A DNA stretch of 64,000 bases. Source: Luteimonas granuli (GTDB lineage Bacteria > Pseudomonadota > Gammaproteobacteria > Xanthomonadales > Xanthomonadaceae). The notes beneath the pieces are model-generated. The model was not told where the DNA came from. It did no database searches and saw only the letters and a list, made by a program, of their open reading frames with translations. This document shows positions 1-64,000 of this stretch, in pieces. Within the stretch, counting starts at the first letter, position 1. Each line of letters starts with the position of its first letter. The translations under genes and the position numbers were made by a program. The DNA is taken from positions 1,550,001 to 1,614,000 of the forward strand of contig NZ_CP042218.1 in assembly GCF_007795095.1 (NCBI RefSeq), in the 5' to 3' direction.

Positions 1-1034
1 ATCTGGTCGTGGAGGCCGCGCGCGACGACGTCCGCTTCTCCAGCGCCGTGTCGCGCCACCTCCAGGTGCCGAACGGCATCGACGGCGAACGGCATGCCGC
101 ATACCGGCGCGCCCTGGACGTGTTCCTGGGCGCCGATGCTTTGGCACCCCATCACGCGCAGTTCCGGCGGATCGCGGCCGGACTGGTGGCCTCGCTGCCC
201 AGGGACGAGGCCGTCGACGCGGTGTCGGCGATCGGCGTCCGTTTCGCGGTGCGCGCGCAGTGCGCCTGGCTGGGCTGGCCCGCCAGCCTCGAAGGCCGGC
301 TGGTGGACTGGGTGGCCGAGAACCACGTCGCCACCCGCTCCGGCGACCGCGACCGGACCCGGCGCGTGGCCGAGGAGTTCGACGCCATCATCCAGTCCGT
401 GCTCGCGCCGCGGCGCGCGGCGGGCGCCGACGCCCCGGATGACGTCACCACCCGGCTCATGCGCACCACGGTCGACGGCCGGCCGCTGGACGACCCCGAG
501 ATCGTCTCCGTGCTGCGCAACTGGACCGGCGGCGATCTGGGCTCCATCGCCCAGTGCGTGGGCGTGCTGCTGCACCATCTGGCGACGCATCCGGAACTGC
601 AGCAGCGGCTGCGCGACGGTGTCGACGACGACGCCTTCGATGCCGTGATCGACGAGATCCTCCGCATCGACAATCCCTTCGTATCCAACCGCCGGATCAC
701 TACCTGCCCGGTGGACATCGGCGGCGTGACCCTGCCGGAAGGCGCACGGGTGAAGCTCAACTGGACCTCGGCCAACCGCGACGAGGCCGTCTTCGGCGAT
801 CCCGACGCCTTCGATCCCGCGCGCAACGCGCCGCACAACCTGGTCTACGGCATCGGTCGCCACGCCTGCCCCGGCCGCCTGCTGGCGACGCTTGAACTGC
901 GGATCGTGCTGCGGGAACTCCTGGCCGCGACCCGCTCGATCACGCTCGACCCGCTCCAGCCGGCCGAACGCGCGGTCGCGCCCGTGGGCGGCTGGGCGCA
1001 CGTACGCGTGCTGCTCGCGTCGCCGGCTGGATGA
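1..1034 (+). CDS. Cytochrome P450, 5' end outside window
   Basis: Heme-thiolate monooxygenase, cytoplasmic in bacteria, substrate unknown. The reading frame is open to the left edge, so the true start lies upstream; an in-frame GTG at 9 is only the first visible start codon. Visible signatures are an ExxR motif (EILR) and the heme-binding loop YGIGRHACPG, with the thiolate Cys codon at 867-869. The I-helix segment reads TGGDLGS, without the usual Thr of the (A/G)GxxT motif, which suggests unusual oxygen activation or a peroxygenase-like or degenerate enzyme. That is inference. The stop overlaps the next gene by 4 bp (ATGA), so the two are probably co-translated. No ferredoxin or reductase gene is next to it. 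Confidence 0.9.
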   Translation, partial: LVVEAARDDVRFSSAVSRHLQVPNGIDGERHAAYRRALDVFLGADALAPHHAQFRRIAAGLVASLPRDEAVDAVSAIGVRFAVRAQCAWLGWPASLEGRLVDWVAENHVATRSGDRDRTRRVAEEFDAIIQSVLAPRRAAGADAPDDVTTRLMRTTVDGRPLDDPEIVSVLRNWTGGDLGSIAQCVGVLLHHLATHPELQQRLRDGVDDDAFDAVIDEILRIDNPFVSNRRITTCPVDIGGVTLPEGARVKLNWTSANRDEAVFGDPDAFDPARNAPHNLVYGIGRHACPGRLLATLELRIVLRELLAATRSITLDPLQPAERAVAPVGGWAHVRVLLASPAG

Positions 1035-1903
1035 CCCGCGCGCCGCGCCCGTCCGGGACCGGGACCGGATCCCGGATCGAACGTCTGCAACCGTGGATCG
1101 CTGCGCTCCTGAGCGCGGCGATCCACGGGCTGCTCCTGGTGCTCGCGATGCTGTCCGAGCCGCTCACGGTGTCGACGCCGCAGGGCAGCGCCGCCGGCGC
1201 CCGGGCGATCCAGGTGGTCTATATCGACGAACCGGCGGACTCCGCGGAGGCCGAGGACGCGCCGCCGGCCAGCCCGACGCCCAGGCCTGAGCCACAGCCA
1301 CAGCCACGCCCGCGGCCCGACCCGGCCGAAGCGAGGCGCGACGCGACGCGCCTCCAGACCACGCCGGTCCCCCGCGCCGAGGATCTGCCGCCGCCGGAGA
1401 CCGCCGAATCGAAGGACGCCGCCCGCCCGACCCCGCCCGCGGCGGCGCAGGCCTCCGCGGTACGCCCGCCGCGCGCGACCGGGCGCCCGCGGCATGCCTG
1501 GGGCCAGCCGCCGGGCATGCTCCAGGAAGAACACGCGCCGGTGAATGCGGGTCCCGCACCCAGTCCCGCCGTCCACCAGGGCCGCCGGTACGACGCCTCG
1601 TCCGGCCAACCGAACCTCGAGGTCGGCGGCTACCAAGTGCTTTACGACCTGATGAGCGAGGACCGAGCGCGCGCCTGGCGCGAGCAGGGCATGACCGAGA
1701 TCTTCCTGCCCCTGCCCGGCATCCGCCAGTACATGGTCTGCCCGCTGGAGACCGCGATCCGGCGCGAGTCGGGCCCGTGCCGCCTGGTGGAACCGGACGA
1801 CCCTGCGCTGATGGACATCGGCGACGCGCGCGACGTGATCAGCATGGAGCGGGTCTACCGGCGCGGCGAACTGGTCTGGCGGGGGCCGGGAGCTTATCGA
1901 TAA
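1031..1903 (+). CDS. TonB-like membrane-anchored proline-rich protein, unknown function
   Basis: 290 aa. Residues about 22-42 form one N-terminal membrane helix preceded by Arg residues (N-in). A long Pro/Ala/Arg-rich segment follows (about 75-190, with PRPEPQPQPRPRP), then a folded C-terminal domain of about 90 aa containing the two cysteines of MVCPLE and GPCRL. The layout resembles TonB-type energy transducers (anchor, periplasm-spanning Pro-rich linker, C-terminal domain), but the C-terminal domain is not recognisably TonB. The start overlaps the P450 stop, so the two are translationally coupled. Not recognised beyond this architecture. Confidence 0.75.
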   Translation: MTRAPRPSGTGTGSRIERLQPWIAALLSAAIHGLLLVLAMLSEPLTVSTPQGSAAGARAIQVVYIDEPADSAEAEDAPPASPTPRPEPQPQPRPRPDPAEARRDATRLQTTPVPRAEDLPPPETAESKDAARPTPPAAAQASAVRPPRATGRPRHAWGQPPGMLQEEHAPVNAGPAPSPAVHQGRRYDASSGQPNLEVGGYQVLYDLMSEDRARAWREQGMTEIFLPLPGIRQYMVCPLETAIRRESGPCRLVEPDDPALMDIGDARDVISMERVYRRGELVWRGPGAYR

Positions 1904-1934
1904 AGTGCCGCTGCCTGAATGGAGGAGTCGCGCC

Positions 1935-3206
1935 TTGGATACCCGCATCCGTCTTTCCCGTCGCTTGCGCGCGCTGGGCGCCCTCGTGGCCTTCGCCATC
2001 GCGCCGGCGGTGGTGGCCGCACCCGGCGGCACCGTCGAATTCCACAACGCGTACTGGTTCGACGGCGACGGATTCACCAGCGGCAGCCGCTACGTGATCG
2101 ACGGCGTGATCACTGAAGCGCTTCCGGCCCGGATCGACCGGCGCGAGGATCTTGGCGGGCGCTGGGTCGTGCCCGCCTTCGCCGAAGCGCACAACCACAA
2201 TCTCCAGAACGCGTGGGGCGCGGGCCGGTGGCGCGACATGTACCTGCGCGATGGCGTCTTCCACGCCGCGATGCTGTGCGGCGACGCGGAGGGCAACCAG
2301 GCCGTGCGCGAGGCGCTCGCCGGTCGCGATGCCCCGCGGGTGGTGTTCACCAGCTGCGTGTCCAGCTCCGATGGCCATCCGCTCCGGATGGCCCTGCGTG
2401 AGTATCGCCAAGCCGACCCCGACACCGGCCCCGAGGTGGTCCACGACCGCCACTACGTGGTGATGGACACACCGGCCGACGTGGCTGCCAAGTGGCCGCT
2501 GGTCCAGGCGGCGCGGCCGGACCTGGTGAAAGCGATCCTGCTGCACTCGGAGGACCCGACCCGCCGCGGCGATCCCGCGATGTACGGCGTCAACGGACTC
2601 GAGCCGGAGGTGTTGCCGGTGCTGGTCGAACGGGCACGCGCCGATGGCCTGCGGGTCGCCGCACACACCGAGTCCGCCGCGGACTTCGCGGTCGCGGTCG
2701 GCGCCGGCGTCGACATCATCGCGCACCTGCCGGGCTACCGCTTCTGGCCGGGCAAGACCGGCGGCGACTATCGTATCGACGATGCCACGATCGCCGCGGC
2801 GGCGGCGCGCGGCGTTGTGGTGGTGCCGACCGCAAGCATCGCCGAGCTCGTCGCCGGCAACGACCTCGAGGCGCTGGCGGCGGTGCAGGCGGTGCAGGCC
2901 GACAACCTGGCGCGTCTCAAGGCCGCCGGCGTGCCCCTCGCGATGGGCAGCGACCGCTTCGACGCGACCTCGATCGTCGAGTACGACTACCTGCTGGCCG
3001 GTGGCCTGTTCGACCGGCGCGAGCTGCTGCGCATGCTCAGCGTCGACACCCCGCGCCTGCTGCAGCCGGATGCACGCGTCGGCTGCCTCGAGGACGGCTG
3101 CGTCGCCAGCTTCGTCGCGCTCGATGCTGACCCCTTGGCTGCTGACGACGCGATCCACCGGATCGGCGCGCGGGTGCTCGAGGGACGGGTGCTGGAGATC
3201 GACTAG
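1935..3206 (+). CDS. Secreted metal-dependent amidohydrolase
   Basis: Predicted metal-dependent hydrolase of the amidohydrolase superfamily, about 423 aa, exported. I chose the TTG at 1935 because a strong GGAGGAG ribosome site (1921-1927) lies 7 bases upstream. The in-frame GTG at 1905 has no such site and would put the RBS inside the gene. From 1935 the product begins with a typical signal peptide (Arg-rich start, hydrophobic core, AVVAA cleavage region). Metal-site motifs are visible: HNH in FAEAHNHN, histidines in VAAHTES and IIAHLPG, and the Asp of MGSDRFD. Substrate unknown. It follows the P450/TonB-like pair by 31 bases and may share its transcript. Confidence 0.85.
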   Translation: MDTRIRLSRRLRALGALVAFAIAPAVVAAPGGTVEFHNAYWFDGDGFTSGSRYVIDGVITEALPARIDRREDLGGRWVVPAFAEAHNHNLQNAWGAGRWRDMYLRDGVFHAAMLCGDAEGNQAVREALAGRDAPRVVFTSCVSSSDGHPLRMALREYRQADPDTGPEVVHDRHYVVMDTPADVAAKWPLVQAARPDLVKAILLHSEDPTRRGDPAMYGVNGLEPEVLPVLVERARADGLRVAAHTESAADFAVAVGAGVDIIAHLPGYRFWPGKTGGDYRIDDATIAAAAARGVVVVPTASIAELVAGNDLEALAAVQAVQADNLARLKAAGVPLAMGSDRFDATSIVEYDYLLAGGLFDRRELLRMLSVDTPRLLQPDARVGCLEDGCVASFVALDADPLAADDAIHRIGARVLEGRVLEID

Positions 3207-3266
3207 AGGCCACAAGACTGGCGCGATGACGACGGAGGCCACCTCGACCTCATCCGCAGCCCCCGA

Positions 3267-4025
3267 TCACGCAGGCGCGGAGTCCGCACTCGTCACGGCA
3301 CCCGAAGCCGCCGCCACCCGCCGCGCCTCCTCCGCCCCCTTCCTCTCGCTGTAGCGATCGACGAGGTAGTCGCTCCGCCCGCGCACCAGCAGGGTGAACT
3401 TCACCAGCTCCTCCATCACGTCCACCACGCGGTCGTGGAAGGGCGACGCGCGCATCCGGCCGGCGTCGTCGAACTCCTGCCAGGCCTTGGCCACCGACGA
3501 CTGGTTGGGGATCGTCACCATCCGCATCCAGCGACCGAGGATGCGCAGCTGGTTGACCACGTTGAACGATTGCGATCCGCCGCAGACCTGCATCACCGCC
3601 AGCGTCCTCCCCTGCGTGGGGCGTACGCCGCCGTCCTCGAGCGGCAGCCAGTCGATCTGGTTCTTGAACACGCCGGTGAGGGTGCCGTGGCGTTCGGGCG
3701 ACACCCACACCTGGCCTTCGGACCACTGCGACCATTCGCGCAGCTGCCGCACCTTCGGATGGTCGCGATCGACGCTGTCGAGCATCGGCAGCCCGTGCGG
3801 GTCGAACACCCGGGTCTCGGCGCCGAGGCGGCGCAGGATGCGCTCGGCCTCGAGCGCCAGCTTGCGGCTGTAGGACTGCGGCCGCAGCGAGCCGTAAAGC
3901 AGAAGGATGCGGGGCGGATGCGCGCCGGCATCGGCGCCGAGCGCGTCGTGCCGCGGGCCCGGAAGGAGATCGGTGTCGACGTGGAGAAGGTCGGGGGAGT
4001 CGGGGCGTTGCCGGTCCATATTCAT
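3267..4025 (-). CDS. arsH: ArsH, NADPH-dependent FMN reductase of arsenic resistance
   Basis: 252 aa flavoprotein of the ArsH family, which is associated with organoarsenical oxidation or quinone reduction. The FMN-phosphate loop [10 protein letters not shown] and the family segments [10 protein letters not shown] and [14 protein letters not shown] are intact. It is transcribed divergently from arsR with only 17 bp between start codons, so the promoter must lie inside the neighbouring coding sequence. ATG codons at 4025 and 4019 are both possible. The 4025 start fits a leaderless transcript from the promoter described for this gap. The C-terminal Ala/Ser-rich tail is probably disordered. Confidence 0.95.
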
Positions 4026-4061
4026 TCGACTATTCTAGAACCGTGGAAACGAACCAGGCAA
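4008..4061. promoter_or_regulatory. Overlapping divergent arsR/arsH promoters with ArsR-box-like palindrome
   Basis: For arsR I see TTGCCG (4008-4013), a 17-base spacer and TATTCT (4031-4036). That places +1 at about 4043, which is the GTG start. For arsH on the other strand I see TTGCCT (4056-4061), an 18-base spacer and TAGAAT (4032-4037), with +1 at about 4025, the ATG. The two -10 elements share the palindrome TTCTAGAA (4033-4040), a likely ArsR operator. No Shine-Dalgarno fits in the gap, so both mRNAs look leaderless. Hexamers are read by eye; the mapping is inference. Confidence 0.5.
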
Positions 4062-4375
4062 TCGCGGCGCTGACGGCGCTGGGCCATGCGACGCGTCTCG
4101 CCGCGTTCCGGCTCCTCGTCGAAGCCGGACCCGGCGGCCGCATGGCGGGCGAGATCGGAGAAGCGCTCGGCGTGCCCGGCGCGACTCTCTCCTTCCACCT
4201 GAAGGAACTGGTGCAGGCCGGCCTCATCGGCAGCGAGAGCCAGGGGCGCAACGTCTGCTACCGCGCCCGCTTCGACGCCATGAACGCCCTGCTGGCCTAC
4301 CTGACGCACAACTGCTGCGCCGGCTCCGACGGCGACGACTGCGCCCCCGGCGCGGCGCCGCCCCGCGGCTGCTGA
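4043..4375 (+). CDS. arsR: ArsR-family arsenic-responsive repressor
   Basis: 110 aa winged-helix repressor. The recognition-helix region reads ATLSFHLKELVQAGLI. The Cys-rich C-terminus (NCC, then further Cys near residues 101 and 110) probably provides arsenite ligands, in the class of ArsR proteins that bind As(III) at the C-terminus rather than in the alpha-3 helix. The start is GTG at 4043, only 17 bp from the arsH start. It heads the arsR-arsC-arsB transcription unit, 36 bp before arsC, and presumably autoregulates it and arsH through the shared operator. Confidence 0.93.
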   Translation: METNQAIAALTALGHATRLAAFRLLVEAGPGGRMAGEIGEALGVPGATLSFHLKELVQAGLIGSESQGRNVCYRARFDAMNALLAYLTHNCCAGSDGDDCAPGAAPPRGC

Positions 4376-4411
4376 TCCCACCCGACCACTCCACCCACAC
4401 GAGGCATTCCG

Positions 4412-4951
4412 ATGAAGCGTCGCGTCCTGTTCCTGTGCACGGGCAACTCCGCCCGCAGCGTGCTTGCCGAAGCCACCCTGCGCGCCTGGGCGGGCAACCG
4501 CTTCGAGGTCTTCAGCGCCGGCAGCCAGCCCACGGGCACGGTCAATCCTTGGGCGCTGGGTCAGCTCGCGGCCGAAGGCATTCCCACGGCGGGCCTGCGC
4601 AGCAAGTCCTGGGACGAGTTCACCGCGCCGGGCGCCGCGCCGCTGGACCTGGTGATCACGGTCTGCGACTCCGCCGCGGCCGAGACCTGCCCGATCGTGC
4701 TCGGCGACTTCCTCCGCGCGCACTGGGGCCTGCCGGACCCCGCCGCGGTGGAGGGCGACGACGAAGCGAAGCGCGAGGCGTTCCGCCAGGCCCACCGCAT
4801 CGTCAAGGCGCGCCTGCACGCGCTGCTCGCCCTGCCTGCGGACGCATGGGACGATCGCGCGGCGCTGAAGGAGGCGCTGGACCGCATCGGCTTCGTCGAG
4901 CCCGACGACGAGGCATCGACCGACGCCGACGCATCCGCGCACAAGGCCTGA
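4412..4951 (+). CDS. arsC: Arsenate reductase, LMW-phosphatase (thioredoxin) type
   Basis: 179 aa. Reduces As(V) to As(III) for export. The P-loop CTGNSARS carries nucleophile Cys9. The segment VCDSAAAETCP supplies Cys85 and Cys93, matching the three-cysteine relay of the thioredoxin-linked pI258-type enzymes rather than the glutaredoxin-linked E. coli type. The C-terminus is longer than in typical 130-140 aa members, with an acidic Ala/Asp tail. ATG start 4412 follows an AGGCAT stretch. It is 3 bp upstream of arsB, so the two are likely coupled. Confidence 0.95.
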   Translation: MKRRVLFLCTGNSARSVLAEATLRAWAGNRFEVFSAGSQPTGTVNPWALGQLAAEGIPTAGLRSKSWDEFTAPGAAPLDLVITVCDSAAAETCPIVLGDFLRAHWGLPDPAAVEGDDEAKREAFRQAHRIVKARLHALLALPADAWDDRAALKEALDRIGFVEPDDEASTDADASAHKA

Positions 4952-4954
4952 TCC

Positions 4955-6241
4955 ATGCTTGCAGCGCTGCTGATCTTCGTCGTCACCATCACACTCGTCA
5001 TCTGGCAGCCGAAGGGCCTGGGCGTGGGCTGGAGCGCCAGCTTCGGCGCGCTGCTCGCGCTGCTGACCGGTGTGGTCGCGCTTTCCGACATCCCCACCGT
5101 CTGGGGCTTCGTCTGGAACGCCACCTTCACCTTCATCGCCGTGATCATCATCAGCCTGGTCCTCGACGAGGCCGGATTCTTCGAGTGGGCGGCGCTGCAC
5201 GTGGCGCGCTGGGGCCGGGGCAACGGGCGCAGGCTGTTCGCCCTGCTCGTGCTGCTCGGCGCCGCGATGTCGGCCCTGTTCGCCAACGACGGCGCCGCGC
5301 TGATCCTCACTCCCATCGTGATCGCCATGCTGCTGGCGCTGCGCTTCAGCCCCGCGGCGACGCTGGCCTTCGTGATGGCGGCCGGCTTCATCGCCGACAC
5401 CGCGAGCCTGCCGCTGGTGGTGTCGAACCTGGTGAACATCGTGTCCGCGGACTACTTCGGCATCGGCTTCGCCGAGTACGCCTCGGTCATGCTGCCGGTG
5501 AACCTGGTGTCGGTCGCCGCGACCCTGGGCATGCTGCTGTGGTTCTACGGCCGCGACATCCCGGCCGCCTACGACGCCGGCGAACTGCGCGAGCCGCGCA
5601 GTGCGATCGTCGACCCGACGACCTTCAAGGCCGGCTGGGGCGTGCTGGCCCTGCTGCTGGTGGGCTTCTTCGGACTGGGCCACACCGGCGTGCCGATCAG
5701 CGCCGTGGCCGGCGCAGGCGCCCTGGTCCTGCTGGCCGTAGCCGCGCACGGACACCGGATCTCGACGCGCAAGGTGATCAAGGGCGCCCCCTGGCACATC
5801 GTCGTCTTCTCGCTCGGCATGTACCTGGCGGTCTACGGCCTGCGCAATGCCGGCCTGACCGACCACCTGGCCGTGCTGCTGGACGGCTTCGCCGGGCACG
5901 GCGTCTGGGGCGCGACGATGGGCACGGGCCTGCTGACCGCGTTCCTGTCATCGGTCATGAACAACATGCCGACGGTGCTGGTGGGCGCGCTGTCCATCGA
6001 CGCCAGCCAGGCCGAAGGCGGCGTGCGCGAGGCGATGGTCTACGCCAACGTGATCGGCAGCGACCTGGGCCCGAAGTTCACCCCGATCGGCAGCCTGGCG
6101 ACCCTGCTCTGGCTGCACGTGCTGGCGCGGAAGGGGATCCGGATCACCTGGGGCTACTACTTCCGGGTGGGCGTGGTGCTGACGCTGCCGGTGCTGGTGG
6201 TGACACTGGCGGCGCTGGCGCTGCGGTTGAGCCTCCTGTAG
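4955..6241 (+). CDS. arsB: Arsenite efflux permease ArsB
   Basis: 428 aa inner-membrane protein with about 11-12 hydrophobic segments. It belongs to the ArsB branch of the ion-transporter superfamily, not ACR3. Recognisable family segments include [28 protein letters not shown] and [13 protein letters not shown], plus [20 protein letters not shown] near the C-terminus. It extrudes As(III)/Sb(III) using the proton-motive force. No arsA ATPase gene is present, so it acts as a secondary carrier. Last gene of the arsRCB unit. Confidence 0.95.
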
Positions 6242-6334
6242 ATCGACTCCGTCGAACGGCACCTCCCCGGCCGCCCGCGGAGGGCGCATGCTTGGGCCCG
6301 TCCCCTTGCCTTCGCCCATCCGGGAGCCCATCCA

Positions 6335-8488
6335 ATGCTGCGTCCCCTGCTGCTTTCTTCCGCGCTCGCCCTCGCCCTGGGCGCCTGCGACCGCACCGCC
6401 GCCGAGCCTCCCATGCCCGATACCGCCGCTCTCCCCGCCACGTCCGCACAGGGCGAGAACCCGTTGTTCGCCGCGAGCACGCTGCCCTTCCAGGCCCCCG
6501 TGTTCGACCGCATCCAGGACGCCCACTACCAGCCCGCGATCGAAGAGGGCATGCGCCAGCACCTGGCCGAGGTGCGCACGATCGCCGACAGCGCCGAAGC
6601 CCCCACCTTCGCCAACACCATCGAAGCGCTCGAGCGCAGCGGCACGCTGCTGACCCGCGCGCACGCGATCTTCTCCGCGATGACCTCGGCCAACACCAAT
6701 CCGACGCTGCAGGCGGCCGAAGAAGCGCTGGCCCCGAAGCTGGCCGAGCACGCCGACGCCATCCACCTCGATCCGGCGCTGTTCGCCCGGGTGAAGTCGC
6801 TGTACACGCAGCGCGCGACGCTGGGCCTGACGCCCGAACAGCTCACCGTGCTCGAACGCACCCATGAAGACTTCGTCCGCGCCGGCGCCGAACTCGATGC
6901 CGGCAAGCAGGCCGAACTGCGCAAGCTCAACAGCGAAGAGTCCTCGCTGACCACCGCGTTCTCGAAGAAGCTGCTCGACGCCAACAACGCCGGCGGCGTG
7001 CTGGTCGACGACGTGGCGAAGCTCGACGGCCTGGACGAAGGCACCATCGCCGCGGCCGCCGAGGCCGCCAAGGCCGCCGGCAAGGATGGCCAGTGGCTGC
7101 TGGCCCTGCAGAACACCACCCAGCAGCCGGTCCTGGGCTCACTGAAGGACCGCGCCCTGCGCGAACAGGTGATGGCCGCCTCGCTGGACCGTGCCGGGAA
7201 GGGCGACGCCAACGACACCCGCGCCACCATCCAGCGCCTGGCCGAACTGCGCGCGCGCAAGGCCGAACTGCTGGGCTATCCCAGCTACGCCGCCTACGGC
7301 GTCGCCGACCAGATGGCCCGTACGCCGGAGGCGGCGCTGAAGCTGCTGACCGACACCGTGCCCGCCGCCACCGCCCGCGCCCGGGCCGAGCTGGCGAAGA
7401 TCCAGGCCGTGGTCGACGCCCAGGGCGGCGGCTTCACCGCCGGTGCCGCCGACTGGGACCTCTACGCCGAGCAGGTGCGCAAGGCCGAGTACGACCTCGA
7501 CGAGGCGCAGATCAAGCCCTACTTCGAGCTCGACCGCGTGCTGAAGGACGGCGTGTTCTTCGCCGCCGAGCAGCTGTACGGCATCACCGCGAAGGAGCGC
7601 ACGGACCTGCCCGTCTACCACCCCGACGTGCGCGTGTTCGACATCTTCGACGCCGACGGCACCCAGCTGGCGCTGTTCTACCTCGACCCCTTCAAGCGCG
7701 AGAGCAAGCAGGGCGGCGCCTGGATGGGCAACTTCGTCGAGCAGAACGGCCTGACCGGCGACATCCCGGTGATCTACAACGTCGAGAACTACACCAGGCC
7801 CGCCGCCGGCCAGCCGGCGCTGTTGAGCTGGGACGACACGACCACGCTGTTCCATGAGTTCGGCCACGCCCTGCATGGCCTGTTCTCGAAGACTGCGTAT
7901 CCCAGCGTGGCCGGCACCAACACGCCGCGCGACTTCGTCGAGTTCCCCTCGCAGTTCAACGAACACTGGGCGCTGGACCCGAAGGTGTTCGCGAACTACG
8001 CGAAGCACCACGAGACCGGCGCGCCGATGCCGCAGGAACTGGTGGACAGGATCGTCCGCGCCCGCACCTTCAACCAGGGCTACGCGACCACCGAGTACCT
8101 GGCGGCGGCGCTGCTCGACATGGCCTGGCACACGCTGCCGGCCGGCGACGCGAAGAAGGACGTGGACGCGTTCGAGCGCGAGGCGCTGGCGAAGTACAAG
8201 GTCGACATGGCCGCGGTGCCGCCGCGCTACCGCACCAACTACTTCAGCCACATCTGGGGCGGCGGCTATGCGGCCGGCTACTACGCGTACTTCGCCGCGG
8301 AGGTGCTGGACCATGACGCCTTCCAGTGGTTCCGCGAGAACGGCGGCCTGACGCGCGAGAACGGGCAGGTGTTCCGCGAGAAGATCCTGTCGATCGGGCA
8401 CTCGCGGGACCTGGCGGTGGCGTATCGGGAGTTCCGCGGGAAGGAGCCGAGCGTGGAGCCGCTGCTGGAACATCGCGGGCTGAAGTGA
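6335..8488 (+). CDS. dcp: M3-family peptidyl-dipeptidase, lipoprotein
   Basis: 717 aa zinc metallopeptidase of family M3 (Dcp/oligopeptidase A type). The N-terminus has a lipoprotein signal with lipobox LGAC (Cys near residue 18), so it is probably anchored in the periplasm rather than cytoplasmic. The zinc site HEFGH is at residues 507-511, with the third-ligand region FVEFPSQFNEHW about 27 residues on. Length fits family members of 680-720 aa. It probably trims dipeptides from peptide C-termini. Standalone gene; 93 bp separate it from arsB. Confidence 0.92.
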   Translation: MLRPLLLSSALALALGACDRTAAEPPMPDTAALPATSAQGENPLFAASTLPFQAPVFDRIQDAHYQPAIEEGMRQHLAEVRTIADSAEAPTFANTIEALERSGTLLTRAHAIFSAMTSANTNPTLQAAEEALAPKLAEHADAIHLDPALFARVKSLYTQRATLGLTPEQLTVLERTHEDFVRAGAELDAGKQAELRKLNSEESSLTTAFSKKLLDANNAGGVLVDDVAKLDGLDEGTIAAAAEAAKAAGKDGQWLLALQNTTQQPVLGSLKDRALREQVMAASLDRAGKGDANDTRATIQRLAELRARKAELLGYPSYAAYGVADQMARTPEAALKLLTDTVPAATARARAELAKIQAVVDAQGGGFTAGAADWDLYAEQVRKAEYDLDEAQIKPYFELDRVLKDGVFFAAEQLYGITAKERTDLPVYHPDVRVFDIFDADGTQLALFYLDPFKRESKQGGAWMGNFVEQNGLTGDIPVIYNVENYTRPAAGQPALLSWDDTTTLFHEFGHALHGLFSKTAYPSVAGTNTPRDFVEFPSQFNEHWALDPKVFANYAKHHETGAPMPQELVDRIVRARTFNQGYATTEYLAAALLDMAWHTLPAGDAKKDVDAFEREALAKYKVDMAAVPPRYRTNYFSHIWGGGYAAGYYAYFAAEVLDHDAFQWFRENGGLTRENGQVFREKILSIGHSRDLAVAYREFRGKEPSVEPLLEHRGLK

Positions 8489-8525
8489 GCCCGCCCTGGC
8501 TGGGCCGGGTCCGGCACGACGAGGA

Positions 8526-8545
8526 AGGCCCGCGGTCGCGGGCCT
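8526..8545. terminator. GC-rich hairpin after dcp
   Basis: A 9-bp perfect stem (AGGCCCGCG / CGCGGGCCT, 2-base loop as written) lies 38 bases after the dcp stop. There is no T-run, so it may be a pause or 3'-end stabilising hairpin rather than a classical intrinsic terminator. Confidence 0.35.
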
Positions 8546-8630
8546 CGGGATACCGTCAGCGCCGATAACGCCGGGATTACAGGTTGGGGCGCATGCTCGG
8601 AGCAGGCCCCGACCAACCGCAGGCCCGCCC

Positions 8631-9011
8631 ATGCTCGCCAATGCCCCCGTGACGACGATGCTCCCCGTGATCGACATGGATCGGGCGAGGACCTTCTACG
8701 AACAACGCCTGGGTTTGACCCCGGGCGGCTTCCGGCCTGACGGAAAGTTCATCTACGACGCCGGGGGCAGCACGCTCGCGCTCTTCCCGAAGCCGGAGGG
8801 CACGAAAGCCGAACACACGGCCATCAGCTTCCGGGTCGCGGACATCGCCGCGAGCATCGCCGACCTGGAGAAGACCGGCGTGGTGTTCGAGGACTATGAC
8901 CTCCCCGGCTTCAGGACGGTGGACCACGTCTGTGTCCTGGGCTCGGAAAAGGCGGCCTGGTTCAAGGACACCGAAGGCAACATGCTCTGCATCCACGAAG
9001 AGCTCGCGTAG
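8631..9011 (+). CDS. VOC-family (glyoxalase/bleomycin-resistance fold) protein
   Basis: 126 aa, one VOC domain. The N-terminal strand TTMLPVIDMDRARTFYEQRLGL and the C-terminal metal-ligand-type segment GNMLCIHEEL are clear. Members bind a divalent metal and a small hydrophobic or electrophilic substrate, or act as drug-binding proteins; the substrate cannot be told. ATG start 8631. Standalone gene between convergent neighbours. Confidence 0.85.
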   Translation: MLANAPVTTMLPVIDMDRARTFYEQRLGLTPGGFRPDGKFIYDAGGSTLALFPKPEGTKAEHTAISFRVADIAASIADLEKTGVVFEDYDLPGFRTVDHVCVLGSEKAAWFKDTEGNMLCIHEELA

Positions 9012-9054
9012 CCCGGAGCCCGGCCCCGACGGCGCCGGAGCCCGGTCCCGAACG

Positions 9055-10065
9055 TCAGAGATCGAGCACGATCTTCCCGAAATGCCGGCCGCTGGCCTGG
9101 TACTCGAAGGCCGCGACCAGCTCCTCGAGCGGGAAGTGGCGATCGATCACCGGGCGCAGATCGCTGGCTTCCAGCGCGCGGATCATGTCCTGCTGCTGGC
9201 GCCGGCTACCGACGACCAGCGCCTGCAGCCGCAGCTGCCGGCCCAGCGCCAGGCCCAGGGGCAGCTGGCAGTCGACGCCGCTCAGCACGCCGATCAGGGA
9301 CACGTGCCCGCCCACGCGGGTGGCGAGCATGGACTGCGCCAGCGTGTCGGGGCCGCCGACGTCGAGCACGTGGTCCACGCCACGACCGTCGGTGAGCCGG
9401 CGCGCGCTGAGGCCCCACTCGGGATCCTCGCGGTAGTTGATCACCTCGTCGGCGCCGAGCTCGCGCAGCCGCGCCAGCTTGTCGTTGCTGGACGAGGTGG
9501 CGATCACCCGCGCCCCGGCCAGCTTCGCCAGCTGCAGCGCGAAGACCGACACGCCACCGGTGCCCTGCACCAGCACCACTTCGCCGGGCTTGAGCGCGCC
9601 ATCGTCCATCAGCGCCCGCCACGCGGTCAGGCCGGCGGTGGTGAGCGTCGCGGCCTCGGCATGGCTCCAGCCGCGCGGGGCACGCGTGAACGCCGTGGCC
9701 GGCGCGGTCACCTGCTGGCGCGCATAGCCGTCGATGCCATCGCCGGGAACCCGCCCGAAGCCCTCCGCCTGCGGCTCCCCGTCGAGCCAGTCGGGGAAGA
9801 AGGTGCTCACCACGTGGTCGCCGACCGCGAACTCGCTGACGCCCTCGCCCAGCGCGATGACCTCGCCCGCGCCGTCGGACATCGGGATGCGCCGCTCCTT
9901 CGGCCCGGTGATGCCCTTAACCACCATGTAATCGTGGAAGTTCAGCGAGCTGGCGCGCAGGCGCACGGTGATCTCGCCGGGGCCGGGCTCGACGGCGTGC
10001 GAGGTCGCAAGCGTCACGTGGTCGAAACCGCCGCCGGCGGGAATGTAGAGCGTCCGGATGGTCAT
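9055..10065 (-). CDS. NAD(P)-dependent MDR alcohol dehydrogenase / quinone oxidoreductase-like
   Basis: 336 aa medium-chain dehydrogenase/reductase. It has an N-terminal GroES-like domain (YMVVKGITGP, then GAGEVIALGEGV) and a Rossmann domain with VQGTGGVSVFALQLAK at about residues 165-185. Catalytic zinc ligands are not obvious: no GHE motif and no structural Cys cluster. That suggests a zinc-free quinone or enoyl reductase rather than a true zinc alcohol dehydrogenase. Monocistronic; its stop is 40 bases from the convergent VOC gene. Confidence 0.88.
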   Translation of the reverse strand: MTIRTLYIPAGGGFDHVTLATSHAVEPGPGEITVRLRASSLNFHDYMVVKGITGPKERRIPMSDGAGEVIALGEGVSEFAVGDHVVSTFFPDWLDGEPQAEGFGRVPGDGIDGYARQQVTAPATAFTRAPRGWSHAEAATLTTAGLTAWRALMDDGALKPGEVVLVQGTGGVSVFALQLAKLAGARVIATSSSNDKLARLRELGADEVINYREDPEWGLSARRLTDGRGVDHVLDVGGPDTLAQSMLATRVGGHVSLIGVLSGVDCQLPLGLALGRQLRLQALVVGSRRQQQDMIRALEASDLRPVIDRHFPLEELVAAFEYQASGRHFGKIVLDL

Positions 10066-10168
10066 GGGCGTGCCTCGAGTTCGGGGGGCGTTCCATGCTG
10101 CACGAAGTGGAGCGAACGCGCGGGCAACGGAGCTTCCCGGTGGCCTGGCCCGGCCCCACGGCCTGCCC

Positions 10169-11386
<1,218 letters not shown>

Positions 11387-11496
11387 GGGCCACATGATGG
11401 CGGGGGCCACCTTGCCCCGGCGTGCGCGGATTTCGCGGATTGCGCGGACACATCGCACCCTGGGCGCAGGCGAAGGCGCCGCCTCGCCCACGACAC

Positions 11497-11553
11497 TCAA
11501 CCACCCAGTTGACAATCGCCCAGGGGCGGCGCGACACTCAACCCCATGGTTGA
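11497..11553 (+). promoter_or_regulatory. Twin TCAAC-N6-GTTGA operators and leaderless promoter
   Basis: Two palindromes, TCAACCACCCAGTTGA (11497-11512) and TCAACCCCATGGTTGA (11538-11553), sit exactly 41 bp apart, about four helical turns, in a repeated context (CGACACTCAACC). The first overlaps a perfect -35 TTGACA (11509-11514). An 18-base spacer leads to GACACT (11533-11538), putting +1 at or next to the ATG at 11546. The second palindrome spans the start codon. They are very likely autoregulatory sites for the ArsR-type gene that begins here. Confidence 0.6.
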
Positions 11554-11911
11554 ACAAGACCTCGACAGCACCTTCACCGCGCTGGCCAACCCGACCCGCC
11601 GCGGGATGCTCGCCGACCTGATGCTGGGCGAGAAATCCATCGGCGAACTGGCCGCGCCGCACCGGATGAGCTTCGCGGGCGCCTCCAAGCATGTCGCGGT
11701 GCTGGCGCAGGCGGGGCTGATCGAACGCTGCAAGGTGGGCCGGCAGCAGGTGTGCCGCATCCGGCCGGAACGGCTGAAGGACGCCAGCGACTGGCTGGGC
11801 CAGTGGCAGCGGCTGTGGACCACCCGCCTCGACGCGCTCGAGCGCGCCCTGAAGGACGACGCCGCCGCCGGCGCACGCAGCCGGCACACCCCACGAGGAG
11901 CACGGCCATGA
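11546..11911 (+). CDS. ArsR-type winged-helix regulator paired with SRPBCC gene
   Basis: 121 aa. The helix-turn-helix region (SIGELAAPHRMSFAGASKHVAVLAQAGLI) is of the SdpR-like ArsR branch that has no metal-binding cysteines. Family members of this branch usually sit directly upstream of an AHSA1/SRPBCC gene, as here, and repress the pair. No ribosome site precedes the ATG; the promoter geometry suggests a leaderless message. The stop overlaps the next start (ATGA). Confidence 0.88.
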   Translation: MVEQDLDSTFTALANPTRRGMLADLMLGEKSIGELAAPHRMSFAGASKHVAVLAQAGLIERCKVGRQQVCRIRPERLKDASDWLGQWQRLWTTRLDALERALKDDAAAGARSRHTPRGARP

Positions 11912-12459
11912 CCGACACCCGGCACACCGACCAGGCCACCCCGGCTATGCTGCGCTTCGAGCGGCTGCTGGACGCACCCGTGGATAGGGTCTGGCAGTAC
12001 CTGGTGGACCCCGACCTGCGCGCGCGCTGGTTCATGGCCGGCTCCACCGACGCCAGGGTGGGCGGCAGCATCGGCCTGACCATGGACCACGACCGGCTCT
12101 CCGACCGCGACGTGCCCACGCCGGAGCGCTACCGCCCCTACATCGGCCACAGCTGGAGCGAACGCATCACCCGCTGCGAACCGCCCCACGTCCTCGCCTT
12201 CACCTGGGAGAACGGCGATGCCGGAGAAGTCACCATCGAACTCGACGACGCCGGCAACGACAGGACGCGCCTGGTGCTCACCCACACCGGCCTGCGCGGC
12301 CGCAGCGATGCGCTGGACTTCGGGGGCGGCTGGCACTCGCACCTCGCCGTCCTGGAACGCCGCATCCGCGGGGAGGGCGTGGAGGACTTCTGGGCGCTGC
12401 ATGCGGACGCGGAGGCGCGGATGGCGGAGATGCTGCCGGAGGGCGGCGGCGGCCGCTGA
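11908..12459 (+). CDS. SRPBCC / AHSA1-domain protein
   Basis: 183 aa with a START/Bet v1-like ligand-binding fold: LRFERLLDAPVDRVWQYL at the N-terminus and SWSERITRCEPPHVLAFTW in the middle are typical. The ligand is unknown; such proteins are often effectors or partners of the ArsR-type repressor they are paired with. ATG 11908 overlaps the repressor stop and has GAGGAG 8-13 bases upstream, so it is efficiently translated from the same mRNA. Confidence 0.87.
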   Translation: MTDTRHTDQATPAMLRFERLLDAPVDRVWQYLVDPDLRARWFMAGSTDARVGGSIGLTMDHDRLSDRDVPTPERYRPYIGHSWSERITRCEPPHVLAFTWENGDAGEVTIELDDAGNDRTRLVLTHTGLRGRSDALDFGGGWHSHLAVLERRIRGEGVEDFWALHADAEARMAEMLPEGGGGR

Positions 12460-12485
12460 GCGGGCACGGTGGTCGAGACCGACCG

Positions 12486-12911
12486 ATGGCCCTGCTTTTC
12501 CTCCTGCTCGCGGTTGCGCTGATCTGGGGTCTCGGCGCCCTGCAGCTGTGGCCGCGCACGCGCCGGGTCCGGGAGCTGCCGCTGTGGCTCGGCGGCGCGC
12601 TGGCGCTGGGCGCGGCCGCCTGCGTGGCCCGGGGCTTCGCGGGCGTGCTCCGGCAGGGCGACTGGCAGGCCCTGTCGACGGACCAGGCCGTGCAGCGGCT
12701 CTTCGGCCCGGGCGCGCTGTGGTTCCAGGGCACGGGCTGGGCGCCGCTGGACCGGCTCACGAACGCCTACGCGGCGCTCGATCTCATGCTGACGCTGGTG
12801 GCGCTGAGCGCCGTGTCCATGTACGGCTACGTGTTCTGGGCCGGCGTGGCCGAGCGCCGGCGGAAGGCTGCGTTCAGCGCTTCAGCGCGGCCACGATCTC
12901 CGACACGTTGA
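12486..12911 (+). CDS. Small integral membrane protein, unknown
   Basis: 141 aa with three predicted membrane helices (about residues 1-23, 35-58 and 92-118). The C-terminal tail is Arg/Ala-rich, and its last 38 bases overlap the 3' end of the convergent small gene at 12874-13092. No family recognised. It lies 26 bases after the SRPBCC gene and may be co-transcribed with it. Confidence 0.55.
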   Translation: MALLFLLLAVALIWGLGALQLWPRTRRVRELPLWLGGALALGAAACVARGFAGVLRQGDWQALSTDQAVQRLFGPGALWFQGTGWAPLDRLTNAYAALDLMLTLVALSAVSMYGYVFWAGVAERRRKAAFSASARPRSPTR

Positions 12912-13092
12912 GCCCGATCTCGAGCTGCAGGCGCACGTACTCGCGCTCCTTGCGCGACAGCGGGCGCCCGACCTCCAGGCGCACGTCTTCCGCCTGGAGG
13001 ATGCGCATCATGCGGGGGAGCGCCGAACCGATTGCATCGGGGCCGTAGCCGGCTTCGCGAAGGGCGGCGCGGAGGAGTGATTCAACGTCCAT
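12874..13092 (-). CDS. Small protein with helical N-terminus, unknown
   Basis: 72 aa from ATG 13092 (MDVESLL). Two predicted helices (LRAALREAGY and SALPRMMRIL) are followed by a charged segment and a final short helix (VSEIVAALKR). It reads like a small regulatory or partner protein, and the composition is typical of real coding sequence here. An upstream in-frame ATG at 13182 would add a poorly coding Arg-rich stretch, so I rejected it. Confidence 0.5.
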   Translation of the reverse strand: MDVESLLRAALREAGYGPDAIGSALPRMMRILQAEDVRLEVGRPLSRKEREYVRLQLEIGLNVSEIVAALKR

Positions 13093-13287
13093 GCGACGCG
13101 AGGCTCGTTCTGGTGGGGTTGCATTGTGGACGCTCAGCGGGGAAAGGCTCCGCCTCCGTACAGCCCGCGTCCGTCCAGGCACTCGAAGCCGGACAACAAC
13201 CGGGCGCCGCCTGGCCCTGCCTACAGTACCGCGCCTGCGACGCCACCCACTCTCTCGGATAGCTTCGCACCGCTGTACTTTAGCCTT

Positions 13288-14568
13288 CTAATCCTCATCG
13301 CTCGAGCGCTGGACGTCCGAACTTTTTCCCTTCTGCCCAGCCTTTGAACCAATCCTGTCGAGCGTGGCACCAAGGTCTGGGACCTTGTTGAGGGCCGCCT
13401 TGAAAGCGTCAGAGTTAATAAGCTCATGCCAAGGACTCCCATGACTTTCGTCCTCAACGAGCCGCAATGGCGCCTCTTCCAGCCGAGTCAAAGCAGAGTC
13501 AAACAGTCTGCTTTCGAAGTCCTCGTCAATGCGAGCAGCTTCCTTCCTATAGCCCTCATAAGCCTTAGCAACAGATGCCTTGTAACCATAGTCCTCGGCA
13601 AGTCGAAACCGCTGACCAATTTGCTTCGTTGCCAACCACGCAAACCACAACGGCGCACCTATGCTAACGACGGACAATATGATGTGGATCCAGATGATCC
13701 CCCAGTTGGGCGAACTGGAACTAAGGGCCTCCGTCAAAACTTGCACACGGTTTGCACCGATTGCGGTACCTCCACCCAAGGCAATCATCAAGCCGGCGAC
13801 CCACCATCTCATTGACCAACTCAGCGAACGGGAGCGCTGATCGAATGCTCCAGCTAGTCCAATTGAAGTTGCGACACGGTAAGCTTCCTCTGTCTGCTTG
13901 ACCAGCTTATCTGCTTCAACCGACTTCTGACTCATCGCCACAAGCAGCTTTTCGATCTCCTCCCACCGCTGCTTGATCTTTCCTTGGGTCGTGGCGGACT
14001 CTGAGGACAGATTCTCAATCTGGGTGCGCGCCTTGCGAAGTTCCTCCATGTCGGTCGGCAGAGAATCAGCAGCCTCGGTAGCTTCATTGATTAGCTTTAT
14101 CTTCTCTTCAAGAGCATCCGTCTCCGGGGCAATCTCGTCCAACCGCGCACTCATTGCGCGCACTCGACGAGCCACTTTCGGCGGCATCTTGCTCGGATCT
14201 TCTGCAGCCTGCCAAGAAAGGACAGGCTCAAGCGCCATCTCCAACCAAACAAGCGTGGCCATATAGGCTGGAACCGCCTGCCAGCCATTACCCGAGTAAA
14301 ATTGGGGAATGGTCTCGGACATGAGAAGTCTAATTTGCCTTGCTGCTCCATCGACTGAGCTCTGGACCGCATCTGGCAGTTCGTGACCGTCACACTCCCG
14401 AATTTTTGCTGCTAATAGATCAGCCATCTCAGCAAGATCATGGCGAGTCAAGGAAGGGTGGTGGTATCCCCAGTTCTCCTTAAGCGTGTTGTCGCCGCCC
14501 CAACCTTTAACAATGGCCGCAGAAACTTCATCCAGCGCATCGGCGATATCTTCAAGCGTCTCGTTCAT
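13288..14568 (-). CDS. Two-TM coiled-coil protein of lower GC, unknown
   Basis: 426 aa, not recognised. Residues 1-130 form a helical domain (WLEMALEPVLSW). About 140-235 is charged and heptad-like (LEEKIKLINEA, MEELRKARTQIENL), probably a coiled coil. Two membrane helices follow at about 255-275 and 290-318, then a helical cytosolic tail with a hydrophilic, Ser-rich end. The gene and its flanks are clearly lower in GC and use A/T-ending codons (AAT, TTA, GCA) unlike recBCD next door, which indicates recent acquisition. The layout (sensor-like helical domain, coiled coil, TM pair) recalls membrane effectors of some defence systems, but that is speculation. The gap to recD (14569-14840) is A/T-richer and shows no gene. 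Confidence 0.75.
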   Translation of the reverse strand: MNETLEDIADALDEVSAAIVKGWGGDNTLKENWGYHHPSLTRHDLAEMADLLAAKIRECDGHELPDAVQSSVDGAARQIRLLMSETIPQFYSGNGWQAVPAYMATLVWLEMALEPVLSWQAAEDPSKMPPKVARRVRAMSARLDEIAPETDALEEKIKLINEATEAADSLPTDMEELRKARTQIENLSSESATTQGKIKQRWEEIEKLLVAMSQKSVEADKLVKQTEEAYRVATSIGLAGAFDQRSRSLSWSMRWWVAGLMIALGGGTAIGANRVQVLTEALSSSSPNWGIIWIHIILSVVSIGAPLWFAWLATKQIGQRFRLAEDYGYKASVAKAYEGYRKEAARIDEDFESRLFDSALTRLEEAPLRLVEDESHGSPWHELINSDAFKAALNKVPDLGATLDRIGSKAGQKGKSSDVQRSSDED

Positions 14569-14840
14569 GACCTTCCCCCTTTGACATATATTTCCAGCAG
14601 CTCCCCAACCACATCTCGACCACCCAGACGGAGTCCGCGCCTTCCCCTGCTTACTAACTGACTTGACTCCACGCTAGACGGCGGCGCGACGCCATCTGAG
14701 GTAGCTGATGCTAGAGAATACCCCCAAGCATCGCATGCCCTTTCAGCGACGAACGAAACACCTCGTTCGGGATTTTTTCGCTCAATTGGTCCAGCTGATC
14801 CTACAGCGGCCGAAGTTTGAGTGACGAAACTAACAGTCGG

Positions 14841-16736
14841 TCACTGGGACAGACGCCGGCCTAACCCCGACCATCGACTTGCGTGATTCGAAAGCATTCC
14901 CCGGATCACGCTTTCTCCTGCTCCCACATTCAACATCCGCCGCGCGCGCGTCAGCCCGGTGTACACCAGCTCGCGCGACCACACGCGATTGAACCGCTCG
15001 GGGAGCACCAACCACACCTCGTCGAACTCGCTGCCCTGCGCCTTGTGCACGGTCATCGCGAACGCGCTGTCGTGCGCCGGCAGCGCGGCCGGATGGAACG
15101 GCCGCGGATTGCCCGGGTCATCCCCCGGGAACCACGCCATCAAGGTGCCGCTGTCATCCCGCAGGCAGATGCCGATGTCGCCATTGAACAACCGATGCCG
15201 GTAGCTGTTCTCGGTCACCAGCAGCAGGCGACCATGGAAGTACCGGCCAGCAGCCGACGCAGGACCCGCGCCGCGGCGGGCACCGGCCAGCATCTCCTCG
15301 ATGCGCGCATTGAGCCCCCGCGCCCCCTGCGGCCCTTCGCGCACGGCCGTAAGGACGCGCATGCGCCCAGCGCGTGCGAGCGCCTCCGCGGGGTCCCTCG
15401 CTTCGGCCAGTGACGCCCAGTGCGCAAGCAGCTGCTCGCGATGCGTCTGCAGCGGGTCGACGTTGCCTTCGTGGAAATGCACGCCGGACAGTCCGCCACC
15501 ACGCAGCAGCGAAAGCGCGGTGTCGGCATCGCCCTCGCGCACGGCAGCGGCCAGCGGCGCGAGGTCGAGCGCGGCGCTCTGGCGCCAGCCGCGGGTGAGG
15601 TGGATGTGGCGGGCCGGGAAGCTGGCGGCGGTCGCGCGGGCTTCGGCGGCGCGCAGGATCCCGGCCAGCACGTCGCCCGCCTCCACCGACGGCAGCTGGT
15701 CGGGATCGCCCAGCAGCACCAGGCGCGCGCCGGCGTGCACGGCTTCGACCAGCTTGGCCATCAGCGGCAGGTCGATCATCGAGGCTTCGTCCACCACCAC
15801 CACGTCGAAGGGCAGCGGGTTGTCGGCGTGGTGCCGGAAGCGCGGCGAGTCGGGGAGGGTGCCGAGCAGGCGGTGCAGGGTGGTGCCGGTGGTGGGCAGC
15901 CGTGCGCACAGCTCGGCGTCGACGCCGAGCGCGGTCAGCGCCTGCACGGCGTGGCGCACGCTCTCGGCCATGCGTTCGGCGGCGCGGCCGGTGGGCGCGG
16001 CCAGGGCGATGCGCGGCGGCGGGTGGCCGGACTCGATGGCCTGGGCGACCAGCAGCACCAGCACGCGGGTGATGGTGGTGGTCTTGCCGGTGCCGGGGCC
16101 GCCGGTGACCAGCAGCAGGCGGTGCCTGAGCGCGGCGGCGGCGGCGCGGGACTGGGGGTCGTCGCTGGTGGCGGCTTCGGGGAAGAGCCGGGCGAAGAGC
16201 GGTGCGAGCGATGCGGGGACGTGGGCGTCGTCGCCATCCGCGGGCGCCGGTGCGTCGTCGCTATCGGCAAGCGCCGCGCCGGCGCCCGCGCCTGCCGAAC
16301 CTGCCGAACCTGCCGAACCTGCCGCGCCTGCGGCTCCATGCTGCGGCGGGGCGTGGCCGATGCGGCGCAGGCCGTCGGCCAGGCGGCGTTCGTACTCGCG
16401 GTAGCGGCGCAGGTAGACCAGGCCGTGCTCGAACACCAGCGGGGCGTCGGGCGCGGACTCGGCATCGCCGCGCTCGGGGCAGGCGACCCAGCGCGAGGCG
16501 CCCAGCGCCCGGCGCCACGTATCGATGTCGGGCCAGGCGATGGGCGCATCCATCAGCCGCTGCGGCTCGGCCGGGTCGAAGCCGGCGTGGCCCTCGGCCA
16601 CGGCCAGCGAAGCGAGGGCGGCGGCGGCCAGCACGGCGTCGGGGGTGTCGGGGTCCAGCCGGCGCAGGCTCTGCGCGAGCGCGTGGTCGAGCGGGCGCAG
16701 CGCGCGTGCGCGGACGAGGGCCTGCAGCAGGCTCAT
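14841..16736 (-). CDS. recD: Exodeoxyribonuclease V alpha subunit RecD
   Basis: 631 aa, the fast 5'-3' helicase subunit of RecBCD. Walker A is VTGGPGTGKTTTITRVL (about residue 215), the DEAD-like box VVVDEASMID lies about 100 residues later, and the C-terminal UvrD-like segment is AMTVHKAQGSEFDEV. Between the N-terminal domain and Walker A lies a low-complexity insert (repeated AGSAGSAGSAG, then an acidic stretch at about 140-170), unusual for the family. Its start overlaps the recB stop by 4 bp. Confidence 0.95.
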   Translation of the reverse strand: MSLLQALVRARALRPLDHALAQSLRRLDPDTPDAVLAAAALASLAVAEGHAGFDPAEPQRLMDAPIAWPDIDTWRRALGASRWVACPERGDAESAPDAPLVFEHGLVYLRRYREYERRLADGLRRIGHAPPQHGAAGAAGSAGSAGSAGAGAGAALADSDDAPAPADGDDAHVPASLAPLFARLFPEAATSDDPQSRAAAAALRHRLLLVTGGPGTGKTTTITRVLVLLVAQAIESGHPPPRIALAAPTGRAAERMAESVRHAVQALTALGVDAELCARLPTTGTTLHRLLGTLPDSPRFRHHADNPLPFDVVVVDEASMIDLPLMAKLVEAVHAGARLVLLGDPDQLPSVEAGDVLAGILRAAEARATAASFPARHIHLTRGWRQSAALDLAPLAAAVREGDADTALSLLRGGGLSGVHFHEGNVDPLQTHREQLLAHWASLAEARDPAEALARAGRMRVLTAVREGPQGARGLNARIEEMLAGARRGAGPASAAGRYFHGRLLLVTENSYRHRLFNGDIGICLRDDSGTLMAWFPGDDPGNPRPFHPAALPAHDSAFAMTVHKAQGSEFDEVWLVLPERFNRVWSRELVYTGLTRARRMLNVGAGESVIRGMLSNHASRWSGLGRRLSQ

Positions 16737-19700
16737 GCGGCGGCCTCCCTGGGCTCGCCGGCGAACAGGGCATCGAGCGCGTGCACGAGCTCCGGCGCGA
16801 AGCGCCAGGCATGGATCCCGCGGTCGTCGCCGGCGGTCGCGTCGATGCCGCGGCAGAACAGGTAGCGGGCGCCGCCGAAGTCGCGCGCATAGTCGTACGC
16901 CGCGCCCAGGCGGAAGCGCAGCCAGCGGTGCAGGGCCAGGGTGTAGATCAGCGCCTGCAGGGTGTACTCGCTGGCCGCCATGGCCTGCTCGAGGTCGGCG
17001 GCGCCGTAGCCGGGCAGGCGGTTGGACTTCCAGTCGAGCACGTACCAGCGCCCGTCGTGCAGGTAGGTGAGGTCGATCAGGCCGGTCATCAGGCCTTCCA
17101 GGCGGCGGCGCAGGCCGAAGCCCTGGCGGCCGGTGACGAGGCCGTGGCGGTGCAGCAGGGCGAGCAGCGCGTCCACGCGCGTGGGCGCCAGCGCGAACTG
17201 GAACTCGATCTCGGGGCGGCGCTGCACGGCGGGCACGTCCACCAGCGCGCAGCCTTCCGGCAGCACGGCCGTGAGGGAGTGGCCGAGCATCGGCGTGATC
17301 ACGGCCACGCCGTCTTCGATGTCGTCGGCGGCGTAGCCACCGCGGCCCAGGGCGGCGGTGATCTTCCGCAGCTCGCCGTCAGGGGCGGCGTCGCCGGGGC
17401 GCCAGCCGCGCCAGGCGGCGAAGTCGGCGTGCTCGAAGGCGTCGTGCAGCACCACGCCGAAGCGTGCGCCGCCGAAGCGCGGGTCGAAGGTTTCGGCTTC
17501 GGCGTCGGCCCGGGCGGTGGCGTCGACCGGCTCGTCGCGCCCGCCCGCGGCCGGCTGGGTGGCGGCGCTGGCGGTGTCGTGGCCGCCATCGGCATGGGCG
17601 AGCTGGGTGAAGCTGTAGACCCACCAGTCGCTGGCCAGCGCGCGCGTGGCGGTGCGGGCCGGCGGCACGTCCTCCGTGGAGTCGGCGCCCAGCCAGGGCA
17701 GCACGTCGAGGGGCGTGGCAGCGTCGATGGCGATGGTCCCGGCCGCGCGCGCGACCAGGGCATCGGCATCGGACACCATCGTCCACAGCGGCGACTGCTC
17801 GTGGTTGTAGAAGCGGCCGGTGGCCAGCCACAGCGCGTCGCGCGCGCGGGTGAGGCCGACGTAGAGCAGGCGTGCGTCCTCGGCGCGTTCGTGGCGTTCC
17901 CACGCCGCGAGCGCGTCCTTCCAGCCGCTGTCGGCTTCCTGCAGCTTCCAGTGCAGCACGCGGCCGTCGTCGCCGTGCACCACCACGCGGCCGCCGTGGT
18001 GCGGCGGCCTGCCGCCGATGCCGACGTAGGGCAGGAACACCAGCGGGTACTCCAGGCCCTTGCTCTTGTGCAGGGTGACGATCTGCACGCGGCGGGCATC
18101 CGACTCCAGGCGCAGCTGCTGGGCCTCGTCGTCGGCGCTGGCCCCGGCGATGGCGCGCGCCAGCCAGTCGAGCAGGCCGTGCAGGCCGAGCGCGGTGCGC
18201 TGCGCTTCCTGCAGGTGCTCGGCCAGCTGCAGGTAGTTGGTGAGGCGGCGCTCGCCGTCCATCAGGCCGAGCAGGCGCGGTGCGTGCCGGGCGCACAGCT
18301 CGCCCACCAGCGCCAGCGGGCCGGCCCTGCGCAGGCGCTCGCCCCAGGCCAGGGCCTCGAGCTGCTTCTGCTGCAGCACCTCGCCGTCGGCATCCAGCGC
18401 GGCGATGGCATGCGCGTCCTCGCCCACCAGCACCGTGGCCAGCGCGGCGCGCAGGCGGCGGTCGTCGGCGCCGTGCACCAGCGCCTGCAGCAGGGTGTGC
18501 AGCTCGCGCGCCTCGGCGGTGGCGAACAGGCTCTGCTTGCCGGCGGCCACCGCCGGGATGCCGACCGCGGCCAGCGCGTCGCGGATCATCACCGCCTCGC
18601 GGTGCTTGCGCACCAGCACCGCGATGTCACCGGGCCGCACGGGACGGCCCTTGAGCGTGGCGGTGCCGGCGCGGGCATCGCCGAGCACGCGGTGGATCGC
18701 GGCCAGGCAGGCGCGGGTGGCCAGTTCGCGCGAGCGGGGCGCGCTGTGCGGCTTCGGCTTTCCATGGCGGTCCGGCGCGGGCTCTGGTGCGCGCCACAGC
18801 GTGATCGCGGGCGCGGGCTGGCCTGCGCGCTGGTACTCGGCGTCGTCGCGGGCGCCACCGGGCTGCACCGGATGGAACGCGATGCGCGCATCGATGAAGG
18901 GCGGTGCGACCCTGTCCGGTTCGCCCTCATGCACGGCCTGCGCCTGGGCGTAGAGCGCCTCGATGCCGCGCAGCACCGCCGGGCGCGAGCGGAAGTTGCT
19001 CGCCAGCGGCGGCGCCATGGCCGCGGTGGCGCGGGCGGCGAGGTAGGTCTCGACGTCGCCGCCGCGGAAGCCGTAGATCGCCTGCTTGGGATCGCCGATC
19101 AGGAACAGCGCCGGCTCCGGGCTGTCGGCGCCGAACACGCGCTCGAAGATCGCCCACTGCCGCGGGTCGGTGTCCTGGAACTCGTCCACCAGCGCGATGC
19201 GGTACTGCGCGCGCAGGCGTTCGACCAGGGCGTCGCCATGCGGGCCCGCGAGCGCGGTCGCCACGCGATCGATCTGGTCGTCGAAGGTGAGCACGCGCGC
19301 CAGCTGCTTGTGCCGCGCCAGCCGGCGGCGCGCATCGTCGCGCAGGCGGTGCAGCAGCGCGGCCTGGCGGGCCTCGCGGATCCGATCGGCTTCGGCCAGC
19401 GCGGCGGCGTACTCCGCCACGGCATCGCACAACGGAGACTCGGGGGTACGACCGGCGCCGGCTTTGCTGGTGCAGTCCAGCAGCTTCTCGCGATGCAGAT
19501 GGCCAAGCTTGTCGTGTTTGAAGCGCGACACGTGGTCGCCACGGTCGCACCAGCGCGCGAGCTGGTCGAACAGGTCCTGGATCCAGTCGGCCTTGTAGCT
19601 CTGGCCTTTCAACACTTTCGATTCGGTGGCGCGCAGCAGTTCGTCGCGGAAGCCGTCGCCGTGCGTGCGCGCGGCCTCGGCGAACGCCTGCGCGGCGGCG

Positions 19701-20362
19701 CGCAGCATCGGCCCGGGGTCGGGCAGCGCCGCCGGCGGCGCGGGCAGCAGCACGTCCTCGCGCACCAGCGGCGAGAGATCCTTCGCCAGCGCGTCCGGCC
19801 CCTGCGGCCACAGCGCGTGCAGGTCGTCGACGGCATCGGCGTCGACCGCGTGCGCACGCCACAGGTCGGCGGCGATCGCGGCGCGCAGGTCGGCGTCGCT
19901 GGCCAGCAGCTCGGGCGCGTCGAATCCCTGCCCGCTTTCCAGCGCGTGTTCGCGCAGCACGCGGGCGCAGAAACCGTGGATGGTGAAGATGGCCGCCATG
20001 TCGATGTCGTCGGCGGCGCGGCGCAGGCGGCGGCGCAGGGCGTCGTGCGATTCCCCGCCGCGCGCCAGATGCGCTTCGATCAGCTGCCGCATCAGCGCGG
20101 CCTCGGGCGAGGCGTGGCCGTCGTCGCCCGAGGCCACGTCCGCCGCCAGCACCAGGCGCTGGCGCACCCGCGCGCGCAGTTCCTGCGTGGCGGCCTCGGT
20201 GAAGGTGACGGCGAGGATCCGGCCCACGCCGAGCGCGCGCTCGAGCACCAGCCGCGCCAGCAGGGTGGCGAGGGTGAAGGTCTTGCCGGTGCCGGCCGAA
20301 GCCTCGATGGCGAACACGCCGTGCAGCGGCTGGGTGGCGTACGGATCCAGCGGCGCGTTCAC
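16733..20362 (-). CDS. recB: Exodeoxyribonuclease V beta subunit RecB
   Basis: 1209 aa. 3'-5' SF1 helicase and nuclease subunit of RecBCD, for double-strand break repair and degradation of foreign linear DNA. Walker A is EASAGTGKT near residue 20, and helicase motifs DEFQDTDPRQW and GLTRARDALW are present. The C-terminal nuclease motif VLDWKSNRLP contains the catalytic Asp and Lys. The start is GTG at 20362 in a GTGA overlap with the recC stop. Length matches family members (about 1180-1250 aa). Confidence 0.96.
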   Translation of the reverse strand: MNAPLDPYATQPLHGVFAIEASAGTGKTFTLATLLARLVLERALGVGRILAVTFTEAATQELRARVRQRLVLAADVASGDDGHASPEAALMRQLIEAHLARGGESHDALRRRLRRAADDIDMAAIFTIHGFCARVLREHALESGQGFDAPELLASDADLRAAIAADLWRAHAVDADAVDDLHALWPQGPDALAKDLSPLVREDVLLPAPPAALPDPGPMLRAAAQAFAEAARTHGDGFRDELLRATESKVLKGQSYKADWIQDLFDQLARWCDRGDHVSRFKHDKLGHLHREKLLDCTSKAGAGRTPESPLCDAVAEYAAALAEADRIREARQAALLHRLRDDARRRLARHKQLARVLTFDDQIDRVATALAGPHGDALVERLRAQYRIALVDEFQDTDPRQWAIFERVFGADSPEPALFLIGDPKQAIYGFRGGDVETYLAARATAAMAPPLASNFRSRPAVLRGIEALYAQAQAVHEGEPDRVAPPFIDARIAFHPVQPGGARDDAEYQRAGQPAPAITLWRAPEPAPDRHGKPKPHSAPRSRELATRACLAAIHRVLGDARAGTATLKGRPVRPGDIAVLVRKHREAVMIRDALAAVGIPAVAAGKQSLFATAEARELHTLLQALVHGADDRRLRAALATVLVGEDAHAIAALDADGEVLQQKQLEALAWGERLRRAGPLALVGELCARHAPRLLGLMDGERRLTNYLQLAEHLQEAQRTALGLHGLLDWLARAIAGASADDEAQQLRLESDARRVQIVTLHKSKGLEYPLVFLPYVGIGGRPPHHGGRVVVHGDDGRVLHWKLQEADSGWKDALAAWERHERAEDARLLYVGLTRARDALWLATGRFYNHEQSPLWTMVSDADALVARAAGTIAIDAATPLDVLPWLGADSTEDVPPARTATRALASDWWVYSFTQLAHADGGHDTASAATQPAAGGRDEPVDATARADAEAETFDPRFGGARFGVVLHDAFEHADFAAWRGWRPGDAAPDGELRKITAALGRGGYAADDIEDGVAVITPMLGHSLTAVLPEGCALVDVPAVQRRPEIEFQFALAPTRVDALLALLHRHGLVTGRQGFGLRRRLEGLMTGLIDLTYLHDGRWYVLDWKSNRLPGYGAADLEQAMAASEYTLQALIYTLALHRWLRFRLGAAYDYARDFGGARYLFCRGIDATAGDDRGIHAWRFAPELVHALDALFAGEPREAAA

Positions 20363-23300
20363 TCGACCTCCTCGGGGTCATGCGCGCGGGCCAGGCCGGC
20401 GAGCGTGCCGGGATCGACGCCTTCGTAGGCCTGGCCGTCGCGCACGGCGAGGAAGACCGTCATCGCCGCGTCCGCGAAGCGCACCAGGGCCGGTTCGTCG
20501 GCGAAGGGATCGCAGCCGCGCAGCACCTGGCGCAGCGCGTCGCCCTGGCCTTCGGCGAAGCCGCCCCCGGCACCGTGCCACTGCTTGCGTGCCGCCTCCA
20601 CCGCCTTGTCGGCGTTGTCGGCGCTGGCGTAGGCCCAGGCGCTGTAGGGCGCATAGGGCAGCGGCTCGCGCAGGCCCTGCGCGCGCAGCGCCAGCAGCCG
20701 GCGCAGTGCGTCGCGCGCCTCGGCCGGCGACAGCGGAGCGCGCGCATACGGCCCCACCGCGCCGGGATCGGTCTCGAAGAAGTCCAGGAACGGCAGGTCG
20801 ATCCCCGCGGCGCGCGCGAGCAGCCAGTCGAGTCCGCTGCGGATCACGCTCGGGCCGTTCGGCTTGCCGAAGCGCAGGCGCGCGATGCCCTGCGGCCACG
20901 CATCCTGGATGCGCCCGTGCACGCGCACGCCGTCGATCTCGACCTCGGCCGGCAGCGACCGCGGCTGCGCGTTGCCGCGCCAGGCACCGAACGCCTCCAG
21001 CCACGGCGCGAGCACCTCGCGCTGATCGGCCAGCACCCGGCGGCCGGACGCGCCGGAGGGCAGCAGGCCGCGCGCGCGCAGCGTCGCGTGGATGCGTGCC
21101 TCGTCGTGGCCCTGCAGCAGCTCGTCGAACAGCGCGCGTTGCAGGACGCTGCGCTCCAGCCCGCGCTCCGGCGCGGCCAGCGGCTCGACGTCGTCGCCGT
21201 GCGCCTCGATCTCGACCAGCCGCAGGCCCATGCGCTCGAGCAGGCTTTCCGCCGGCTGCAGCAGGAAGCGGCGCAGCGCGCCGATCGGAAGCTCCGGTTC
21301 GAGGTCGTCGCCGGCGAGCGGCGCGCCCTCGAACCACGGCGGCAGCGGCACCCGGCGGTCGGCGGCGCCGGCCGCGGCCTGCTGCCAGCGCGCGTGGTAG
21401 GAAAAGCGGCGCGGCTCGTCCTTCGGGCCGAAGGCCTCGGCCGAGAACGGCTGCAGCGGGTGCCGCACCACCAGCGCCTCGGCGATGTCGTCCGCCGCAT
21501 CCGCGGCGTGCTGGGCCGCGGCGGCGTCGATCAGCTCCGACACCAGCACCGAAGGCTCGCGCCGGCTGCCGTCGCGCGGGTCGGCGCCCTGCCAGCTCAC
21601 GTAGAACACGTCCTGCGCCGCGGTGAACAGCTGCAGGAACAGGAAGCGGTCGTCATCGCGCGTGGAGCGGTCGCCGGCGCGGCGCCTGCCGGTGCCGAGC
21701 TCGGCGGTGAGGCGGTTGAGTCCGGGCGCGGGGTCGCGGCGCGGGAACTCGGCGTCGTTCATGCCCAGCACGCAGATCACGCGGAACGGCAGCAGCCGCA
21801 TCGGCACCATGCGCGCGATGCTGACGCCGCCGGTGAGCAGCGGCGCACGCACGTCGGCCTCGGCCAGCACCGCGCCGAAGTGCGCGCGCACCGCTTCCGC
21901 CGGTACCGGCGCGTCGAAGCCGGCGTCACCGGCGTTGCGCGCGAACGCGTCCACCAGGGTGCGCAGCCGGTCCAGCGCGCGCTGGCCGGCGGCGCTCGCG
22001 GGCGGCCGCGGCAGCAGCGCATCGAGCAGTTCCAGCAGCCGCTCGCGCCACTGCGCCGGCGGCATCGCCTCGCCCAGCAGCTCGGCATGGCGCTCCAGCA
22101 CCCGCAGCAGGCGCAGCAGGGTGTCGAGCGCGTCCATCGCGCCGCCTTCCAGGTCCGGCAATGGCGCGACCAGCCGGCCGTCGCTCGCGCGCACCAGCGC
22201 GTCGCTGCCGCTGGCGTGGCCGAGCAGCAGGCGGTCGAGCGCGAAGGCCCAGGTGTAGGCCTCGTCCTCCGGCGCGTCGAAGCGGGCGCGGTGGCGGGCG
22301 TCCAGGCCCCAGCGCGCGCCCGCCTCCGACAGCCAGGCCTGCAGCCGCTCGATCGCCGGCGCATCGAGGCCGTTGGCCTCGGCCAGTGCGGGGCTGGCCA
22401 GGAGGTCCAGGATCTCGTGCAGGCCGAAGCGCGACACCGGCAGCGCCAACAGGCGCAGGAACACCTCGGCCAGCGGTTCGTTGGCCAGCGGGCTGGCGTC
22501 GGCCAGCGCGTAGGGGATGGCATCGTCGGCGCCGCGGTCGCCGAACACCGCGCCGAGGTAGGGCAGGTAGGGATCGATGTCCGGCGCCAGCACCGCGACC
22601 TCGCGCGGCTGCAGCGGCGGGTCGAAGCGGTCGTCGTCGAACAGCGCGCGCATCTGGTCGCGCAGCACCTGCAGTTCGCGCAGGCGTGTGTGGCAGGCGT
22701 GCAGCTGCAGGCTGGGGTCGGTGCGGTCCACGGCCGGGCGCAGCGCGAAGCCGGGCTCGCCGCGGCGATGGAAGACATCCGACTGCATCCGCCGCAGCAG
22801 GCTGCCCTGCAGCGGGCCGCCGCCCTCGGCCGGATCGGCGTGCGCCCGGAGCTCGGCGGACGCGTGCACCACCTCGTAGTTGCCCACCAGGCGCATGAAG
22901 TCCACACCGGCTGCGCCCCAGGCCTGCAGCAACCGGCTCTCGCCGCCGGCCAGCAGTGCGCCCTCGGTGGCCAGCGCGGCTTCGGGCACCGTGCGCATGC
23001 GCTGCAGGTCGCCCCAGTACGCCTGCGAAGGGGAAGGCACGAAGCAATGGAGCGTCCCCACCCGCGCCTGCGTCGCCACCACGCGCAGCACGTCCGGCGA
23101 GACATTCAGCGTCGCGAACGCCGACAGTCGCGCCGGCAGCCCGGCCGGCAGCGCCGCATCCGGCGCCTCGAAGCGCTCCAGGTAATCCTGGATCCGCCGC
23201 GCCCGATGCCGCGTCCCGCGCGCCACGCGCCGCCACAGGATCGCCTGCGGATCGTCCGGGTCCGCGCCGCCCTCCCAGCGCAGCAGCCAATCGCGCCGCC

Positions 23301-23739
23301 AGGCCTGGTACTTCTCGAACACCGAGGCCAGCTCGCCGGCCAGCGACCATGGGCGCAGCGGATCGTCGCCGCCGACGTGCGCCGCGATCGCCGCCAGCGC
23401 CGGCTGCTCCAGCAACGCGCGGTCGGTCAGCGCGGCGTACAGGTGCCAGTGCAGCGTCCGCGCATCCAGCTCGCCGTCGGCCGGCCCCAGGTTGGCGTCC
23501 AGTGCCCGGCCCACGAATTCGCCCGGCGTCAGGAACTCGATGTTCGCCGCCACGCCGTGGCGCGCGGCCAGCGTCGCCTGCAGCCATCGCCGCATCGCCG
23601 CCTGCGGGATGAGCACGATGTCCGGCTCGAGCAGCCGCTCGCGCGAAACGGGCGCGCGCAGGACTTCGGCGAGGATGCCGGCCAGCACCTCGAGCGCGTT
23701 CGAGTGGTAGAGGCGGAAGCCCGCGCTCGTTGGACTCAA
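20359..23739 (-). CDS. recC: Exodeoxyribonuclease V gamma subunit RecC
   Basis: 1126 aa, the Chi-recognising inactive-helicase subunit. Family landmarks are the N-terminal FRLYHSNALEVLAGIL, the inactive helicase region VAVLAPDIDPYLPYL, VICVLGMNDAEFPRR, and the nuclease-like C-terminus. The start is TTG at 23739, supported by GGAGA about 6 bases upstream. Order recC-recB-recD on one strand with 4-bp overlaps makes one translationally coupled operon; an unknown gene lies 20 bp upstream. Confidence 0.95.
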   Translation of the reverse strand: MSPTSAGFRLYHSNALEVLAGILAEVLRAPVSRERLLEPDIVLIPQAAMRRWLQATLAARHGVAANIEFLTPGEFVGRALDANLGPADGELDARTLHWHLYAALTDRALLEQPALAAIAAHVGGDDPLRPWSLAGELASVFEKYQAWRRDWLLRWEGGADPDDPQAILWRRVARGTRHRARRIQDYLERFEAPDAALPAGLPARLSAFATLNVSPDVLRVVATQARVGTLHCFVPSPSQAYWGDLQRMRTVPEAALATEGALLAGGESRLLQAWGAAGVDFMRLVGNYEVVHASAELRAHADPAEGGGPLQGSLLRRMQSDVFHRRGEPGFALRPAVDRTDPSLQLHACHTRLRELQVLRDQMRALFDDDRFDPPLQPREVAVLAPDIDPYLPYLGAVFGDRGADDAIPYALADASPLANEPLAEVFLRLLALPVSRFGLHEILDLLASPALAEANGLDAPAIERLQAWLSEAGARWGLDARHRARFDAPEDEAYTWAFALDRLLLGHASGSDALVRASDGRLVAPLPDLEGGAMDALDTLLRLLRVLERHAELLGEAMPPAQWRERLLELLDALLPRPPASAAGQRALDRLRTLVDAFARNAGDAGFDAPVPAEAVRAHFGAVLAEADVRAPLLTGGVSIARMVPMRLLPFRVICVLGMNDAEFPRRDPAPGLNRLTAELGTGRRRAGDRSTRDDDRFLFLQLFTAAQDVFYVSWQGADPRDGSRREPSVLVSELIDAAAAQHAADAADDIAEALVVRHPLQPFSAEAFGPKDEPRRFSYHARWQQAAAGAADRRVPLPPWFEGAPLAGDDLEPELPIGALRRFLLQPAESLLERMGLRLVEIEAHGDDVEPLAAPERGLERSVLQRALFDELLQGHDEARIHATLRARGLLPSGASGRRVLADQREVLAPWLEAFGAWRGNAQPRSLPAEVEIDGVRVHGRIQDAWPQGIARLRFGKPNGPSVIRSGLDWLLARAAGIDLPFLDFFETDPGAVGPYARAPLSPAEARDALRRLLALRAQGLREPLPYAPYSAWAYASADNADKAVEAARKQWHGAGGGFAEGQGDALRQVLRGCDPFADEPALVRFADAAMTVFLAVRDGQAYEGVDPGTLAGLARAHDPEEVE

Positions 23740-23759
23740 GAAAGTCTCCGAAGTCTGGA

Positions 23760-24428
23760 TCAGGAGACAGGGTTACGGTCCGCGACATGCATGTCGTTTT
23801 GACCAGGGGAGCCGATTCCTCGAGCGCCCTTGTCCACGAGGAACCTCCCTCCAATGGCCCAGAGATAGACATCGAACACGCGCTCATGGAACCAGAGGCT
23901 CGACACAAGGTGCTCCAGTTCATCCTCCCCGTACGCGTGATGAAAATACCGATGGAGGCTGGTCAAACGCCCGCATGCAGCCGCGACCTGAGCTTCCACC
24001 TTCTTGAATTCGGAACGCCACACCTTCTCGAATTCGTCATAGCTTCGCGGAATTCGGCGCGAAGCAAGGGCAGACAGGGCCGTGACCGCATTGCGGTCAT
24101 AGACGAGGAAAGGACTTCGGTGACGAAACCAGAGTAGCTTCGATGCGGCCGAGAGATTCTCCTTGCTGAACCTGTCTTCAAACTTGCTGGCGAGTTTGTT
24201 TACCGCCTTCGCGCCATCCTTTCCCACGCCAAGAAGGCTCTCAAGCACATATTTCCGATTCCCCGCTTCAGCAATTCCACGGAAACTCCTCGAAATGCGG
24301 AATGCATGCATCGCCTTCGTGAGAGCCTCAAGGGTGGGATTGTCGCTAGAGAGGTCGGTATGAAGGGCCTGATCCCCGCCTTCCCACAGCTTCAGATAGT
24401 GCAACGCGAAATAGTCGAACCTTGGCAT
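23760..24428 (-). CDS. Unknown protein in the recCBD operon
   Basis: 222 aa from ATG 24428. A GTG at 24467 would add 13 residues and overlap the upstream HD gene; neither start has a convincing ribosome site. The protein is mostly helical, with a conserved-looking core LLWFRHRSPFLVYDRNAVTAL, and lacks Cys clusters or known catalytic motifs. It is not recognised. The base composition is less GC-rich than recC. It ends 20 bases before recC and begins 5 bases after the HD gene, so all five genes probably share one transcript. Confidence 0.7.
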   Translation of the reverse strand: MPRFDYFALHYLKLWEGGDQALHTDLSSDNPTLEALTKAMHAFRISRSFRGIAEAGNRKYVLESLLGVGKDGAKAVNKLASKFEDRFSKENLSAASKLLWFRHRSPFLVYDRNAVTALSALASRRIPRSYDEFEKVWRSEFKKVEAQVAAACGRLTSLHRYFHHAYGEDELEHLVSSLWFHERVFDVYLWAIGGRFLVDKGARGIGSPGQNDMHVADRNPVS

Positions 24429-24433
24429 CTCTT

Positions 24434-24979
24434 TCAACGGATTTCCCCTTTTCCGGTCCTGTCCCACACATCGCCGCCGCCCTCATTTGGCCGAGTTCTT
24501 ACAGGGCCTCGCCTGATTGACCACGCCCATGCGCGCGAGATGCGCAGCGGATCCTTCGCCGGCGCCGTGCACAGGTAGCGCGGATCGGGGTGGATGCCCA
24601 CCCGGCCGAGATCGAGACGATCGGCATCCCAGCACACCTGCACCACCGGATGCGCATCGACATGGCCGTCGCTGTGGCCCTCGCAGGCGGCCTTCAGTAG
24701 TGCCATCGATCCAGCATCGAGCACGATCACACCCTTGCGCCACAGCCAGTCCGCGTATTCCGCGGCACGCGGGCCGTGCTCGGGATCGTGATAGTCGTTG
24801 CGCCGCTGCGAGTCGTGCACCAGTCCGAACAGCGCGGGCACCCGCGTATCCAGTCCCAGCACCCGCGCCAGCGACACGCCGTGGAAACGCACCCGCGCCC
24901 AGTGCGACGCGCCGTGGATGCCAAGCCAGTCGAGGCGGAACTCCTTCCGCAGACGCGTAACCAGGCCAGTCCCGCCCAT
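24434..24979 (-). CDS. HD-domain-like hydrolase
   Basis: 181 aa. The segments HGASHWARV, FGLVHDSQRRND (the HD doublet), EGHSDGH and CWDADRLDLGRVG together make a metal-binding HD-superfamily pattern. Such proteins are phosphohydrolases; the substrate is unknown. The last 25 residues (after RISRAW) look like non-homologous read-through with lower GC, which hints that the 3' end was altered when the following gene arrived. It runs in the recCBD direction and is probably the first gene of that transcript. Confidence 0.78.
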   Translation of the reverse strand: MGGTGLVTRLRKEFRLDWLGIHGASHWARVRFHGVSLARVLGLDTRVPALFGLVHDSQRRNDYHDPEHGPRAAEYADWLWRKGVIVLDAGSMALLKAACEGHSDGHVDAHPVVQVCWDADRLDLGRVGIHPDPRYLCTAPAKDPLRISRAWAWSIRRGPVRTRPNEGGGDVWDRTGKGEIR

Positions 24980-25154
24980 CCCAGCTCCTCTGTACCGGTG
25001 GCCATGATGCCGCAGCCCGGTCGCAGGCGCTGATACAGCGGCAGCGCCGGCGCGCGCGGCAACTTCGGCGATAATGTAGCGCCGACGCTCCGCCCGCGTT
25101 CAGCACCGCTACGCAATGCTTCCGCGGTTCCGTCCCCCCGATTCCGCCAGGCCC

Positions 25155-26042
25155 ATGCCCCACACAGCGCCCGACACGAACGTGCCCGCCGTCCGCCTCT
25201 CCGGCGTGCGCCTGGACCGCGGCGTGCGCACGATCCTCTCGGGCATCGATCTCGAGGTGCCGCGCGGCAGCATCACCGCCATCCTCGGGCCCTCGGGCAG
25301 CGGCAAGTCCACGCTGCTGGCCGCCATCACCGGCGAGCTGGCCCCGGCGGCCGGAACGGTCGAGGTCTTCGGCCGGCCGGTGCCGCGCCACCACCGCGAA
25401 CTGCTGGAGCTGCGCAAGGGCATCGGCGTGCTGCTGCAGGGCAACGGCCTGCTGACCGACCTCACCGCCGGCGAGAACGTGGCCCTGCCGCTGCGCACGC
25501 ACACGAAGCTGCCGGCGCCGGTGATCGAGCAGCTGGTGCTGATGAAGCTGCACGCGGTGGGCCTGCGCACCGCGGTCGACCTGTACCCGCGCGAGCTCTC
25601 CGGCGGCATGGCCCGCCGCGTGGCGCTGGCCCGGGCGCTGGCGCTCGACCCGCCGCTGATGCTCTACGACGAGCCGCTGACCGGGCTCGATCCGATCGCG
25701 TCCGGGGTGATCATGTCGCTGATCGCGCGCCTCAACGCCACCCTCGGCCTGACCAGCATCATCGTCAGCCACCACGTACGCGAGACCCTGCCGATCGTCG
25801 ACCAGGTGCTGGTCACCGCCAACCGCGGCATCGTCTTCGCCGGCACGCCGGCCGAGCTCGAGGCCAGCGAGGATCCGCTGCTGCGCCAGTTCCTGCGCGG
25901 CGAGCCGGACGGCCCGATCGCGTTCGACCCGGCGTCGGCGCAGCCCTCCGCGCGCGACGCCCTCGCGCGCGCCGCCGACGCCGCGCCCACGCGCCTCGCG
26001 GCCACCCCCGCCGCGCCCCGCATCGACGCCGAGGCCCGCTGA
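25155..26042 (+). CDS. mlaF: MlaF, ABC ATPase of phospholipid transport
   Basis: About 295 aa. ATPase of the MlaFEDB complex that maintains outer-membrane lipid asymmetry. It has Walker A GPSGSGKST, signature LSGGMARRVALARAL, Walker B MLYDEPLTGLD and H-loop SHH. I prefer ATG 25155 (MPHTAPD); an in-frame ATG at 25116 would add 13 residues. The C-terminal roughly 35 residues are Ala/Arg-rich and probably disordered. The stop overlaps the mlaE start (TGATG). Confidence 0.95.
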   Translation: MPHTAPDTNVPAVRLSGVRLDRGVRTILSGIDLEVPRGSITAILGPSGSGKSTLLAAITGELAPAAGTVEVFGRPVPRHHRELLELRKGIGVLLQGNGLLTDLTAGENVALPLRTHTKLPAPVIEQLVLMKLHAVGLRTAVDLYPRELSGGMARRVALARALALDPPLMLYDEPLTGLDPIASGVIMSLIARLNATLGLTSIIVSHHVRETLPIVDQVLVTANRGIVFAGTPAELEASEDPLLRQFLRGEPDGPIAFDPASAQPSARDALARAADAAPTRLAATPAAPRIDAEAR

Positions 26043-26791
26043 TGCCTTTCGTCTCCAGCACCCGCTCCCTCGGCCGGGCCGGCCTGTTCTCGCTCTCGGT
26101 CTTCGCCGCGTCGAAGCCGACCGCGGACTTCTTCGCCGAACTGCTGCGCGAGATCTACAAGATCGGCGCGCGCAGCCTGCCGATCATCGCCGTCGGCGGC
26201 GCCTTCGTCGGCCTGTCGCTGACCCTGCTCGGCTTCCGCGCGCTCGAGACCTACGGCGCCGCCAACCAGGTCAGCGTGCTGATCGGCCTCGGCCTCTACC
26301 GCGAGCTGGCGCCGGTGCTGACCGCACTGCTGTTCATCGGCCGCGCCGGCTCGTCGATCGCGGCGGAACTGGCGCTGATGCGCGCCACCGACCAGATCCA
26401 GGCCCTGGGCCTGATGGCCATCGACCCGGTCGCCAAGGCCGTCGCGCCGCGCTTCTGGGCGGCGGTGCTGTGCGTGCCGCTGCTCACGGCGTTCTTCGTC
26501 AGCCTGGCGCTGAGCGCGAGCTGGCTGATGGCCGTGCACGTGCTGGGCGTGGAGAACGGCACCTTCTGGCAGACCATGCGCGACGCCGTCGACTTCAAGG
26601 ACGACTTCCTGGTCGCCTTCCTCAAGTCGGCGGTCTTCGGCGGCACCTCGGCCCTGGTCGCCGCCTACGTCGGCTTCCACGCCGAACCCACCATCGAGGG
26701 CACCTCGGTCGCGACCACCCGCGCCGTCGTCAACGCCTCGCTGCTGGTCCTGATGTTCAACTTCGTCCTCTCCGCGGCGCTGTTCCGCTGA
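26042..26791 (+). CDS. mlaE: MlaE, phospholipid ABC permease
   Basis: 249 aa inner-membrane permease with 5-6 hydrophobic segments. The MlaE/YrbE family core is clear: GGAFVGLSLTLLGF, YRELAPVLTALLFIGRAGSSIAAEL and MRATDQIQALGLM. It pairs with MlaF and holds the MlaD hexamer. The start directly overlaps the mlaF stop. Confidence 0.95.
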   Translation: MPFVSSTRSLGRAGLFSLSVFAASKPTADFFAELLREIYKIGARSLPIIAVGGAFVGLSLTLLGFRALETYGAANQVSVLIGLGLYRELAPVLTALLFIGRAGSSIAAELALMRATDQIQALGLMAIDPVAKAVAPRFWAAVLCVPLLTAFFVSLALSASWLMAVHVLGVENGTFWQTMRDAVDFKDDFLVAFLKSAVFGGTSALVAAYVGFHAEPTIEGTSVATTRAVVNASLLVLMFNFVLSAALFR

Positions 26792-26822
26792 TGGCGACGC
26801 ACTTTTCCCCCGAGGTCTCCCG

Positions 26823-27359
26823 ATGATCACGTCCCGTGGCCCACGACTCGAATTCGCCGTCGGCGCCTTCCTGCTGCTGGCGCTGGCCTCCATGCTGGTG
26901 CTGGCGGTGGCCTCGACCAACGGCAGGTTCGGCTTCGCGGGCGATACCTACGAACTGACCGCGCGCTTCACCAACCTCGGCCAGCTGCGCCCCAACGCGC
27001 CGGTGAAGGTCGGAGGCGTGACCATCGGCCACGTCGCCGGCATCGATCTCGACCCGGTGAAGTTCGACACCATCGTGACCCTGGCCATCGACTCGCGCTT
27101 CAACGAGATCCCGATCGACACCTCGGCGCAGATCCTCACCGGCGGCCTGCTCGGCGAGAGCTACGTCGGCCTGCTTCCCGGCGGCGACATGGAGGTGTTC
27201 CAGCCGGGCGAGGAACTGGTCTACACCCAGCCCGCCGTCGACCTGATGCAGATGGTCGGCAAGTACATGTTCAGCGGTGGCGGCGAAGATGGCGCGGGTG
27301 CCCGCGCCGCCGCGCCGGATGCGAACGACACCCCGCCCCCCACGGAGCCCACCCCATGA
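26823..27359 (+). CDS. mlaD: MlaD, MCE-domain lipid-binding protein
   Basis: 178 aa. N-terminal membrane anchor (about residues 10-30), then a single MCE domain (LTARFTNLGQLRPNAPVKVGGVTIG onward) that forms the periplasmic hexamer and lipid channel. The C-terminus is Pro/Asp-rich and disordered. GAGG precedes the ATG. The stop overlaps mlaC (ATGA). Confidence 0.95.
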   Translation: MITSRGPRLEFAVGAFLLLALASMLVLAVASTNGRFGFAGDTYELTARFTNLGQLRPNAPVKVGGVTIGHVAGIDLDPVKFDTIVTLAIDSRFNEIPIDTSAQILTGGLLGESYVGLLPGGDMEVFQPGEELVYTQPAVDLMQMVGKYMFSGGGEDGAGARAAAPDANDTPPPTEPTP

Positions 27360-28030
27360 CCATCCGCCCCCTGATTCCCTTCGTGCTGGCCTCGGCCGTG
27401 CTCGCGGCGGCGCCGTTCGCGCAGGCGCAGGCGCAGGCCCAGGCCGCGCCGCCGGCCGCCTCCACCATGCAGGGCGAGTCGCCCAGCAAGCTGGTGCTCG
27501 ACAACAGCCAGCGCATCCTGTCGACGCTCGAATCGCGCCGCGCCGAGTTCACCGCCGACCGCGGCAAGCTGCAGGACTTCATCGCCAGCGAGTTCGACCA
27601 GATGTTCGACCGCGAGTACTCGGCCCGGCAGGTGCTCGGCCGCCACGGTCGCGGCGCCAGCGACGCGGACATCAAGGTCTTCGCCGACGCCCTGGCCGAC
27701 AGCCTGATGCGCCGCTACGGCAGCTCGCTGCTCGACTTCAACACCCGCCTGCGCGTGCGCGTGAAGTCCGAGACCCCGCTGCCGCGCGGCCTCGGCGTCA
27801 AGGTCTCCAGCGAAATGCTGCGCCAGGGCGGCGAGCCGATCCCGGTCGACTACCTGATGCGCCGCGCCGGCAACGGCTGGCGGGTGTTCGACGTGATGGT
27901 CGAGGGCGTCTCCTTCGTGCAGACCTTCCGCCAGCAGTTCGACACCCCGCTGACGCGCAAGTCGATCCGCGAGGTCGCCGCCGACCTGAGCGCCGGCCGG
28001 ATGCAGGCCGATGCCGGCGCCGGAAACTGA
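27356..28030 (+). CDS. mlaC: MlaC, periplasmic phospholipid carrier
   Basis: 224 aa with a Sec signal peptide ending in a QA-repeat (AQAQAQAQAAPPA), followed by the Tol_Tol_Ttg2/MlaC fold: LQDFIASEFDQMFDREYSARQVLG and YLMRRAGNGWRVFDVMVEGVSFV. It shuttles phospholipids between MlaA at the outer membrane and MlaFEDB. Overlaps mlaD by 4 bp and mlaB by 20 bp. Confidence 0.94.
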   Translation: MTIRPLIPFVLASAVLAAAPFAQAQAQAQAAPPAASTMQGESPSKLVLDNSQRILSTLESRRAEFTADRGKLQDFIASEFDQMFDREYSARQVLGRHGRGASDADIKVFADALADSLMRRYGSSLLDFNTRLRVRVKSETPLPRGLGVKVSSEMLRQGGEPIPVDYLMRRAGNGWRVFDVMVEGVSFVQTFRQQFDTPLTRKSIREVAADLSAGRMQADAGAGN

Positions 28031-28307
28031 GGCCGGCGTCCGCCGCGACGGCGAGGCGCTGCGCTTCGACGGCGCCCTCGTCCGCGACGCGGTGCCCACG
28101 CTGTGGCGCGCCGCGCGACCGCAGGCCGCGGGCGTGCGCCGGATCGACATCACCGCCGTGACCGGCATCGACAGCGCCGGGCTGGCGCTGCTCTCGGCGC
28201 TCGCCGCGACCGCCGGCCCCGGTGCGGAAATCACCGGCGCGCCGCCCGGCCTCGCCGAACTGAGCGCCGCCTATCGCCTCGACGGCGCGCTGGGCTTCTC
28301 CCACTGA
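28011..28307 (+). CDS. mlaB: MlaB, STAS-domain subunit
   Basis: 98 aa cytoplasmic STAS domain with the hallmark IDITAVTGIDSAGLALLSAL. It supports assembly and activity of the MlaFE transporter. It starts 20 bases inside mlaC, so translation is tightly coupled. Confidence 0.88.
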   Translation: MPAPETEAGVRRDGEALRFDGALVRDAVPTLWRAARPQAAGVRRIDITAVTGIDSAGLALLSALAATAGPGAEITGAPPGLAELSAAYRLDGALGFSH

Positions 28308-28329
28308 TCCAGGACGGACAGCGATTCCC

Positions 28330-29451
28330 ATGGACCTCCCGACCCTGCCGCACCGGCGCATCCTCGCCGCCGCCCTCGCGCTGGCCCTGCTCTCGGCGTG
28401 CGCGAGCGGTGGCACCGCGCCGATCGCGCCGGCTCCGGCTCCGGATGCGCAGGCTCGAGTGGTCGACGGCAGCGCGGACGGGGCGACGGCGGATGCCGCC
28501 GGCACCGGCGCCGCTTCCGCGCGCGCACCGGTCGCACAGGACGGGACCGCGGCGGCCTCGGACGGCGGAGAGCCGTTGCCGGGCGACGACGGCCAGGGCA
28601 CCGACGACACCGTCATCGCCACCGGCGAAACCGTCGCCATCGACCCCACCCAGGCCGAACTCGACTACGCCGCCATCTACGGCGGCGAGGTCTACGACCC
28701 GGTCGCCGATTCCACGCTGCCCGACCCGGCCGCGCCGCCGCCGCCGGGCCATGACCCGTGGGAGCACTGGAACCGCAGGGTCCACGCCTTCAACATGGCC
28801 GTCGACCGCGCCGTCGCCGAGCCGCTGGCACGCGCCTACGTGAAGGTCGTGCCGCGCCCGGTGCGCCTGGGCGTGGGCAACTTCTTCTCCAACCTGGGCC
28901 AGCCGGTGAGCGCGCTCAATGCGCTGCTGCAGGGCAAGCCCGGCCAGGCCGGCCACTCGCTGGGCCGCTTCCTGGTCAACGCCACCCTCGGCATCGGCGG
29001 CCTGTTCGACCCGGCCTCGCGCATGAACATCCCCAACCGCAGCGAGGACTTCGGCCAGACCCTGGGCGTGTGGGGTTGGGAGCGTTCGCGCTACGTCGAG
29101 CTGCCGCTGTTCGGCCCGCGCACCGTGCGCGACGTCTTCGGCCTGGTCGGCGACGGCCAGGTCGCGCCGCTGCGCCAGATCGACGACGACGCCGTGCGCA
29201 TCGGCCTGCAGGGCCTGCAGCTGGTCGACCTGCGCACCCAGCTGTTCGCCGTCGACCGCCTGCGCGAAGGCGCCGCCGACGAGTACGCCCTGGTGCGCGA
29301 CGCCTGGCTGCAGCGCCGCGACTACCAGATCCGCGGCGACCGTCTGCGCGAGGACCAGGAGGACCTGCCCGACTACCTGCTCGAGGACGAGGGCAATCCG
29401 ACGGTGCCGGTGGACGTGATGCCGATCGTGCCGGGCTCCACTCCGCCCTGA
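28330..29451 (+). CDS. mlaA: MlaA/VacJ outer-membrane lipoprotein
   Basis: 373 aa. The signal peptide ends in lipobox LSAC (Cys24). About 110 residues of low-complexity Ala/Gly/Asp-rich sequence follow, unusually long for MlaA. The VacJ domain then starts near DPWEHWNRRVHAFNMAVDRAVAEPL and continues with RVALTLGIGGLFDPAS-like and EDFGQTLGVWG segments. It removes phospholipids from the outer leaflet. Last gene of the mla operon, which is the usual position in xanthomonads rather than the separate locus of E. coli. Confidence 0.93.
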   Translation: MDLPTLPHRRILAAALALALLSACASGGTAPIAPAPAPDAQARVVDGSADGATADAAGTGAASARAPVAQDGTAAASDGGEPLPGDDGQGTDDTVIATGETVAIDPTQAELDYAAIYGGEVYDPVADSTLPDPAAPPPPGHDPWEHWNRRVHAFNMAVDRAVAEPLARAYVKVVPRPVRLGVGNFFSNLGQPVSALNALLQGKPGQAGHSLGRFLVNATLGIGGLFDPASRMNIPNRSEDFGQTLGVWGWERSRYVELPLFGPRTVRDVFGLVGDGQVAPLRQIDDDAVRIGLQGLQLVDLRTQLFAVDRLREGAADEYALVRDAWLQRRDYQIRGDRLREDQEDLPDYLLEDEGNPTVPVDVMPIVPGSTPP

Positions 29452-29463
29452 CCTGCCATCCCC

Positions 29464-29600
29464 CTGCAGGAGCGGCTACAGCCGCGACCGGGGCCGCCGC
29501 GACATCCATCGCTCCTGCAGGAGCGGCTACAGCCGCGATCGGGGGCGCCGCGACATCCATCGCGGCTATAGCCGCTCCTACAGCTGCTCCTGCAGCCGCT
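29464..29600. repeat. REP-like hairpin cluster between mlaA and rmuC
   Basis: Two direct copies of a roughly 50-bp unit begin with GGAGCGGCTACAGCCGCGA (29468 and 29520), each followed by a CGCGACATCCATCG segment. An inverted copy follows (CGCGGCTATAGCCGCTCC, about 29561-29578), then a decayed one. The whole lies between the convergent 3' ends of mlaA and rmuC. The GGAGCGGCT...AGCCGC core recurs at 51024. Such REP sequences can stabilise 3' ends or attract REP-associated transposases. Confidence 0.8.
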
Positions 29601-29616
29601 CCGCTGCGCGGGGCGG

Positions 29617-30996
29617 TCATCCGGCGGGATCGTCTCCGACCGCGTCCGCCACCACGTCGCCCAGGAGTTTCCGCGCCTCCTCGCCCGGCAGCGTCTCCAC
29701 GCCGCGCAGCTGGCGCTCGATCGCGCGCGTGCGCACGCCGGCCTGCTTGATGCTGTTCTGCACCGTGTCCAGCTGCCCGTGCGCCTTCTCCAGCACGGTG
29801 GCGAACTTGCCGAACTCGGACTTCACCGCGCCGAGCAGATGCCACACCTCGCTCGAGCGCTTCTCGATCGCCAGCGTGCGGAAGCCCATCTGCAGGCTGT
29901 TGAGCAGGGCCAGCAGCGTGGTCGGCCCGACCACGGTCACGCGGAAGTCGCGCTGCAGCGCCTCGAACAGGCCCGGCCGGCGCAGCACTTCCGCGTACAG
30001 GCCCTCGGTGGGCAGGAACATCAGCGCGAAGTCGGTGGTGTGCGGCGGTGCCAGGTACTTGTCGCGGATGCGCTTGGCATCGGTCTTCACCTGGCGCTCG
30101 AGCGCATTGCCGGCGCTGGTGATGGCTTCGGTCTCCGCGCGCTCCTGGGCATCGAGCAGGCGCTCGTAGTCGTCGCGCGGGAACTTGGCGTCGATGGGCA
30201 GACGGATCGACCGTCCCGCCTCCGCGCCCGGCAGGCGGATCGCGAACTCGACGCGGTCGTTGCTGCCCGGCACGGTGATGCAGTTGGTCTCGTACTGCTC
30301 GATGGTCAGCACCTGGTCGAGCAGGATCGCGAGCTGCACTTCGCCGAAGATGCCGCGCGTCTTGACGTTGCCGAGCACCCGCTTGAGGTCGCCGACGCCG
30401 GTGGCCAGCTCCTGCATCTCGCCCAGCCCGCGCTGCACCTGCTCCAGGCGCTCGGAGACCAGCTTGAACGAAGCGCCCAGGCGCGCCTCGAGCGTTGTCT
30501 GCAGCTTCTCGTCGACGGTTTCGCGCATCTGCTCGAGCTTCTGCGCGTTGTCGGCCTGCAGGGCCTTGAGCTGCGATTCCAGCGTGATGCGCATCTCGGC
30601 GATGCGCTGCTCGTTGCGCTGGGTGAGCTCGGCCAGCCGCTGGCCCAGGGATTCCGCGAAACGCTGCTGGACCTCGGCGCCCTCGGTGCGCGCCTTGCGC
30701 GCATCCTCGCCCAGGGCTTCGCGCAGCACGTCCAGGCGCTGGTCGGTGCGGGCGCTGAACTCGGTCAGGCGCGCGGCGAAGCCGTCGATCCGCTGCCCCT
30801 GGGCCATCCCCAGGCTGTCGAGCTGCAGCCGCAGCTCGCCGCGGCCGTCACGCTGCTCGGTGCGCAGCACCTCCTCCAGGTCCCGCCGCATCTCCGCCAG
30901 GGCACGCTCCGGTCGTCGCAGCAGCAGTGCCACCAGCAATGCGATGGCCACCGCTACGGCGCCCAGCACCAGCATCAACAAGGTCTCTACATTCAT
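29617..30996 (-). CDS. rmuC: RmuC, DNA recombination protein
   Basis: 459 aa. N-terminal membrane helix (about residues 5-28), a long coiled coil (about 35-190, with repeated AELTQRNEQRIAEMR-like heptads), then the RmuC nuclease-like domain (GNVKTRGIFGEVQLAILLDQ, LPIDAKFPRDDYERLL). Associated with limiting inversion at short repeats. Monocistronic, convergent with mlaA across the REP cluster. Confidence 0.94.
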   Translation of the reverse strand: MNVETLLMLVLGAVAVAIALLVALLLRRPERALAEMRRDLEEVLRTEQRDGRGELRLQLDSLGMAQGQRIDGFAARLTEFSARTDQRLDVLREALGEDARKARTEGAEVQQRFAESLGQRLAELTQRNEQRIAEMRITLESQLKALQADNAQKLEQMRETVDEKLQTTLEARLGASFKLVSERLEQVQRGLGEMQELATGVGDLKRVLGNVKTRGIFGEVQLAILLDQVLTIEQYETNCITVPGSNDRVEFAIRLPGAEAGRSIRLPIDAKFPRDDYERLLDAQERAETEAITSAGNALERQVKTDAKRIRDKYLAPPHTTDFALMFLPTEGLYAEVLRRPGLFEALQRDFRVTVVGPTTLLALLNSLQMGFRTLAIEKRSSEVWHLLGAVKSEFGKFATVLEKAHGQLDTVQNSIKQAGVRTRAIERQLRGVETLPGEEARKLLGDVVADAVGDDPAG

Positions 30997-31049
30997 GCGC
31001 GCAGTGTATCCGTGGCCGGTCGCACCCGCCGCGACCGCACTCCCACGAC

Positions 31050-31403
31050 ATGAAGATCCACGCCCGACGCGTCTACTCCGAACCCGCCACCGGCGAGGGC
31101 CATCGGGTGCTGGTCGACCGCCTCTGGCCGCGCGGCAAGTCCAAGGCCGAGCTGGACGGCATCCCCTGGGTGAAGTCCATCGCGCCCAGCGACGGACTGC
31201 GCGACTGGTTCGGCCATGACCCCGACAAGTGGCCGGAGTTCAAGCGGCGCTACTTCGCCGAGCTCGACGCCAACCCCGGGGGCGTGGCCGAGCTGCGCAA
31301 GGCCCTGGGGCGCGGAAGCAACGCCACCCTGCTCTACGCGGCGAAGGACGAGGAGCACAACAACGCCGTCGCGCTGGCCGAATACCTGGGCCGGCACTCC
31401 TGA
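31050..31403 (+). CDS. DUF488-family protein
   Basis: 117 aa from ATG 31050. Typical DUF488 sequence: RVYSEPATGEGHRVLVDRLW, then DWFGHDPDKWPEFKRRY and LLYAAKDEEHNNAVALAEYL. Function is not established for the family. It starts 53 bp from rmuC on the other strand and ends at the 517-bp gap filled by the composite palindromes. Confidence 0.88.
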   Translation: MKIHARRVYSEPATGEGHRVLVDRLWPRGKSKAELDGIPWVKSIAPSDGLRDWFGHDPDKWPEFKRRYFAELDANPGGVAELRKALGRGSNATLLYAAKDEEHNNAVALAEYLGRHS

Positions 31404-31484
31404 ATCCCGGCGGTTTCCAGACTCCGAGGTGATGGCGTGTCGTTGGCGCGTTGTCGCACTCCTGGCGCACGGTCGCGCCTTGAA

Positions 31485-31885
31485 GTCGCTTCGTTGGGGT
31501 CCGCGTTGCCCGTCCCGCGCACAGGGGGTGTGCTTCCCCGGCAGTCTCCGCGTCCTGCTCCCACTGCCGGCCGCCGGCCATCCATGGCCGGCTGTCCGCA
31601 CACCCCCTGTGCGCGGGACGGGCTCCGGCGTTCTCCGGCTTCGGGAGGGAAGATCAAGAGCGGTCGCGGCTCGGGCCGCTCCTGGTCATGACGACGCGAC
31701 CGTTTCGGCGTTGACCTTCTTCCCGGCCGTGACCAAAGGTCGTGCCCGCCGCGGATGCAGGGGGGATGTCCAGAGCCGGCCATGGATGGCCGGCGGCCGG
31801 ATCTGGCAGCAGGACGCGGAGAATCCGGCTGGGCATCCCCCCCTGCGTCCGTGGCGGGCAGCCCGGACTCGAACGGAGGGGCGCG
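31485..31885. repeat. Composite palindromic element, copy 1
   Basis: Non-coding element filling most of the 517-bp gap 31404-31920 between convergent genes. Half A: a perfect 25-bp inverted repeat (31509-31533 and 31598-31622) around a core with a CCGGCCATCCATGGCCGG palindrome. Half B: a near-perfect 26/27-bp inverted repeat (31743-31768 and 31834-31860) around the same core in opposite orientation (CCGGCCATGGATGGCCGG, then GCAGGACGCGGAG, the complement of CTCCGCGTCCTGC in half A). The halves are joined by about 120 bases. The same arrangement recurs at 61033-61581. Reading frames through it are by-products. Confidence 0.85.
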
Positions 31886-31920
31886 ACTGCCGCTCCCGGG
31901 TCGGGCCTTGCGACCGTCGC

Positions 31921-33087
31921 CTACACGACGCGGCAGAACACCGCCTTGAGGTAGCGCGACTCCTGCGCGTTGGCCATGAAGGGATGGTCCGGCCCCGCGC
32001 CCGACACCTTCAGCACCTGCACGGTGCGGTTGGAGAAGAACGCCGCGCGCCGCAGCATGTCCAGGAACTGGTCCTCGCTCACCAGCCCGGTGCACGAGAA
32101 GGTCGCGAACAGCCCGCCCGGCTTGACCACCGACAGCGCCAGCTTGTTCATGTCCAGGTATTTCTTCAGCGCCGGGATCACCTGCTCGCGGTCGCGGGTC
32201 ATCTTGGCCGGGTCCAGGATCACCACGTCGTAGAGTTCGCCGGCGTTCGACGCGTCGCGCAGCCACGGGAAGATGTCGGCCTGCACGAAGCGCGGGCGCA
32301 CGTTGTTCAGGCGCGCATTGCCCTTGGCGATCTCGATCACGTCGCCGTCGATGTCCACGCCCACCACCTCGGCCGCGCCGCGCACCGCCGAATACACCGC
32401 GAAGCCGCCGGTGTTGCAGCACAGGTCGAGGACGCGCCTGCCGTCCACGTACCGGCTCAGCCATTCGCGGTTCTCGCGCTGGTCGGCGAAGAAGCCGGTC
32501 TTGTGCGCGCCCGCCGGATCGGCGCGGAAGCGGATGCCGTGCTCGGTGATGACCGCCGGCTCGGTGCCCGGCGTGCCGTGGAAATCGAAGCTCTCCTGCT
32601 TCTGCACGTGCTCGTCGGCGAAGGCATGGAAGCGGCAGCCGGGGAACTGCGCGCGCAGCGCCTCCATGATCCATTCCCGGTGGCGGAACATGCCGGCGCT
32701 GAAGTACTCCAGTACCAGCAGGTCGGCGTAGCGGTCGACCACGAGGCCGCTGAGGCCGTCGCCCTCGCTGTGCACAACGCGCCAGGCGTCGGACACCGCG
32801 TCCAGGCGCAGCACCTCGCGGCGCAGGGACACCGCCTCGGCGATCCTGCGCGCGAACCAGCCGGCATCGACCGCGACGCCGGGGTCCGTCTCCAGGATCC
32901 GCACGGCGATCCGCGAATGGCCGTTGTAGAAGCCGCGGCCGATCCATTCTCCGTCAACGCCGACCACGTCGACGATGCTGCCGGGCTTCGGCCGCGGATT
33001 GGGCTTCTCGACCAGCTTCTGGAAGATCCACGGATGGCTCGACCGCCAGGCATTGCGCAGGCGGACCACGGGCAGGGCGTCGTTCAT
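31921..33087 (-). CDS. rlmI: RlmI-type 23S rRNA (cytosine-5) methyltransferase
   Basis: 388 aa from ATG 33087 (MNDALPVV); the open frame further upstream is Arg-rich and not family-like. N-terminal PUA-type domain (NAWRSSHPWIFQKLVEKPN, GSIVDVVG) and C-terminal Rossmann methyltransferase with VLDLCCNTGGFAVYSA, DPAKMTRDRE and TFSCTGLVS (catalytic Cys). It modifies a cytosine in 23S rRNA. The length matches RlmI (about 390 aa). Confidence 0.9.
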   Translation of the reverse strand: MNDALPVVRLRNAWRSSHPWIFQKLVEKPNPRPKPGSIVDVVGVDGEWIGRGFYNGHSRIAVRILETDPGVAVDAGWFARRIAEAVSLRREVLRLDAVSDAWRVVHSEGDGLSGLVVDRYADLLVLEYFSAGMFRHREWIMEALRAQFPGCRFHAFADEHVQKQESFDFHGTPGTEPAVITEHGIRFRADPAGAHKTGFFADQRENREWLSRYVDGRRVLDLCCNTGGFAVYSAVRGAAEVVGVDIDGDVIEIAKGNARLNNVRPRFVQADIFPWLRDASNAGELYDVVILDPAKMTRDREQVIPALKKYLDMNKLALSVVKPGGLFATFSCTGLVSEDQFLDMLRRAAFFSNRTVQVLKVSGAGPDHPFMANAQESRYLKAVFCRVV

Positions 33088-33214
33088 GGCGACGATTCTA
33101 CCGGCTGGCATCGCGGGGCCGCGTCCGCGAATGGGAGTGCGCGCGCGCTGCCCCTGGCCGCGCGTCCGGTCACCGGCCCTTGCGTCGCGGTCTTCCGCCG
33201 CCATCCTTGGGGGC

Positions 33215-33997
33215 ATGCATCTGCCCGACCACGATCATCCGCCGGACTCCGTCGCCCAGCGCGCCGCGGACTGGCGGCACTTCCGTCGCGCCGTGGGCGC
33301 CTCGCTGGCCTTCGTCGCGGTGCTGGCGGTGGTCCATGCCGCGCAGGCCGGCTTCGACGCGCGCCTGTTCTCGGTGGCGCCCGGCAGCGCCGCCGGACTG
33401 CTCGGCCTGCTCACCGCGCCGCTGCTGCATGGCTCGCTGGAGCACCTGGTCGCCAACTCGGTGGCCGTGATCCTGCTCGGCACCCTGGCCGGCTGGGTCT
33501 ATCCGCGCGCCAGCCTGCGCGGACTTCCTCTCATGTGGCTCGGCTCCGGCCTCGGCGCCTGGCTGCTCGGCGATCCCGGCTCGTACCACCTCGGCGCCAG
33601 CGGCGTGACCCATGGTCTGATGTTCCTGGTGATGACCCTGGCCGTGCTGCGCCGCGACCGCGCCGCCATCGCCGCCTCCATGATCGGCTTCATGTTCTAC
33701 GGCGGCATGCTGCTCACCGTGCTGCCCCGCGAGCCCGGCGTGTCCTGGCAGTCGCACCTGGGCGGCGCCGTGGGCGGGATCGTCGCGGCCTGGGTGTTCC
33801 GTCGACTGGATCCGGTGGCACCGCGCAAGCGCTACAGCTGGGAACTGGAGGAGGAGCAGGCGGCCATCGCCGCCGCCCGCGCGCAGGCCGAGCGCGAACA
33901 GTTCGAATCCGGCGCGCCCGACGACGTACCGGTGCTCTGGCACCGGCCGGAGGAGGAGCGCGGCACGATCCTCGAGTTCCCGCGCCGCGACCGCTGA
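33215..33997 (+). CDS. Rhomboid-family intramembrane serine protease
   Basis: 260 aa with six hydrophobic segments. The catalytic Ser motif GASGVTHG and the catalytic His in SHLGGAVGG are visible, as is the HGSLEHLVANSVAV segment (HxxxN region). The C-terminal roughly 60 residues are soluble and charged (EEEQAAIAAARAQAEREQ). It cleaves transmembrane helices; substrates unknown. ATG 33215. Confidence 0.9.
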   Translation: MHLPDHDHPPDSVAQRAADWRHFRRAVGASLAFVAVLAVVHAAQAGFDARLFSVAPGSAAGLLGLLTAPLLHGSLEHLVANSVAVILLGTLAGWVYPRASLRGLPLMWLGSGLGAWLLGDPGSYHLGASGVTHGLMFLVMTLAVLRRDRAAIAASMIGFMFYGGMLLTVLPREPGVSWQSHLGGAVGGIVAAWVFRRLDPVAPRKRYSWELEEEQAAIAAARAQAEREQFESGAPDDVPVLWHRPEEERGTILEFPRRDR

Positions 33998-34076
33998 GCG
34001 CAGGGTGCCGACACCGCGGGGCGGAAGGACCGCGGCACGGCGCCGCGCAGCGCCCGGCCGCGCTAGACTCCGGCCC

Positions 34077-35273
34077 ATGCGCGCCACCGCCACCCTCATC
34101 CTGCTGCTGACGGCCCTGCCCTGGGGCGGCGCCCTCGGAAGCGACGCCATGGCCGACATCGACGCCCGCCTGCAGCCCTATACCGGCGACGTTCCGGGCG
34201 CCGCCCTGCTGGTGCTGCGCGACGGCGAGCCGGTGGTGCGCCGCACCGTGGGCCTGGCCGACGTCGGCGCCGGGGTTCCGGTCACGCCCGCCACCAACTT
34301 CCGCCTGGCCTCGGTGAGCAAGCAGTTCACCGCCGCCGCCGTGCTGCTGCTGGCCGAGGACGGCCGCCTGCGCCTGGACGATCCCGTGCGCCGCTGGCTG
34401 CCCGCGCTGCCGGCCAGCGCCGACGGCGTGACCCTGCACCACCTGCTCAGCCACACCTCGGGCCTGCACGACTACGAGGACCTCATGGCCGCGGAGTTCC
34501 AGGGCCAGGTGCGCGACGCGGATGTGCTCTGCCTGCTCGCGAGCGGCCAGCCCTGCGCGCTTGGCGACGCCACCGTCCGCGACGGGAACGGGGAATCCGT
34601 CGCCTATGCGGCCGATGCGGCCGCGAAGCCCCCGGCATCCCGTGCCGCCACGGCCGCCGCGGACACGGGCGAGCCGTACTTCCCTCCCGGCTCCGCCTAC
34701 CGCTACAGCAACAGCGCCTACGCCCTGCTGGCCCTGGTCGTGGAGCAGGCCTCCGGCCGGGCCTACCCGGAATTCCTGCGCGAGCGCATCTTCGAGCCGC
34801 TGGGCATGGACCACACCGTGGCCTTCGTGGACGGCGTCAACGCCCCCGCGAACCGCGCCTTCGGCCACAGCGCCCGCGGCGACGGCTGGGCCCGCACCGA
34901 CCAGTCCACCACCAGCGCCGTGCTCGGCGACGGCGGCATCTATTCCTCCATCGACGACCTGGCGAAGTGGGACGCCGCGCTCTACGACGAGCGCCTGCTG
35001 TCCGACGCCTCGCGTGCGCTGGCGTTCTCGCCGCAGACGACCACGCCGACCGGCGAGGCCGACGTCGCTGCCTACGGCTACGGCTGGCGCCTGGACGGCG
35101 AAGGCCTGATGTGGCACTCCGGCGAGACCATCGGCTTCCGCAACGTCATCCTGCGCTGGCCCGCGCAGCGGCTGACCGTGCTCATGCTGAGCAACCGCAA
35201 CGATCCCGAACCCTACGCCGCCGCGCGCGCCATCGGCGACGCCTTCCTGCGCGAGACCGCCGGCACGCGCTAG
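34077..35273 (+). CDS. Secreted serine hydrolase of the beta-lactamase/PBP4* family
   Basis: 398 aa from ATG 34077, signal peptide MRATATLILLLTALPWGGALG. Class-C type motifs: SVSK (SxxK), YSN (YRYSNSAYALL) and HSG near the C-terminus. Such beta-lactamase-family proteins include D-aminopeptidases, esterases and peptidoglycan enzymes; a true beta-lactamase role is not implied. An insert of about 45 residues (AYAADAAAKPPASRAATAAA) lies before the YSN motif. Followed closely by the M28 peptidase gene, possibly one operon. Confidence 0.87.
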   Translation: MRATATLILLLTALPWGGALGSDAMADIDARLQPYTGDVPGAALLVLRDGEPVVRRTVGLADVGAGVPVTPATNFRLASVSKQFTAAAVLLLAEDGRLRLDDPVRRWLPALPASADGVTLHHLLSHTSGLHDYEDLMAAEFQGQVRDADVLCLLASGQPCALGDATVRDGNGESVAYAADAAAKPPASRAATAAADTGEPYFPPGSAYRYSNSAYALLALVVEQASGRAYPEFLRERIFEPLGMDHTVAFVDGVNAPANRAFGHSARGDGWARTDQSTTSAVLGDGGIYSSIDDLAKWDAALYDERLLSDASRALAFSPQTTTPTGEADVAAYGYGWRLDGEGLMWHSGETIGFRNVILRWPAQRLTVLMLSNRNDPEPYAAARAIGDAFLRETAGTR

Positions 35274-35302
35274 GCTGGCGCATCGCACCGACAGGCCCCG
35301 CC

Positions 35303-37000
35303 ATGCTCCTTGCCGCCGCACGCCGCCTGACGCCGGCCGCGTTCGTCCTCGCCCTGCTGCTGGCCATGCCGGCCTGCAAGCGCGAGCCCGCGCCCGAAGC
35401 CGGCGCGCCCACCGCGGCCGTCCTGGAGCGCTCGCAGGACCCCGCCGCCCACCGCATCGAGGACGACGTCCGCGCCCTGGCCGACGACCGCATGCAGGGT
35501 CGCGAGACCGGCACCCCCGGCCACGAACTCGCCGCCGACCACGTCGCGCAGCGTTTCGCCGACGCCGGCCTGGTCCCCGGCGGCGAGGATGGCGGCTGGT
35601 TCCAGCGCGTGCCGCTGCTGCGCGCCACCCTGGACGCGGACGCGCGCCTGCAGATCCACCTCGATGGCCGGGTGCGCGCGCTGGAATTCCAGCGGGACTT
35701 CCTGCCGCTGGCCAACTTCGACCTGCCCGAGGCCTCGGTGGGGGAGGCCCCGGCGGTGTTCGTCGGCCAGGCCATCCATGCGCCCGGCCTGGGCCACGAC
35801 GACTTCGCCGGCCTGGACCTGCGCGGCAAGGTCGCGGTGATGTTCGGCGGCGCGCCGGAGCGCTTCGACGCCACCCGCCGCGCCTTCCATGGCTCGACCC
35901 GCGAGAAGCTGCAGAACGTCGCGGCGCGAGGCGCGGTCGGCGCGGTCTTCGCCGGCACGGCCGCCGACGAGGTGCGCGCACCCTGGGCCCGCAGCGCCGC
36001 CGACTGGCAGCGGCCGTCCATGCGCCTGCGCGACGCCGACGGCCGCGCGATCGACGGCTGGGCCGGCCTGGAAGTGGTGGCACGCGTGAGCGCCGCCGCG
36101 GCCGACGCGCTCTTCGCCGGCGGCGACCGCAGCGCCGCGCAGCTCGCCGACGCCGCCCGCGCCGGCACGGCCGGCGGCTTCGACCTGCCCGTGCGCCTGT
36201 CGCTGGCGGCCCGCACCCGCGTCGAGCCGCTGGACTCGCGCAACGTGGTCGGCCTGCTCCGCGGCAGCGACCCGGTGCTGGCCGACGAGTACGTCGTCCA
36301 CACCGCCCACCTCGACCACATCGGCATCGGCGCCGGAGTCGACGGCGACACCATCCACAACGGCGCCCTCGACAACGCGCTCGGCGTCGCGATCATGACC
36401 GAGGCCGCGCGCGGCCTTGCCGCCGCCGACGCGGCGCCGCGGCGTTCGCAGCTGTTCGTCGCCCTCACCGCCGAAGAGCAGGGCCTGCTCGGATCGCAGT
36501 GGTTCGCCACCCGGCCCACGATTCCCCGTGGCGCCCTGGTGGCGAACATCAACATCGACATGCCGGTGCTCACCGCGCCCAGCCGCGACGTGGTGGCGAT
36601 CGGTGCCGAACATTCCTCGCTCGCGGCGGTGGTGGCCGCCGCCGCCAGCGACATCGGCGTGCGCGTGTCGCCTGACCCCTTTCCCGAGGAAGCCGTGTTC
36701 GTGCGCAGCGACCAGTTCTCGTTCGTGCGCCAGGGCGTTCCCGCGGTCTACCTCGACGCTGGCATCGAGCCGGTCGACCCGGACCGCGACCCGAAGGTCT
36801 CCGCCACCTGGTTCATGCGCAACTGCTACCACCGCCCCTGCGACCAGGCCGACCTGCCGATCCACTACGACGACGCCGCCCGCCTGGCGCGCCTGTCGGC
36901 GCGCATCGCCGGCCTCATCGGCGACGCCGACGCACGGCCGGCGTGGAACGAGGGGGACTTCTTCGGCGAACGCTTCAGCGGCGCTGCAGGGGTACGCTGA
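35303..37000 (+). CDS. M28-family zinc peptidase, lipoprotein
   Basis: 565 aa from ATG 35303. Lipobox MPAC (Cys near residue 25). A PA-domain-like insert lies around residues 140-290. M28 zinc-site motifs are HLDHIG, NGALDNALG, TAEEQGLLGS and CYHRPCDQ. Probable exported aminopeptidase. It is the last + strand chromosomal gene before the long - strand block of the integron, and ends 60 bases from the convergent gene at 37060. Confidence 0.9.
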   Translation: MLLAAARRLTPAAFVLALLLAMPACKREPAPEAGAPTAAVLERSQDPAAHRIEDDVRALADDRMQGRETGTPGHELAADHVAQRFADAGLVPGGEDGGWFQRVPLLRATLDADARLQIHLDGRVRALEFQRDFLPLANFDLPEASVGEAPAVFVGQAIHAPGLGHDDFAGLDLRGKVAVMFGGAPERFDATRRAFHGSTREKLQNVAARGAVGAVFAGTAADEVRAPWARSAADWQRPSMRLRDADGRAIDGWAGLEVVARVSAAAADALFAGGDRSAAQLADAARAGTAGGFDLPVRLSLAARTRVEPLDSRNVVGLLRGSDPVLADEYVVHTAHLDHIGIGAGVDGDTIHNGALDNALGVAIMTEAARGLAAADAAPRRSQLFVALTAEEQGLLGSQWFATRPTIPRGALVANINIDMPVLTAPSRDVVAIGAEHSSLAAVVAAAASDIGVRVSPDPFPEEAVFVRSDQFSFVRQGVPAVYLDAGIEPVDPDRDPKVSATWFMRNCYHRPCDQADLPIHYDDAARLARLSARIAGLIGDADARPAWNEGDFFGERFSGAAGVR

Positions 37001-37059
37001 GGCCGGGAAGCCACCTCAGCGCATTGCGCAAAGCCCCGGCTCGAAGCCCCGGCGGATGA

Positions 37060-37365
37060 TCATGCGTCGTTCGGGCGGCGCCGCCGCGACCGCGCCCTCG
37101 CCAGTACGGCGTCCGCGCCAAGGTAGGGCAACAGTCCCAGGATGACGACGAGAGCCGCGTCCACAGCGCCGGGGAGCCCGGGAGCGTAGCGGGCAAGCAG
37201 ATTCGAGACGGCGTGGGGCCCGATTCCCGCGACTTTCCACAACGCCACGAGCGTCCTGAGCCGCAGCGACCCGGAGGGAAGATCCACCACGAGGAGCAGC
37301 AGGAAAAGGAACAGGGAGCCGACCCCGAGGAGCAGGAACGGATGGGTGCGCAGCCACTGGCGCAT
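37060..37365 (-). CDS. Small membrane protein, possibly most distal cassette gene
   Basis: 101 aa from ATG 37365 (MRQWLRTH). Two hydrophobic segments (FLLLGVGSLFLFLLLLVV and AALVVILGLLPYLGADAVLA), the second with the PYLGAD-like motif often seen in YkvA/DUF1232-type small proteins. First of the uninterrupted - strand block that runs up to intI. No attC-like site could be identified on its 3' side, so cassette status is uncertain. Confidence 0.6.
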   Translation of the reverse strand: MRQWLRTHPFLLLGVGSLFLFLLLLVVDLPSGSLRLRTLVALWKVAGIGPHAVSNLLARYAPGLPGAVDAALVVILGLLPYLGADAVLARARSRRRRPNDA

Positions 37366-37484
37366 GAGGCGACTCCGGATGCATGCGGTGGGGCGGACCG
37401 AAGAATGGTACCGCTCCGCGGCGCCCGCCATGACGTGCGCGGATCGCGACATGCGCACCCGGGCCCGATGCGCGCCCTCGCGCG

Positions 37485-37760
37485 CTAGCCCTCGGCCGTA
37501 CCGGGATCGATGACCGCGGTGATGGGGGTGATCCTGTCGGCCGGGAATCCGGCCTTCTCGGCGTGCTCCCGGATCAGCTGCTCATTCGATGCGTCGTAGA
37601 TGCAGTAGATCTTGTCACCTGCCACGTAGCTCTGGACCCAGGTGATCCCCGGACCCATCTCCGCAAGCACTTCGTTCGAACGCCTGGACGCGTCCCGAAG
37701 CGCTTCCCGGGACATGTTTCCGGCACCGGCCATTTCCCGCTCGATCAGGTACTGGGTCAT
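37485..37760 (-). CDS. DUF4242 domain protein
   Basis: 91 aa from ATG 37760. Ferredoxin-like small domain with the family pattern MTQYLIEREM, SQSY-like WVQSYVAGDKIYCIYDASNEQLIREHAEKAGFP, and TPITAVIDP. Some members bind nickel; function generally unknown. The start overlaps the upstream gene's stop by 4 bp (ATGA), so the two are coupled. Confidence 0.8.
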   Translation of the reverse strand: MTQYLIEREMAGAGNMSREALRDASRRSNEVLAEMGPGITWVQSYVAGDKIYCIYDASNEQLIREHAEKAGFPADRITPITAVIDPGTAEG

Positions 37761-38167
37761 CGCTTTTCTCCTGTCGCCGGATTGGCGCGGCTCGCCTTGA
37801 GTGGATTGTCTGACGCCACGTCGACTTCGATGCAACGGAGCTCATACCGTTTCCCACCCTTGACGGGGAGAGATTCAACGGAGGACCCGCGTGCATCGAC
37901 AAAGCGTCCGTGCAGATCAAGCGCGGGAAGCAGGCCTCCGGCGTGGCTGGCCGGCTCGTTCGCGTCACACCAGTCGAGAGTGTCGTTGATGCATTGCCTG
38001 TAACCGGCATCTCCCAGATCCTTGCCGGGATGCTCCCGGTTGCAGGTCTGCGTCGCGCGGTTGTAGCAGTCATCCGACCCTGCATCGGGTTGTTTCGGTG
38101 CGGCTGACGCGATTGCCGGAACGAGCAGGAGGGGCAGAACGATCTGCATCATTCGACTATTCGACAT
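37757..38167 (-). CDS. Exported small protein, unknown
   Basis: 136 aa from ATG 38167, with a strong AAGGAGGAA ribosome site. N-terminal signal peptide (VLPLLLVPAIASA) and a mature part with five cysteines (DDCYNRATQTCNREH, YRQCINDTLDWCD, LRCIEVD), suggesting disulfide-stabilised periplasmic localisation. Not recognised. Coupled to the DUF4242 gene. Confidence 0.7.
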   Translation of the reverse strand: MSNSRMMQIVLPLLLVPAIASAAPKQPDAGSDDCYNRATQTCNREHPGKDLGDAGYRQCINDTLDWCDANEPASHAGGLLPALDLHGRFVDARGSSVESLPVKGGKRYELRCIEVDVASDNPLKASRANPATGEKR

Positions 38168-38283
38168 GGCTGGTTCCTCCTTGCGGGACAGGGCCCCTGG
38201 AGGAACGCCGGATCCGGCGGGAACAGGCCATGCGCCTGACGGAGGCTCGTACGGGGGCAGGGCCGCGAGGAAGGGATCCCTAC

Positions 38284-38574
38284 CTACAACCGTCCATAGC
38301 GCTGCTTCCGCTTTTCCGTGAAGTGCCACCAGGGTTCGGGTGGTCCACCGGCCAGGAAGGACGTGACGGACATGAAGACATCCAGGACACACGGGTCCTG
38401 CCGCGTCCCTGTCGCGATGCAGAGCGACTGATAGAGATCCAGTGGATCCGCGCCGACCAGCTGGCCCGGTTCACTGTAGCCCAGCACTTCGAAGTCCCTG
38501 GCCGCGGCGGGCCCGACATTCGGCAGGTCGGTGAAGCGCTTGACCTCTTCTCTCACGACTCTGGATGGATTCAT
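38284..38574 (-). CDS. Helix-hairpin-helix (Cdd1/pathogenicity-locus type) protein
   Basis: 96 aa. An N-terminal HhH motif (FTDLPNVGPAAARDFEVLGY) is followed by LVGADPLDLYQSLC and a C-terminal FTEKRKQRYGRL. This matches the small Cdd1-like family found in mobile or accessory loci; DNA binding is likely, role unknown. Directly downstream of the IS-interrupted gene with about 18 bases between stop and start. Confidence 0.75.
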   Translation of the reverse strand: MNPSRVVREEVKRFTDLPNVGPAAARDFEVLGYSEPGQLVGADPLDLYQSLCIATGTRQDPCVLDVFMSVTSFLAGGPPEPWWHFTEKRKQRYGRL

Positions 38575-38835
38575 GGCCGCCAGCGCCCGGGGTCAGGTCG
38601 ACTCTCGCCGGCGCCACCGGTCCCCCGGTGCCTTGAAGTAATGCCGGAAGACATGGTTCCACGGAATCACGATGGGTACCAGCACCACGCCCATGAGAGT
38701 CGCGAACAGTGTTTCGGACGCGTACTCGTCCAGCCCGGGGCCCAACTGTCACCGCCGACGTAAAACTGACCCACCCGCGCCGATGTAAATCTGACCCACC
38801 CGGGCGAGGATGGCGGTCTTTTGGAGGCCGCCTGG

Positions 38836-40622
<1,787 letters not shown>

Positions 40623-41006
40623 GCGCCCGAGGTGGGTCAGATTTCAATCGGCGATAACGGGCCAAAGTGGGTCAGATTTCAGTCGGCGTTGACACAACCA
40701 CATGGGTATGGCGGATGCCACGACCCAGATGAGCTTCCACAGCAACTCGAAGAGGAGCAGGGGAAGCATTCGCAGTGGATATCGCAGCCCCAGCAGACAC
40801 ATCACGGCCAGCGCTCCCAGGAGAGCGCGGATCACCGAGTTGGGCCCCGCCACCAGGCTTGCCGGGGCGATGATGTGCGGCCAGATCGTGACTGCCAGGC
40901 CCATCGCGACAAGCAGGTACATGGCTCGAAGCAGGTACAGCCTCAACGTGCTGACGTCGTTCATGTGGCGCCGCTCCCGGGATGGATGGATTGTCAGCTG
41001 TCCTTT

Positions 41007-41351
41007 CTAGAACTCACGACCGTTGACCGGCACCCGCGGGATGCGCTCCAGCTCGATGTCGTCCAGGCAGCGCACGTTCACCGCGGCCGTTTCCACTCCG
41101 TCCGGGCGCCGCCCGATGCTGAAGGGCTGGCTGCCGCAGTCCGAGCAGAACTGGTGCCTGATGACGTGCTTGTTGAACGTGTACGTGGTGAGCTTCTCCT
41201 GGCCAGCCACGACCACGAGGGCCGACTCCGGTACGAACCAGAGCAGCAGGCCCTTGCTGCTGCAGTGCGAACAATTGCACTCGATCGCCCTGTCGGGTTG
41301 GCCTTCGGCGGTGAATCTGACGGCGCCGCAGTGACAGCTTCCAGACTGCAT
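41007..41351 (-). CDS. GFA-domain protein (cassette)
   Basis: 114 aa from ATG 41351. GFA/CENP-V fold with the zinc cysteine pattern SCHCGAVRF, CNCSHCSSKG and FCSDCGSQPF. Family members include glutathione-dependent formaldehyde-activating proteins, but most are of unknown substrate. A GTCAGCT core-like motif lies just 3' (40993-40999, + strand), without a recognisable partner half. The second GFA-type gene of the array; the other is at 45034-45681. Confidence 0.85.
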   Translation of the reverse strand: MQSGSCHCGAVRFTAEGQPDRAIECNCSHCSSKGLLLWFVPESALVVVAGQEKLTTYTFNKHVIRHQFCSDCGSQPFSIGRRPDGVETAAVNVRCLDDIELERIPRVPVNGREF

Positions 41352-41460
41352 GAGTGCTCCCAGGACCGCTGAGGTCCGGATCGATCCCGCCGCGTAGCGG
41401 CAGAAGCCGGAGAATGACACGTCTGGCGCCCGCTATGCACCATGCGTGCGTGCGCTTCTC

Positions 41461-41802
41461 TCAGGACTGCGGGTCGTACCCGAAGACTCGCAGCTCCTGG
41501 TCACAACGACAGGCCTTGGCGATACGTGCGGCCCATGCGACAGCCTCGCCTCGCGAGGTCAGCTCCAGCACGGTGAAGCCTCCGTTGAGCGGGGGCGCCC
41601 AGGGGTAGCCGCCCTGGGCAATCGCACCCGTCGCCGAAACCAGCACGGGAGGCACGCCCTCGTCGATTCCCCCGCCGAAGACGTAGACACCTGCGGCCTT
41701 CGCCTCCTCGATCACGACATGAGAGTCGCGGACCACCGCCTCCCATTCATCGTCAGGCACAACCATTGCGGCGCCGGGAAAGGAAATCAGGTACTTGGCC
41801 AT
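41461..41802 (-). CDS. YCII-like domain protein (cassette)
   Basis: 113 aa from ATG 41802. Begins MAKYLISFPGAAM and contains PPLNGGFTVLELTSRGEAVAWA and the C-terminal CDQELRVFG, the pattern of YCII-related, ferredoxin-like small proteins often grouped with transcription factors or dehalogenase-like functions. RBS AAGAGGAG about 6-13 bases upstream. The TGA at 41461 is followed by a decayed attC-like region (41352-41460) whose halves I could not assign. Confidence 0.82.
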   Translation of the reverse strand: MAKYLISFPGAAMVVPDDEWEAVVRDSHVVIEEAKAAGVYVFGGGIDEGVPPVLVSATGAIAQGGYPWAPPLNGGFTVLELTSRGEAVAWAARIAKACRCDQELRVFGYDPQS

Positions 41803-41820
41803 AGTGCCGACTCCTCTTGG

Positions 41821-41910
41821 ATCTGACGGCCGGGCTCTCTCGACCGGCATCGATCCATCGATGTGAGCCCGATCACCTCTACGGGCGCCGGCCTGAACGC
41901 ATTGTCAGGC
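41821..41910 (-). other. attC site, 90 bp, variant cores
   Basis: On the - strand it begins GCCTGAC (41904-41910), continues AATGCGTTCAGGCCGG and ends CGGCCGTCAGAT (core GTCAGAT at 41821-41827 on +). The cores have TC in place of the canonical TT. It ends the cassette of the gene at 41905-42159, whose TGA stop is inside the first core. Confidence 0.7.
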
Positions 41911-42159
41911 CGCTGCCGCCTGGCGCCCATGCCCTCTCGCGGAGCGCCAGCCCAGTAGACGAGCCGGCAGGAAGAGAATCGCCTGCAGGAGCGCAAACAT
42001 CGCGCCGCAGGTGATGCCCACCAGGCGGAACGGCAGGGAAAGCAGCCAGGCAAGCGGCCAGAGTACGAGCGCCAACAAAGCGAGTGGCCAGCACAGAACA
42101 AAGAGGATGCACCAGGCAACCACACCCACGAAGGTCATTCCCAAACTCCTTGCCGCCAT
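41905..42159 (-). CDS. Small membrane protein (cassette)
   Basis: 84 aa; two or three hydrophobic segments (GMTFVGVVAWCILFVLCWPLALLALVLWPLAWLL, then GITCGAMFALLQAILFL). Not recognised. ATG 42159 has GGCAAGGAG-like purines downstream rather than upstream, so the ATG at 42138 (MTFVGVV, with AAGGAG upstream) is an equally good start. The TGA lies in the attC core. Confidence 0.65.
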   Translation of the reverse strand: MAARSLGMTFVGVVAWCILFVLCWPLALLALVLWPLAWLLSLPFRLVGITCGAMFALLQAILFLPARLLGWRSARGHGRQAAAA

Positions 42160-42175
42160 GTGACACGGCTCCGTT

Positions 42176-42264
42176 GGTTAGATTGACGCGCTGGATAATG
42201 CCTGGCAATGGGTTTGCGACGAAGCGCCCGATAGCCCGACGAAGCGGGATTACTGGCGCTAGGC
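42176..42264 (-). other. Degenerate attC-like site
   Basis: Reading the - strand: GCCTAGC (42258-42264) in place of GCCTAAC, then a dyad-rich stretch with repeated CTTCGTCGGG / GCTTCGTCG, ending near ATCTAACC (42175-42182). The halves no longer pair well. Position, between a stop codon and the next start, is as expected for a decayed attC. Confidence 0.4.
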
Positions 42265-42609
42265 CGCGCCCGAGCCTTGTGCGAGAACCAGAAGCGCGGC
42301 GCCAAATGCCACCCATGCGGCCGCCGTGGCAATTATTGCAGCAAGTGACAACCGGCGAGCCAATGTTGCGGAGCCGCTCCTCCGCCAGATAAAAGTAGCG
42401 GACCCTACGGCGGCCAGCGATGCCAGAATCACGACAGCAGCGGGCCAGGGCGATATGGCGACGTACGTGGGGCCGTCGCCGCCGAGCTGCGCGACGTGCC
42501 AGATAACCACTGCCAGACAGAGGATGGCGACAGAAAAAAGCAGAGCGCCTGCGGCCATGAGGAACCCTGACCAGCGGACTAGTGAGTTTGAACTGTGGAT
42601 GACGTCCAT
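42259..42609 (-). CDS. Membrane protein (cassette)
   Basis: 116 aa with three hydrophobic segments (GFLMAAGALLFSVAILCLAVVIWHV, PAAVVILASLAAVGSATFIW and LSLAAIIATAAAWVAFGAALLVLA). No family recognised. Its TAG stop sits in the mutated core GCCTAGC. Confidence 0.7.
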   Translation of the reverse strand: MDVIHSSNSLVRWSGFLMAAGALLFSVAILCLAVVIWHVAQLGGDGPTYVAISPWPAAVVILASLAAVGSATFIWRRSGSATLARRLSLAAIIATAAAWVAFGAALLVLAQGSGAA

Positions 42610-42613
42610 AGCG

Positions 42614-42720
42614 GGATGACAGTCAAGCCGAGACTCGTAGTGGGGCGAAGCACATGACAGGCTGTACCCGCCATGTGGTTTTCGGAGCGAAGCGGCATCG
42701 GCTGGAATGAATTGTCAGTC
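42614..42720 (-). other. attC site, 107 bp, variant cores
   Basis: - strand: GACTGAC (42714-42720), AATTCATTCCAGCCGATGCC, a central hairpin around CATGTGC-type sequence, then CTCGGCTTGACTGTCATCC (core GTCATCC at 42614-42620 on +). The CAGCCGA / TCGGCTTG inner arms pair as in classic attC sites. The TGA of the upstream lipoprotein gene lies in the first core. Confidence 0.7.
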
Positions 42721-43266
42721 GCTAGTCGCCGAATGCTCAAACTTGATCTTTGCACCGTTCATCAACCGCATAAAGGGCTCCGTAGGCGACAACTTCAAGT
42801 CTGCCCACAGAGTGACCTCAGTGGGGTTTGCTGGCACTTTTGAGAATGGCGCGCTGACGCTGAACTCAAAGCCTGTCGGGTCCTGTACGAGTACGTGGCG
42901 CTGCAGCAGTTGGAGCTGACGAGCGCCGTCAGAGCTCAGCGCCAGCAAGTACGTGGACACAGGGATGTCTGCCTTGAACACTCCGCCAGGGCGTGACTCC
43001 TTGGTCACGCCAAGAAGCGACAGCTTCATCGCGGCCGAGCGAACTCCGGACGGGGTTGTGAGAGACAAACCCAGATGGCTTTCGGGAACGTCGATCTCGA
43101 AGTCTGCCGGCACGGATATCTTGACCCGGACTTGTGTGGGGTCAATCTGTGCCAGGGCACGAGGTGACATCGACGACAGGTTCAGGACAGTGGCAAGCGG
43201 GATGGATGCGCAGCCGCCATTTAGAGCCATCATCATTGTCAGCACTACCATCGCAACAGCTCGCAT
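42715..43266 (-). CDS. Putative lipoprotein (cassette)
   Basis: 183 aa. Signal peptide with lipobox LNGGC (Cys19), then a beta-rich soluble domain (TQVRVKISVPADFEIDVPES, GLSLTTPSG, FEFSVSAPF). No recognised family. ATG 43266. The TGA lies in the attC core that follows. Confidence 0.72.
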   Translation of the reverse strand: MRAVAMVVLTMMMALNGGCASIPLATVLNLSSMSPRALAQIDPTQVRVKISVPADFEIDVPESHLGLSLTTPSGVRSAAMKLSLLGVTKESRPGGVFKADIPVSTYLLALSSDGARQLQLLQRHVLVQDPTGFEFSVSAPFSKVPANPTEVTLWADLKLSPTEPFMRLMNGAKIKFEHSATSD

Positions 43267-43279
43267 GACTTCACCTGAC

Positions 43280-43391
43280 AGCTAACATCTGAATCAGGGC
43301 GGCCCGCTCAGTGGTGCGGAACACATGGCAAGCTCTTTCTGCCATGCGGGCCGCGTAACGAAGCGGCTTCGGCCGGAACGCATTGTCAGGC
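43280..43391 (-). other. attC site, 112 bp, long variable hairpin
   Basis: - strand: GCCTGAC (43385-43391), AATGCGTTCCGGCCGAAGCC GCTTCG, a hairpin CATGGCAG...CTTGCCATG, then GATTCAGATGTTAGCT (core at 43280-43286). Its central hairpin is the same type as in the attC at 46400-46508, so the two are related although far apart in the array. It contains the TGA of the VOC gene. Confidence 0.75.
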
Positions 43392-43769
43392 CGCGGCCGG
43401 GACCCGCCAAGGCGGATTCTTGCGGTTCTGCCCGGCCCAGAAGAGGCAGAGAGTGTTGCCAGAGGGGTCCTGGAGCCTGGCCTCGCGCCAAAGCCCGCGC
43501 TCATCCGTCGGGAGCCTGGAGAAGACAAAGCCGCGCTTCTGCAGCTCCACCACCCGCGCATCCAGATCGGTGCACTCGAAGTACACCACAGCGCCATTCG
43601 ACGCCGAAGGAGCGTCCGACAGATGGACCGAAAAGGTTGCTTCGCCCTCAGGGCACTCAAACCTCGCGTAGTGAGGCGAATGAACGATGAGCGTGAATCC
43701 CATGCCTTGGTAGAACGCGATGGCTGCGTCGGTATCCACGACGGGAAGTGTCACCTGGTTCAAGTTCAC
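43386..43769 (-). CDS. VOC-family protein (cassette)
   Basis: 127 aa from ATG 43769. VOC fold: NQVTLPVVDTDAAIAFYQGMGF at the N-terminus and EARLQDPSGNTLCLFWAG at the C-terminus (Glu/His metal-ligand positions). It may be a glyoxalase-like lyase or a drug-binding protein. RBS AGGAGG-like (GGGAGG) lies about 10 bases upstream. The TGA lies in the attC core. Confidence 0.87.
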   Translation of the reverse strand: MNLNQVTLPVVDTDAAIAFYQGMGFTLIVHSPHYARFECPEGEATFSVHLSDAPSASNGAVVYFECTDLDARVVELQKRGFVFSRLPTDERGLWREARLQDPSGNTLCLFWAGQNRKNPPWRVPAAA

Positions 43770-43786
43770 TGCGGTCCCTCCTGGCG

Positions 43787-43866
43787 GCCCAACGCTTGAG
43801 TCAAGCCGGCGTCTTCTGCCATGTGTTGATGGAACGAAGCAAATTCGGCTCGAGCGAACTCCTAGT
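43787..43866 (-). other. attC site, one canonical core
   Basis: - strand: mutated first core (GACTAGG, 43860-43866), AGTTCGCTCGAGCCGAATTT, a central hairpin, GCCGGCTTGACTCAAGC and canonical GTTGGGC (43787-43793 on +). The GAGCCGA / CCGGCTTG arms pair. The first core has lost the AAC, but the recombining core is intact. Confidence 0.65.
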
Positions 43867-43872
43867 CCTCAG

Positions 43873-44319
43873 CTAGAGCACTTGGATCTGTAATGCGTCG
43901 GTGACCCGCACATGCGTCTGGTAGTAGTACTTTCCGCTGGGCTTGCCGCCTACAACGAAGTCGATCCTCGTGCGACGTGCAGTCCCTGAGACGAGAATAC
44001 GCTTGCCTTTAAGCGCTACCTCAGGGGGAGCGTGGAGAAGGGCCTCCAGCTCCTCAGCGGCACTTGGCATTACCGCAATGGAAAGGTTCCGCGGATCTCG
44101 ATAATCCGCTTCGGAGTTGAGGTGGACCCTGTTTGTGCGGCCCGTTGCTTTTACGGTCATGGCGAACACACCGGTTAAGCCAGTCCTTGGGGCCGCAGCC
44201 GCTTGAAGCACCGCTTGACCAGGCTCGATCCAGGGCAACGTCGATGGCGCAGGAACGCTCGCACAGCCGGCAGCCCAAGCAAGGATGAGAATGAGGGTTG
44301 TTGCTTTCCAGAAGTTCAT
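43873..44319 (-). CDS. Putative lipoprotein (cassette)
   Basis: 148 aa from ATG 44319 (AAAGGA upstream). Lipobox WAAGC (Cys19). The mature domain is beta-rich (VFAMTVKATGRTNRVHLNSEADYRDPRNLSIAV is its centre), ending with a repeated-strand GKRILVSGTARRTRIDFVVG. It resembles small OB-like exported proteins; not recognised. TAG stop lies 7 bases before the attC. Confidence 0.72.
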   Translation of the reverse strand: MNFWKATTLILILAWAAGCASVPAPSTLPWIEPGQAVLQAAAAPRTGLTGVFAMTVKATGRTNRVHLNSEADYRDPRNLSIAVMPSAAEELEALLHAPPEVALKGKRILVSGTARRTRIDFVVGGKPSGKYYYQTHVRVTDALQIQVL

Positions 44320-44362
44320 AGGAATCCTTTCGTGAGGATCAGCCGCCCGCCCCTGGACCGAG

Positions 44363-44593
44363 TTAAGCCGCGGACCGCTGCAACCTTTGCGCTGCCAGCT
44401 CAGTGCGTGTGGCCGCCAGTTCGGCTGCGATACGCCCCAACTCTGCGTTGGTCCTCTTTGACTCCTCGATGATCGCGGCAAGCTTGTCTTTCGTGCCAAA
44501 GATCGCAAAAGGAAGCAAGAACCACAGCAGTGCGAGTACAAAGAGAAACAGGATGATGATGAGGCCGAAGCCGCCCCCCAGTAGATCAGCCAT
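44363..44593 (-). CDS. Small membrane protein with helical tail (cassette)
   Basis: 76 aa. One long hydrophobic N-terminal helix (FGLIIILFLFVLALLWFLLPFAIF), then an amphipathic helical tail rich in Ala/Glu (KLAAIIEESKRTNAELGRIAAELAATRTEL), probably oligomerising. The TAA stop falls in a GCGGCTTAACTC stretch that matches the L' arm of an attC; the rest of that site is missing (about 44338-44376). Confidence 0.72.
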   Translation of the reverse strand: MADLLGGGFGLIIILFLFVLALLWFLLPFAIFGTKDKLAAIIEESKRTNAELGRIAAELAATRTELAAQRLQRSAA

Positions 44594-44649
44594 CTCTAAC
44601 TCCCCCTGAGTTGATGTTGCGGATCACAAACAGAACTGGCCCCTGTGAG

Positions 44650-44697
44650 GCCTAAGCCGCGCCGCGAAGAAGCGTCGGCTCGGACGAACTGTCAGGC
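44650..44697 (-). other. attC remnant with deleted terminal arm
   Basis: - strand: GCCTGAC (44691-44697), AGTTCGTCCGAGCCGACGCT, TCTTCGCGGCGCGGCTTAGGC. An intact site would read CGGCTTAA...GTTAGGC. Here the segment between the two TTA copies is gone, leaving CGGCTTAGGC, which is what a slip or deletion between short direct repeats would leave. The recombining core is destroyed, so the flanking cassettes should now move only as one unit. Confidence 0.65.
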
Positions 44698-44699
44698 GG

Positions 44700-45032
44700 C
44701 TACCGCCACCTCGCGAGCTCGCCTGACACATACTCGGAAATCTCGCTGGTGTTCTTGATGAACTCCGCCTCGAGATCGACGCCGCACTTGTTGGCCAGGA
44801 CCATAATCGACCACAAGCAATCGGACAGTTCGTGGCCTATTTTCGCCTGATGATCTTCAATGGTTCGGACGCCGGCGTGCGCTTGGATCAGCTTTGCAAG
44901 ATCGCCGACATCGCCCATGAAGCCAAGCGCCAACTCCTGCGTGGTCCAGACGCGACCCCACCGTTTGACCTCCAGCTCTTCGTAGAGACCATTGAGCTCA
45001 AGCGCTGCTTCTTCGAGATCGCTGAATTTCAT
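44700..45032 (-). CDS. MazG-like nucleotide pyrophosphohydrolase (cassette)
   Basis: 110 aa. All-alpha NTP-PPase fold: LNGLYEELEVKRWGRVWTTQEL, LGFMGDVGDLAKLIQAHAG and the C-terminal HELSDCLWSIMVLANKCGVDLEAEF. The metal-binding acidic residues (ExxD-type pattern HELSD) are present; the upstream EExxE motif is replaced by GDVGDL, so activity should be tested. ATG 45032 is one base after the upstream fusion gene's TGA, a tight translational coupling with no attC between them. Confidence 0.82.
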   Translation of the reverse strand: MKFSDLEEAALELNGLYEELEVKRWGRVWTTQELALGFMGDVGDLAKLIQAHAGVRTIEDHQAKIGHELSDCLWSIMVLANKCGVDLEAEFIKNTSEISEYVSGELARWR

Positions 45033-45033
45033 T

Positions 45034-45681
45034 TCATGCTCCCAGCGGCTCCGAGATCACGCCCTGAATCCATTCGATGTAGTGGCTCAAGCGGACATTA
45101 CAGGTCAGCTGGCCATAGAGCCCTGGCCGCGTGGCCCTGACATCGCCGTGAATGAATCCCCAGGCGGACAGCCCGACCAATACCCATTGGTCATTGATCT
45201 GGACGAGCGCCGGTCCGCCGCTGTCTCCGCTTCCAGTTTTGCCCTCAAGGGGCAGGGCTGACGAGGACTCGTCGAAAACATAGCAGAACCAGCGCTCATG
45301 AGCACTGGTGATCGTGTTGAACGCGCGGCGAAGCTCCGTGCGGTTGGGACCGCGGACGTCATGCCCAGCGTTGAAGCCGTATTGGTCGGGATTGGACCGG
45401 CGTTGGTGGTGCGTGTAGATGCCGCAGTTGCCACAGAAGTAGTGCTTGGCAGTACGGGTGTTGAACTCGTAGAGCTTGAGATGCTCCGAGCCTTTGACGA
45501 TGCGAATCCCCGATAAGGAAACCGAGGCCACCACTGCACCCTTGCGACGGCAGATGGAACAGTCGCAGCGCCGGGGATCAACGATGCCCTGTGGCAGATC
45601 AAGCTCGAGCTCCACCGAGCCGCAGTGACACGTGGCACGGTGCTTGGCCAGGACAGGCACGCCGCCGATCTCTTTGAGCAC
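45034..45681 (-). CDS. GFA domain fused to C-terminal half of trypsin-like protease (cassette)
   Basis: 215 aa from GTG 45681 (GGGAGAG about 6 bases upstream). Residues 1-110 form a GFA domain with the zinc pattern CHCGS, CDCSICRRKG and CGNCGIYTHH, ending at NAG where family members continue NAGC. From about 112 the sequence changes to the C-terminal part of an S1 protease: TGSGDSGGPALVQ (catalytic Ser region), LVGLSAWG and RPGLYGQ...HYIEWIQ. The protease half with His and Asp is absent, so proteolysis is unlikely. It looks like a chimera of two genes. An upstream open extension to 45825 crosses the attC and is rejected. Confidence 0.8.
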   Translation of the reverse strand: MLKEIGGVPVLAKHRATCHCGSVELELDLPQGIVDPRRCDCSICRRKGAVVASVSLSGIRIVKGSEHLKLYEFNTRTAKHYFCGNCGIYTHHQRRSNPDQYGFNAGHDVRGPNRTELRRAFNTITSAHERWFCYVFDESSSALPLEGKTGSGDSGGPALVQINDQWVLVGLSAWGFIHGDVRATRPGLYGQLTCNVRLSHYIEWIQGVISEPLGA

Positions 45682-45699
45682 CTCGGACTCTCCCTTGAG

Positions 45700-45757
45700 G
45701 CCTGACACCAGAATCAAGCCGCGCCGCGAAGCGGCGTCCGCTGGAACAGCGTCAGGC
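45700..45757 (-). other. attC site, 58 bp, variant cores
   Basis: - strand: GCCTGAC (45751-45757), GCTGTTCCAGCGGACGCCGC, TTCGCGGCGCGGCTTGATTC, TGGTGTCAGGC (core GTCAGGC at 45700-45706). Compact site with the GCGGCTTG arm and GCCGCTTCGCGGC hairpin of classic short attC sites, but both cores carry TC/GA instead of TT/AA. The TGA of the upstream gene lies in the first core. Confidence 0.75.
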
Positions 45758-46096
45758 TCCACGTGCTGTATGTGCGAAGCCGGTCCGAAATGTAACGAGT
45801 TGGTGGAAACAATAAATGCCCCCAATCAAGCTTATCGTCACATGGAGCAACAAAGCCGCCCAGTACGCTTTCGTGCGCTCCAAGGGAGCAGGCATAGCCA
45901 AGTTCTGCAGAATGCCAGGCAGCTCGGGCTGGAAAGCGTCGATCACGACCATGGCCATGAATGTCAGCGACGCGGCAATCCCACTGGACCACCCGACCAC
46001 GCCCGCCACCCGAGGAGCTACACCACGCACCAAGTAAGCGATACAGACTATCGCCAGAGCAGCATAGATAATCATCGGAAATGTTTGTTGGTTCAT
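45752..46096 (-). CDS. Membrane protein (cassette)
   Basis: 114 aa from ATG 46096 (MNQQTFPM). Four hydrophobic segments (IIYAALAIVCIAYLVRGVA, VVGWSSGIAASLTFMAMVVI, AYWAALLLHVTISLIGGIY). Not recognised. The TGA stop lies in the attC core. Confidence 0.68.
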   Translation of the reverse strand: MNQQTFPMIIYAALAIVCIAYLVRGVAPRVAGVVGWSSGIAASLTFMAMVVIDAFQPELPGILQNLAMPAPLERTKAYWAALLLHVTISLIGGIYCFHQLVTFRTGFAHTARGA

Positions 46097-46100
46097 ATGG

Positions 46101-46123
46101 GTTCCAACACGCCTTGTTAGGCT
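46101..46123 (-). other. Truncated attC remnant
   Basis: - strand: canonical GCCTAAC (46117-46123) followed at once by AAGGCGTGTTGGAA. The central arms are missing, and the second core-like GTTGGAA (46101-46107) lacks the final pyrimidine. It separates the genes at 46176-46364 and 45752-46096 and is probably non-recombinogenic. Confidence 0.45.
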
Positions 46124-46175
46124 GCCCGCGGCCAACGGCGGAATCCGCTACTGAAGCTTGCGGGCATGGCCTGCA

Positions 46176-46364
46176 TTAGTGGGGTTCAGAAGGCTGGCTG
46201 CACGTCCCGCTGTAGCCATCCAGGTACCCGCGGGCAAAGTCCGGAAAGCCCCCCAAGAAAAGTGCAATGCCTGCCACTACAAGAACGTACCGATTGTTCT
46301 TTGCAAACCCAACAAGAAGTAGAACAAGACCAAGTAGAGCAAACGCAATCCCGATCCACTGCAT
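46176..46364 (-). CDS. Small two-helix membrane protein (cassette)
   Basis: 62 aa from ATG 46364 (MQWIG). Two hydrophobic helices (GIAFALLGLVLLLVGFA and YVLVVAGIALFLGGF) and a short polar tail ending GTCSQPSEPH. Not recognised. The in-frame extension to 46451 runs into the neighbouring attC and is rejected. Confidence 0.6.
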   Translation of the reverse strand: MQWIGIAFALLGLVLLLVGFAKNNRYVLVVAGIALFLGGFPDFARGYLDGYSGTCSQPSEPH

Positions 46365-46399
46365 TTTCGGTCCTCCGACACGAATTTTTCGGATGCGAG

Positions 46400-46508
46400 G
46401 CCTAACACCTAAGTTAAGCCGAGACGCGCAGTGGAGCAAAGCACATGGCAAGCTTTATCTGCCATGTGCTTTGCGTAACGAAGCGGCTTCGGCTTGAACG
46501 TGTTAGGC
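46400..46508 (-). other. attC site, 109 bp, canonical cores
   Basis: - strand: GCCTAAC (46502-46508), ACGTTCAAGCCGAAGCCGCT, TCGTTACGCAAAGCACATGG, a perfect-looking central hairpin (CAAAGCACATGGCAGATAAA pairing with AGCTTGCCATGTGCTTTG), CTCGGCTTAACTTAGGTGTTAGGC (core 46400-46406). Both cores match GTTRRRY. The TAA of the VOC gene lies in the first core. Confidence 0.9.
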
Positions 46509-46862
46509 CTCAGGCTCCGACCACACAGCGAGCTCATTGCCACCGGGCTCTGTGAAATGGAACCTGCGACCACCTGGGAAAGCAAAGATTGGCTTGACCA
46601 AGTCACCGCCTGCAGCCTCGACTTTGCGGAGCGTACCTTCGAGGTCGTCACTGTAAAGGACGATAAGTGCGCTTCCTGCTTCTGTGCGAGCCGCCAAATT
46701 AGACCTGAAGAATCCGCCATCCAGTCCTTGGTCGGAAAATGCGACGTAGTCGGGACCGTAATCCTCGAACGCCCAGCCGAATGTCTGGCCGAAGAATCGC
46801 TTCGTTCCCTCCAAGTCTCGCGAAGGGAACTCAACGTAGTTGATCTTCTCGTGTCGCGGCAT
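46503..46862 (-). CDS. VOC-family protein (cassette)
   Basis: 119 aa. VOC domain: INYVEFPSRDLEGTKRFFGQTFGW at the N-terminus, and RFHFTEPGGNELAVWSEPEA at the C-terminus with the Glu metal-ligand position. Closest in style to single-domain glyoxalase/antibiotic-resistance-like cassette proteins; substrate unknown. GCCAGCAATG precedes the start with no strong RBS. The stop TAA is supplied by the attC core. Confidence 0.87.
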   Translation of the reverse strand: MPRHEKINYVEFPSRDLEGTKRFFGQTFGWAFEDYGPDYVAFSDQGLDGGFFRSNLAARTEAGSALIVLYSDDLEGTLRKVEAAGGDLVKPIFAFPGGRRFHFTEPGGNELAVWSEPEA

Positions 46863-46876
46863 TGCTGGCTCCTGAG

Positions 46877-46936
46877 GCCTAACGCCAGAATTAAGCCGAG
46901 CTGCGAAGCGGCTCCGGCTTGAATGAATTGTTAGAT
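46877..46936 (-). other. attC site, 60 bp, canonical cores
   Basis: - strand: ATCTAAC (46930-46936), AATTCATTCAAGCCGGAGCC, GCTTCGCAGCTCGGCTTAAT, TCTGGCGTTAGGC (core 46877-46883). Nearly identical in design to the short attC sites of mobile-integron cassettes (AAGCCGA...TCGGCTTAA arms). It contains the TAA of the gene at 46931-47557. Confidence 0.93.
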
Positions 46937-47557
46937 TTCACCGCCGGACCGCAGATCTTGCAAGATCACAAGATAGTGGTTGGCGATGAGGTCAAATCCA
47001 AAGCGCAAATCCAAGAAGGGAAAGTTGCACTGTCTTCCGAAGACATGCTCAAACACGGCATTCAAGTTCTTTCCGTGAGTATCAAAGCTTGCAATGCGAT
47101 AGACGAGGTACAAGTAATCCAGCCTGTCGCCGTGATCATTTTTTAACTGAGCGAGCATGCTCTTCACGTCTAGCGCAGCAGGAAGGCCTGCCCAGGTCGG
47201 ATCTGCAGCTTCAATTTGTGATTTCTGTGGAAATAGGTTCTCGTTGTAGAGCTTTAGATAGTCGCGCTTGAAAGAGTTTACAAACTCCTCATAGCGCGCC
47301 CCGCGAGTGGCAGGGGCATCAAATATGTACGCATGCCAGAAAAACCCTTCAATGACCGACCTCGCCAGAATGTGCGTTATGTAGCGCTCATCCACCGAAC
47401 TCTTGTCGAGCTTCATGTTCTCCAACAGGGTGCCAGCGATCGAGTGAAACCGCATGACTTCTTGGCCGAAGTGACGGAGTGCGCCTGTCATATCTCCAAG
47501 CTTCTGGAAAGTTGGCAGCTCCGACTTGAGCAGGGCGAAGTGATCTGGACTTGGCAT
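46931..47557 (-). CDS. DUF5677-like helical protein (cassette)
   Basis: 208 aa, mostly helical, Phe/Tyr/His-rich and of low GC for this genome. The core RSVIEGFFWHAYIFDAPATRG and DYLYLVYRIASFDTHGKNLNAVFEHVFG resembles DUF5677-type proteins, whose biochemistry is unknown. The family assignment is tentative. The stop TAA lies in the attC core. Confidence 0.75.
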   Translation of the reverse strand: MPSPDHFALLKSELPTFQKLGDMTGALRHFGQEVMRFHSIAGTLLENMKLDKSSVDERYITHILARSVIEGFFWHAYIFDAPATRGARYEEFVNSFKRDYLKLYNENLFPQKSQIEAADPTWAGLPAALDVKSMLAQLKNDHGDRLDYLYLVYRIASFDTHGKNLNAVFEHVFGRQCNFPFLDLRFGFDLIANHYLVILQDLRSGGEI

Positions 47558-47571
47558 GGACTCTCCGTGAA

Positions 47572-47631
47572 ATCTAACGCCTGAATTAAGCCGACCCGCG
47601 AAGCGGGTTCGGCTTGAATGAATTGTTAGGC
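47572..47631 (-). other. attC site, 60 bp, canonical cores, intI-proximal
   Basis: - strand: GCCTAAC (47625-47631), AATTCATTCAAGCCGAACCC, GCTTCGCGGGTCGGCTTAAT, TCAGGCGTTAGAT (core GTTAGAT 47572-47578). The best-preserved site: the AAGCCGA / TCGGCTTAA arms pair with the expected unpaired bases. It terminates the first cassette and supplies its TAA. Confidence 0.95.
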
Positions 47632-48120
47632 ACTACCGCCGTCACTTGCCTTGTCAGCAAAAGTGCGAACCGCGTTGTGATGCCTATAGATGAGAACTGC
47701 AGCGGCAAGCGACACCGCCAGGAACACCACTGCGCCCGCAGGAGACATGTGCCAGATGAGTGAAACGACGGCTATGAGCAGGAGGAGCATGCCGGAAATG
47801 GCGAAAGCAGCAGCAACCAAGGAACCCTTGGGGCTGTTGAAATGCTCATACGATGGCTTTCCGCAGAACATGTACGCCTCAACATACTGCCAAGCGGCGA
47901 TCCAAGCGGGAATTGCGAAGATTGCAGAGTAGAGCGCGATCTCTAGCGCCCTACTATCGAGGCTTGTCTGTAGCAAAAGCAATATCACGCCGAGTGCAAT
48001 GCCAGCGCCGCCTATAGCTTGGGTCCTCATACGTTCGAGCGTGGCCTCCGTAAGCCGCTCAGTTACGGCCGTGCGCATGCCCTTGGCGTAGAGACTGTTG
48101 AAGTCGCGCTGATCTGTCAT
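47626..48120 (-). CDS. Four-TM membrane protein (first cassette)
   Basis: 164 aa. A polar N-terminal helix (about 1-32) is followed by four hydrophobic segments (IGGAGIALGVILLLLQ, ALYSAIFAIPAWIAAWQYV, VAAAFAISGMLLLLIAVVSLIW and AVVFLAVSLAAAVLIY). Not recognised. It is the most recently inserted position, next to attI, and therefore the best expressed if an integron promoter fires. The stop TAA is provided by the attC core. Confidence 0.8.
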   Translation of the reverse strand: MTDQRDFNSLYAKGMRTAVTERLTEATLERMRTQAIGGAGIALGVILLLLQTSLDSRALEIALYSAIFAIPAWIAAWQYVEAYMFCGKPSYEHFNSPKGSLVAAAFAISGMLLLLIAVVSLIWHMSPAGAVVFLAVSLAAAVLIYRHHNAVRTFADKASDGGSA

Positions 48121-48125
48121 GTGGT

Positions 48126-48290
48126 GCCTAACACTAAGTAGATCTCAAAAACGGAATGTAGCAGGTAGCCTCGCTCCGCGCCCTGCGAGTTCAAGCAAGA
48201 AAAATCCCACCCGAAATCAGGCCCTTGTCGCCTACCCATGCGCGCCCACAGCGGTAATGATTCCGGCAAATACCCCGTTGATGAGGCGGT
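48126..48290 (-). other. attI region and leader of the integron
   Basis: The insertion-point core reads GTTAGGC on the - strand (48126-48132 on +), 6 bases upstream of the first cassette's ATG. The roughly 160 bases between it and intI should hold attI, the IntI binding sites, the intI promoter and possibly a cassette promoter. A LexA-like box and a clear Pc were looked for and not found by eye. A TTGAAC (about 48189-48194, - strand sense) without a good -10 is the nearest candidate. Confidence 0.7.
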
Positions 48291-49367
48291 ATGTCATACC
48301 GGGCCAAGAGTGAGGCGGTAACCAGCGCTGCGGGGGACAGCGGCGCTTCCTCCGGCGCCCAGCGGCCCGCTGCGGGTTTCCCCGGATCCGGATCCCCCGC
48401 GCCGAACGGATCCCCCAATCTCCTCGACCAGATCCGCATCCGCTGCCGCGCGAAGCACTACAGCATCCGGACCGAACGCGCCTACGTCGGCTGGGCGCGC
48501 CGCTTCATCCTCGCCAACGACCGGCGCCATCCACGCGATCTCGGCCTGGCCGAGATCGAGGCCTTCCTCTCCGCACTCGCGGTGCGCCACGACGTCGCGG
48601 CCAGCACCCAGAACCAGGCGCTGGCCGCGCTGCTGTTCCTCTACAGGGAGGTGCTGGGGCTGGAGATGCCGTGGGTCGGGTCGGTCACGCGTGCGAAACG
48701 GCCGAAGCGCTTGCCGGTAGTGCTGACGCATGCGGAGGTGCGTGCGCTGCTGGCGCTGCTCGACGGGCAGGCGGCGCTGATGGGCTCGCTGCTCTACGGC
48801 GCGGGCATGCGGCTGATGGAGGCGGTGCGGCTGCGGGTGAAGGACGTCGACTTCGGGCGCCACGAGATCCTGGTCCGCAACGGCAAGGGCGGGAAGGACC
48901 GGAGGGTGCCGCTGCCGCGCAGGCTCGAGGCCGGGCTGCAGGCCCAGATCGAACGCGTGCGGGTGCTGCATGCGCGCGATCTGGCCACCGGGCACGGCGA
49001 GGTGTGGCTGCCGCACGCGCTGTCGCGGAAGTATCCGACCGCGGGGCGGGAGTCCGGCTGGCAGTGGGTCTTCCCGGCATCGCGGCTGTCGGTGGATCCG
49101 CGGAGCGGCACCCGCCGTCGCCACCACGTGGACGAGGCGGTGCTGCAGCGCGCGGTCAAGGCGGCGCGGGTGGCGGCCGGCATCGACAAGCCGGCGACCT
49201 GCCACACGCTTCGGCACTCCTTCGCGACGCACCTGCTGGAATCGGGCCACGACATACGCACGGTGCAGGAGCTGCTCGGGCACAAGGACGTGGCCACGAC
49301 GCAGATCTATACGCATGTGCTCGGGCGCGGCGCGGGCGGCGTGCTGAGCCCGCTCGATCGCGATTGA
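48291..49367 (+). CDS. intI: Integron integrase IntI
   Basis: 358 aa tyrosine recombinase from ATG 48291 (GAGG about 6 bases upstream). The first 45 residues are a Gly/Pro/Ser-rich extension before the usual [22 protein letters not shown]. Catalytic residues are all present: Arg174 (GAGMRLME), Lys199 (NGKGGKDR), His305/Arg308 ([13 protein letters not shown]), His331 (LGHKD) and Tyr340 (TTQIYTH). The IntI-specific extra segment is intact ([20 protein letters not shown], then [11 protein letters not shown]). It excises and inserts cassettes at attC x attI. Divergent from the array; nothing suggests inactivation. Confidence 0.96.
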
Positions 49368-49386
49368 GCGCGTTCGATCGCGGGAG

Positions 49387-49866
49387 CTACGGCGACGGCA
49401 GTGGCAGTCCGCGCATCGGCTTCACCGTGCGCAGCACGAAGCTGGAGTTCACGTCGCCCACGCCCGGGCGGGCCAGGACGCGGTCCAGCAGGAAGCGCGA
49501 GAAGTGCTCGAGGTCGCCCACGGCCACCTGCAACAGGTAATCCATGTCGCCGGTCAACGCATGGCAGGCGACAACCTCGTCCCATTCGTTGACCCCGCGT
49601 GCGAAGTCGGCGACGGCCGCGGCGTCGTGGTGGTTCAGGCGGATGCGGACGAAGGCGGTCAGGCCAAGGCCGAGGCGTTCGCGATCCAGTTCGGCGCGGT
49701 AGCCGGCGATCACCCCGCTGCGCTCGAGCCGCTGCACGCGCCGCAGGCAGGCCGAGGGCGAGAGGTGCACGCGCTCGGCCAGTTCGGCATTGCTCAGCCG
49801 GCCTTCGCGCTGCAGCTCGGCGAGCAGCTGGATGTCGATGCGATCGAGGGTGTCGGGGGCAGTCAT
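49387..49866 (-). CDS. Lrp/AsnC-family regulator
   Basis: 159 aa from ATG 49866. N-terminal HTH (LSNAELAERVHLSPSACLRRVQRLERSGVI) and C-terminal RAM/ligand domain (DYLLQVAVGDLEHFSRFLLDRVLARPGV). It lies divergent from phhA with a 239-bp gap, so it probably senses an aromatic amino acid and controls that gene. It ends 19 bases after the intI stop; the integron therefore abuts this locus. Confidence 0.92.
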   Translation of the reverse strand: MTAPDTLDRIDIQLLAELQREGRLSNAELAERVHLSPSACLRRVQRLERSGVIAGYRAELDRERLGLGLTAFVRIRLNHHDAAAVADFARGVNEWDEVVACHALTGDMDYLLQVAVGDLEHFSRFLLDRVLARPGVGDVNSSFVLRTVKPMRGLPLPSP

Positions 49867-50105
49867 GGCCGCTTCCGGTGGCTGGACGCAATGATATTGC
49901 GCCTGACGCCCTGGACACGGCAAGAATCGCAACCATATTGCGGGCGTGAGCGGATAAAGTCGAATGCAGACCGCGTCGTATGCGCGCGAAAGTTGCGGCG
50001 CCATGCCGTCGCGATGATCGCCCACCGGCAGGAGTCGGCCTTGCCTTTCCCCGGATCGACGGGGATCGGTCGCCCGGCCCCTTTTCCAGCCCTTCGGAGC
50101 CCACC

Positions 50106-51008
50106 ATGTCCGCCCAGGCCCCCACCGCCCCCCGCCGCGTCGAGAACCTCCACACCGACAAGGGCAAGGTGCCGGTCTACGCCACCGGCGTGGTCGACCA
50201 GCACTGGGACAGCTACACCGCCGAGGACCATGCGACCTGGGCGACGCTGTTCGAGCGCCAGCGCAGGCTGCTGGTCGGCCGTGCCAGCGAGGCTTTCCTT
50301 CACGCGCAGGACGCGATGGGCATGACGCCCGACCGCATCCCGAAGTACGAGGACCTCAACCGGGTGCTGGAGCCGGCCACCGGCTGGCGCCTGGTCGGCG
50401 TCGAAGGACTGCTGCCGGAACTCGATTTCTTCGAGCACCTGGCCAACCGCCGCTTCCCGGTCACCTGGTGGATCCGCCGCCCCGACCAGATCGACTACAT
50501 CGAGGAGCCGGACCTCTTCCACGACCTGTTCGGCCACGTGCCGCTGCTGATGAACCCGGTGTTCGCGGACTACATGGCCGCCTACGGCCGCGGCGGGGTC
50601 AAGGCGCACGGCATCGGCCCCGACGCGCTGCAGAACCTGACCCGCCTGTACTGGTACACGGTGGAGTTCGGGCTGATCCGCGAGTCCCGCGGGCTGCGCA
50701 TCTACGGCAGCGGTATCGTGTCGTCGAGCGGCGAGTCGGTGCACTGCCTGGAGTCGGCCGCGCCCAACCGCATCGGCTTCGACCTCGAGCGCATCATGCG
50801 CACGCGCTACCGCATCGACACCTATCAGAAGACCTACTTCGTGATCGACAGCTTCGAGCAGCTGATGGACGCGACCCGGCCCGACTTCAGGCCCATCTAT
50901 GCGCGCCTGGCCGACCAGCCGTCGATCCCGGCCGGCACGGTGCTGGACACCGACACGGTGTTCCAGCGCGGCACCGGCGAAGGCTGGCCGACCGACGCCG
51001 ACGTCTGA
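50106..51008 (+). CDS. phhA: Phenylalanine 4-monooxygenase
   Basis: 300 aa iron- and pterin-dependent hydroxylase converting phenylalanine to tyrosine. Iron ligands are the two His of DLFHDLFGHVPLL and the Glu of YWYTVEFGLI. The family motif PDLFHDLFGH is perfect. ATG 50106 has CGGAG about 7 bases upstream. No pterin dehydratase gene (phhB) is adjacent. Likely regulated by the divergent Lrp-type protein. Confidence 0.96.
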   Translation: MSAQAPTAPRRVENLHTDKGKVPVYATGVVDQHWDSYTAEDHATWATLFERQRRLLVGRASEAFLHAQDAMGMTPDRIPKYEDLNRVLEPATGWRLVGVEGLLPELDFFEHLANRRFPVTWWIRRPDQIDYIEEPDLFHDLFGHVPLLMNPVFADYMAAYGRGGVKAHGIGPDALQNLTRLYWYTVEFGLIRESRGLRIYGSGIVSSSGESVHCLESAAPNRIGFDLERIMRTRYRIDTYQKTYFVIDSFEQLMDATRPDFRPIYARLADQPSIPAGTVLDTDTVFQRGTGEGWPTDADV

Positions 51009-51023
51009 ACCGAGCCGCCCACC

Positions 51024-51047
51024 CTGTAGGAGCGGCTACAGCCGCGA
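51024..51047. repeat. REP-like hairpin
   Basis: TGTAGGAGCGGCTACAGCC and following GCGAG: same core as the cluster at 29464. Stem GGCTACAGCC-type dyad 16 bases after phhA; probably a 3'-end hairpin. Confidence 0.75.
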
Positions 51048-51132
51048 GCAGCGAAACGCAAAAAACCAGGCATTCCTTTCGCGAGAGAACGCTTCCACCA
51101 GCCCGCCACCTGTCGCGGGCGACAATGGGCGC

Positions 51133-53308
51133 ATGACTCCCGCCCCGCTCATCCTGCCGGCGATGGCGTCCGCGCCGGCGACGCTGTCCGTCGCGATTGC
51201 GATCGCGCTCGCATTCGCCGCCGCGCCGGTCCGGGCCCAGGCACCGGTCGCCTCGCCTCCGGGTTCCGCCGACGCCCCGACCACCCTCGACGCCGTCGTC
51301 GTCGAAGCCACGCGCCTGCGCACGGTCCCGGCCTTCGAAATCCCCGCGTCCACCGCCACCATCGACCTCGACGGCGAACGCTCGAACGCCGATGGCGACG
51401 TCTCCGAAGTGTTGCGCGGCATCCCCGGCCTGCTCGCGCGCGACCGCCAGAACCTGGCGCAGGACACGCAGCTCTCGATCCGTGGGTTCGGCGCGCGCGC
51501 GACCTTCGGGGTGCGCGGTCTGCGGCTGTATGCGGACGGCATCCCGGCCTCGATGCCCGACGGCCAGGGCCAGCTCTCGCACTTCAGCCTCGCCGGCGCC
51601 GAGCGCATCGAGGTCCTGCGCGGGCCGTTCTCGGCGCTGCACGGCAATTCGTCGGGCGGCGTGGTCTCGATCCACGGCGCCGACGGCCGCGCCGGCGATC
51701 CCTGGCGGGTGCGCGCCACCGTCGGCAGCGACGGCACATGGACCGGCGCGGCGCGGTTGCTCGGCGGGAATGGCGTGCTCGGCTACAACCTCGCCGTGTC
51801 GCGCCAGGACACCGACGGCTGGCGCGACCATTCGGCGGCGCGCCGCGACGTCGCCAACCTCAAGCTCGGTTTCGACCTCGGCGGGCGTCGCCGCCTCGAC
51901 CTGGTGCTCAACCACGTCGACATCCCGGAAGCCCGCGACCCGCTGGGCCTGACCGCGCAGCAGGTGCGCGAGGACCCGCGCCAGGCGGTGGCCAACGCCT
52001 ACCTCTTCGACACCCGCAAGAGCGTGCGCCAGTCGCAGGCCGGCGCGGTGTTCGAGCAGGGTTTCGGCGAGGCGCAGGCGCTGCGCCTGTCGGCCTGGGG
52101 CGGCGACCGCGAGGTGATGCAGGTGCTGCCGATCCCGCCCGCGCCGCAGCGCAATCCGCTGCATTCGGGCGGCGTGATCGACCTGGACAACCGCTACTCC
52201 GGGTTCGATGCGCGCTGGTCGTGGAGCGGTGCGCTCGCGGACCGTCCCCCTCGAAGTGGCGGCCGGCATCGCGGGCGAGCGCCAGCGCCAGCACCGCCGC
52301 GGCTTCGAGAACTTCGTCGGCGAGGCGCTCGGCGTGCGCGGCGCGCTGCGCCGCGACGAGCGCAACGAGGTCGAGTCCGACGCTCTTTACGCGCAGGCCT
52401 GGTGGCGGATCGCGCCGCGCTGGTCGCTGCTGCTGGGCGCGCGCCGCAGCGAGGTCGGTTTCAGCTCGCGCGACCATTACGTCAGCGCCGGCAATCCCGA
52501 CGACAGCGGCCGCGTCGACTATTCGGAGACTTCGCCCGTCGCCGGCATCACCTTCGCGCCTTCGGAGCACCTGCGTCTGTACGCCTCGGCCGGCCGCGGC
52601 TTCGAGACGCCCACCTTCAACGAGCTGTCCTATCGCGCCGACGGCGGCGCCGGCCCAGCCTTCGGATTGCGTCCGGCGGTGAGCGACAATGTCGAGCTCG
52701 GCATGAAGTGGCGCATGCCCACCGGCGGCCGGCTGGAAGCCGCGCTGTTCCGCGCCGACACCGACGACGAGATCGCGGTGGCCACCAACATCGCCGGGCG
52801 CAGCAGCTACCGCAACGCCGGCGGCGCGCGCCGCGAGGGCATCGAGCTGTCGTGGTGGCAGCCGCTGGGCGAAGCCTGGGATCTGCAGCTGTCGGCGACG
52901 GCGCTGTCCGCTGAGTTCCGGGGCTGCGCGATCGGCGCGGGGGGCGGCTGCGATGCCGCCAGCGGCCGCCGCATCCCCGGGGTCCCCGAGCGCCAGGCCT
53001 TCGTGCGCCTGCAGTGGAATGACGGCGGGCCCTGGACCGCGGCGCTCGAAGCCGAAGCCATGGGCGACGTGATGGTCAATGACGCCGGCACGGAGTCGGC
53101 CGCCGGCCATGGCCTGCTGCACGTGGAAGCGTCGCGTCGCTGGAACACCGTCACCGGCCCCCTGCGCCTGTTCGCGCGGGTCGACAACCTGCTCGACCGT
53201 GACCACATCGGTTCGGTGATCGTGAACGAGGGCAACGGTCGCTACTACGAGCCAGGCGCCGGCCGCAGCTGGATGCTCGGAGTGGAGTGGCGCTTCGACC
53301 GCCCCTGA
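51133..53308 (+). pseudogene. TonB-dependent receptor with one frameshift
   Basis: Outer-membrane TonB-dependent receptor, about 724 aa when repaired. Signal peptide ends VRAQA. A TonB-box-like DAVVVEATR, the plug domain (LRGIPGLLARDRQNL ... LSIRGFGARATFGVRG, IEVLRGPFSALHGNSSGG) and beta-barrel strands follow. The C-terminal strand [17 protein letters not shown] ends in Phe-Asp-Arg-Pro. The plug frame is lost at the C5 run 52246-52250. Removing one C restores ADRPLEVAAGIAGER and continues into the +2 frame to 53308. It is either a sequencing or assembly error or a real inactivation. Probable siderophore or vitamin uptake; ligand unknown. Confidence 0.88.
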
Positions 53309-53367
53309 CCGCCGCCTGTTTCATCCGCACGCGGATGCGTGGCGGGAAAAGCCCAGGCCGTCCTCCG

Positions 53368-54616
53368 TCAGCCGGGCGCCAGGGCGGCCGCCGCTGCGCC
53401 AGCGGCCAGCGACGCCAGCAGCCCGACGGCCACGCGCAGGCCGTAGCCGCGCCCGCCGCTGACCACCGCCAGCACCGACTTCGTGCCCATGCTCGCCGCC
53501 AGCAGGCCGACCATCAGCCAGCGCCCCTGTGCAGCATCGATCGCGCCGCCCAGGCGCAGGCTGCCGAGGGTGGCGATCGACGCATGCAGCTCCGCGGCCG
53601 CGGCGATCACCGCGGCCGCCATCGCGCCGCCGGCGCCGATCCACCGGTTCAGCGCCGCCGCGAGCAGCACCATGCCTCCGACCAGGACCGCGAAGCCCAG
53701 CGCGTGGCTGAAGCGGAACATGCGTGTCTCCGCGGTCGGCGGCGCCACTTCGTCCTCGCGACCGGCGTGCAGGCCGAGCAGGCCGCCGGCCAGCAGCACC
53801 GCGGCGACGGCCAGCAGCACCCAGCGCTGTTCGGCCACCAGCGAGGGCGACAGCGCGCCCAGCACCGGCACGCTCAGGCTCAGCGAAGCCAGGTTGGCCA
53901 GCAGCGCCGCGCCAACCGCCGAGCGCGTCAGCTGCGGCGACTCCTTCGCACGCTGGCCGAAGCCCAGCACCGCCGCCGTCGAGGAGACGTAGCCGGCGAA
54001 GAAGCCCGACACCGCCAGGCCCCAGCGGTTGCCGATCACGCGCAGCGCGACATGGCCCAGCGCACCCACCGCCATCACCAGCACCACCAGCAGCCACAGC
54101 GTGCGCGGATTGAGCGCGTCGTAGGGACCGAAGCCGCGGTCGGGCAGCAGCGGCAGCACCACCAGCGCCGAGGCCAGCAGGAAGAGGCCGTCGAACAACT
54201 CGCGCTCGCTCAGCAGGTCGCGGCTCAGCCTGTGCAGCGGCTGCTTCGCGAACAGCAGCACCGCGACCACCACCGCCAGCCCCGTGGCGAGCGCCGGCGA
54301 GCGCACCGCCAGCGCGCCCAGCAGGGCCGAGGACAGCAGCGCGACCTCGCCGGTCAGGCCGGGGTCGTCCTCGTGGCTGGCGTGGTAGGACATCGCCGCC
54401 AGCAGCGCCACCCCGGCCAGGACCACGAGCAGCACCGCGTTGCCCAGCCAGGCCGCCACCGCCGCCGACAGCGCGACGATGGCGTGGGTGCGCAGGCCCG
54501 CGGTGGAATGGGGGGGCGTGGCCGCGTTCGCGCACGAGGCCGATCAGCAGTCCGGCGCCGAGCGCCGATGAACCGGCCAGCAGCAGGGAAACGGTGTCGT
54601 CCGGCACGGGTCGCAT
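53368..54616 (-). pseudogene. DUF4010 / MgtC-like membrane protein with one frameshift
   Basis: The start ATG 54616 leads into [22 protein letters not shown], the first helix of the MgtC/SapB type. The frame breaks in a C7 run (G7 on +, 54510-54516). Dropping one C gives [21 protein letters not shown] and joins the long downstream frame, which ends at 53368 with about 11 hydrophobic segments (DUF4010 region, with [19 protein letters not shown]). Repaired length is about 415 aa. As with the receptor gene, the break may be a homopolymer artefact. Confidence 0.82.
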
Positions 54617-54705
54617 GGTCCTCGGGAGATCGCCAGTCTGCCACGCGCTTGCTTCCCCGACGCAGGCCGGGAGAATGGCGGCCTCCAGTCCATCCCCGGG
54701 TCGCC

Positions 54706-55716
54706 ATGTCCAGCCACGTCTCCCTCACCCGCCACCTGATCGAGGAGCAGCGCGCCGGCCGCATCAACGCCGACCTGCGGCAGCTGATCGCGGTGGTCGC
54801 CCGCGCCTGCACCAGCATCTCCATCGCCGTCGGCAAGGGTGCGCTGGGCGGCGTGCTCGGCGACGCCGGCACCGGCAACGTCCAGGGCGAGGCGCAGAAG
54901 AAGCTCGACGTGATCAGCAACGAGATCCTGCTCGAGGCCAACGCCTGGGGCGGCCATCTCGCCGCCTGCGCCTCGGAGGAGATGGAGCACTGCCACCCCA
55001 TCCCCGACGCCTATCCGCGCGGCAACTACCTGCTGCTGTTCGATCCCCTCGACGGCTCCAGCAACATCGACGTCAACGTCTCGGTCGGAACCATCTTCTC
55101 GGTGCTCCGCTGCCCCGAGGGCGTGGCCGCGCCCGGCGACGAGGACTTCCTGCAGCCGGGCACCGCCCAGGTCGCAGCCGGCTACTGCATCTACGGACCT
55201 CAGACCACCCTGGTGCTGACCTTCGGCCACGGGACCCACGCCTTCACCCTCGACCGTGAGCAGGGCGCATTCCTGCTCACCCGCGAGGCGATCCGCATCC
55301 CGGAGGAAACGAAGGAATTCGCGATCAACATGTCCAACCAGCGCCACTGGGAGGCGCCGATGCAGGACTACGTGCGCGACCTGCTGTCAGGGAAGGAAGG
55401 CCCGCGCGGCAAGGACTTCAACATGCGCTGGGTGGCCTCGATGGTCGCCGACGTGCACCGCATCCTCACCCGCGGGGGCATCTTCATCTATCCCTGGGAC
55501 CGCAAGGATCCGTCGAAGGCCGGCAAGCTGCGCCTGATGTACGAGGCCAACCCGATGTCGTTCCTGGTCGAACAGGCCGGTGGCGCGGCCACCAACGGCC
55601 GCGCGCGCATCATGGACATCGCACCCGCCGAGCTGCACCAGCGCGTGCCTGTGTTCCTGGGCTCCAGGGCCGAAGTCGAGGCCGCGACCCGCTACCACCT
55701 CGACCACGACGCCTGA
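54706..55716 (+). CDS. fbp: Fructose-1,6-bisphosphatase, class 1
   Basis: 336 aa, gluconeogenic enzyme. Metal and substrate motifs: [33 protein letters not shown] and [40 protein letters not shown] 54706 (MSSHVSLT). Monocistronic; upstream frame extension is antisense read-through and not part of the gene. Confidence 0.97.
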
Positions 55717-55799
55717 CCGCGGCGGCCCGGCGCTTCTCCCGCAGGGGGCGGCCCTGGCTGCGGCCCGGCGTGCCGGGAACCCCCCGGCCGTTCCCGCTC

Positions 55800-56264
55800 C
55801 TAAAGGGGGGCCGGCGGGACCAGGGGCTGGTCTTCGCGGGGGTGGTTCAGCACGAGCCAGTACAGGCCGACCTGCTTCACCGCCCACATGAACTGGCCGA
55901 AGTCCACCGGCTTGCGGATGTAGCTGTTCGCGCCCAGCGAGTAGCAGGCGTCGACGTCGAAGGGTTCCGCACTGGTGGTCATCACCACCACCGGCAGGCT
56001 GCGCGTGCGGCTTTCGGCGCGGATCGCCTGCAGCACCTCGCGGCCGTCCATGCGCGGCATGTTGAGGTCCAGCAGCACCAGCGACGGCTGGCCACCGTCT
56101 TCCTGGCCGGCATGCGCGCCGCGGCGGAACAGGTAGTCCAGCGCCTCGGCGCCGTTGCCGACGACATGCAGCGGGTTGGCGATCTTCGCTTCGGCAAGGG
56201 CGATGCGGGTGAGCTCGACGTCGTCCGGGTTGTCCTCGACCAGCAGGATCGGACGGGTGTTCAT
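55800..56264 (-). CDS. Rcp1-type response regulator
   Basis: 154 aa single receiver domain, no output domain. Acidic pair ED in LLVEDNPDDVELTR, phospho-acceptor Asp in LVLLDLNMPRMDG, then MTTSAEPFDV and IRKPVDF (Lys). The wording PDDVELTRIALAE and ANPLHVVGNGAEALDYLFRRG is that of regulators paired with phytochrome-like kinases. Start overlaps the kinase stop by 4 bp. Confidence 0.93.
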   Translation of the reverse strand: MNTRPILLVEDNPDDVELTRIALAEAKIANPLHVVGNGAEALDYLFRRGAHAGQEDGGQPSLVLLDLNMPRMDGREVLQAIRAESRTRSLPVVVMTTSAEPFDVDACYSLGANSYIRKPVDFGQFMWAVKQVGLYWLVLNHPREDQPLVPPAPL

Positions 56265-57079
56265 GACGGCGTGGAGCCTCCGGCCCGCGGCAGCCCGACG
56301 TGGAAGGTGCTGCCCCTGCCGGGCGCGGTGTCGACGCCGATGTCGCCGCCCAGGCGCACGACGATGCGCTGCGCGATCGCCAGGCCCAGCCCGTGGCCGC
56401 CGCCCTCCTCGGGGGCGTGCATGCGCTGGAAGGGTTCGAAGACCTGCCCGGCATGCCGCGGGTCGAAGCCGCTGCCCTGGTCGCGGACGTGGATGCGCAC
56501 GCGGTCGCCGACGGATTCCGCGGTCACCGAGATCCGCACCGGCCCGGTGCCGGCGGAGAACTTCCAGGCGTTGTGCAGAAGCTGGTCGAAGAGCAGCTTC
56601 AGCAGGCGCTCGTCCGCACGCACCTGGATGCCCTGCTGCACCTCGGCCTCCACCGGACGCGCGAGGTCGGCGTCGCGCAGCTCGGCCAGGGCCCAGTCGG
56701 CGAGCAGGCTGGCATCGACGTCGGCGATGTCGAGCGGGTCGTGCGCGGCCCGGGAGAGCGCCTGCAGCCCGTCGATCAGCGACGCCATGCGCGACGCCGC
56801 GGCGCGGATGCGGGCGAGGTGGTCGCGTCCGGAAGCGTCCAGCGCCTCGCCGGCGGTGGCCTCCAGCATGGCCGCGAAACCGTCGATGGCGCGCAGGGGC
56901 GCGCGCAGGTCGTGGGCGATGCCGTAGGACACGAGGGCCTGGTCCTTCAGCACGCGCGCCAGCTCGTCCTGGCAGGCGCGCAGGCGCGCGCCGGCTTCGC
57001 CCTCGTCGTCGGCGTGCGCGTCGGACGTCCGCGGGGACTGCCCGGAGGGCGACCAGGCCTGGGTGGGTTCCGGCATCAT
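56261..57079 (-). CDS. Sensorless histidine kinase
   Basis: 272 aa from ATG 57079; GTG at 57097 would add six residues. H-box YGIAHDLRAPLRAIDGF, N-box LLHNAWKFS, G boxes DQGSGFDP and GGGHGLGLAIAQRIV. It has no transmembrane helix and no PAS/GAF domain: only about 45 polar residues precede a short coiled coil and the H-box. It equals the C-terminal module of a bacteriophytochrome-type kinase. Translationally coupled to the receiver gene, so signal input must come from a partner protein. Confidence 0.9.
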   Translation of the reverse strand: MMPEPTQAWSPSGQSPRTSDAHADDEGEAGARLRACQDELARVLKDQALVSYGIAHDLRAPLRAIDGFAAMLEATAGEALDASGRDHLARIRAAASRMASLIDGLQALSRAAHDPLDIADVDASLLADWALAELRDADLARPVEAEVQQGIQVRADERLLKLLFDQLLHNAWKFSAGTGPVRISVTAESVGDRVRIHVRDQGSGFDPRHAGQVFEPFQRMHAPEEGGGHGLGLAIAQRIVVRLGGDIGVDTAPGRGSTFHVGLPRAGGSTPS

Positions 57080-57133
57080 CGCGGCACCGTACACCAACGA
57101 ACCGTGGTCGCGGCGTATAGGGTTGCCGAAGCT

Positions 57134-58249
57134 CTAGAACAGACAACCCTGCGGGGATTCCGGGCGCGGCGGGACGAAGCGGGAGCAGTCCAGCGGCGGC
57201 GGCCGGATGAACCCCAGCTGTCGGTGCGCGCGGGCGAAACGTGCGGCCAGCAGCTGCGCGAACGGCCCCTCGCCGCGCATCCGCGTACCGAAGGCGCTGT
57301 CGTAGTCGCGGCCGCCGCGCATCTGCGCCACCAGGCTCATGACATGCGCCGCCCGGCCGGGATAGTGCAGCGCGAGCCATTCACGCCAGATCTCCTTGAG
57401 TTCGTGCGGCAGGCGCAGCAGCACATAGGACGCGGTGCCGGCGCCCGCACCGCGGGCGGCCTCCAGGATCGCCTCCAGTTCGGAGTCGGTGATCGCCGGG
57501 ATCACCGGCGCCACCATCACGCCGACCGGCACGCCGGCCTCGTGCAGGCCGGCGATCGCCTTCAGGCGGGAATGCGGCGCCGAGGCCCGCGGTTCCATGC
57601 GCGCGGCCAGCCGGTTGTCCAGCGTGGTCACGGAGACCGCCACCTGCACCAGCCCCTGCGCCGCCATCGGCGCAAGCAGGTCGAGGTCGCGCAGCACCAG
57701 CGCGTTCTTGGTGATGAGGTGGACCGGATGCCGCGCCTCGGCCAGCACTTCGAGCAGTCCGCGGGTGATGCGGCGGCGGCGTTCGAGCGGCTGGTAGGCG
57801 TCGGTGTTCACGCCCAGGGCGATCGGCGCGCAGCGATAGGAGGGACGCGCCAGCTCGGCGCGCAGCAGTTCCACGGCGTTGGCCTTGGCGAACAGGCGGG
57901 TCTCGAAGTCCAGCCCCGGCGACAGGTCGAGATAGGCGTGGCTCGGGCGCGCGAAGCAGTAGACGCAGCCGTGCTCGCAGCCGCGATAGGGGTTGATCGA
58001 CTGGCTGAATCCGACGTCCGGCGACTGGTTGCGGCTGATGATGCTGCGCGCGCGCTCCTCGCTGACCACGGTGTCCGGGCCCGGCTCGATGGCCTCGCCG
58101 GTGGCGTCGCTGAAGTCGTGGCCCGAGCCCCAGCCGTCGTCGATGCGGGCGGCGCGGCGCTGTTCGAAGCGACCGGGCACGAACGAGGCCGCGCCGCGGC
58201 CCTTCCCCGGCCCCAGCACCGCCAGCCTGGTCTTGCCATCGTCGCGCAT
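57134..58249 (-). CDS. PA0069-family radical SAM protein
   Basis: 371 aa. The CEHGCVYC cluster (CxxxCxxC) binds the 4Fe-4S centre. N-terminal GRGAASFVPGRFEQ and INPYRGCEHGCVYCFARPSHAYLDLSPGLDF are typical of the SplB-like/PA0069 family, whose substrate is unknown. It ends CLF. The start at 58249 faces the cardiolipin synthase gene. Confidence 0.9.
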   Translation of the reverse strand: MRDDGKTRLAVLGPGKGRGAASFVPGRFEQRRAARIDDGWGSGHDFSDATGEAIEPGPDTVVSEERARSIISRNQSPDVGFSQSINPYRGCEHGCVYCFARPSHAYLDLSPGLDFETRLFAKANAVELLRAELARPSYRCAPIALGVNTDAYQPLERRRRITRGLLEVLAEARHPVHLITKNALVLRDLDLLAPMAAQGLVQVAVSVTTLDNRLAARMEPRASAPHSRLKAIAGLHEAGVPVGVMVAPVIPAITDSELEAILEAARGAGAGTASYVLLRLPHELKEIWREWLALHYPGRAAHVMSLVAQMRGGRDYDSAFGTRMRGEGPFAQLLAARFARAHRQLGFIRPPPLDCSRFVPPRPESPQGCLF

Positions 58250-58301
58250 CGGGCTAGCCTACGCCCACGGTGTCGCAGCGGCTGCGACGGGGGACGCGAA
58301 C

Positions 58302-59750
58302 CTGGACGCACTGCGCGACGCCTGGCAGGAACTGCTCTCCCTTCCCCACCTGGTGGCCTGGCTGGGCCTGGCCTGGGCGGTGTACATGGCGGTGCTGGGC
58401 GGCTGGATCGTGCTGCAGAAGCGCGAACCGGTGGCCACCCTGAGCTGGCTGCTCGGGCTGGCGCTGCTTCCCTATCTGGGCTTCCTCATCTACCACGTGT
58501 TCGGGCCGCAGCGGATCCACCGCCAGCGCCTGCGCCGGGCGCGCAGCCGCGAGCTGCTGCCGGCCGAGGGGGACCTCGGCGGAACCTTCCACGTCGACGC
58601 CGCCGAGCTCGCACGCCTGGGCGCGGCCACCACCGGACTGCCGCCCGCGAGCGCGAGCGACGTGCGCCTGCTGGTCGACGGCGGCGCGAAGTACGGCGCG
58701 CTGCTGGCCGACATCGCGGCGGCGGAACGGCACGTGCACCTGGAGTACTACATCTACGAGCCCGACCGGACCGGCACCGCCCTGCGCGATGCGCTGGTCG
58801 AGCGTGCGCGCGCCGGCGTGCAGGTCCGGCTGCTCCTCGACGCCATCGGCTCGGCGCGGGCGCGGCGCTTCTTCAGGCCCCTGCTGGATGCGGGGGGCGA
58901 GCTGGCCTGGTTCCATCCGATGCGCTTCGGCCGCATCTGGCGGCGACCGTGGGCCAACCTGCGCACGCACCGCAAGATCGTGGTCATCGACGGTCGCGTG
59001 GCCTACACCGGCGGCATGAACATCACCGACGAACAGGACGAGCGCCTGGGGGATTCCGCCTACCGCGACCTGCACCTGCGGCTGGAGGGCCAGGTGGTGC
59101 GGTCCCTGCAGCTGGTGTTCTGCGAGGACTGGGCCTACGCCACCGGCGACCGCGGCTTCCTCGCCGCCGTCGCCCGCGAGACGCCGCGCGAGGCCGCCCC
59201 CGGTCCGGTGCGCGCGCAGGTCCTGGTGTCCGGGCCGGACTCGCCCTGGGAGGCCATTCATCGCCTGCACGTGTCGGCGATCCAGGCGGCGAAGACCCGG
59301 GTGTGGATGACCACGCCCTACTTCGTTCCCGGCGAGGCGGCGATGATGGCGCTGACCTCGGCCGCGCTCGCCGGCCTCGACGTGCGCCTGCTGGTGCCGC
59401 GCGAGAGCGACTCGACGCTGGTGACCCTGGCCGCGCGCTCGTACTTCGGGCCGCTGCTGCTGGCGGGCGTGAGGATCCACGAGTACGGCCCGCGCATGCT
59501 GCACAGCAAATCGCTGCTCGTGGACGACGCGCTGGTGGTGGTGGGCAGTGCCAACTTCGACCATCGCAGCTTCCGCCTCAACTTCGAGGTCTCGGTGCTG
59601 TTCGACGATCCCGGCATCGCGGCGGAGCTTTCGGCCCTGTTCGAAGGCGAGCTCGCGCATGCGCCGCGGGTGCACCGCGGGCGCCCCCGGCCGCTGCTGC
59701 GCGCACGCCTGCCCGAAGCGCTGGCGCGGCTGATGTCGCCGCTGCTCTAG
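58302..59750 (+). CDS. cls: Cardiolipin synthase (PLD superfamily)
   Basis: About 480 aa. Two N-terminal membrane helices (WLGLAWAVYMAVLGGWIVL and TLSWLLGLALLPYLGFLIYHVFG), then two HKD motifs: HRKIVVIDG near the middle and HSKSLLVDD near the C-terminus, each followed by the G-N/F-D signature. It joins phosphatidylglycerol molecules into cardiolipin. The start is unsettled: there is no ATG in frame near the expected site. CTG 58302 has GGGGGA 9 bases upstream; GTG 58353 is the conservative alternative but would clip the first segment. Confidence 0.88.
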   Translation: MDALRDAWQELLSLPHLVAWLGLAWAVYMAVLGGWIVLQKREPVATLSWLLGLALLPYLGFLIYHVFGPQRIHRQRLRRARSRELLPAEGDLGGTFHVDAAELARLGAATTGLPPASASDVRLLVDGGAKYGALLADIAAAERHVHLEYYIYEPDRTGTALRDALVERARAGVQVRLLLDAIGSARARRFFRPLLDAGGELAWFHPMRFGRIWRRPWANLRTHRKIVVIDGRVAYTGGMNITDEQDERLGDSAYRDLHLRLEGQVVRSLQLVFCEDWAYATGDRGFLAAVARETPREAAPGPVRAQVLVSGPDSPWEAIHRLHVSAIQAAKTRVWMTTPYFVPGEAAMMALTSAALAGLDVRLLVPRESDSTLVTLAARSYFGPLLLAGVRIHEYGPRMLHSKSLLVDDALVVVGSANFDHRSFRLNFEVSVLFDDPGIAAELSALFEGELAHAPRVHRGRPRPLLRARLPEALARLMSPLL

Positions 59751-59851
59751 CAGGACCGCGACCGGCGGCGCGCCGCGGCCGCCGGGCGGCGACGCCGGTC
59801 GCGGCCGGCAGCGGCTAGACTTCGCTGCGAGTCCCTGCCGAGGCGCGCACG

Positions 59852-60118
59852 ATGTCCTGGGTGTTCCTGCTGCTCGCGCTGGCCGCCTTCGCGGTGGCGC
59901 TCAATACATCGTCCGTCGCGCTTGCGGTGGTCTGCCTGCTGGTCGCGCTCGCGGCCACGGTGGCCTGGGTCCTCGGGCTGCTGGCGCAGCGCGTCGGCAG
60001 CCTGGCGCGCGACGACAGCGCGATGCTCGATCCGGCCGAACTCCGCCGGCTGCGCGAGCAGGCCGAGGCGCGCCGCGCGGCGGCAGAAGCCGCCGGCGCG
60101 GAGCCGCCCCAGGCCTGA
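59852..60118 (+). CDS. Small membrane protein with coiled-coil tail, unknown
   Basis: 88 aa. Two hydrophobic helices (VFLLLALAAFAVAL and VALAVVCLLVALAATVAWVLGLLA), then a charged helical tail (ELRRLREQAEARRAAAEAAG). Not recognised; it might be an accessory of the cls locus. GTGCGCACG precedes the ATG without a strong RBS. Confidence 0.55.
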   Translation: MSWVFLLLALAAFAVALNTSSVALAVVCLLVALAATVAWVLGLLAQRVGSLARDDSAMLDPAELRRLREQAEARRAAAEAAGAEPPQA

Positions 60119-60181
60119 ATCCGCGACGTGATCGCGGCGTCGCATGCGCGACGCCGTGCCGGCGGCGTTATCCTGCCCTGC

Positions 60182-60922
60182 ATGACCCGCCTCAGCGTCA
60201 ATCTCAACAAGATCGCCCTGCTGCGCAACTCGCGTGGCGGCAGCGAGCCCGACGTGCTCCGCGCCGCCCGCACCTGCCTCGATGCCGGCGCGCACGGCCT
60301 CACCCTGCATCCCCGCCCCGACGCGCGCCACGCCCGCGCCGACGATGTCATGGCGCTGGCCGCGCTGGCATCCGGACGCGACGTCGAACTCAACCTCGAG
60401 GGCAATCCTTTCGCCGCGCCGCGGCCGGGCTATCCCGGTTTCATCGCGCTCTGCCGCGAGGCGCGTCCGGCGCAGGCGACGCTGGTTCCCGACGACGACG
60501 GCCAGATCACCTCCGACCACGGCTTCGACTTCGCGCGCGACGGCGCCCGGCTCGCACCCGTGGTGGCGCAGCTGCGTGCCCTCGGCTGCAGGGTCAGCCT
60601 GTTCGCCGATGCCGGGAGCGCGGTCGAGGCCGCCGCCGCCACCGGCGCGGATCGCATCGAGATCTACACGGGGCCCTTCGCCGACGCGCACGCCGAAGGC
60701 GATGCGTCCGCCGCGCTCGCGGCCTGCGCCGACACCGCCCGGCGCGCGCGCGCCGCCGGCCTGGGCGTGAATGCGGGACACGACCTCAGCCAGTCCAACC
60801 TGCGCGACTTCCTGGCCGCGGTCCCGGAAGTCGAGGAAGTCTCCATCGGCCACGCCCTGGTCGGCGAAGCCCTTTACGAAGGCCTTTCGACGACGATCAG
60901 GCGCTACCTCGAGCTTCTGTAG
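60182..60922 (+). CDS. pdxJ: Pyridoxine 5'-phosphate synthase PdxJ
   Basis: 246 aa from ATG 60182. Condenses 3-amino-1-hydroxyacetone phosphate with deoxyxylulose 5-phosphate in vitamin B6 synthesis. TIM barrel: [73 protein letters not shown] and [14 protein letters not shown]. The invariant HPRPD and NAGHDL segments are intact. Confidence 0.96.
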
Positions 60923-60926
60923 CCGC

Positions 60927-60951
60927 CCTTTTCCGTAGCGAACGGAAAAGG
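60927..60951 (+). terminator. Hairpin after pdxJ
   Basis: A 10-bp perfect stem, CCTTTTCCGT / ACGGAAAAGG, around the loop AGCGA, 4 bases after the pdxJ stop. The following bases have only two T, so it may be a processing or weak termination hairpin. Confidence 0.5.
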
Positions 60952-61032
60952 TTGGTCTCCAGGCCCAGGGGTGATGGCGGGCAGTGGGCGCGGTTGTCGT
61001 GCCAGGAAGAGCGAGGAAGAGCCAGGAGCAGC

Positions 61033-61581
61033 TTCATTGGGGCCCGCGCAGCCCGTCCCGCGGCACAGGAGCGGCTCCGTTGTGGTCCGCGCAGCCCGTC
61101 CCGCCGCACAGGAGCGGCTCCGTTGTGGTCCGCGCAGCCCGTCCCGCGCACAGGGGGTGTGCTCCCCCGGCCGTCTCCGCGTCCTGCTCCCATCGGCCGG
61201 CCGCCGGCCATCCATGGCCGGCTGTCCGCACACCCCCTGTGCGCGGGACGGGCTCCGGCGTTCTCCGGCTTCGGGAGGGAAGATCAAGAGCGGTCACGGC
61301 CTGCCCGGCTGCTCCCGGTGATGCCCCCCTTTTCGACATCGACGTCGACCTTCTTCCCGACCTCGACCAGAGGTCGTGCCCGCCGCGGATGCAGGGGGGA
61401 TGCCCAGAGCCGGCCATGGATGGCCGGCGGCCGGATCTGGCAGCAGGACGCGGAGAATCCGGCTGGGCATCCCCCCCTGCGTCCGTGGCGGGCGGCCCGG
61501 ACTCCAGCGGAGCGCCCCTGGCGGGCGGCCCGGACTCCAGCGGAGCGCCCCTGGCGGCCGACCCGGACTCGAACGGAGGCG
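61033..61581. repeat. Composite palindromic element, copy 2, with tandem expansions
   Basis: Second copy of the element at 31485-31885, in the 779-bp gap 60923-61701 between convergent pdxJ and exbD. Half A arms are 61138-61162 and 61228-61252 (perfect 25 bp, same sequence as copy 1). Half B arms are 61377-61402 and about 61468-61494. On the left, three 43-bp units start at 61041, 61084 and 61127; on the right, three 33-bp units start at 61487, 61520 and 61553. Copy 1 has one unit on each side. No gene can be supported in this gap. Confidence 0.85.
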
Positions 61582-61605
61582 TCCCCTCGATCGGGAGAAG
61601 AACCC

Positions 61606-61635
61606 AAAAAAAGCGCCGCCCTTGTGGGGCGGCGC
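61606..61635 (-). terminator. Intrinsic terminator of the tonB-exbB-exbD-exbD operon
   Basis: On the - strand a 9-bp stem (GCGCCGCCC / GGGCGGCGC, 5-base loop) is followed by seven T. It lies about 67 bases after the last exbD stop. It is the only classical rho-independent terminator I could see in the window. Confidence 0.92.
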
Positions 61636-61701
61636 AAGAAAGCAAGCGTGTTGTTGTCCCGTGGCGCGCTGCAGGCGACGCCGCGGGCGGTTCTTCCTGG
61701 A

Positions 61702-62115
61702 TCAGTTGCGGACGAAGCCGATCTTCATCATCTGCGCGTTCTTGGCCTCGGCAAGCACCTTGGCCAGGACGCCGTAATCGGCCTCGGCATTGACGTCGAT
61801 CTGCAGCGTCGGCTGGTTGCCCGGATCGCGCTGCACCTCGGTCTCCATCATGTTGCGGAGCGCCGAGATCGGTGCCGGGCTGTCGTTCCAGAAGATCTGG
61901 CCCGAGCCGTCGATCCGGAGCTTGATCGGCTCCGGCGGTTCGACCGGGTTCTCCGGGCGGCTGAGCGAACGCTGCGGGAGATCGATGTCGATCGGGTACG
62001 ACAGCTGCGGTGCGGTAACCATGAAGATGATGAGCAGGACCAGCATCACGTCGCAGAGCGGAATGATGTTGATCTCGGCCATCGGCCCTTCGCCGGAACC
62101 TGAAGAAAAAGCCAT
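61702..62115 (-). CDS. exbD: ExbD-family energy transducer, second copy
   Basis: 137 aa. One N-terminal membrane helix ([16 protein letters not shown]) with the conserved proton-channel Asp in PLCDVMLV, then a periplasmic domain ([19 protein letters not shown]). With ExbB it drives TonB using the proton-motive force. 15 bp after the first exbD; both copies share the [13 protein letters not shown] / NATINIVPLVD start style. It ends the operon. Confidence 0.94.
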
Positions 62116-62130
62116 GGTACGAACTCCGGG

Positions 62131-62556
<426 letters not shown>

Positions 62557-62588
62557 GTCGGTTCTCCCTAGGACCTGACCTTACCGAC

Positions 62589-63335
62589 TCAGCGCTTCTG
62601 CTCGCCGACGCGCGAGCCGGTGGCGAAGAAGTCGTGCAGGTCGTGGGCGAAGGTGTCGAGCATGTTGTTCACGCCGCGGTTCAGGCGGACGAAGAAGTTG
62701 TAGCCGAGCACCGCCGGGATCGCGACGCCGAGGCCGATCGCGGTCATGATCAGCGCCTCGCCCACCGGGCCGGCAACCGCGCCGATGTCCGCCTGGCCGC
62801 TGGCACCGATGCGGATCAGCGCACGGTAGATGCCCCACACGGTACCGAGCAGGCCGACGAACGGCGCGGTCGAGCCGACGGTGGCGAGCACGGTCAGGCC
62901 GGCCTCGAGCTTCAGCGACTCGCGGGTCACGCCCTGGCGCAGGGCGCGGTCGACGAACTCGGAGCGGTTGAGCGACTCAACCAGGCGCGAACCCTCGTGG
63001 CGCTGGTGGTGCGCGGCGGCCTGGGCGGCGTCGAGCGCGACCTTGGAGAAGGGCTCGCTGCGCGACTCCTCTTCCATGGCGCGGATCGCGTCCTGCGCGT
63101 TCTGGGTTTCCCAGAACGTGCTGATCACGCGGTCCGAGCTGCCGCGCAGGCGGGCGTGCTTGATGGCATTGAAGATGATCCAGTAGATCGACATGGCCGA
63201 CATGACCAGGAGGGTGATGAGCACCACCCAACCGACCGCGTCCATGTGTTGGACCATGTCCGCGAAGCCCATCTGCTGGAGCGCAGCGGCGTTGCTGCCT
63301 CCGGCGGCGGGGACGTTAGTGGTTTCCTGCAGCAT
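62589..63335 (-). CDS. exbB: ExbB, TonB complex channel protein
   Basis: 248 aa MotA/TolQ/ExbB family. Three membrane segments (VGWVVLITLLVMSAMSIYWIIF, TVLATVGSTAPFVGLLGTVWGIYRAL, VGEALIMTAIGLGVAIPAVLGYNFF) with the family motifs PFVGLLGTVWG and EALIMTAIGLGVAIPA. Forms the pentameric channel around ExbD. It lies between tonB and exbD. Confidence 0.96.
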   Translation of the reverse strand: MLQETTNVPAAGGSNAAALQQMGFADMVQHMDAVGWVVLITLLVMSAMSIYWIIFNAIKHARLRGSSDRVISTFWETQNAQDAIRAMEEESRSEPFSKVALDAAQAAAHHQRHEGSRLVESLNRSEFVDRALRQGVTRESLKLEAGLTVLATVGSTAPFVGLLGTVWGIYRALIRIGASGQADIGAVAGPVGEALIMTAIGLGVAIPAVLGYNFFVRLNRGVNNMLDTFAHDLHDFFATGSRVGEQKR

Positions 63336-63410
63336 GACGCTTACCTTCTAGATGTTGTGGTGTTGGAAAAAGGGTGGAGCGGGCACAGCGGGTGTTGCAT
63401 GGGGTGCGGT

Positions 63411-63428
63411 GGCGCGCCATGGCGCGCC
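63411..63428. promoter_or_regulatory. Perfect 18-bp palindrome between tonB and exbB
   Basis: GGCGCGCCATGGCGCGCC lies 7 bases beyond the tonB stop in the 99-bp gap before exbB. It could form a hairpin that lowers exbB expression relative to tonB, or act as a protein site. The reading is from sequence symmetry only. Confidence 0.5.
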
Positions 63429-63434
63429 GCCGTG

Positions 63435-64000
63435 TCAGAGGACGAAGTCGACCGGGACGCGGACGCGGCCGGCGACTGCGACGCCGTCGCGGATCTCCGG
63501 GTTGAAGCGCCAGCGGCGCGCGGCGTCGATGGCGGCGCGGTCGAGGTCGCGGTTGCGGCTCGAACGCTCGACGGACACATTGGTCACGTTGCCGTTCGGG
63601 TCGACGTCGATCACCAGGATCACCTGCCCGGTGATGCCCGCGCGCAGGGCTGCCGGCGGGTACTTCGGCGGGTTCATGCTGCGCGAGGACGGGTCGACGC
63701 TGGCGCCGATGTTGGGCGTCGGAGCCGGCGGGGCCGGGGGCGCCGGCGGCGGGGCCGGGGTGTCCATCGGCGAGGGCTCGTCGAAGACCACCGGCGGCTC
63801 TTCCGGCGGCGGCGGCAGCGGCGACGGCTGCGGCGGCACCAGCTCGCGGATCGGCTGGGGCTCCGGCGGCTTCGGCGGCGGCGGCGGCGGCGGCGGGGGT
63901 GGCGGCGGCGGTTCGATGATCACCACGCGGGTGACCTGCTCTTCCTCCTGTGCGGCGCCGGGCGGATTGACCGGGGCCAGCAGGAGCAGGACGGCGGCGG
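63435..64000 (-). CDS. tonB: TonB, 5' end outside window
   Basis: Energy-transducing TonB. At the right edge the frame is open and reads LLLLAPVNPPGAAQ, presumably the end of the membrane anchor. A Pro-rich periplasmic linker follows (a run of 13 Pro, then KPPEPQPIRELVPP and PAPPAPPAPTPN). The C-terminal domain has PPKYPPAALRAGITGQVILVIDV, VERSSRNRDLDRAAIDAARRWRF and ends VPVDFVL. Drives the TonB-dependent receptors. The start codon is outside the window. Confidence 0.93.
   Translation of the reverse strand, partial: AAVLLLLAPVNPPGAAQEEEQVTRVVIIEPPPPPPPPPPPPPKPPEPQPIRELVPPQPSPLPPPPEEPPVVFDEPSPMDTPAPPPAPPAPPAPTPNIGASVDPSSRSMNPPKYPPAALRAGITGQVILVIDVDPNGNVTNVSVERSSRNRDLDRAAIDAARRWRFNPEIRDGVAVAGRVRVPVDFVL

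Follow-up and report, generated by a model that had tools for sequence, protein, structure and literature searches.

The window (the whole 64-kb stretch analysed) carries a tract of about 19 small - strand genes that is divergent from an integron integrase gene (intI), interrupted by an IS21-type insertion sequence, and located between a gene for an M28 peptidase and an lrp-phhA pair. The original prediction had identified these flanks correctly (M28 peptidase, Lrp, and a phhA-type hydroxylase), and the divergent run of small genes that it described beside intI is present in the ORF list. The genes, the attI core, and the insertion sequence are as follows, beginning at the intI end.

48291..49367, + strand: intI, encoding an integron integrase of 358 aa whose N-terminal extension (~40 aa) is variable (PF00589, PF13495; 2a3v match; catalytic residues)
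48126..48162, - strand: attI core, crossover box GTTAGGC at 48126-48132
47626..48120, - strand: cassette 1, ORF for a membrane protein with no assigned function (no Pfam match above cutoff)
46931..47557, - strand: cassette 2, DUF5677-like (below Pfam cutoff); a homologue (58% identity) lies within another genus's attC array
46503..46862, - strand: cassette 3, glyoxalase/VOC superfamily (PF00903, E 5e-11)
46176..46364, - strand: cassette gene, ORF for a small membrane protein (no Pfam match above cutoff)
45752..46096, - strand: cassette gene, membrane protein without family (no Pfam match); in 1/348 genomes of the order, the window's own
45034..45702, - strand: cassette gene, GFA-domain protein (PF04828), sharing one attC interval with the next gene
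44700..45032, - strand: cassette gene, MazG-like (Pfam search, below cutoff)
44363..44593, - strand: cassette gene without assigned function; a 49-aa stretch is 71% identical to a G071 cassette between two attC
43873..44319, - strand: cassette gene, probable lipoprotein by eye (no Pfam match)
43386..43769, - strand: cassette gene, glyoxalase/VOC superfamily (PF00903); homologues of 80-81% between intact attC in G036 and G071
42715..43266, - strand: cassette gene without assigned function (no Pfam match)
42259..42609, - strand: cassette gene, membrane protein (no Pfam match above cutoff)
41905..42159, - strand: cassette gene; homologues of 77% and 81% over 66-67 aa in G036 and G071
41461..41802, - strand: cassette gene; homologues of 87-89%, a bona fide cassette in G071
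41007..41351, - strand: cassette gene, GFA-domain protein (PF04828, E 1.5e-17)
38593..40964, - strand: membrane-protein gene split by the insertion sequence, with an open frame on either side, read separately
38747..40694, + strand: IS21-type insertion sequence, istA 38821-39849 and istB 39846-40622 (PF00665, PF01695)
38284..38574, - strand: distal gene, Cdd1 family (PF11731); an 81% homologue in G036 lies between 45-bit and 19-bit attC matches
37757..38167, - strand: distal gene, ORF for a secreted protein (by eye) with no assigned function (no Pfam match for 37790-38167)
37485..37760, - strand: last gene of the tract, SCO4226-like (PF14026)

The intI frame contains no stop and no frameshift, and R174, K199, H305, R308, H331, and Y340 occupy the positions at which they had been predicted in the 358-aa frame, bearing out a complete IntI tyrosine recombinase with the IntI-specific segment. 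The best match to a solved structure is the integron integrase 2a3v (E 5e-92; a 318-aa piece was compared and aligns over residues 7 to 317), which we take to be a Vibrio integrase and which the structure listing names IntI4. Among the best 80 of 207 IntI loci, the closest integrases are those of other Luteimonas at the same address, with that of L. colneyensis 94% identical. The start of intI is probably at 48291, since an M-S/P-Y-R/H-type start recurs in relatives at in-frame distances. A dyad at this start, CGGTATGNCATACCG, looked like an operator but was set aside, because it has exactly one copy in the genome and the looser pattern in relatives is in-frame and reads as start codons. In an alignment of eight genomes, the common block stops at the GTTAGGC box (48126-48132); the end of attI was therefore placed there, adjoining intI. 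The insertion sequence has the istA/istB pair, the inverted ends, and a target duplication (CAAC), and is present in three identical copies in the genome.

Recombination sites were sought with two covariance models. Of the 34 sites in R1, 31 were chosen by hand among 40 drawn at random from 227 distinct 60-nt candidates, and 3 were added; R2 comprises 24 of 40 sites drawn at random from 175 distinct 110-nt candidates. Training excluded reversed rows, near-duplicates, and one row that equals a window site, and neither model includes any site of the window; since training drew solely on the genus and its relatives, attC built differently may escape the models. Across the 64 kb, R1 matches seven and R2 eight - strand places at E <= 0.01, with a union of eight. 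With filters off (36900-49400), R2 recovers all eight and R1 only four (47572, 46877, 45700, and 44634), because long loops are then no longer bridged. The best unrelated places score 17.5 bits for R1 (at 18167) and 13.5 bits for R2 (at 39113), and the weakest of the eight sites, at 43787, is not far above this noise. Echoes on the + strand at five of the eight places, one of 56 bits, are expected from the palindromic nature of attC. The sites and their remnants are listed here.

47572..47631, - strand: attC, 60 nt, intact (R1 84.5 bits, E 4e-22)
46877..46936, - strand: attC, 60 nt, intact (R1 75 bits)
46400..46508, - strand: attC, 109 nt, intact (R2 124.5 bits; fold z -8.4)
46100..46122, - strand: probable collapsed attC, ~23 nt, R''-like and R'-like boxes with the hairpin apparently gone (R2 only 9 bits, at 46102-46122)
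45700..45757, - strand: attC, 58 nt, near intact (R1 51 bits)
44634..44697, - strand: attC, R' side degraded (R1 29.6 bits; R2 22.4 bits at 44643-44697)
43787..43867, - strand: attC, degraded (R1 19.8 bits, E 0.007; R2 22.9 bits, E 1e-4)
43280..43391, - strand: attC, 112 nt, mutated (R2 81 bits)
42614..42720, - strand: attC, 107 nt, R' eroded (R2 66 bits)
41821..41910, - strand: attC remnant with an exact left half and its right half missing (half-site 41890-41908, 0 mismatches; whole site R2 13.6 bits, at noise level)
40979..40997, - strand: half-attC fossil (3 mismatches; fold z +0.8 for 40930-40999)
37794..37812, - strand: possible weak half-attC fossil in the 3' end of the 37757..38167 ORF (3 mismatches; fold z -0.2 for 37760-37814)

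The covariance-model search proposed with the original prediction, which named the lack of attC in the intergenic gaps as evidence against an integron, thus matches those gaps. The predicted number of about 14 cassettes does not hold, as the tract has ~19 genes and only eight model-supported sites. About four of these are near canonical, including the three nearest attI, and four are degraded; elsewhere there are half-sites, the ~23-nt collapsed site, or nothing, and in the distal third of the tract R1 and R2 find no full site. A half-site pattern that was formulated with the sites already known gives eight matches, all on the - strand, vs. 0.11 expected (0/100 shuffles reach 8); five are within the eight attC, and the remaining three (41890, 40979, and 37794), of which two carry three mismatches, are the fossils. 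These fossils suggest that the integron tract runs to ~37.5 kb, through the IS21-type insertion, so that the left edge originally set at 40993 lies too far right.

The 7-base end boxes of an interval, which should match if it is a cassette, are identical in 5/10 intervals, all five among the first six. Bottom-strand folding is better than that of shuffled sequences for the four best sites near attI (z -4.7, -3.2, -8.4, and -2.3); the remnant at 41821-41910 also folds at z -2.3, and folding therefore gives no clean split between good and bad sites. For the 60-nt class, the covariation score is 0.162 vs. 0.056 when shuffled (0/500 as high), and two other covariation measures are not clearly above shuffles (both-side pair changes, 24/500; further pair types, 426/500). 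Three of the eight window sites fall below half of their class maximum, whereas in 14 further arrays or array ends the share is 0 to 5%; this comparison favors the other arrays, because some of their sites, but none of the window's, went into model training. A drop in site quality with distance from attI is suggested, although the rank correlation within the window falls short of significance (rho -0.62, p 0.10, n 8).

Among the related M28-phhA intervals fetched, only the cassettes at 43386, 41461, 38284, and 41905, and 49 aa of that at 44363, have protein homologues (tblastn), all in two genomes, G036 and G071, and at differing positions. The 41461 and 43386 cassettes are placed differently in G036, G071, and the window; these two and part of 44363 lie between intact attC in G071 (74.4 and 72.6 bits around 41461) and between eroded attC in the window. 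The homologues of 41905 in both genomes adjoin the M28 gene, past the last good attC. With few cassettes shared and their positions differing, the relatives do not show the identical gene content and order that had been named as refuting an integron. A coarser table, restricted to the longest ORF per interval, records less sharing than tblastn (1/8 window intervals in G071, 0 in G036) and was set aside. Weak matches (29-36%) to 41007, 45034, and 43386 occur in four loci at other addresses. The genome with the closest IntI (G018) has 44 attC sites and no cassette in common with the window.

None of cassettes 1 to 3 has a homologue in the related intervals. Cassette 2 occurs in 2/348 genomes of the order, including the window's own, and its homologue in the attC array of another genus points to cassette movement. 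Cassette 3 has homologues in 102/348; of 11 of these loci inspected besides the window's own, 10 have no attC match and one has a weak match (15.8 bits), so this protein says little about cassette movement. At the far end, neither 37485 nor 37757 has a homologue in the related M28-phhA intervals (for 37757, none in 140 loci), and a 51% match to 37485 in one locus (L065) lies on the opposite side of intI from the array; these two genes may never have been cassettes. The window yielded no Rfam family at gathering score and no tRNA, and PADLOC no match for 10 of the ~19 cassette proteins.

The position between the M28 gene and lrp-phhA recurs in the genus. In two genomes (G004 and G025; loci L153 and L157) the M28 gene is directly beside lrp with nothing between, and five other relatives have 33, 44, 69, 91, and 115 attC at this address, each array on a single strand. 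In a separate tally of sites, the counts refer to loci rather than genomes, some contigs being represented twice (e.g., L070/L146 and L078/L148). A scan of 16 intI-free intervals found one clear attC, in G012 (R1 48.7 bits, R2 35.6 bits), and one noise-level match in L163 (R2 14.6 bits). On the anchor-gene tree, which covers 32 of 52 genus genomes (the 20 outside it include G007, with intI beside phhA), the address is occupied in 16/32 and two occupancy changes are needed. The original suggestion of a different lineage or a relocated array is partly settled by this: the address is lrp-phhA rather than the ilvD site of Xanthomonas, and is occupied in half of the anchor-tree genomes. The integrases at the address do not form one clade (AU p 0.0012; quick-method tree, 97 rows minus one duplicate), and sister species carry different integrase alleles. 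We lean slightly towards a reading in which lrp-phhA is a fixed docking address occupied once in the clade (or earlier), with the integrase swapped between species at least once; address, integrase, and cassettes would then have three histories, and species with 0 to 115 attC would form a natural series of growth and decay.

A plain succession of small genes with palindromes repeated between them, rather than an integron, would account for a distal third without full attC, yet is contradicted by intI, attI, the one-way attC recognized by models trained without the window, and the same cassettes at different positions across species; we regard it as practically negligible. Hardly more credible is the recent arrival of a mobile integron of the class 1 type. 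Xanthomonadales attC are reported to be similar to those of many resistance cassettes, in the portion of that study available (PMC8352920), but the closest IntI among the best 80 of 207 loci is from Luteimonas at the same address, which is common to half of the anchor-tree genomes; Lrp/phhA directly flank the integron, and no mobile element was recognized at its ends in an analysis that dealt specifically with the internal insertion sequence only. A CALIN (attC cluster without intI) is ruled out by the adjoining intact intI. A more serious alternative, though still an unlikely one, is that the integron is dead, IntI possibly being made while the array has stopped changing, with every gene fixed. 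About half of the recognized attC are degraded, an insertion sequence lies within the tract, and five relatives have far larger arrays. Against this, intI is undamaged and close to its L. colneyensis counterpart, attI is intact, the three attC closest to attI are canonical, and cassettes 1 to 3 lack homologues in related intervals, as for recent captures (although cassette 3 has non-array relatives in other genomes).

The intact intI, the adjoining attI, the eight same-direction attC, and cassettes at different positions across species support the predicted chromosomal integron. With the vertically kept address on the anchor tree, we conclude with high confidence that this Luteimonas tract is a sedentary chromosomal integron in which intI is intact and a short cassette array is eroding; it occupies the lrp-phhA site, as in part of the genus. 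The array is below the ~20 or more cassettes of the large sedentary type. By analogy with established integrons, IntI would recombine the folded bottom strand of attC with attI and so take up circular cassettes there; newly captured genes would enter beside intI, shifting older ones towards the M28 gene, and cassettes with mutated attC could no longer be excised, persisting as resident genes. The shortness of the array may reflect a loss of intact cassettes that outpaced the retention of new ones.

This kind of element is well known, and the window by itself is one more eroding array beside an intact intI; the genus comparison matters more. Between the same flanking genes, one genus includes empty addresses, a single attC (G012), a decaying array (the window), and arrays of 33-115 sites, so that cassette-array growth and loss could be timed on one species tree. 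Vibrio cholerae carries a sedentary chromosomal integron, which the Luteimonas integrons resemble in IntI sequence and residues and in the large one-way arrays of the relatives, whereas the window array is small and decayed. Xanthomonadales-like attC are reported from Luteimonas among other genera in the available part of PMC8352920; the window sites are of the same order and genus, judged by models built here rather than by the published model, and differ from that account in that a second class of ~110 nt is as common as the 60-nt class in some arrays. In Xanthomonas, according to the accessible sections of PMC12444791, the chromosomal integron adjoins ilvD at an old, vertically kept address, integrase and array have eroded in some lineages, and the integrase has been replaced at the fixed address in X. 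arboricola. As far as that partial account allows comparison, Luteimonas is alike in its old, vertically kept address, in erosion in some lineages, and in apparent integrase replacement at an unchanged site, and unlike in the address itself (lrp-phhA/M28), in an IntI that is intact while the array decays, and in relatives with up to 115 attC. Integrase alleles have apparently been swapped while the junction stayed unchanged, which is similar to the X. arboricola case as described there (PMC12444791) and would suggest a more general route.

The host genome of the window is a single contig of 2.92 Mb. The product of its integrase gene (intI) retains all of the catalytic IntI residues listed in the original prediction, and residues 7–317 of a 318-aa piece align to the integron integrase structure 2a3v (E 5e-92). 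Among the best 80 of 207 matches, the closest named proteins come from Luteimonas colneyensis (94% identity), L. arsenica (90%), and L. terricola (87%), and the window was assigned to Luteimonas on this ground. The N-terminal 40 residues form a variable linker, and the start upstream of it has a form that recurs in relatives. In the direction from intI to the array, a block common to eight genomes ends in TACT(T/A)AGTGTTAG(G/A)C; because the eight-genome agreement stops there, the attI crossover box was placed at this end. Pairs of genomes (such as G072 and G071) agree slightly further, as would be expected of a first cassette common to both. The features of the locus are as follows.

Features of the window locus
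48291–49367, + strand: intI (catalytic residues and structure alignment)
48126–48132: attI crossover box (end of the block common to eight genomes)
46100–46122: putative collapsed site in a gap, two outer boxes kept, hairpin gone
41890–41908: half-site, exact pattern match
40979–40997: half-site, three mismatches
38747–40694: IS21-type element (istA and istB)
38593–40964: membrane-protein gene split by the IS21-type element
37794–37812: possible half-site, three mismatches

Candidate attC sites from other genomes come in two length classes (~60 and ~110 nt), for each of which a covariance model was built with the window held out (R1 and R2, respectively; cut-off E ≤ 0.01). Both classes occur mixed inside single arrays (L111–L122). 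The covariation score of the 60-nt class is 0.162 vs. 0.056 in shuffles, with two of five measures not clearly higher than shuffles. The predicted array of attC sites was borne out in part by eight sites at E ≤ 0.01 (42614–47631), all on the - strand; outward from intI, the better model scores 84, 75, 124 (long class), 51, 30, 23, 81 (long), and 66 (long) bits, against noise ceilings of 17.5 bits (R1) and 13.5 bits (R2). Left of 42614 there are half-sites only; the half-site pattern, which was composed after the sites had been seen, has eight matches vs. 0.11 expected. Exact seven-base agreement between the start box of a cassette and its own end box is seen in five of the 10 intervals, all of which lie among the first six. 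Single-strand folding of the four best attC near attI is better than that of shuffles (z -4.7, -3.2, -8.4, and -2.3), and the remaining seven stretches give z of -0.7, -0.1, -1.9, -2.1, -2.3, +0.8, and -0.2.

The left edge originally drawn for the array was not upheld: it ends just short of the IS21-type element, and the half-site at 37794–37812 lies further left. The genome carries three copies of this element, all identical, which points to recent movement; the target duplication is CAAC at the window's copy and 5 bases long at the other two.

Erosion of the array is visible in individual cassettes. The cassette gene c41461 is flanked by attC of 74 and 73 bits in the genus genome G071 and of 27 and 65 bits in G036; in the window, a remnant lies on one side, and on the other a string alignable to the intact site, the site itself being lost. 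Similarly, c43386 has attC of 109–122 bits on both sides in G036 and G071, and one degraded and one mutated site in the window. Homologues of c38284 and c41905 also sit in the poor distal array part of relatives, and these two genes are therefore no proof of fresh loss. Sites under half of the class maximum make up three of eight in the window vs. 0 to 5% in 14 further arrays or ends of arrays, a comparison biased toward the latter, since model training drew on sites from such arrays and not on the window's.

Among 20 proteins scanned against Pfam, two glyoxalase/VOC, two GFA-domain, one Cdd1, and one SCO4226-like protein were above cutoff, and the remainder matched no family above cutoff; ten cassette proteins gave no match to defence models. 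Taken alone, the VOC matches are not evidence of drug resistance.

The array lies between genes for an M28 peptidase and the lrp–phhA pair. phhA is present in 51 of 52 genus genomes, and an M28 homologue in all 52 (at paralogue level only, 33%, in G070). Intervals or interval ends were read in 31 genomes besides the window's, and lrp adjoins phhA in all of them except G006. The M28–lrp gap of G004 and G025 is empty (33 to 84 nt). Contiguous intI-bearing intervals contain 44 (G018), 69 (G072), 91 (G036), 115 (G071), and 33 (G075) attC matches, each array being wholly on one strand. The G071 array (L119–L122), which spans ~66 kb from phhA to M28, is the largest among those compared; in G075 (L123–L124), ~22 kb from M28 to the last attC have no recognised attC.

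On the M28/PhhA/Lrp tree (32 rows), two changes are needed for intI at the lrp site, the simplest history being a single gain plus a loss in G010/G012; G012 still has one attC there (L160 6577–6634), with its intI elsewhere. Outside the genus, Pseudoxanthomonas spadix (L060) and P. broegbernensis (L101), which have distant IntI proteins, also carry intI at this address. Because both species stand outside the anchor tree, the address may have been taken before the genus arose or on more than one occasion.

The genus IntI proteins at the lrp site form three groups (A, the window's; B; and C) in a tree made by a quick method. The AU test rejects a single A+B+C clade (p 0.0012), A with C (p 0.00026), and one clade of all 17 rows at this address, including Pseudoxanthomonas (p 8e-7); it rejects neither B with C (p 0.23) nor A with B (p 0.07). 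All of the pairwise groupings were picked after the tree was known. Group A agrees with the anchor tree save for a small shift in the window's position. G020 (L138) and G065 (L136) share 97% identity in both Lrp and PhhA, 92% in M28, but 71% in IntI; for G075 (L124–L125) and G005 (L128), the flanking proteins share 97%, 97%, and 91% vs. 72% in IntI. The alleles instead match across these sister pairs (86% and 90%). Among 12 genomes compared, nine have 7 to 49 nt between the intI and lrp matches, and three have ~1.2 kb.

Judged from these sequences, in-place replacement of intI would account for the pattern better than several insertions at a single point, although reuse of one site may still apply. 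Counting against a swap, G020 and G065 show a modest contrast at the DNA level (77% in intI, 82% in the 1.2-kb stretch behind it). We lean slightly toward lrp–phhA as a fixed address, occupied once in the clade or earlier, with intI swapped between species at least once; this preference is tempered by the presence of the address in Pseudoxanthomonas, by the small difference in DNA identity, and by the failure to reject A with B.

In a literature search of thin scope, no published mention of the lrp–phhA address was found; nothing was found on integron, Lysobacter, and comEC together. Elsewhere in the order, intI adjoins comEC, mfd, ilvD, and others (one representative of each checked by Pfam). 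A gene whose representative has ComEC-type competence domains follows intI in 18 loci (some counted twice; e.g., L097:2197–4578), placing an integron beside a DNA-uptake gene, and a gene represented by mfd (transcription-repair coupling factor) is near intI in 13 loci (e.g., L067:1989–5615). Published work reports Xanthomonadales-like attC in Luteimonas (PMC8352920), mentions Luteimonas attC (PMC11089894), reports that the integron of one Luteimonas isolate carries a cassette (PMC7085159), discusses integrase control in Xanthomonadaceae (PMC3108266), and describes both the ilvD-located integron of Xanthomonas and a substitution of its integrase (PMC12444791).
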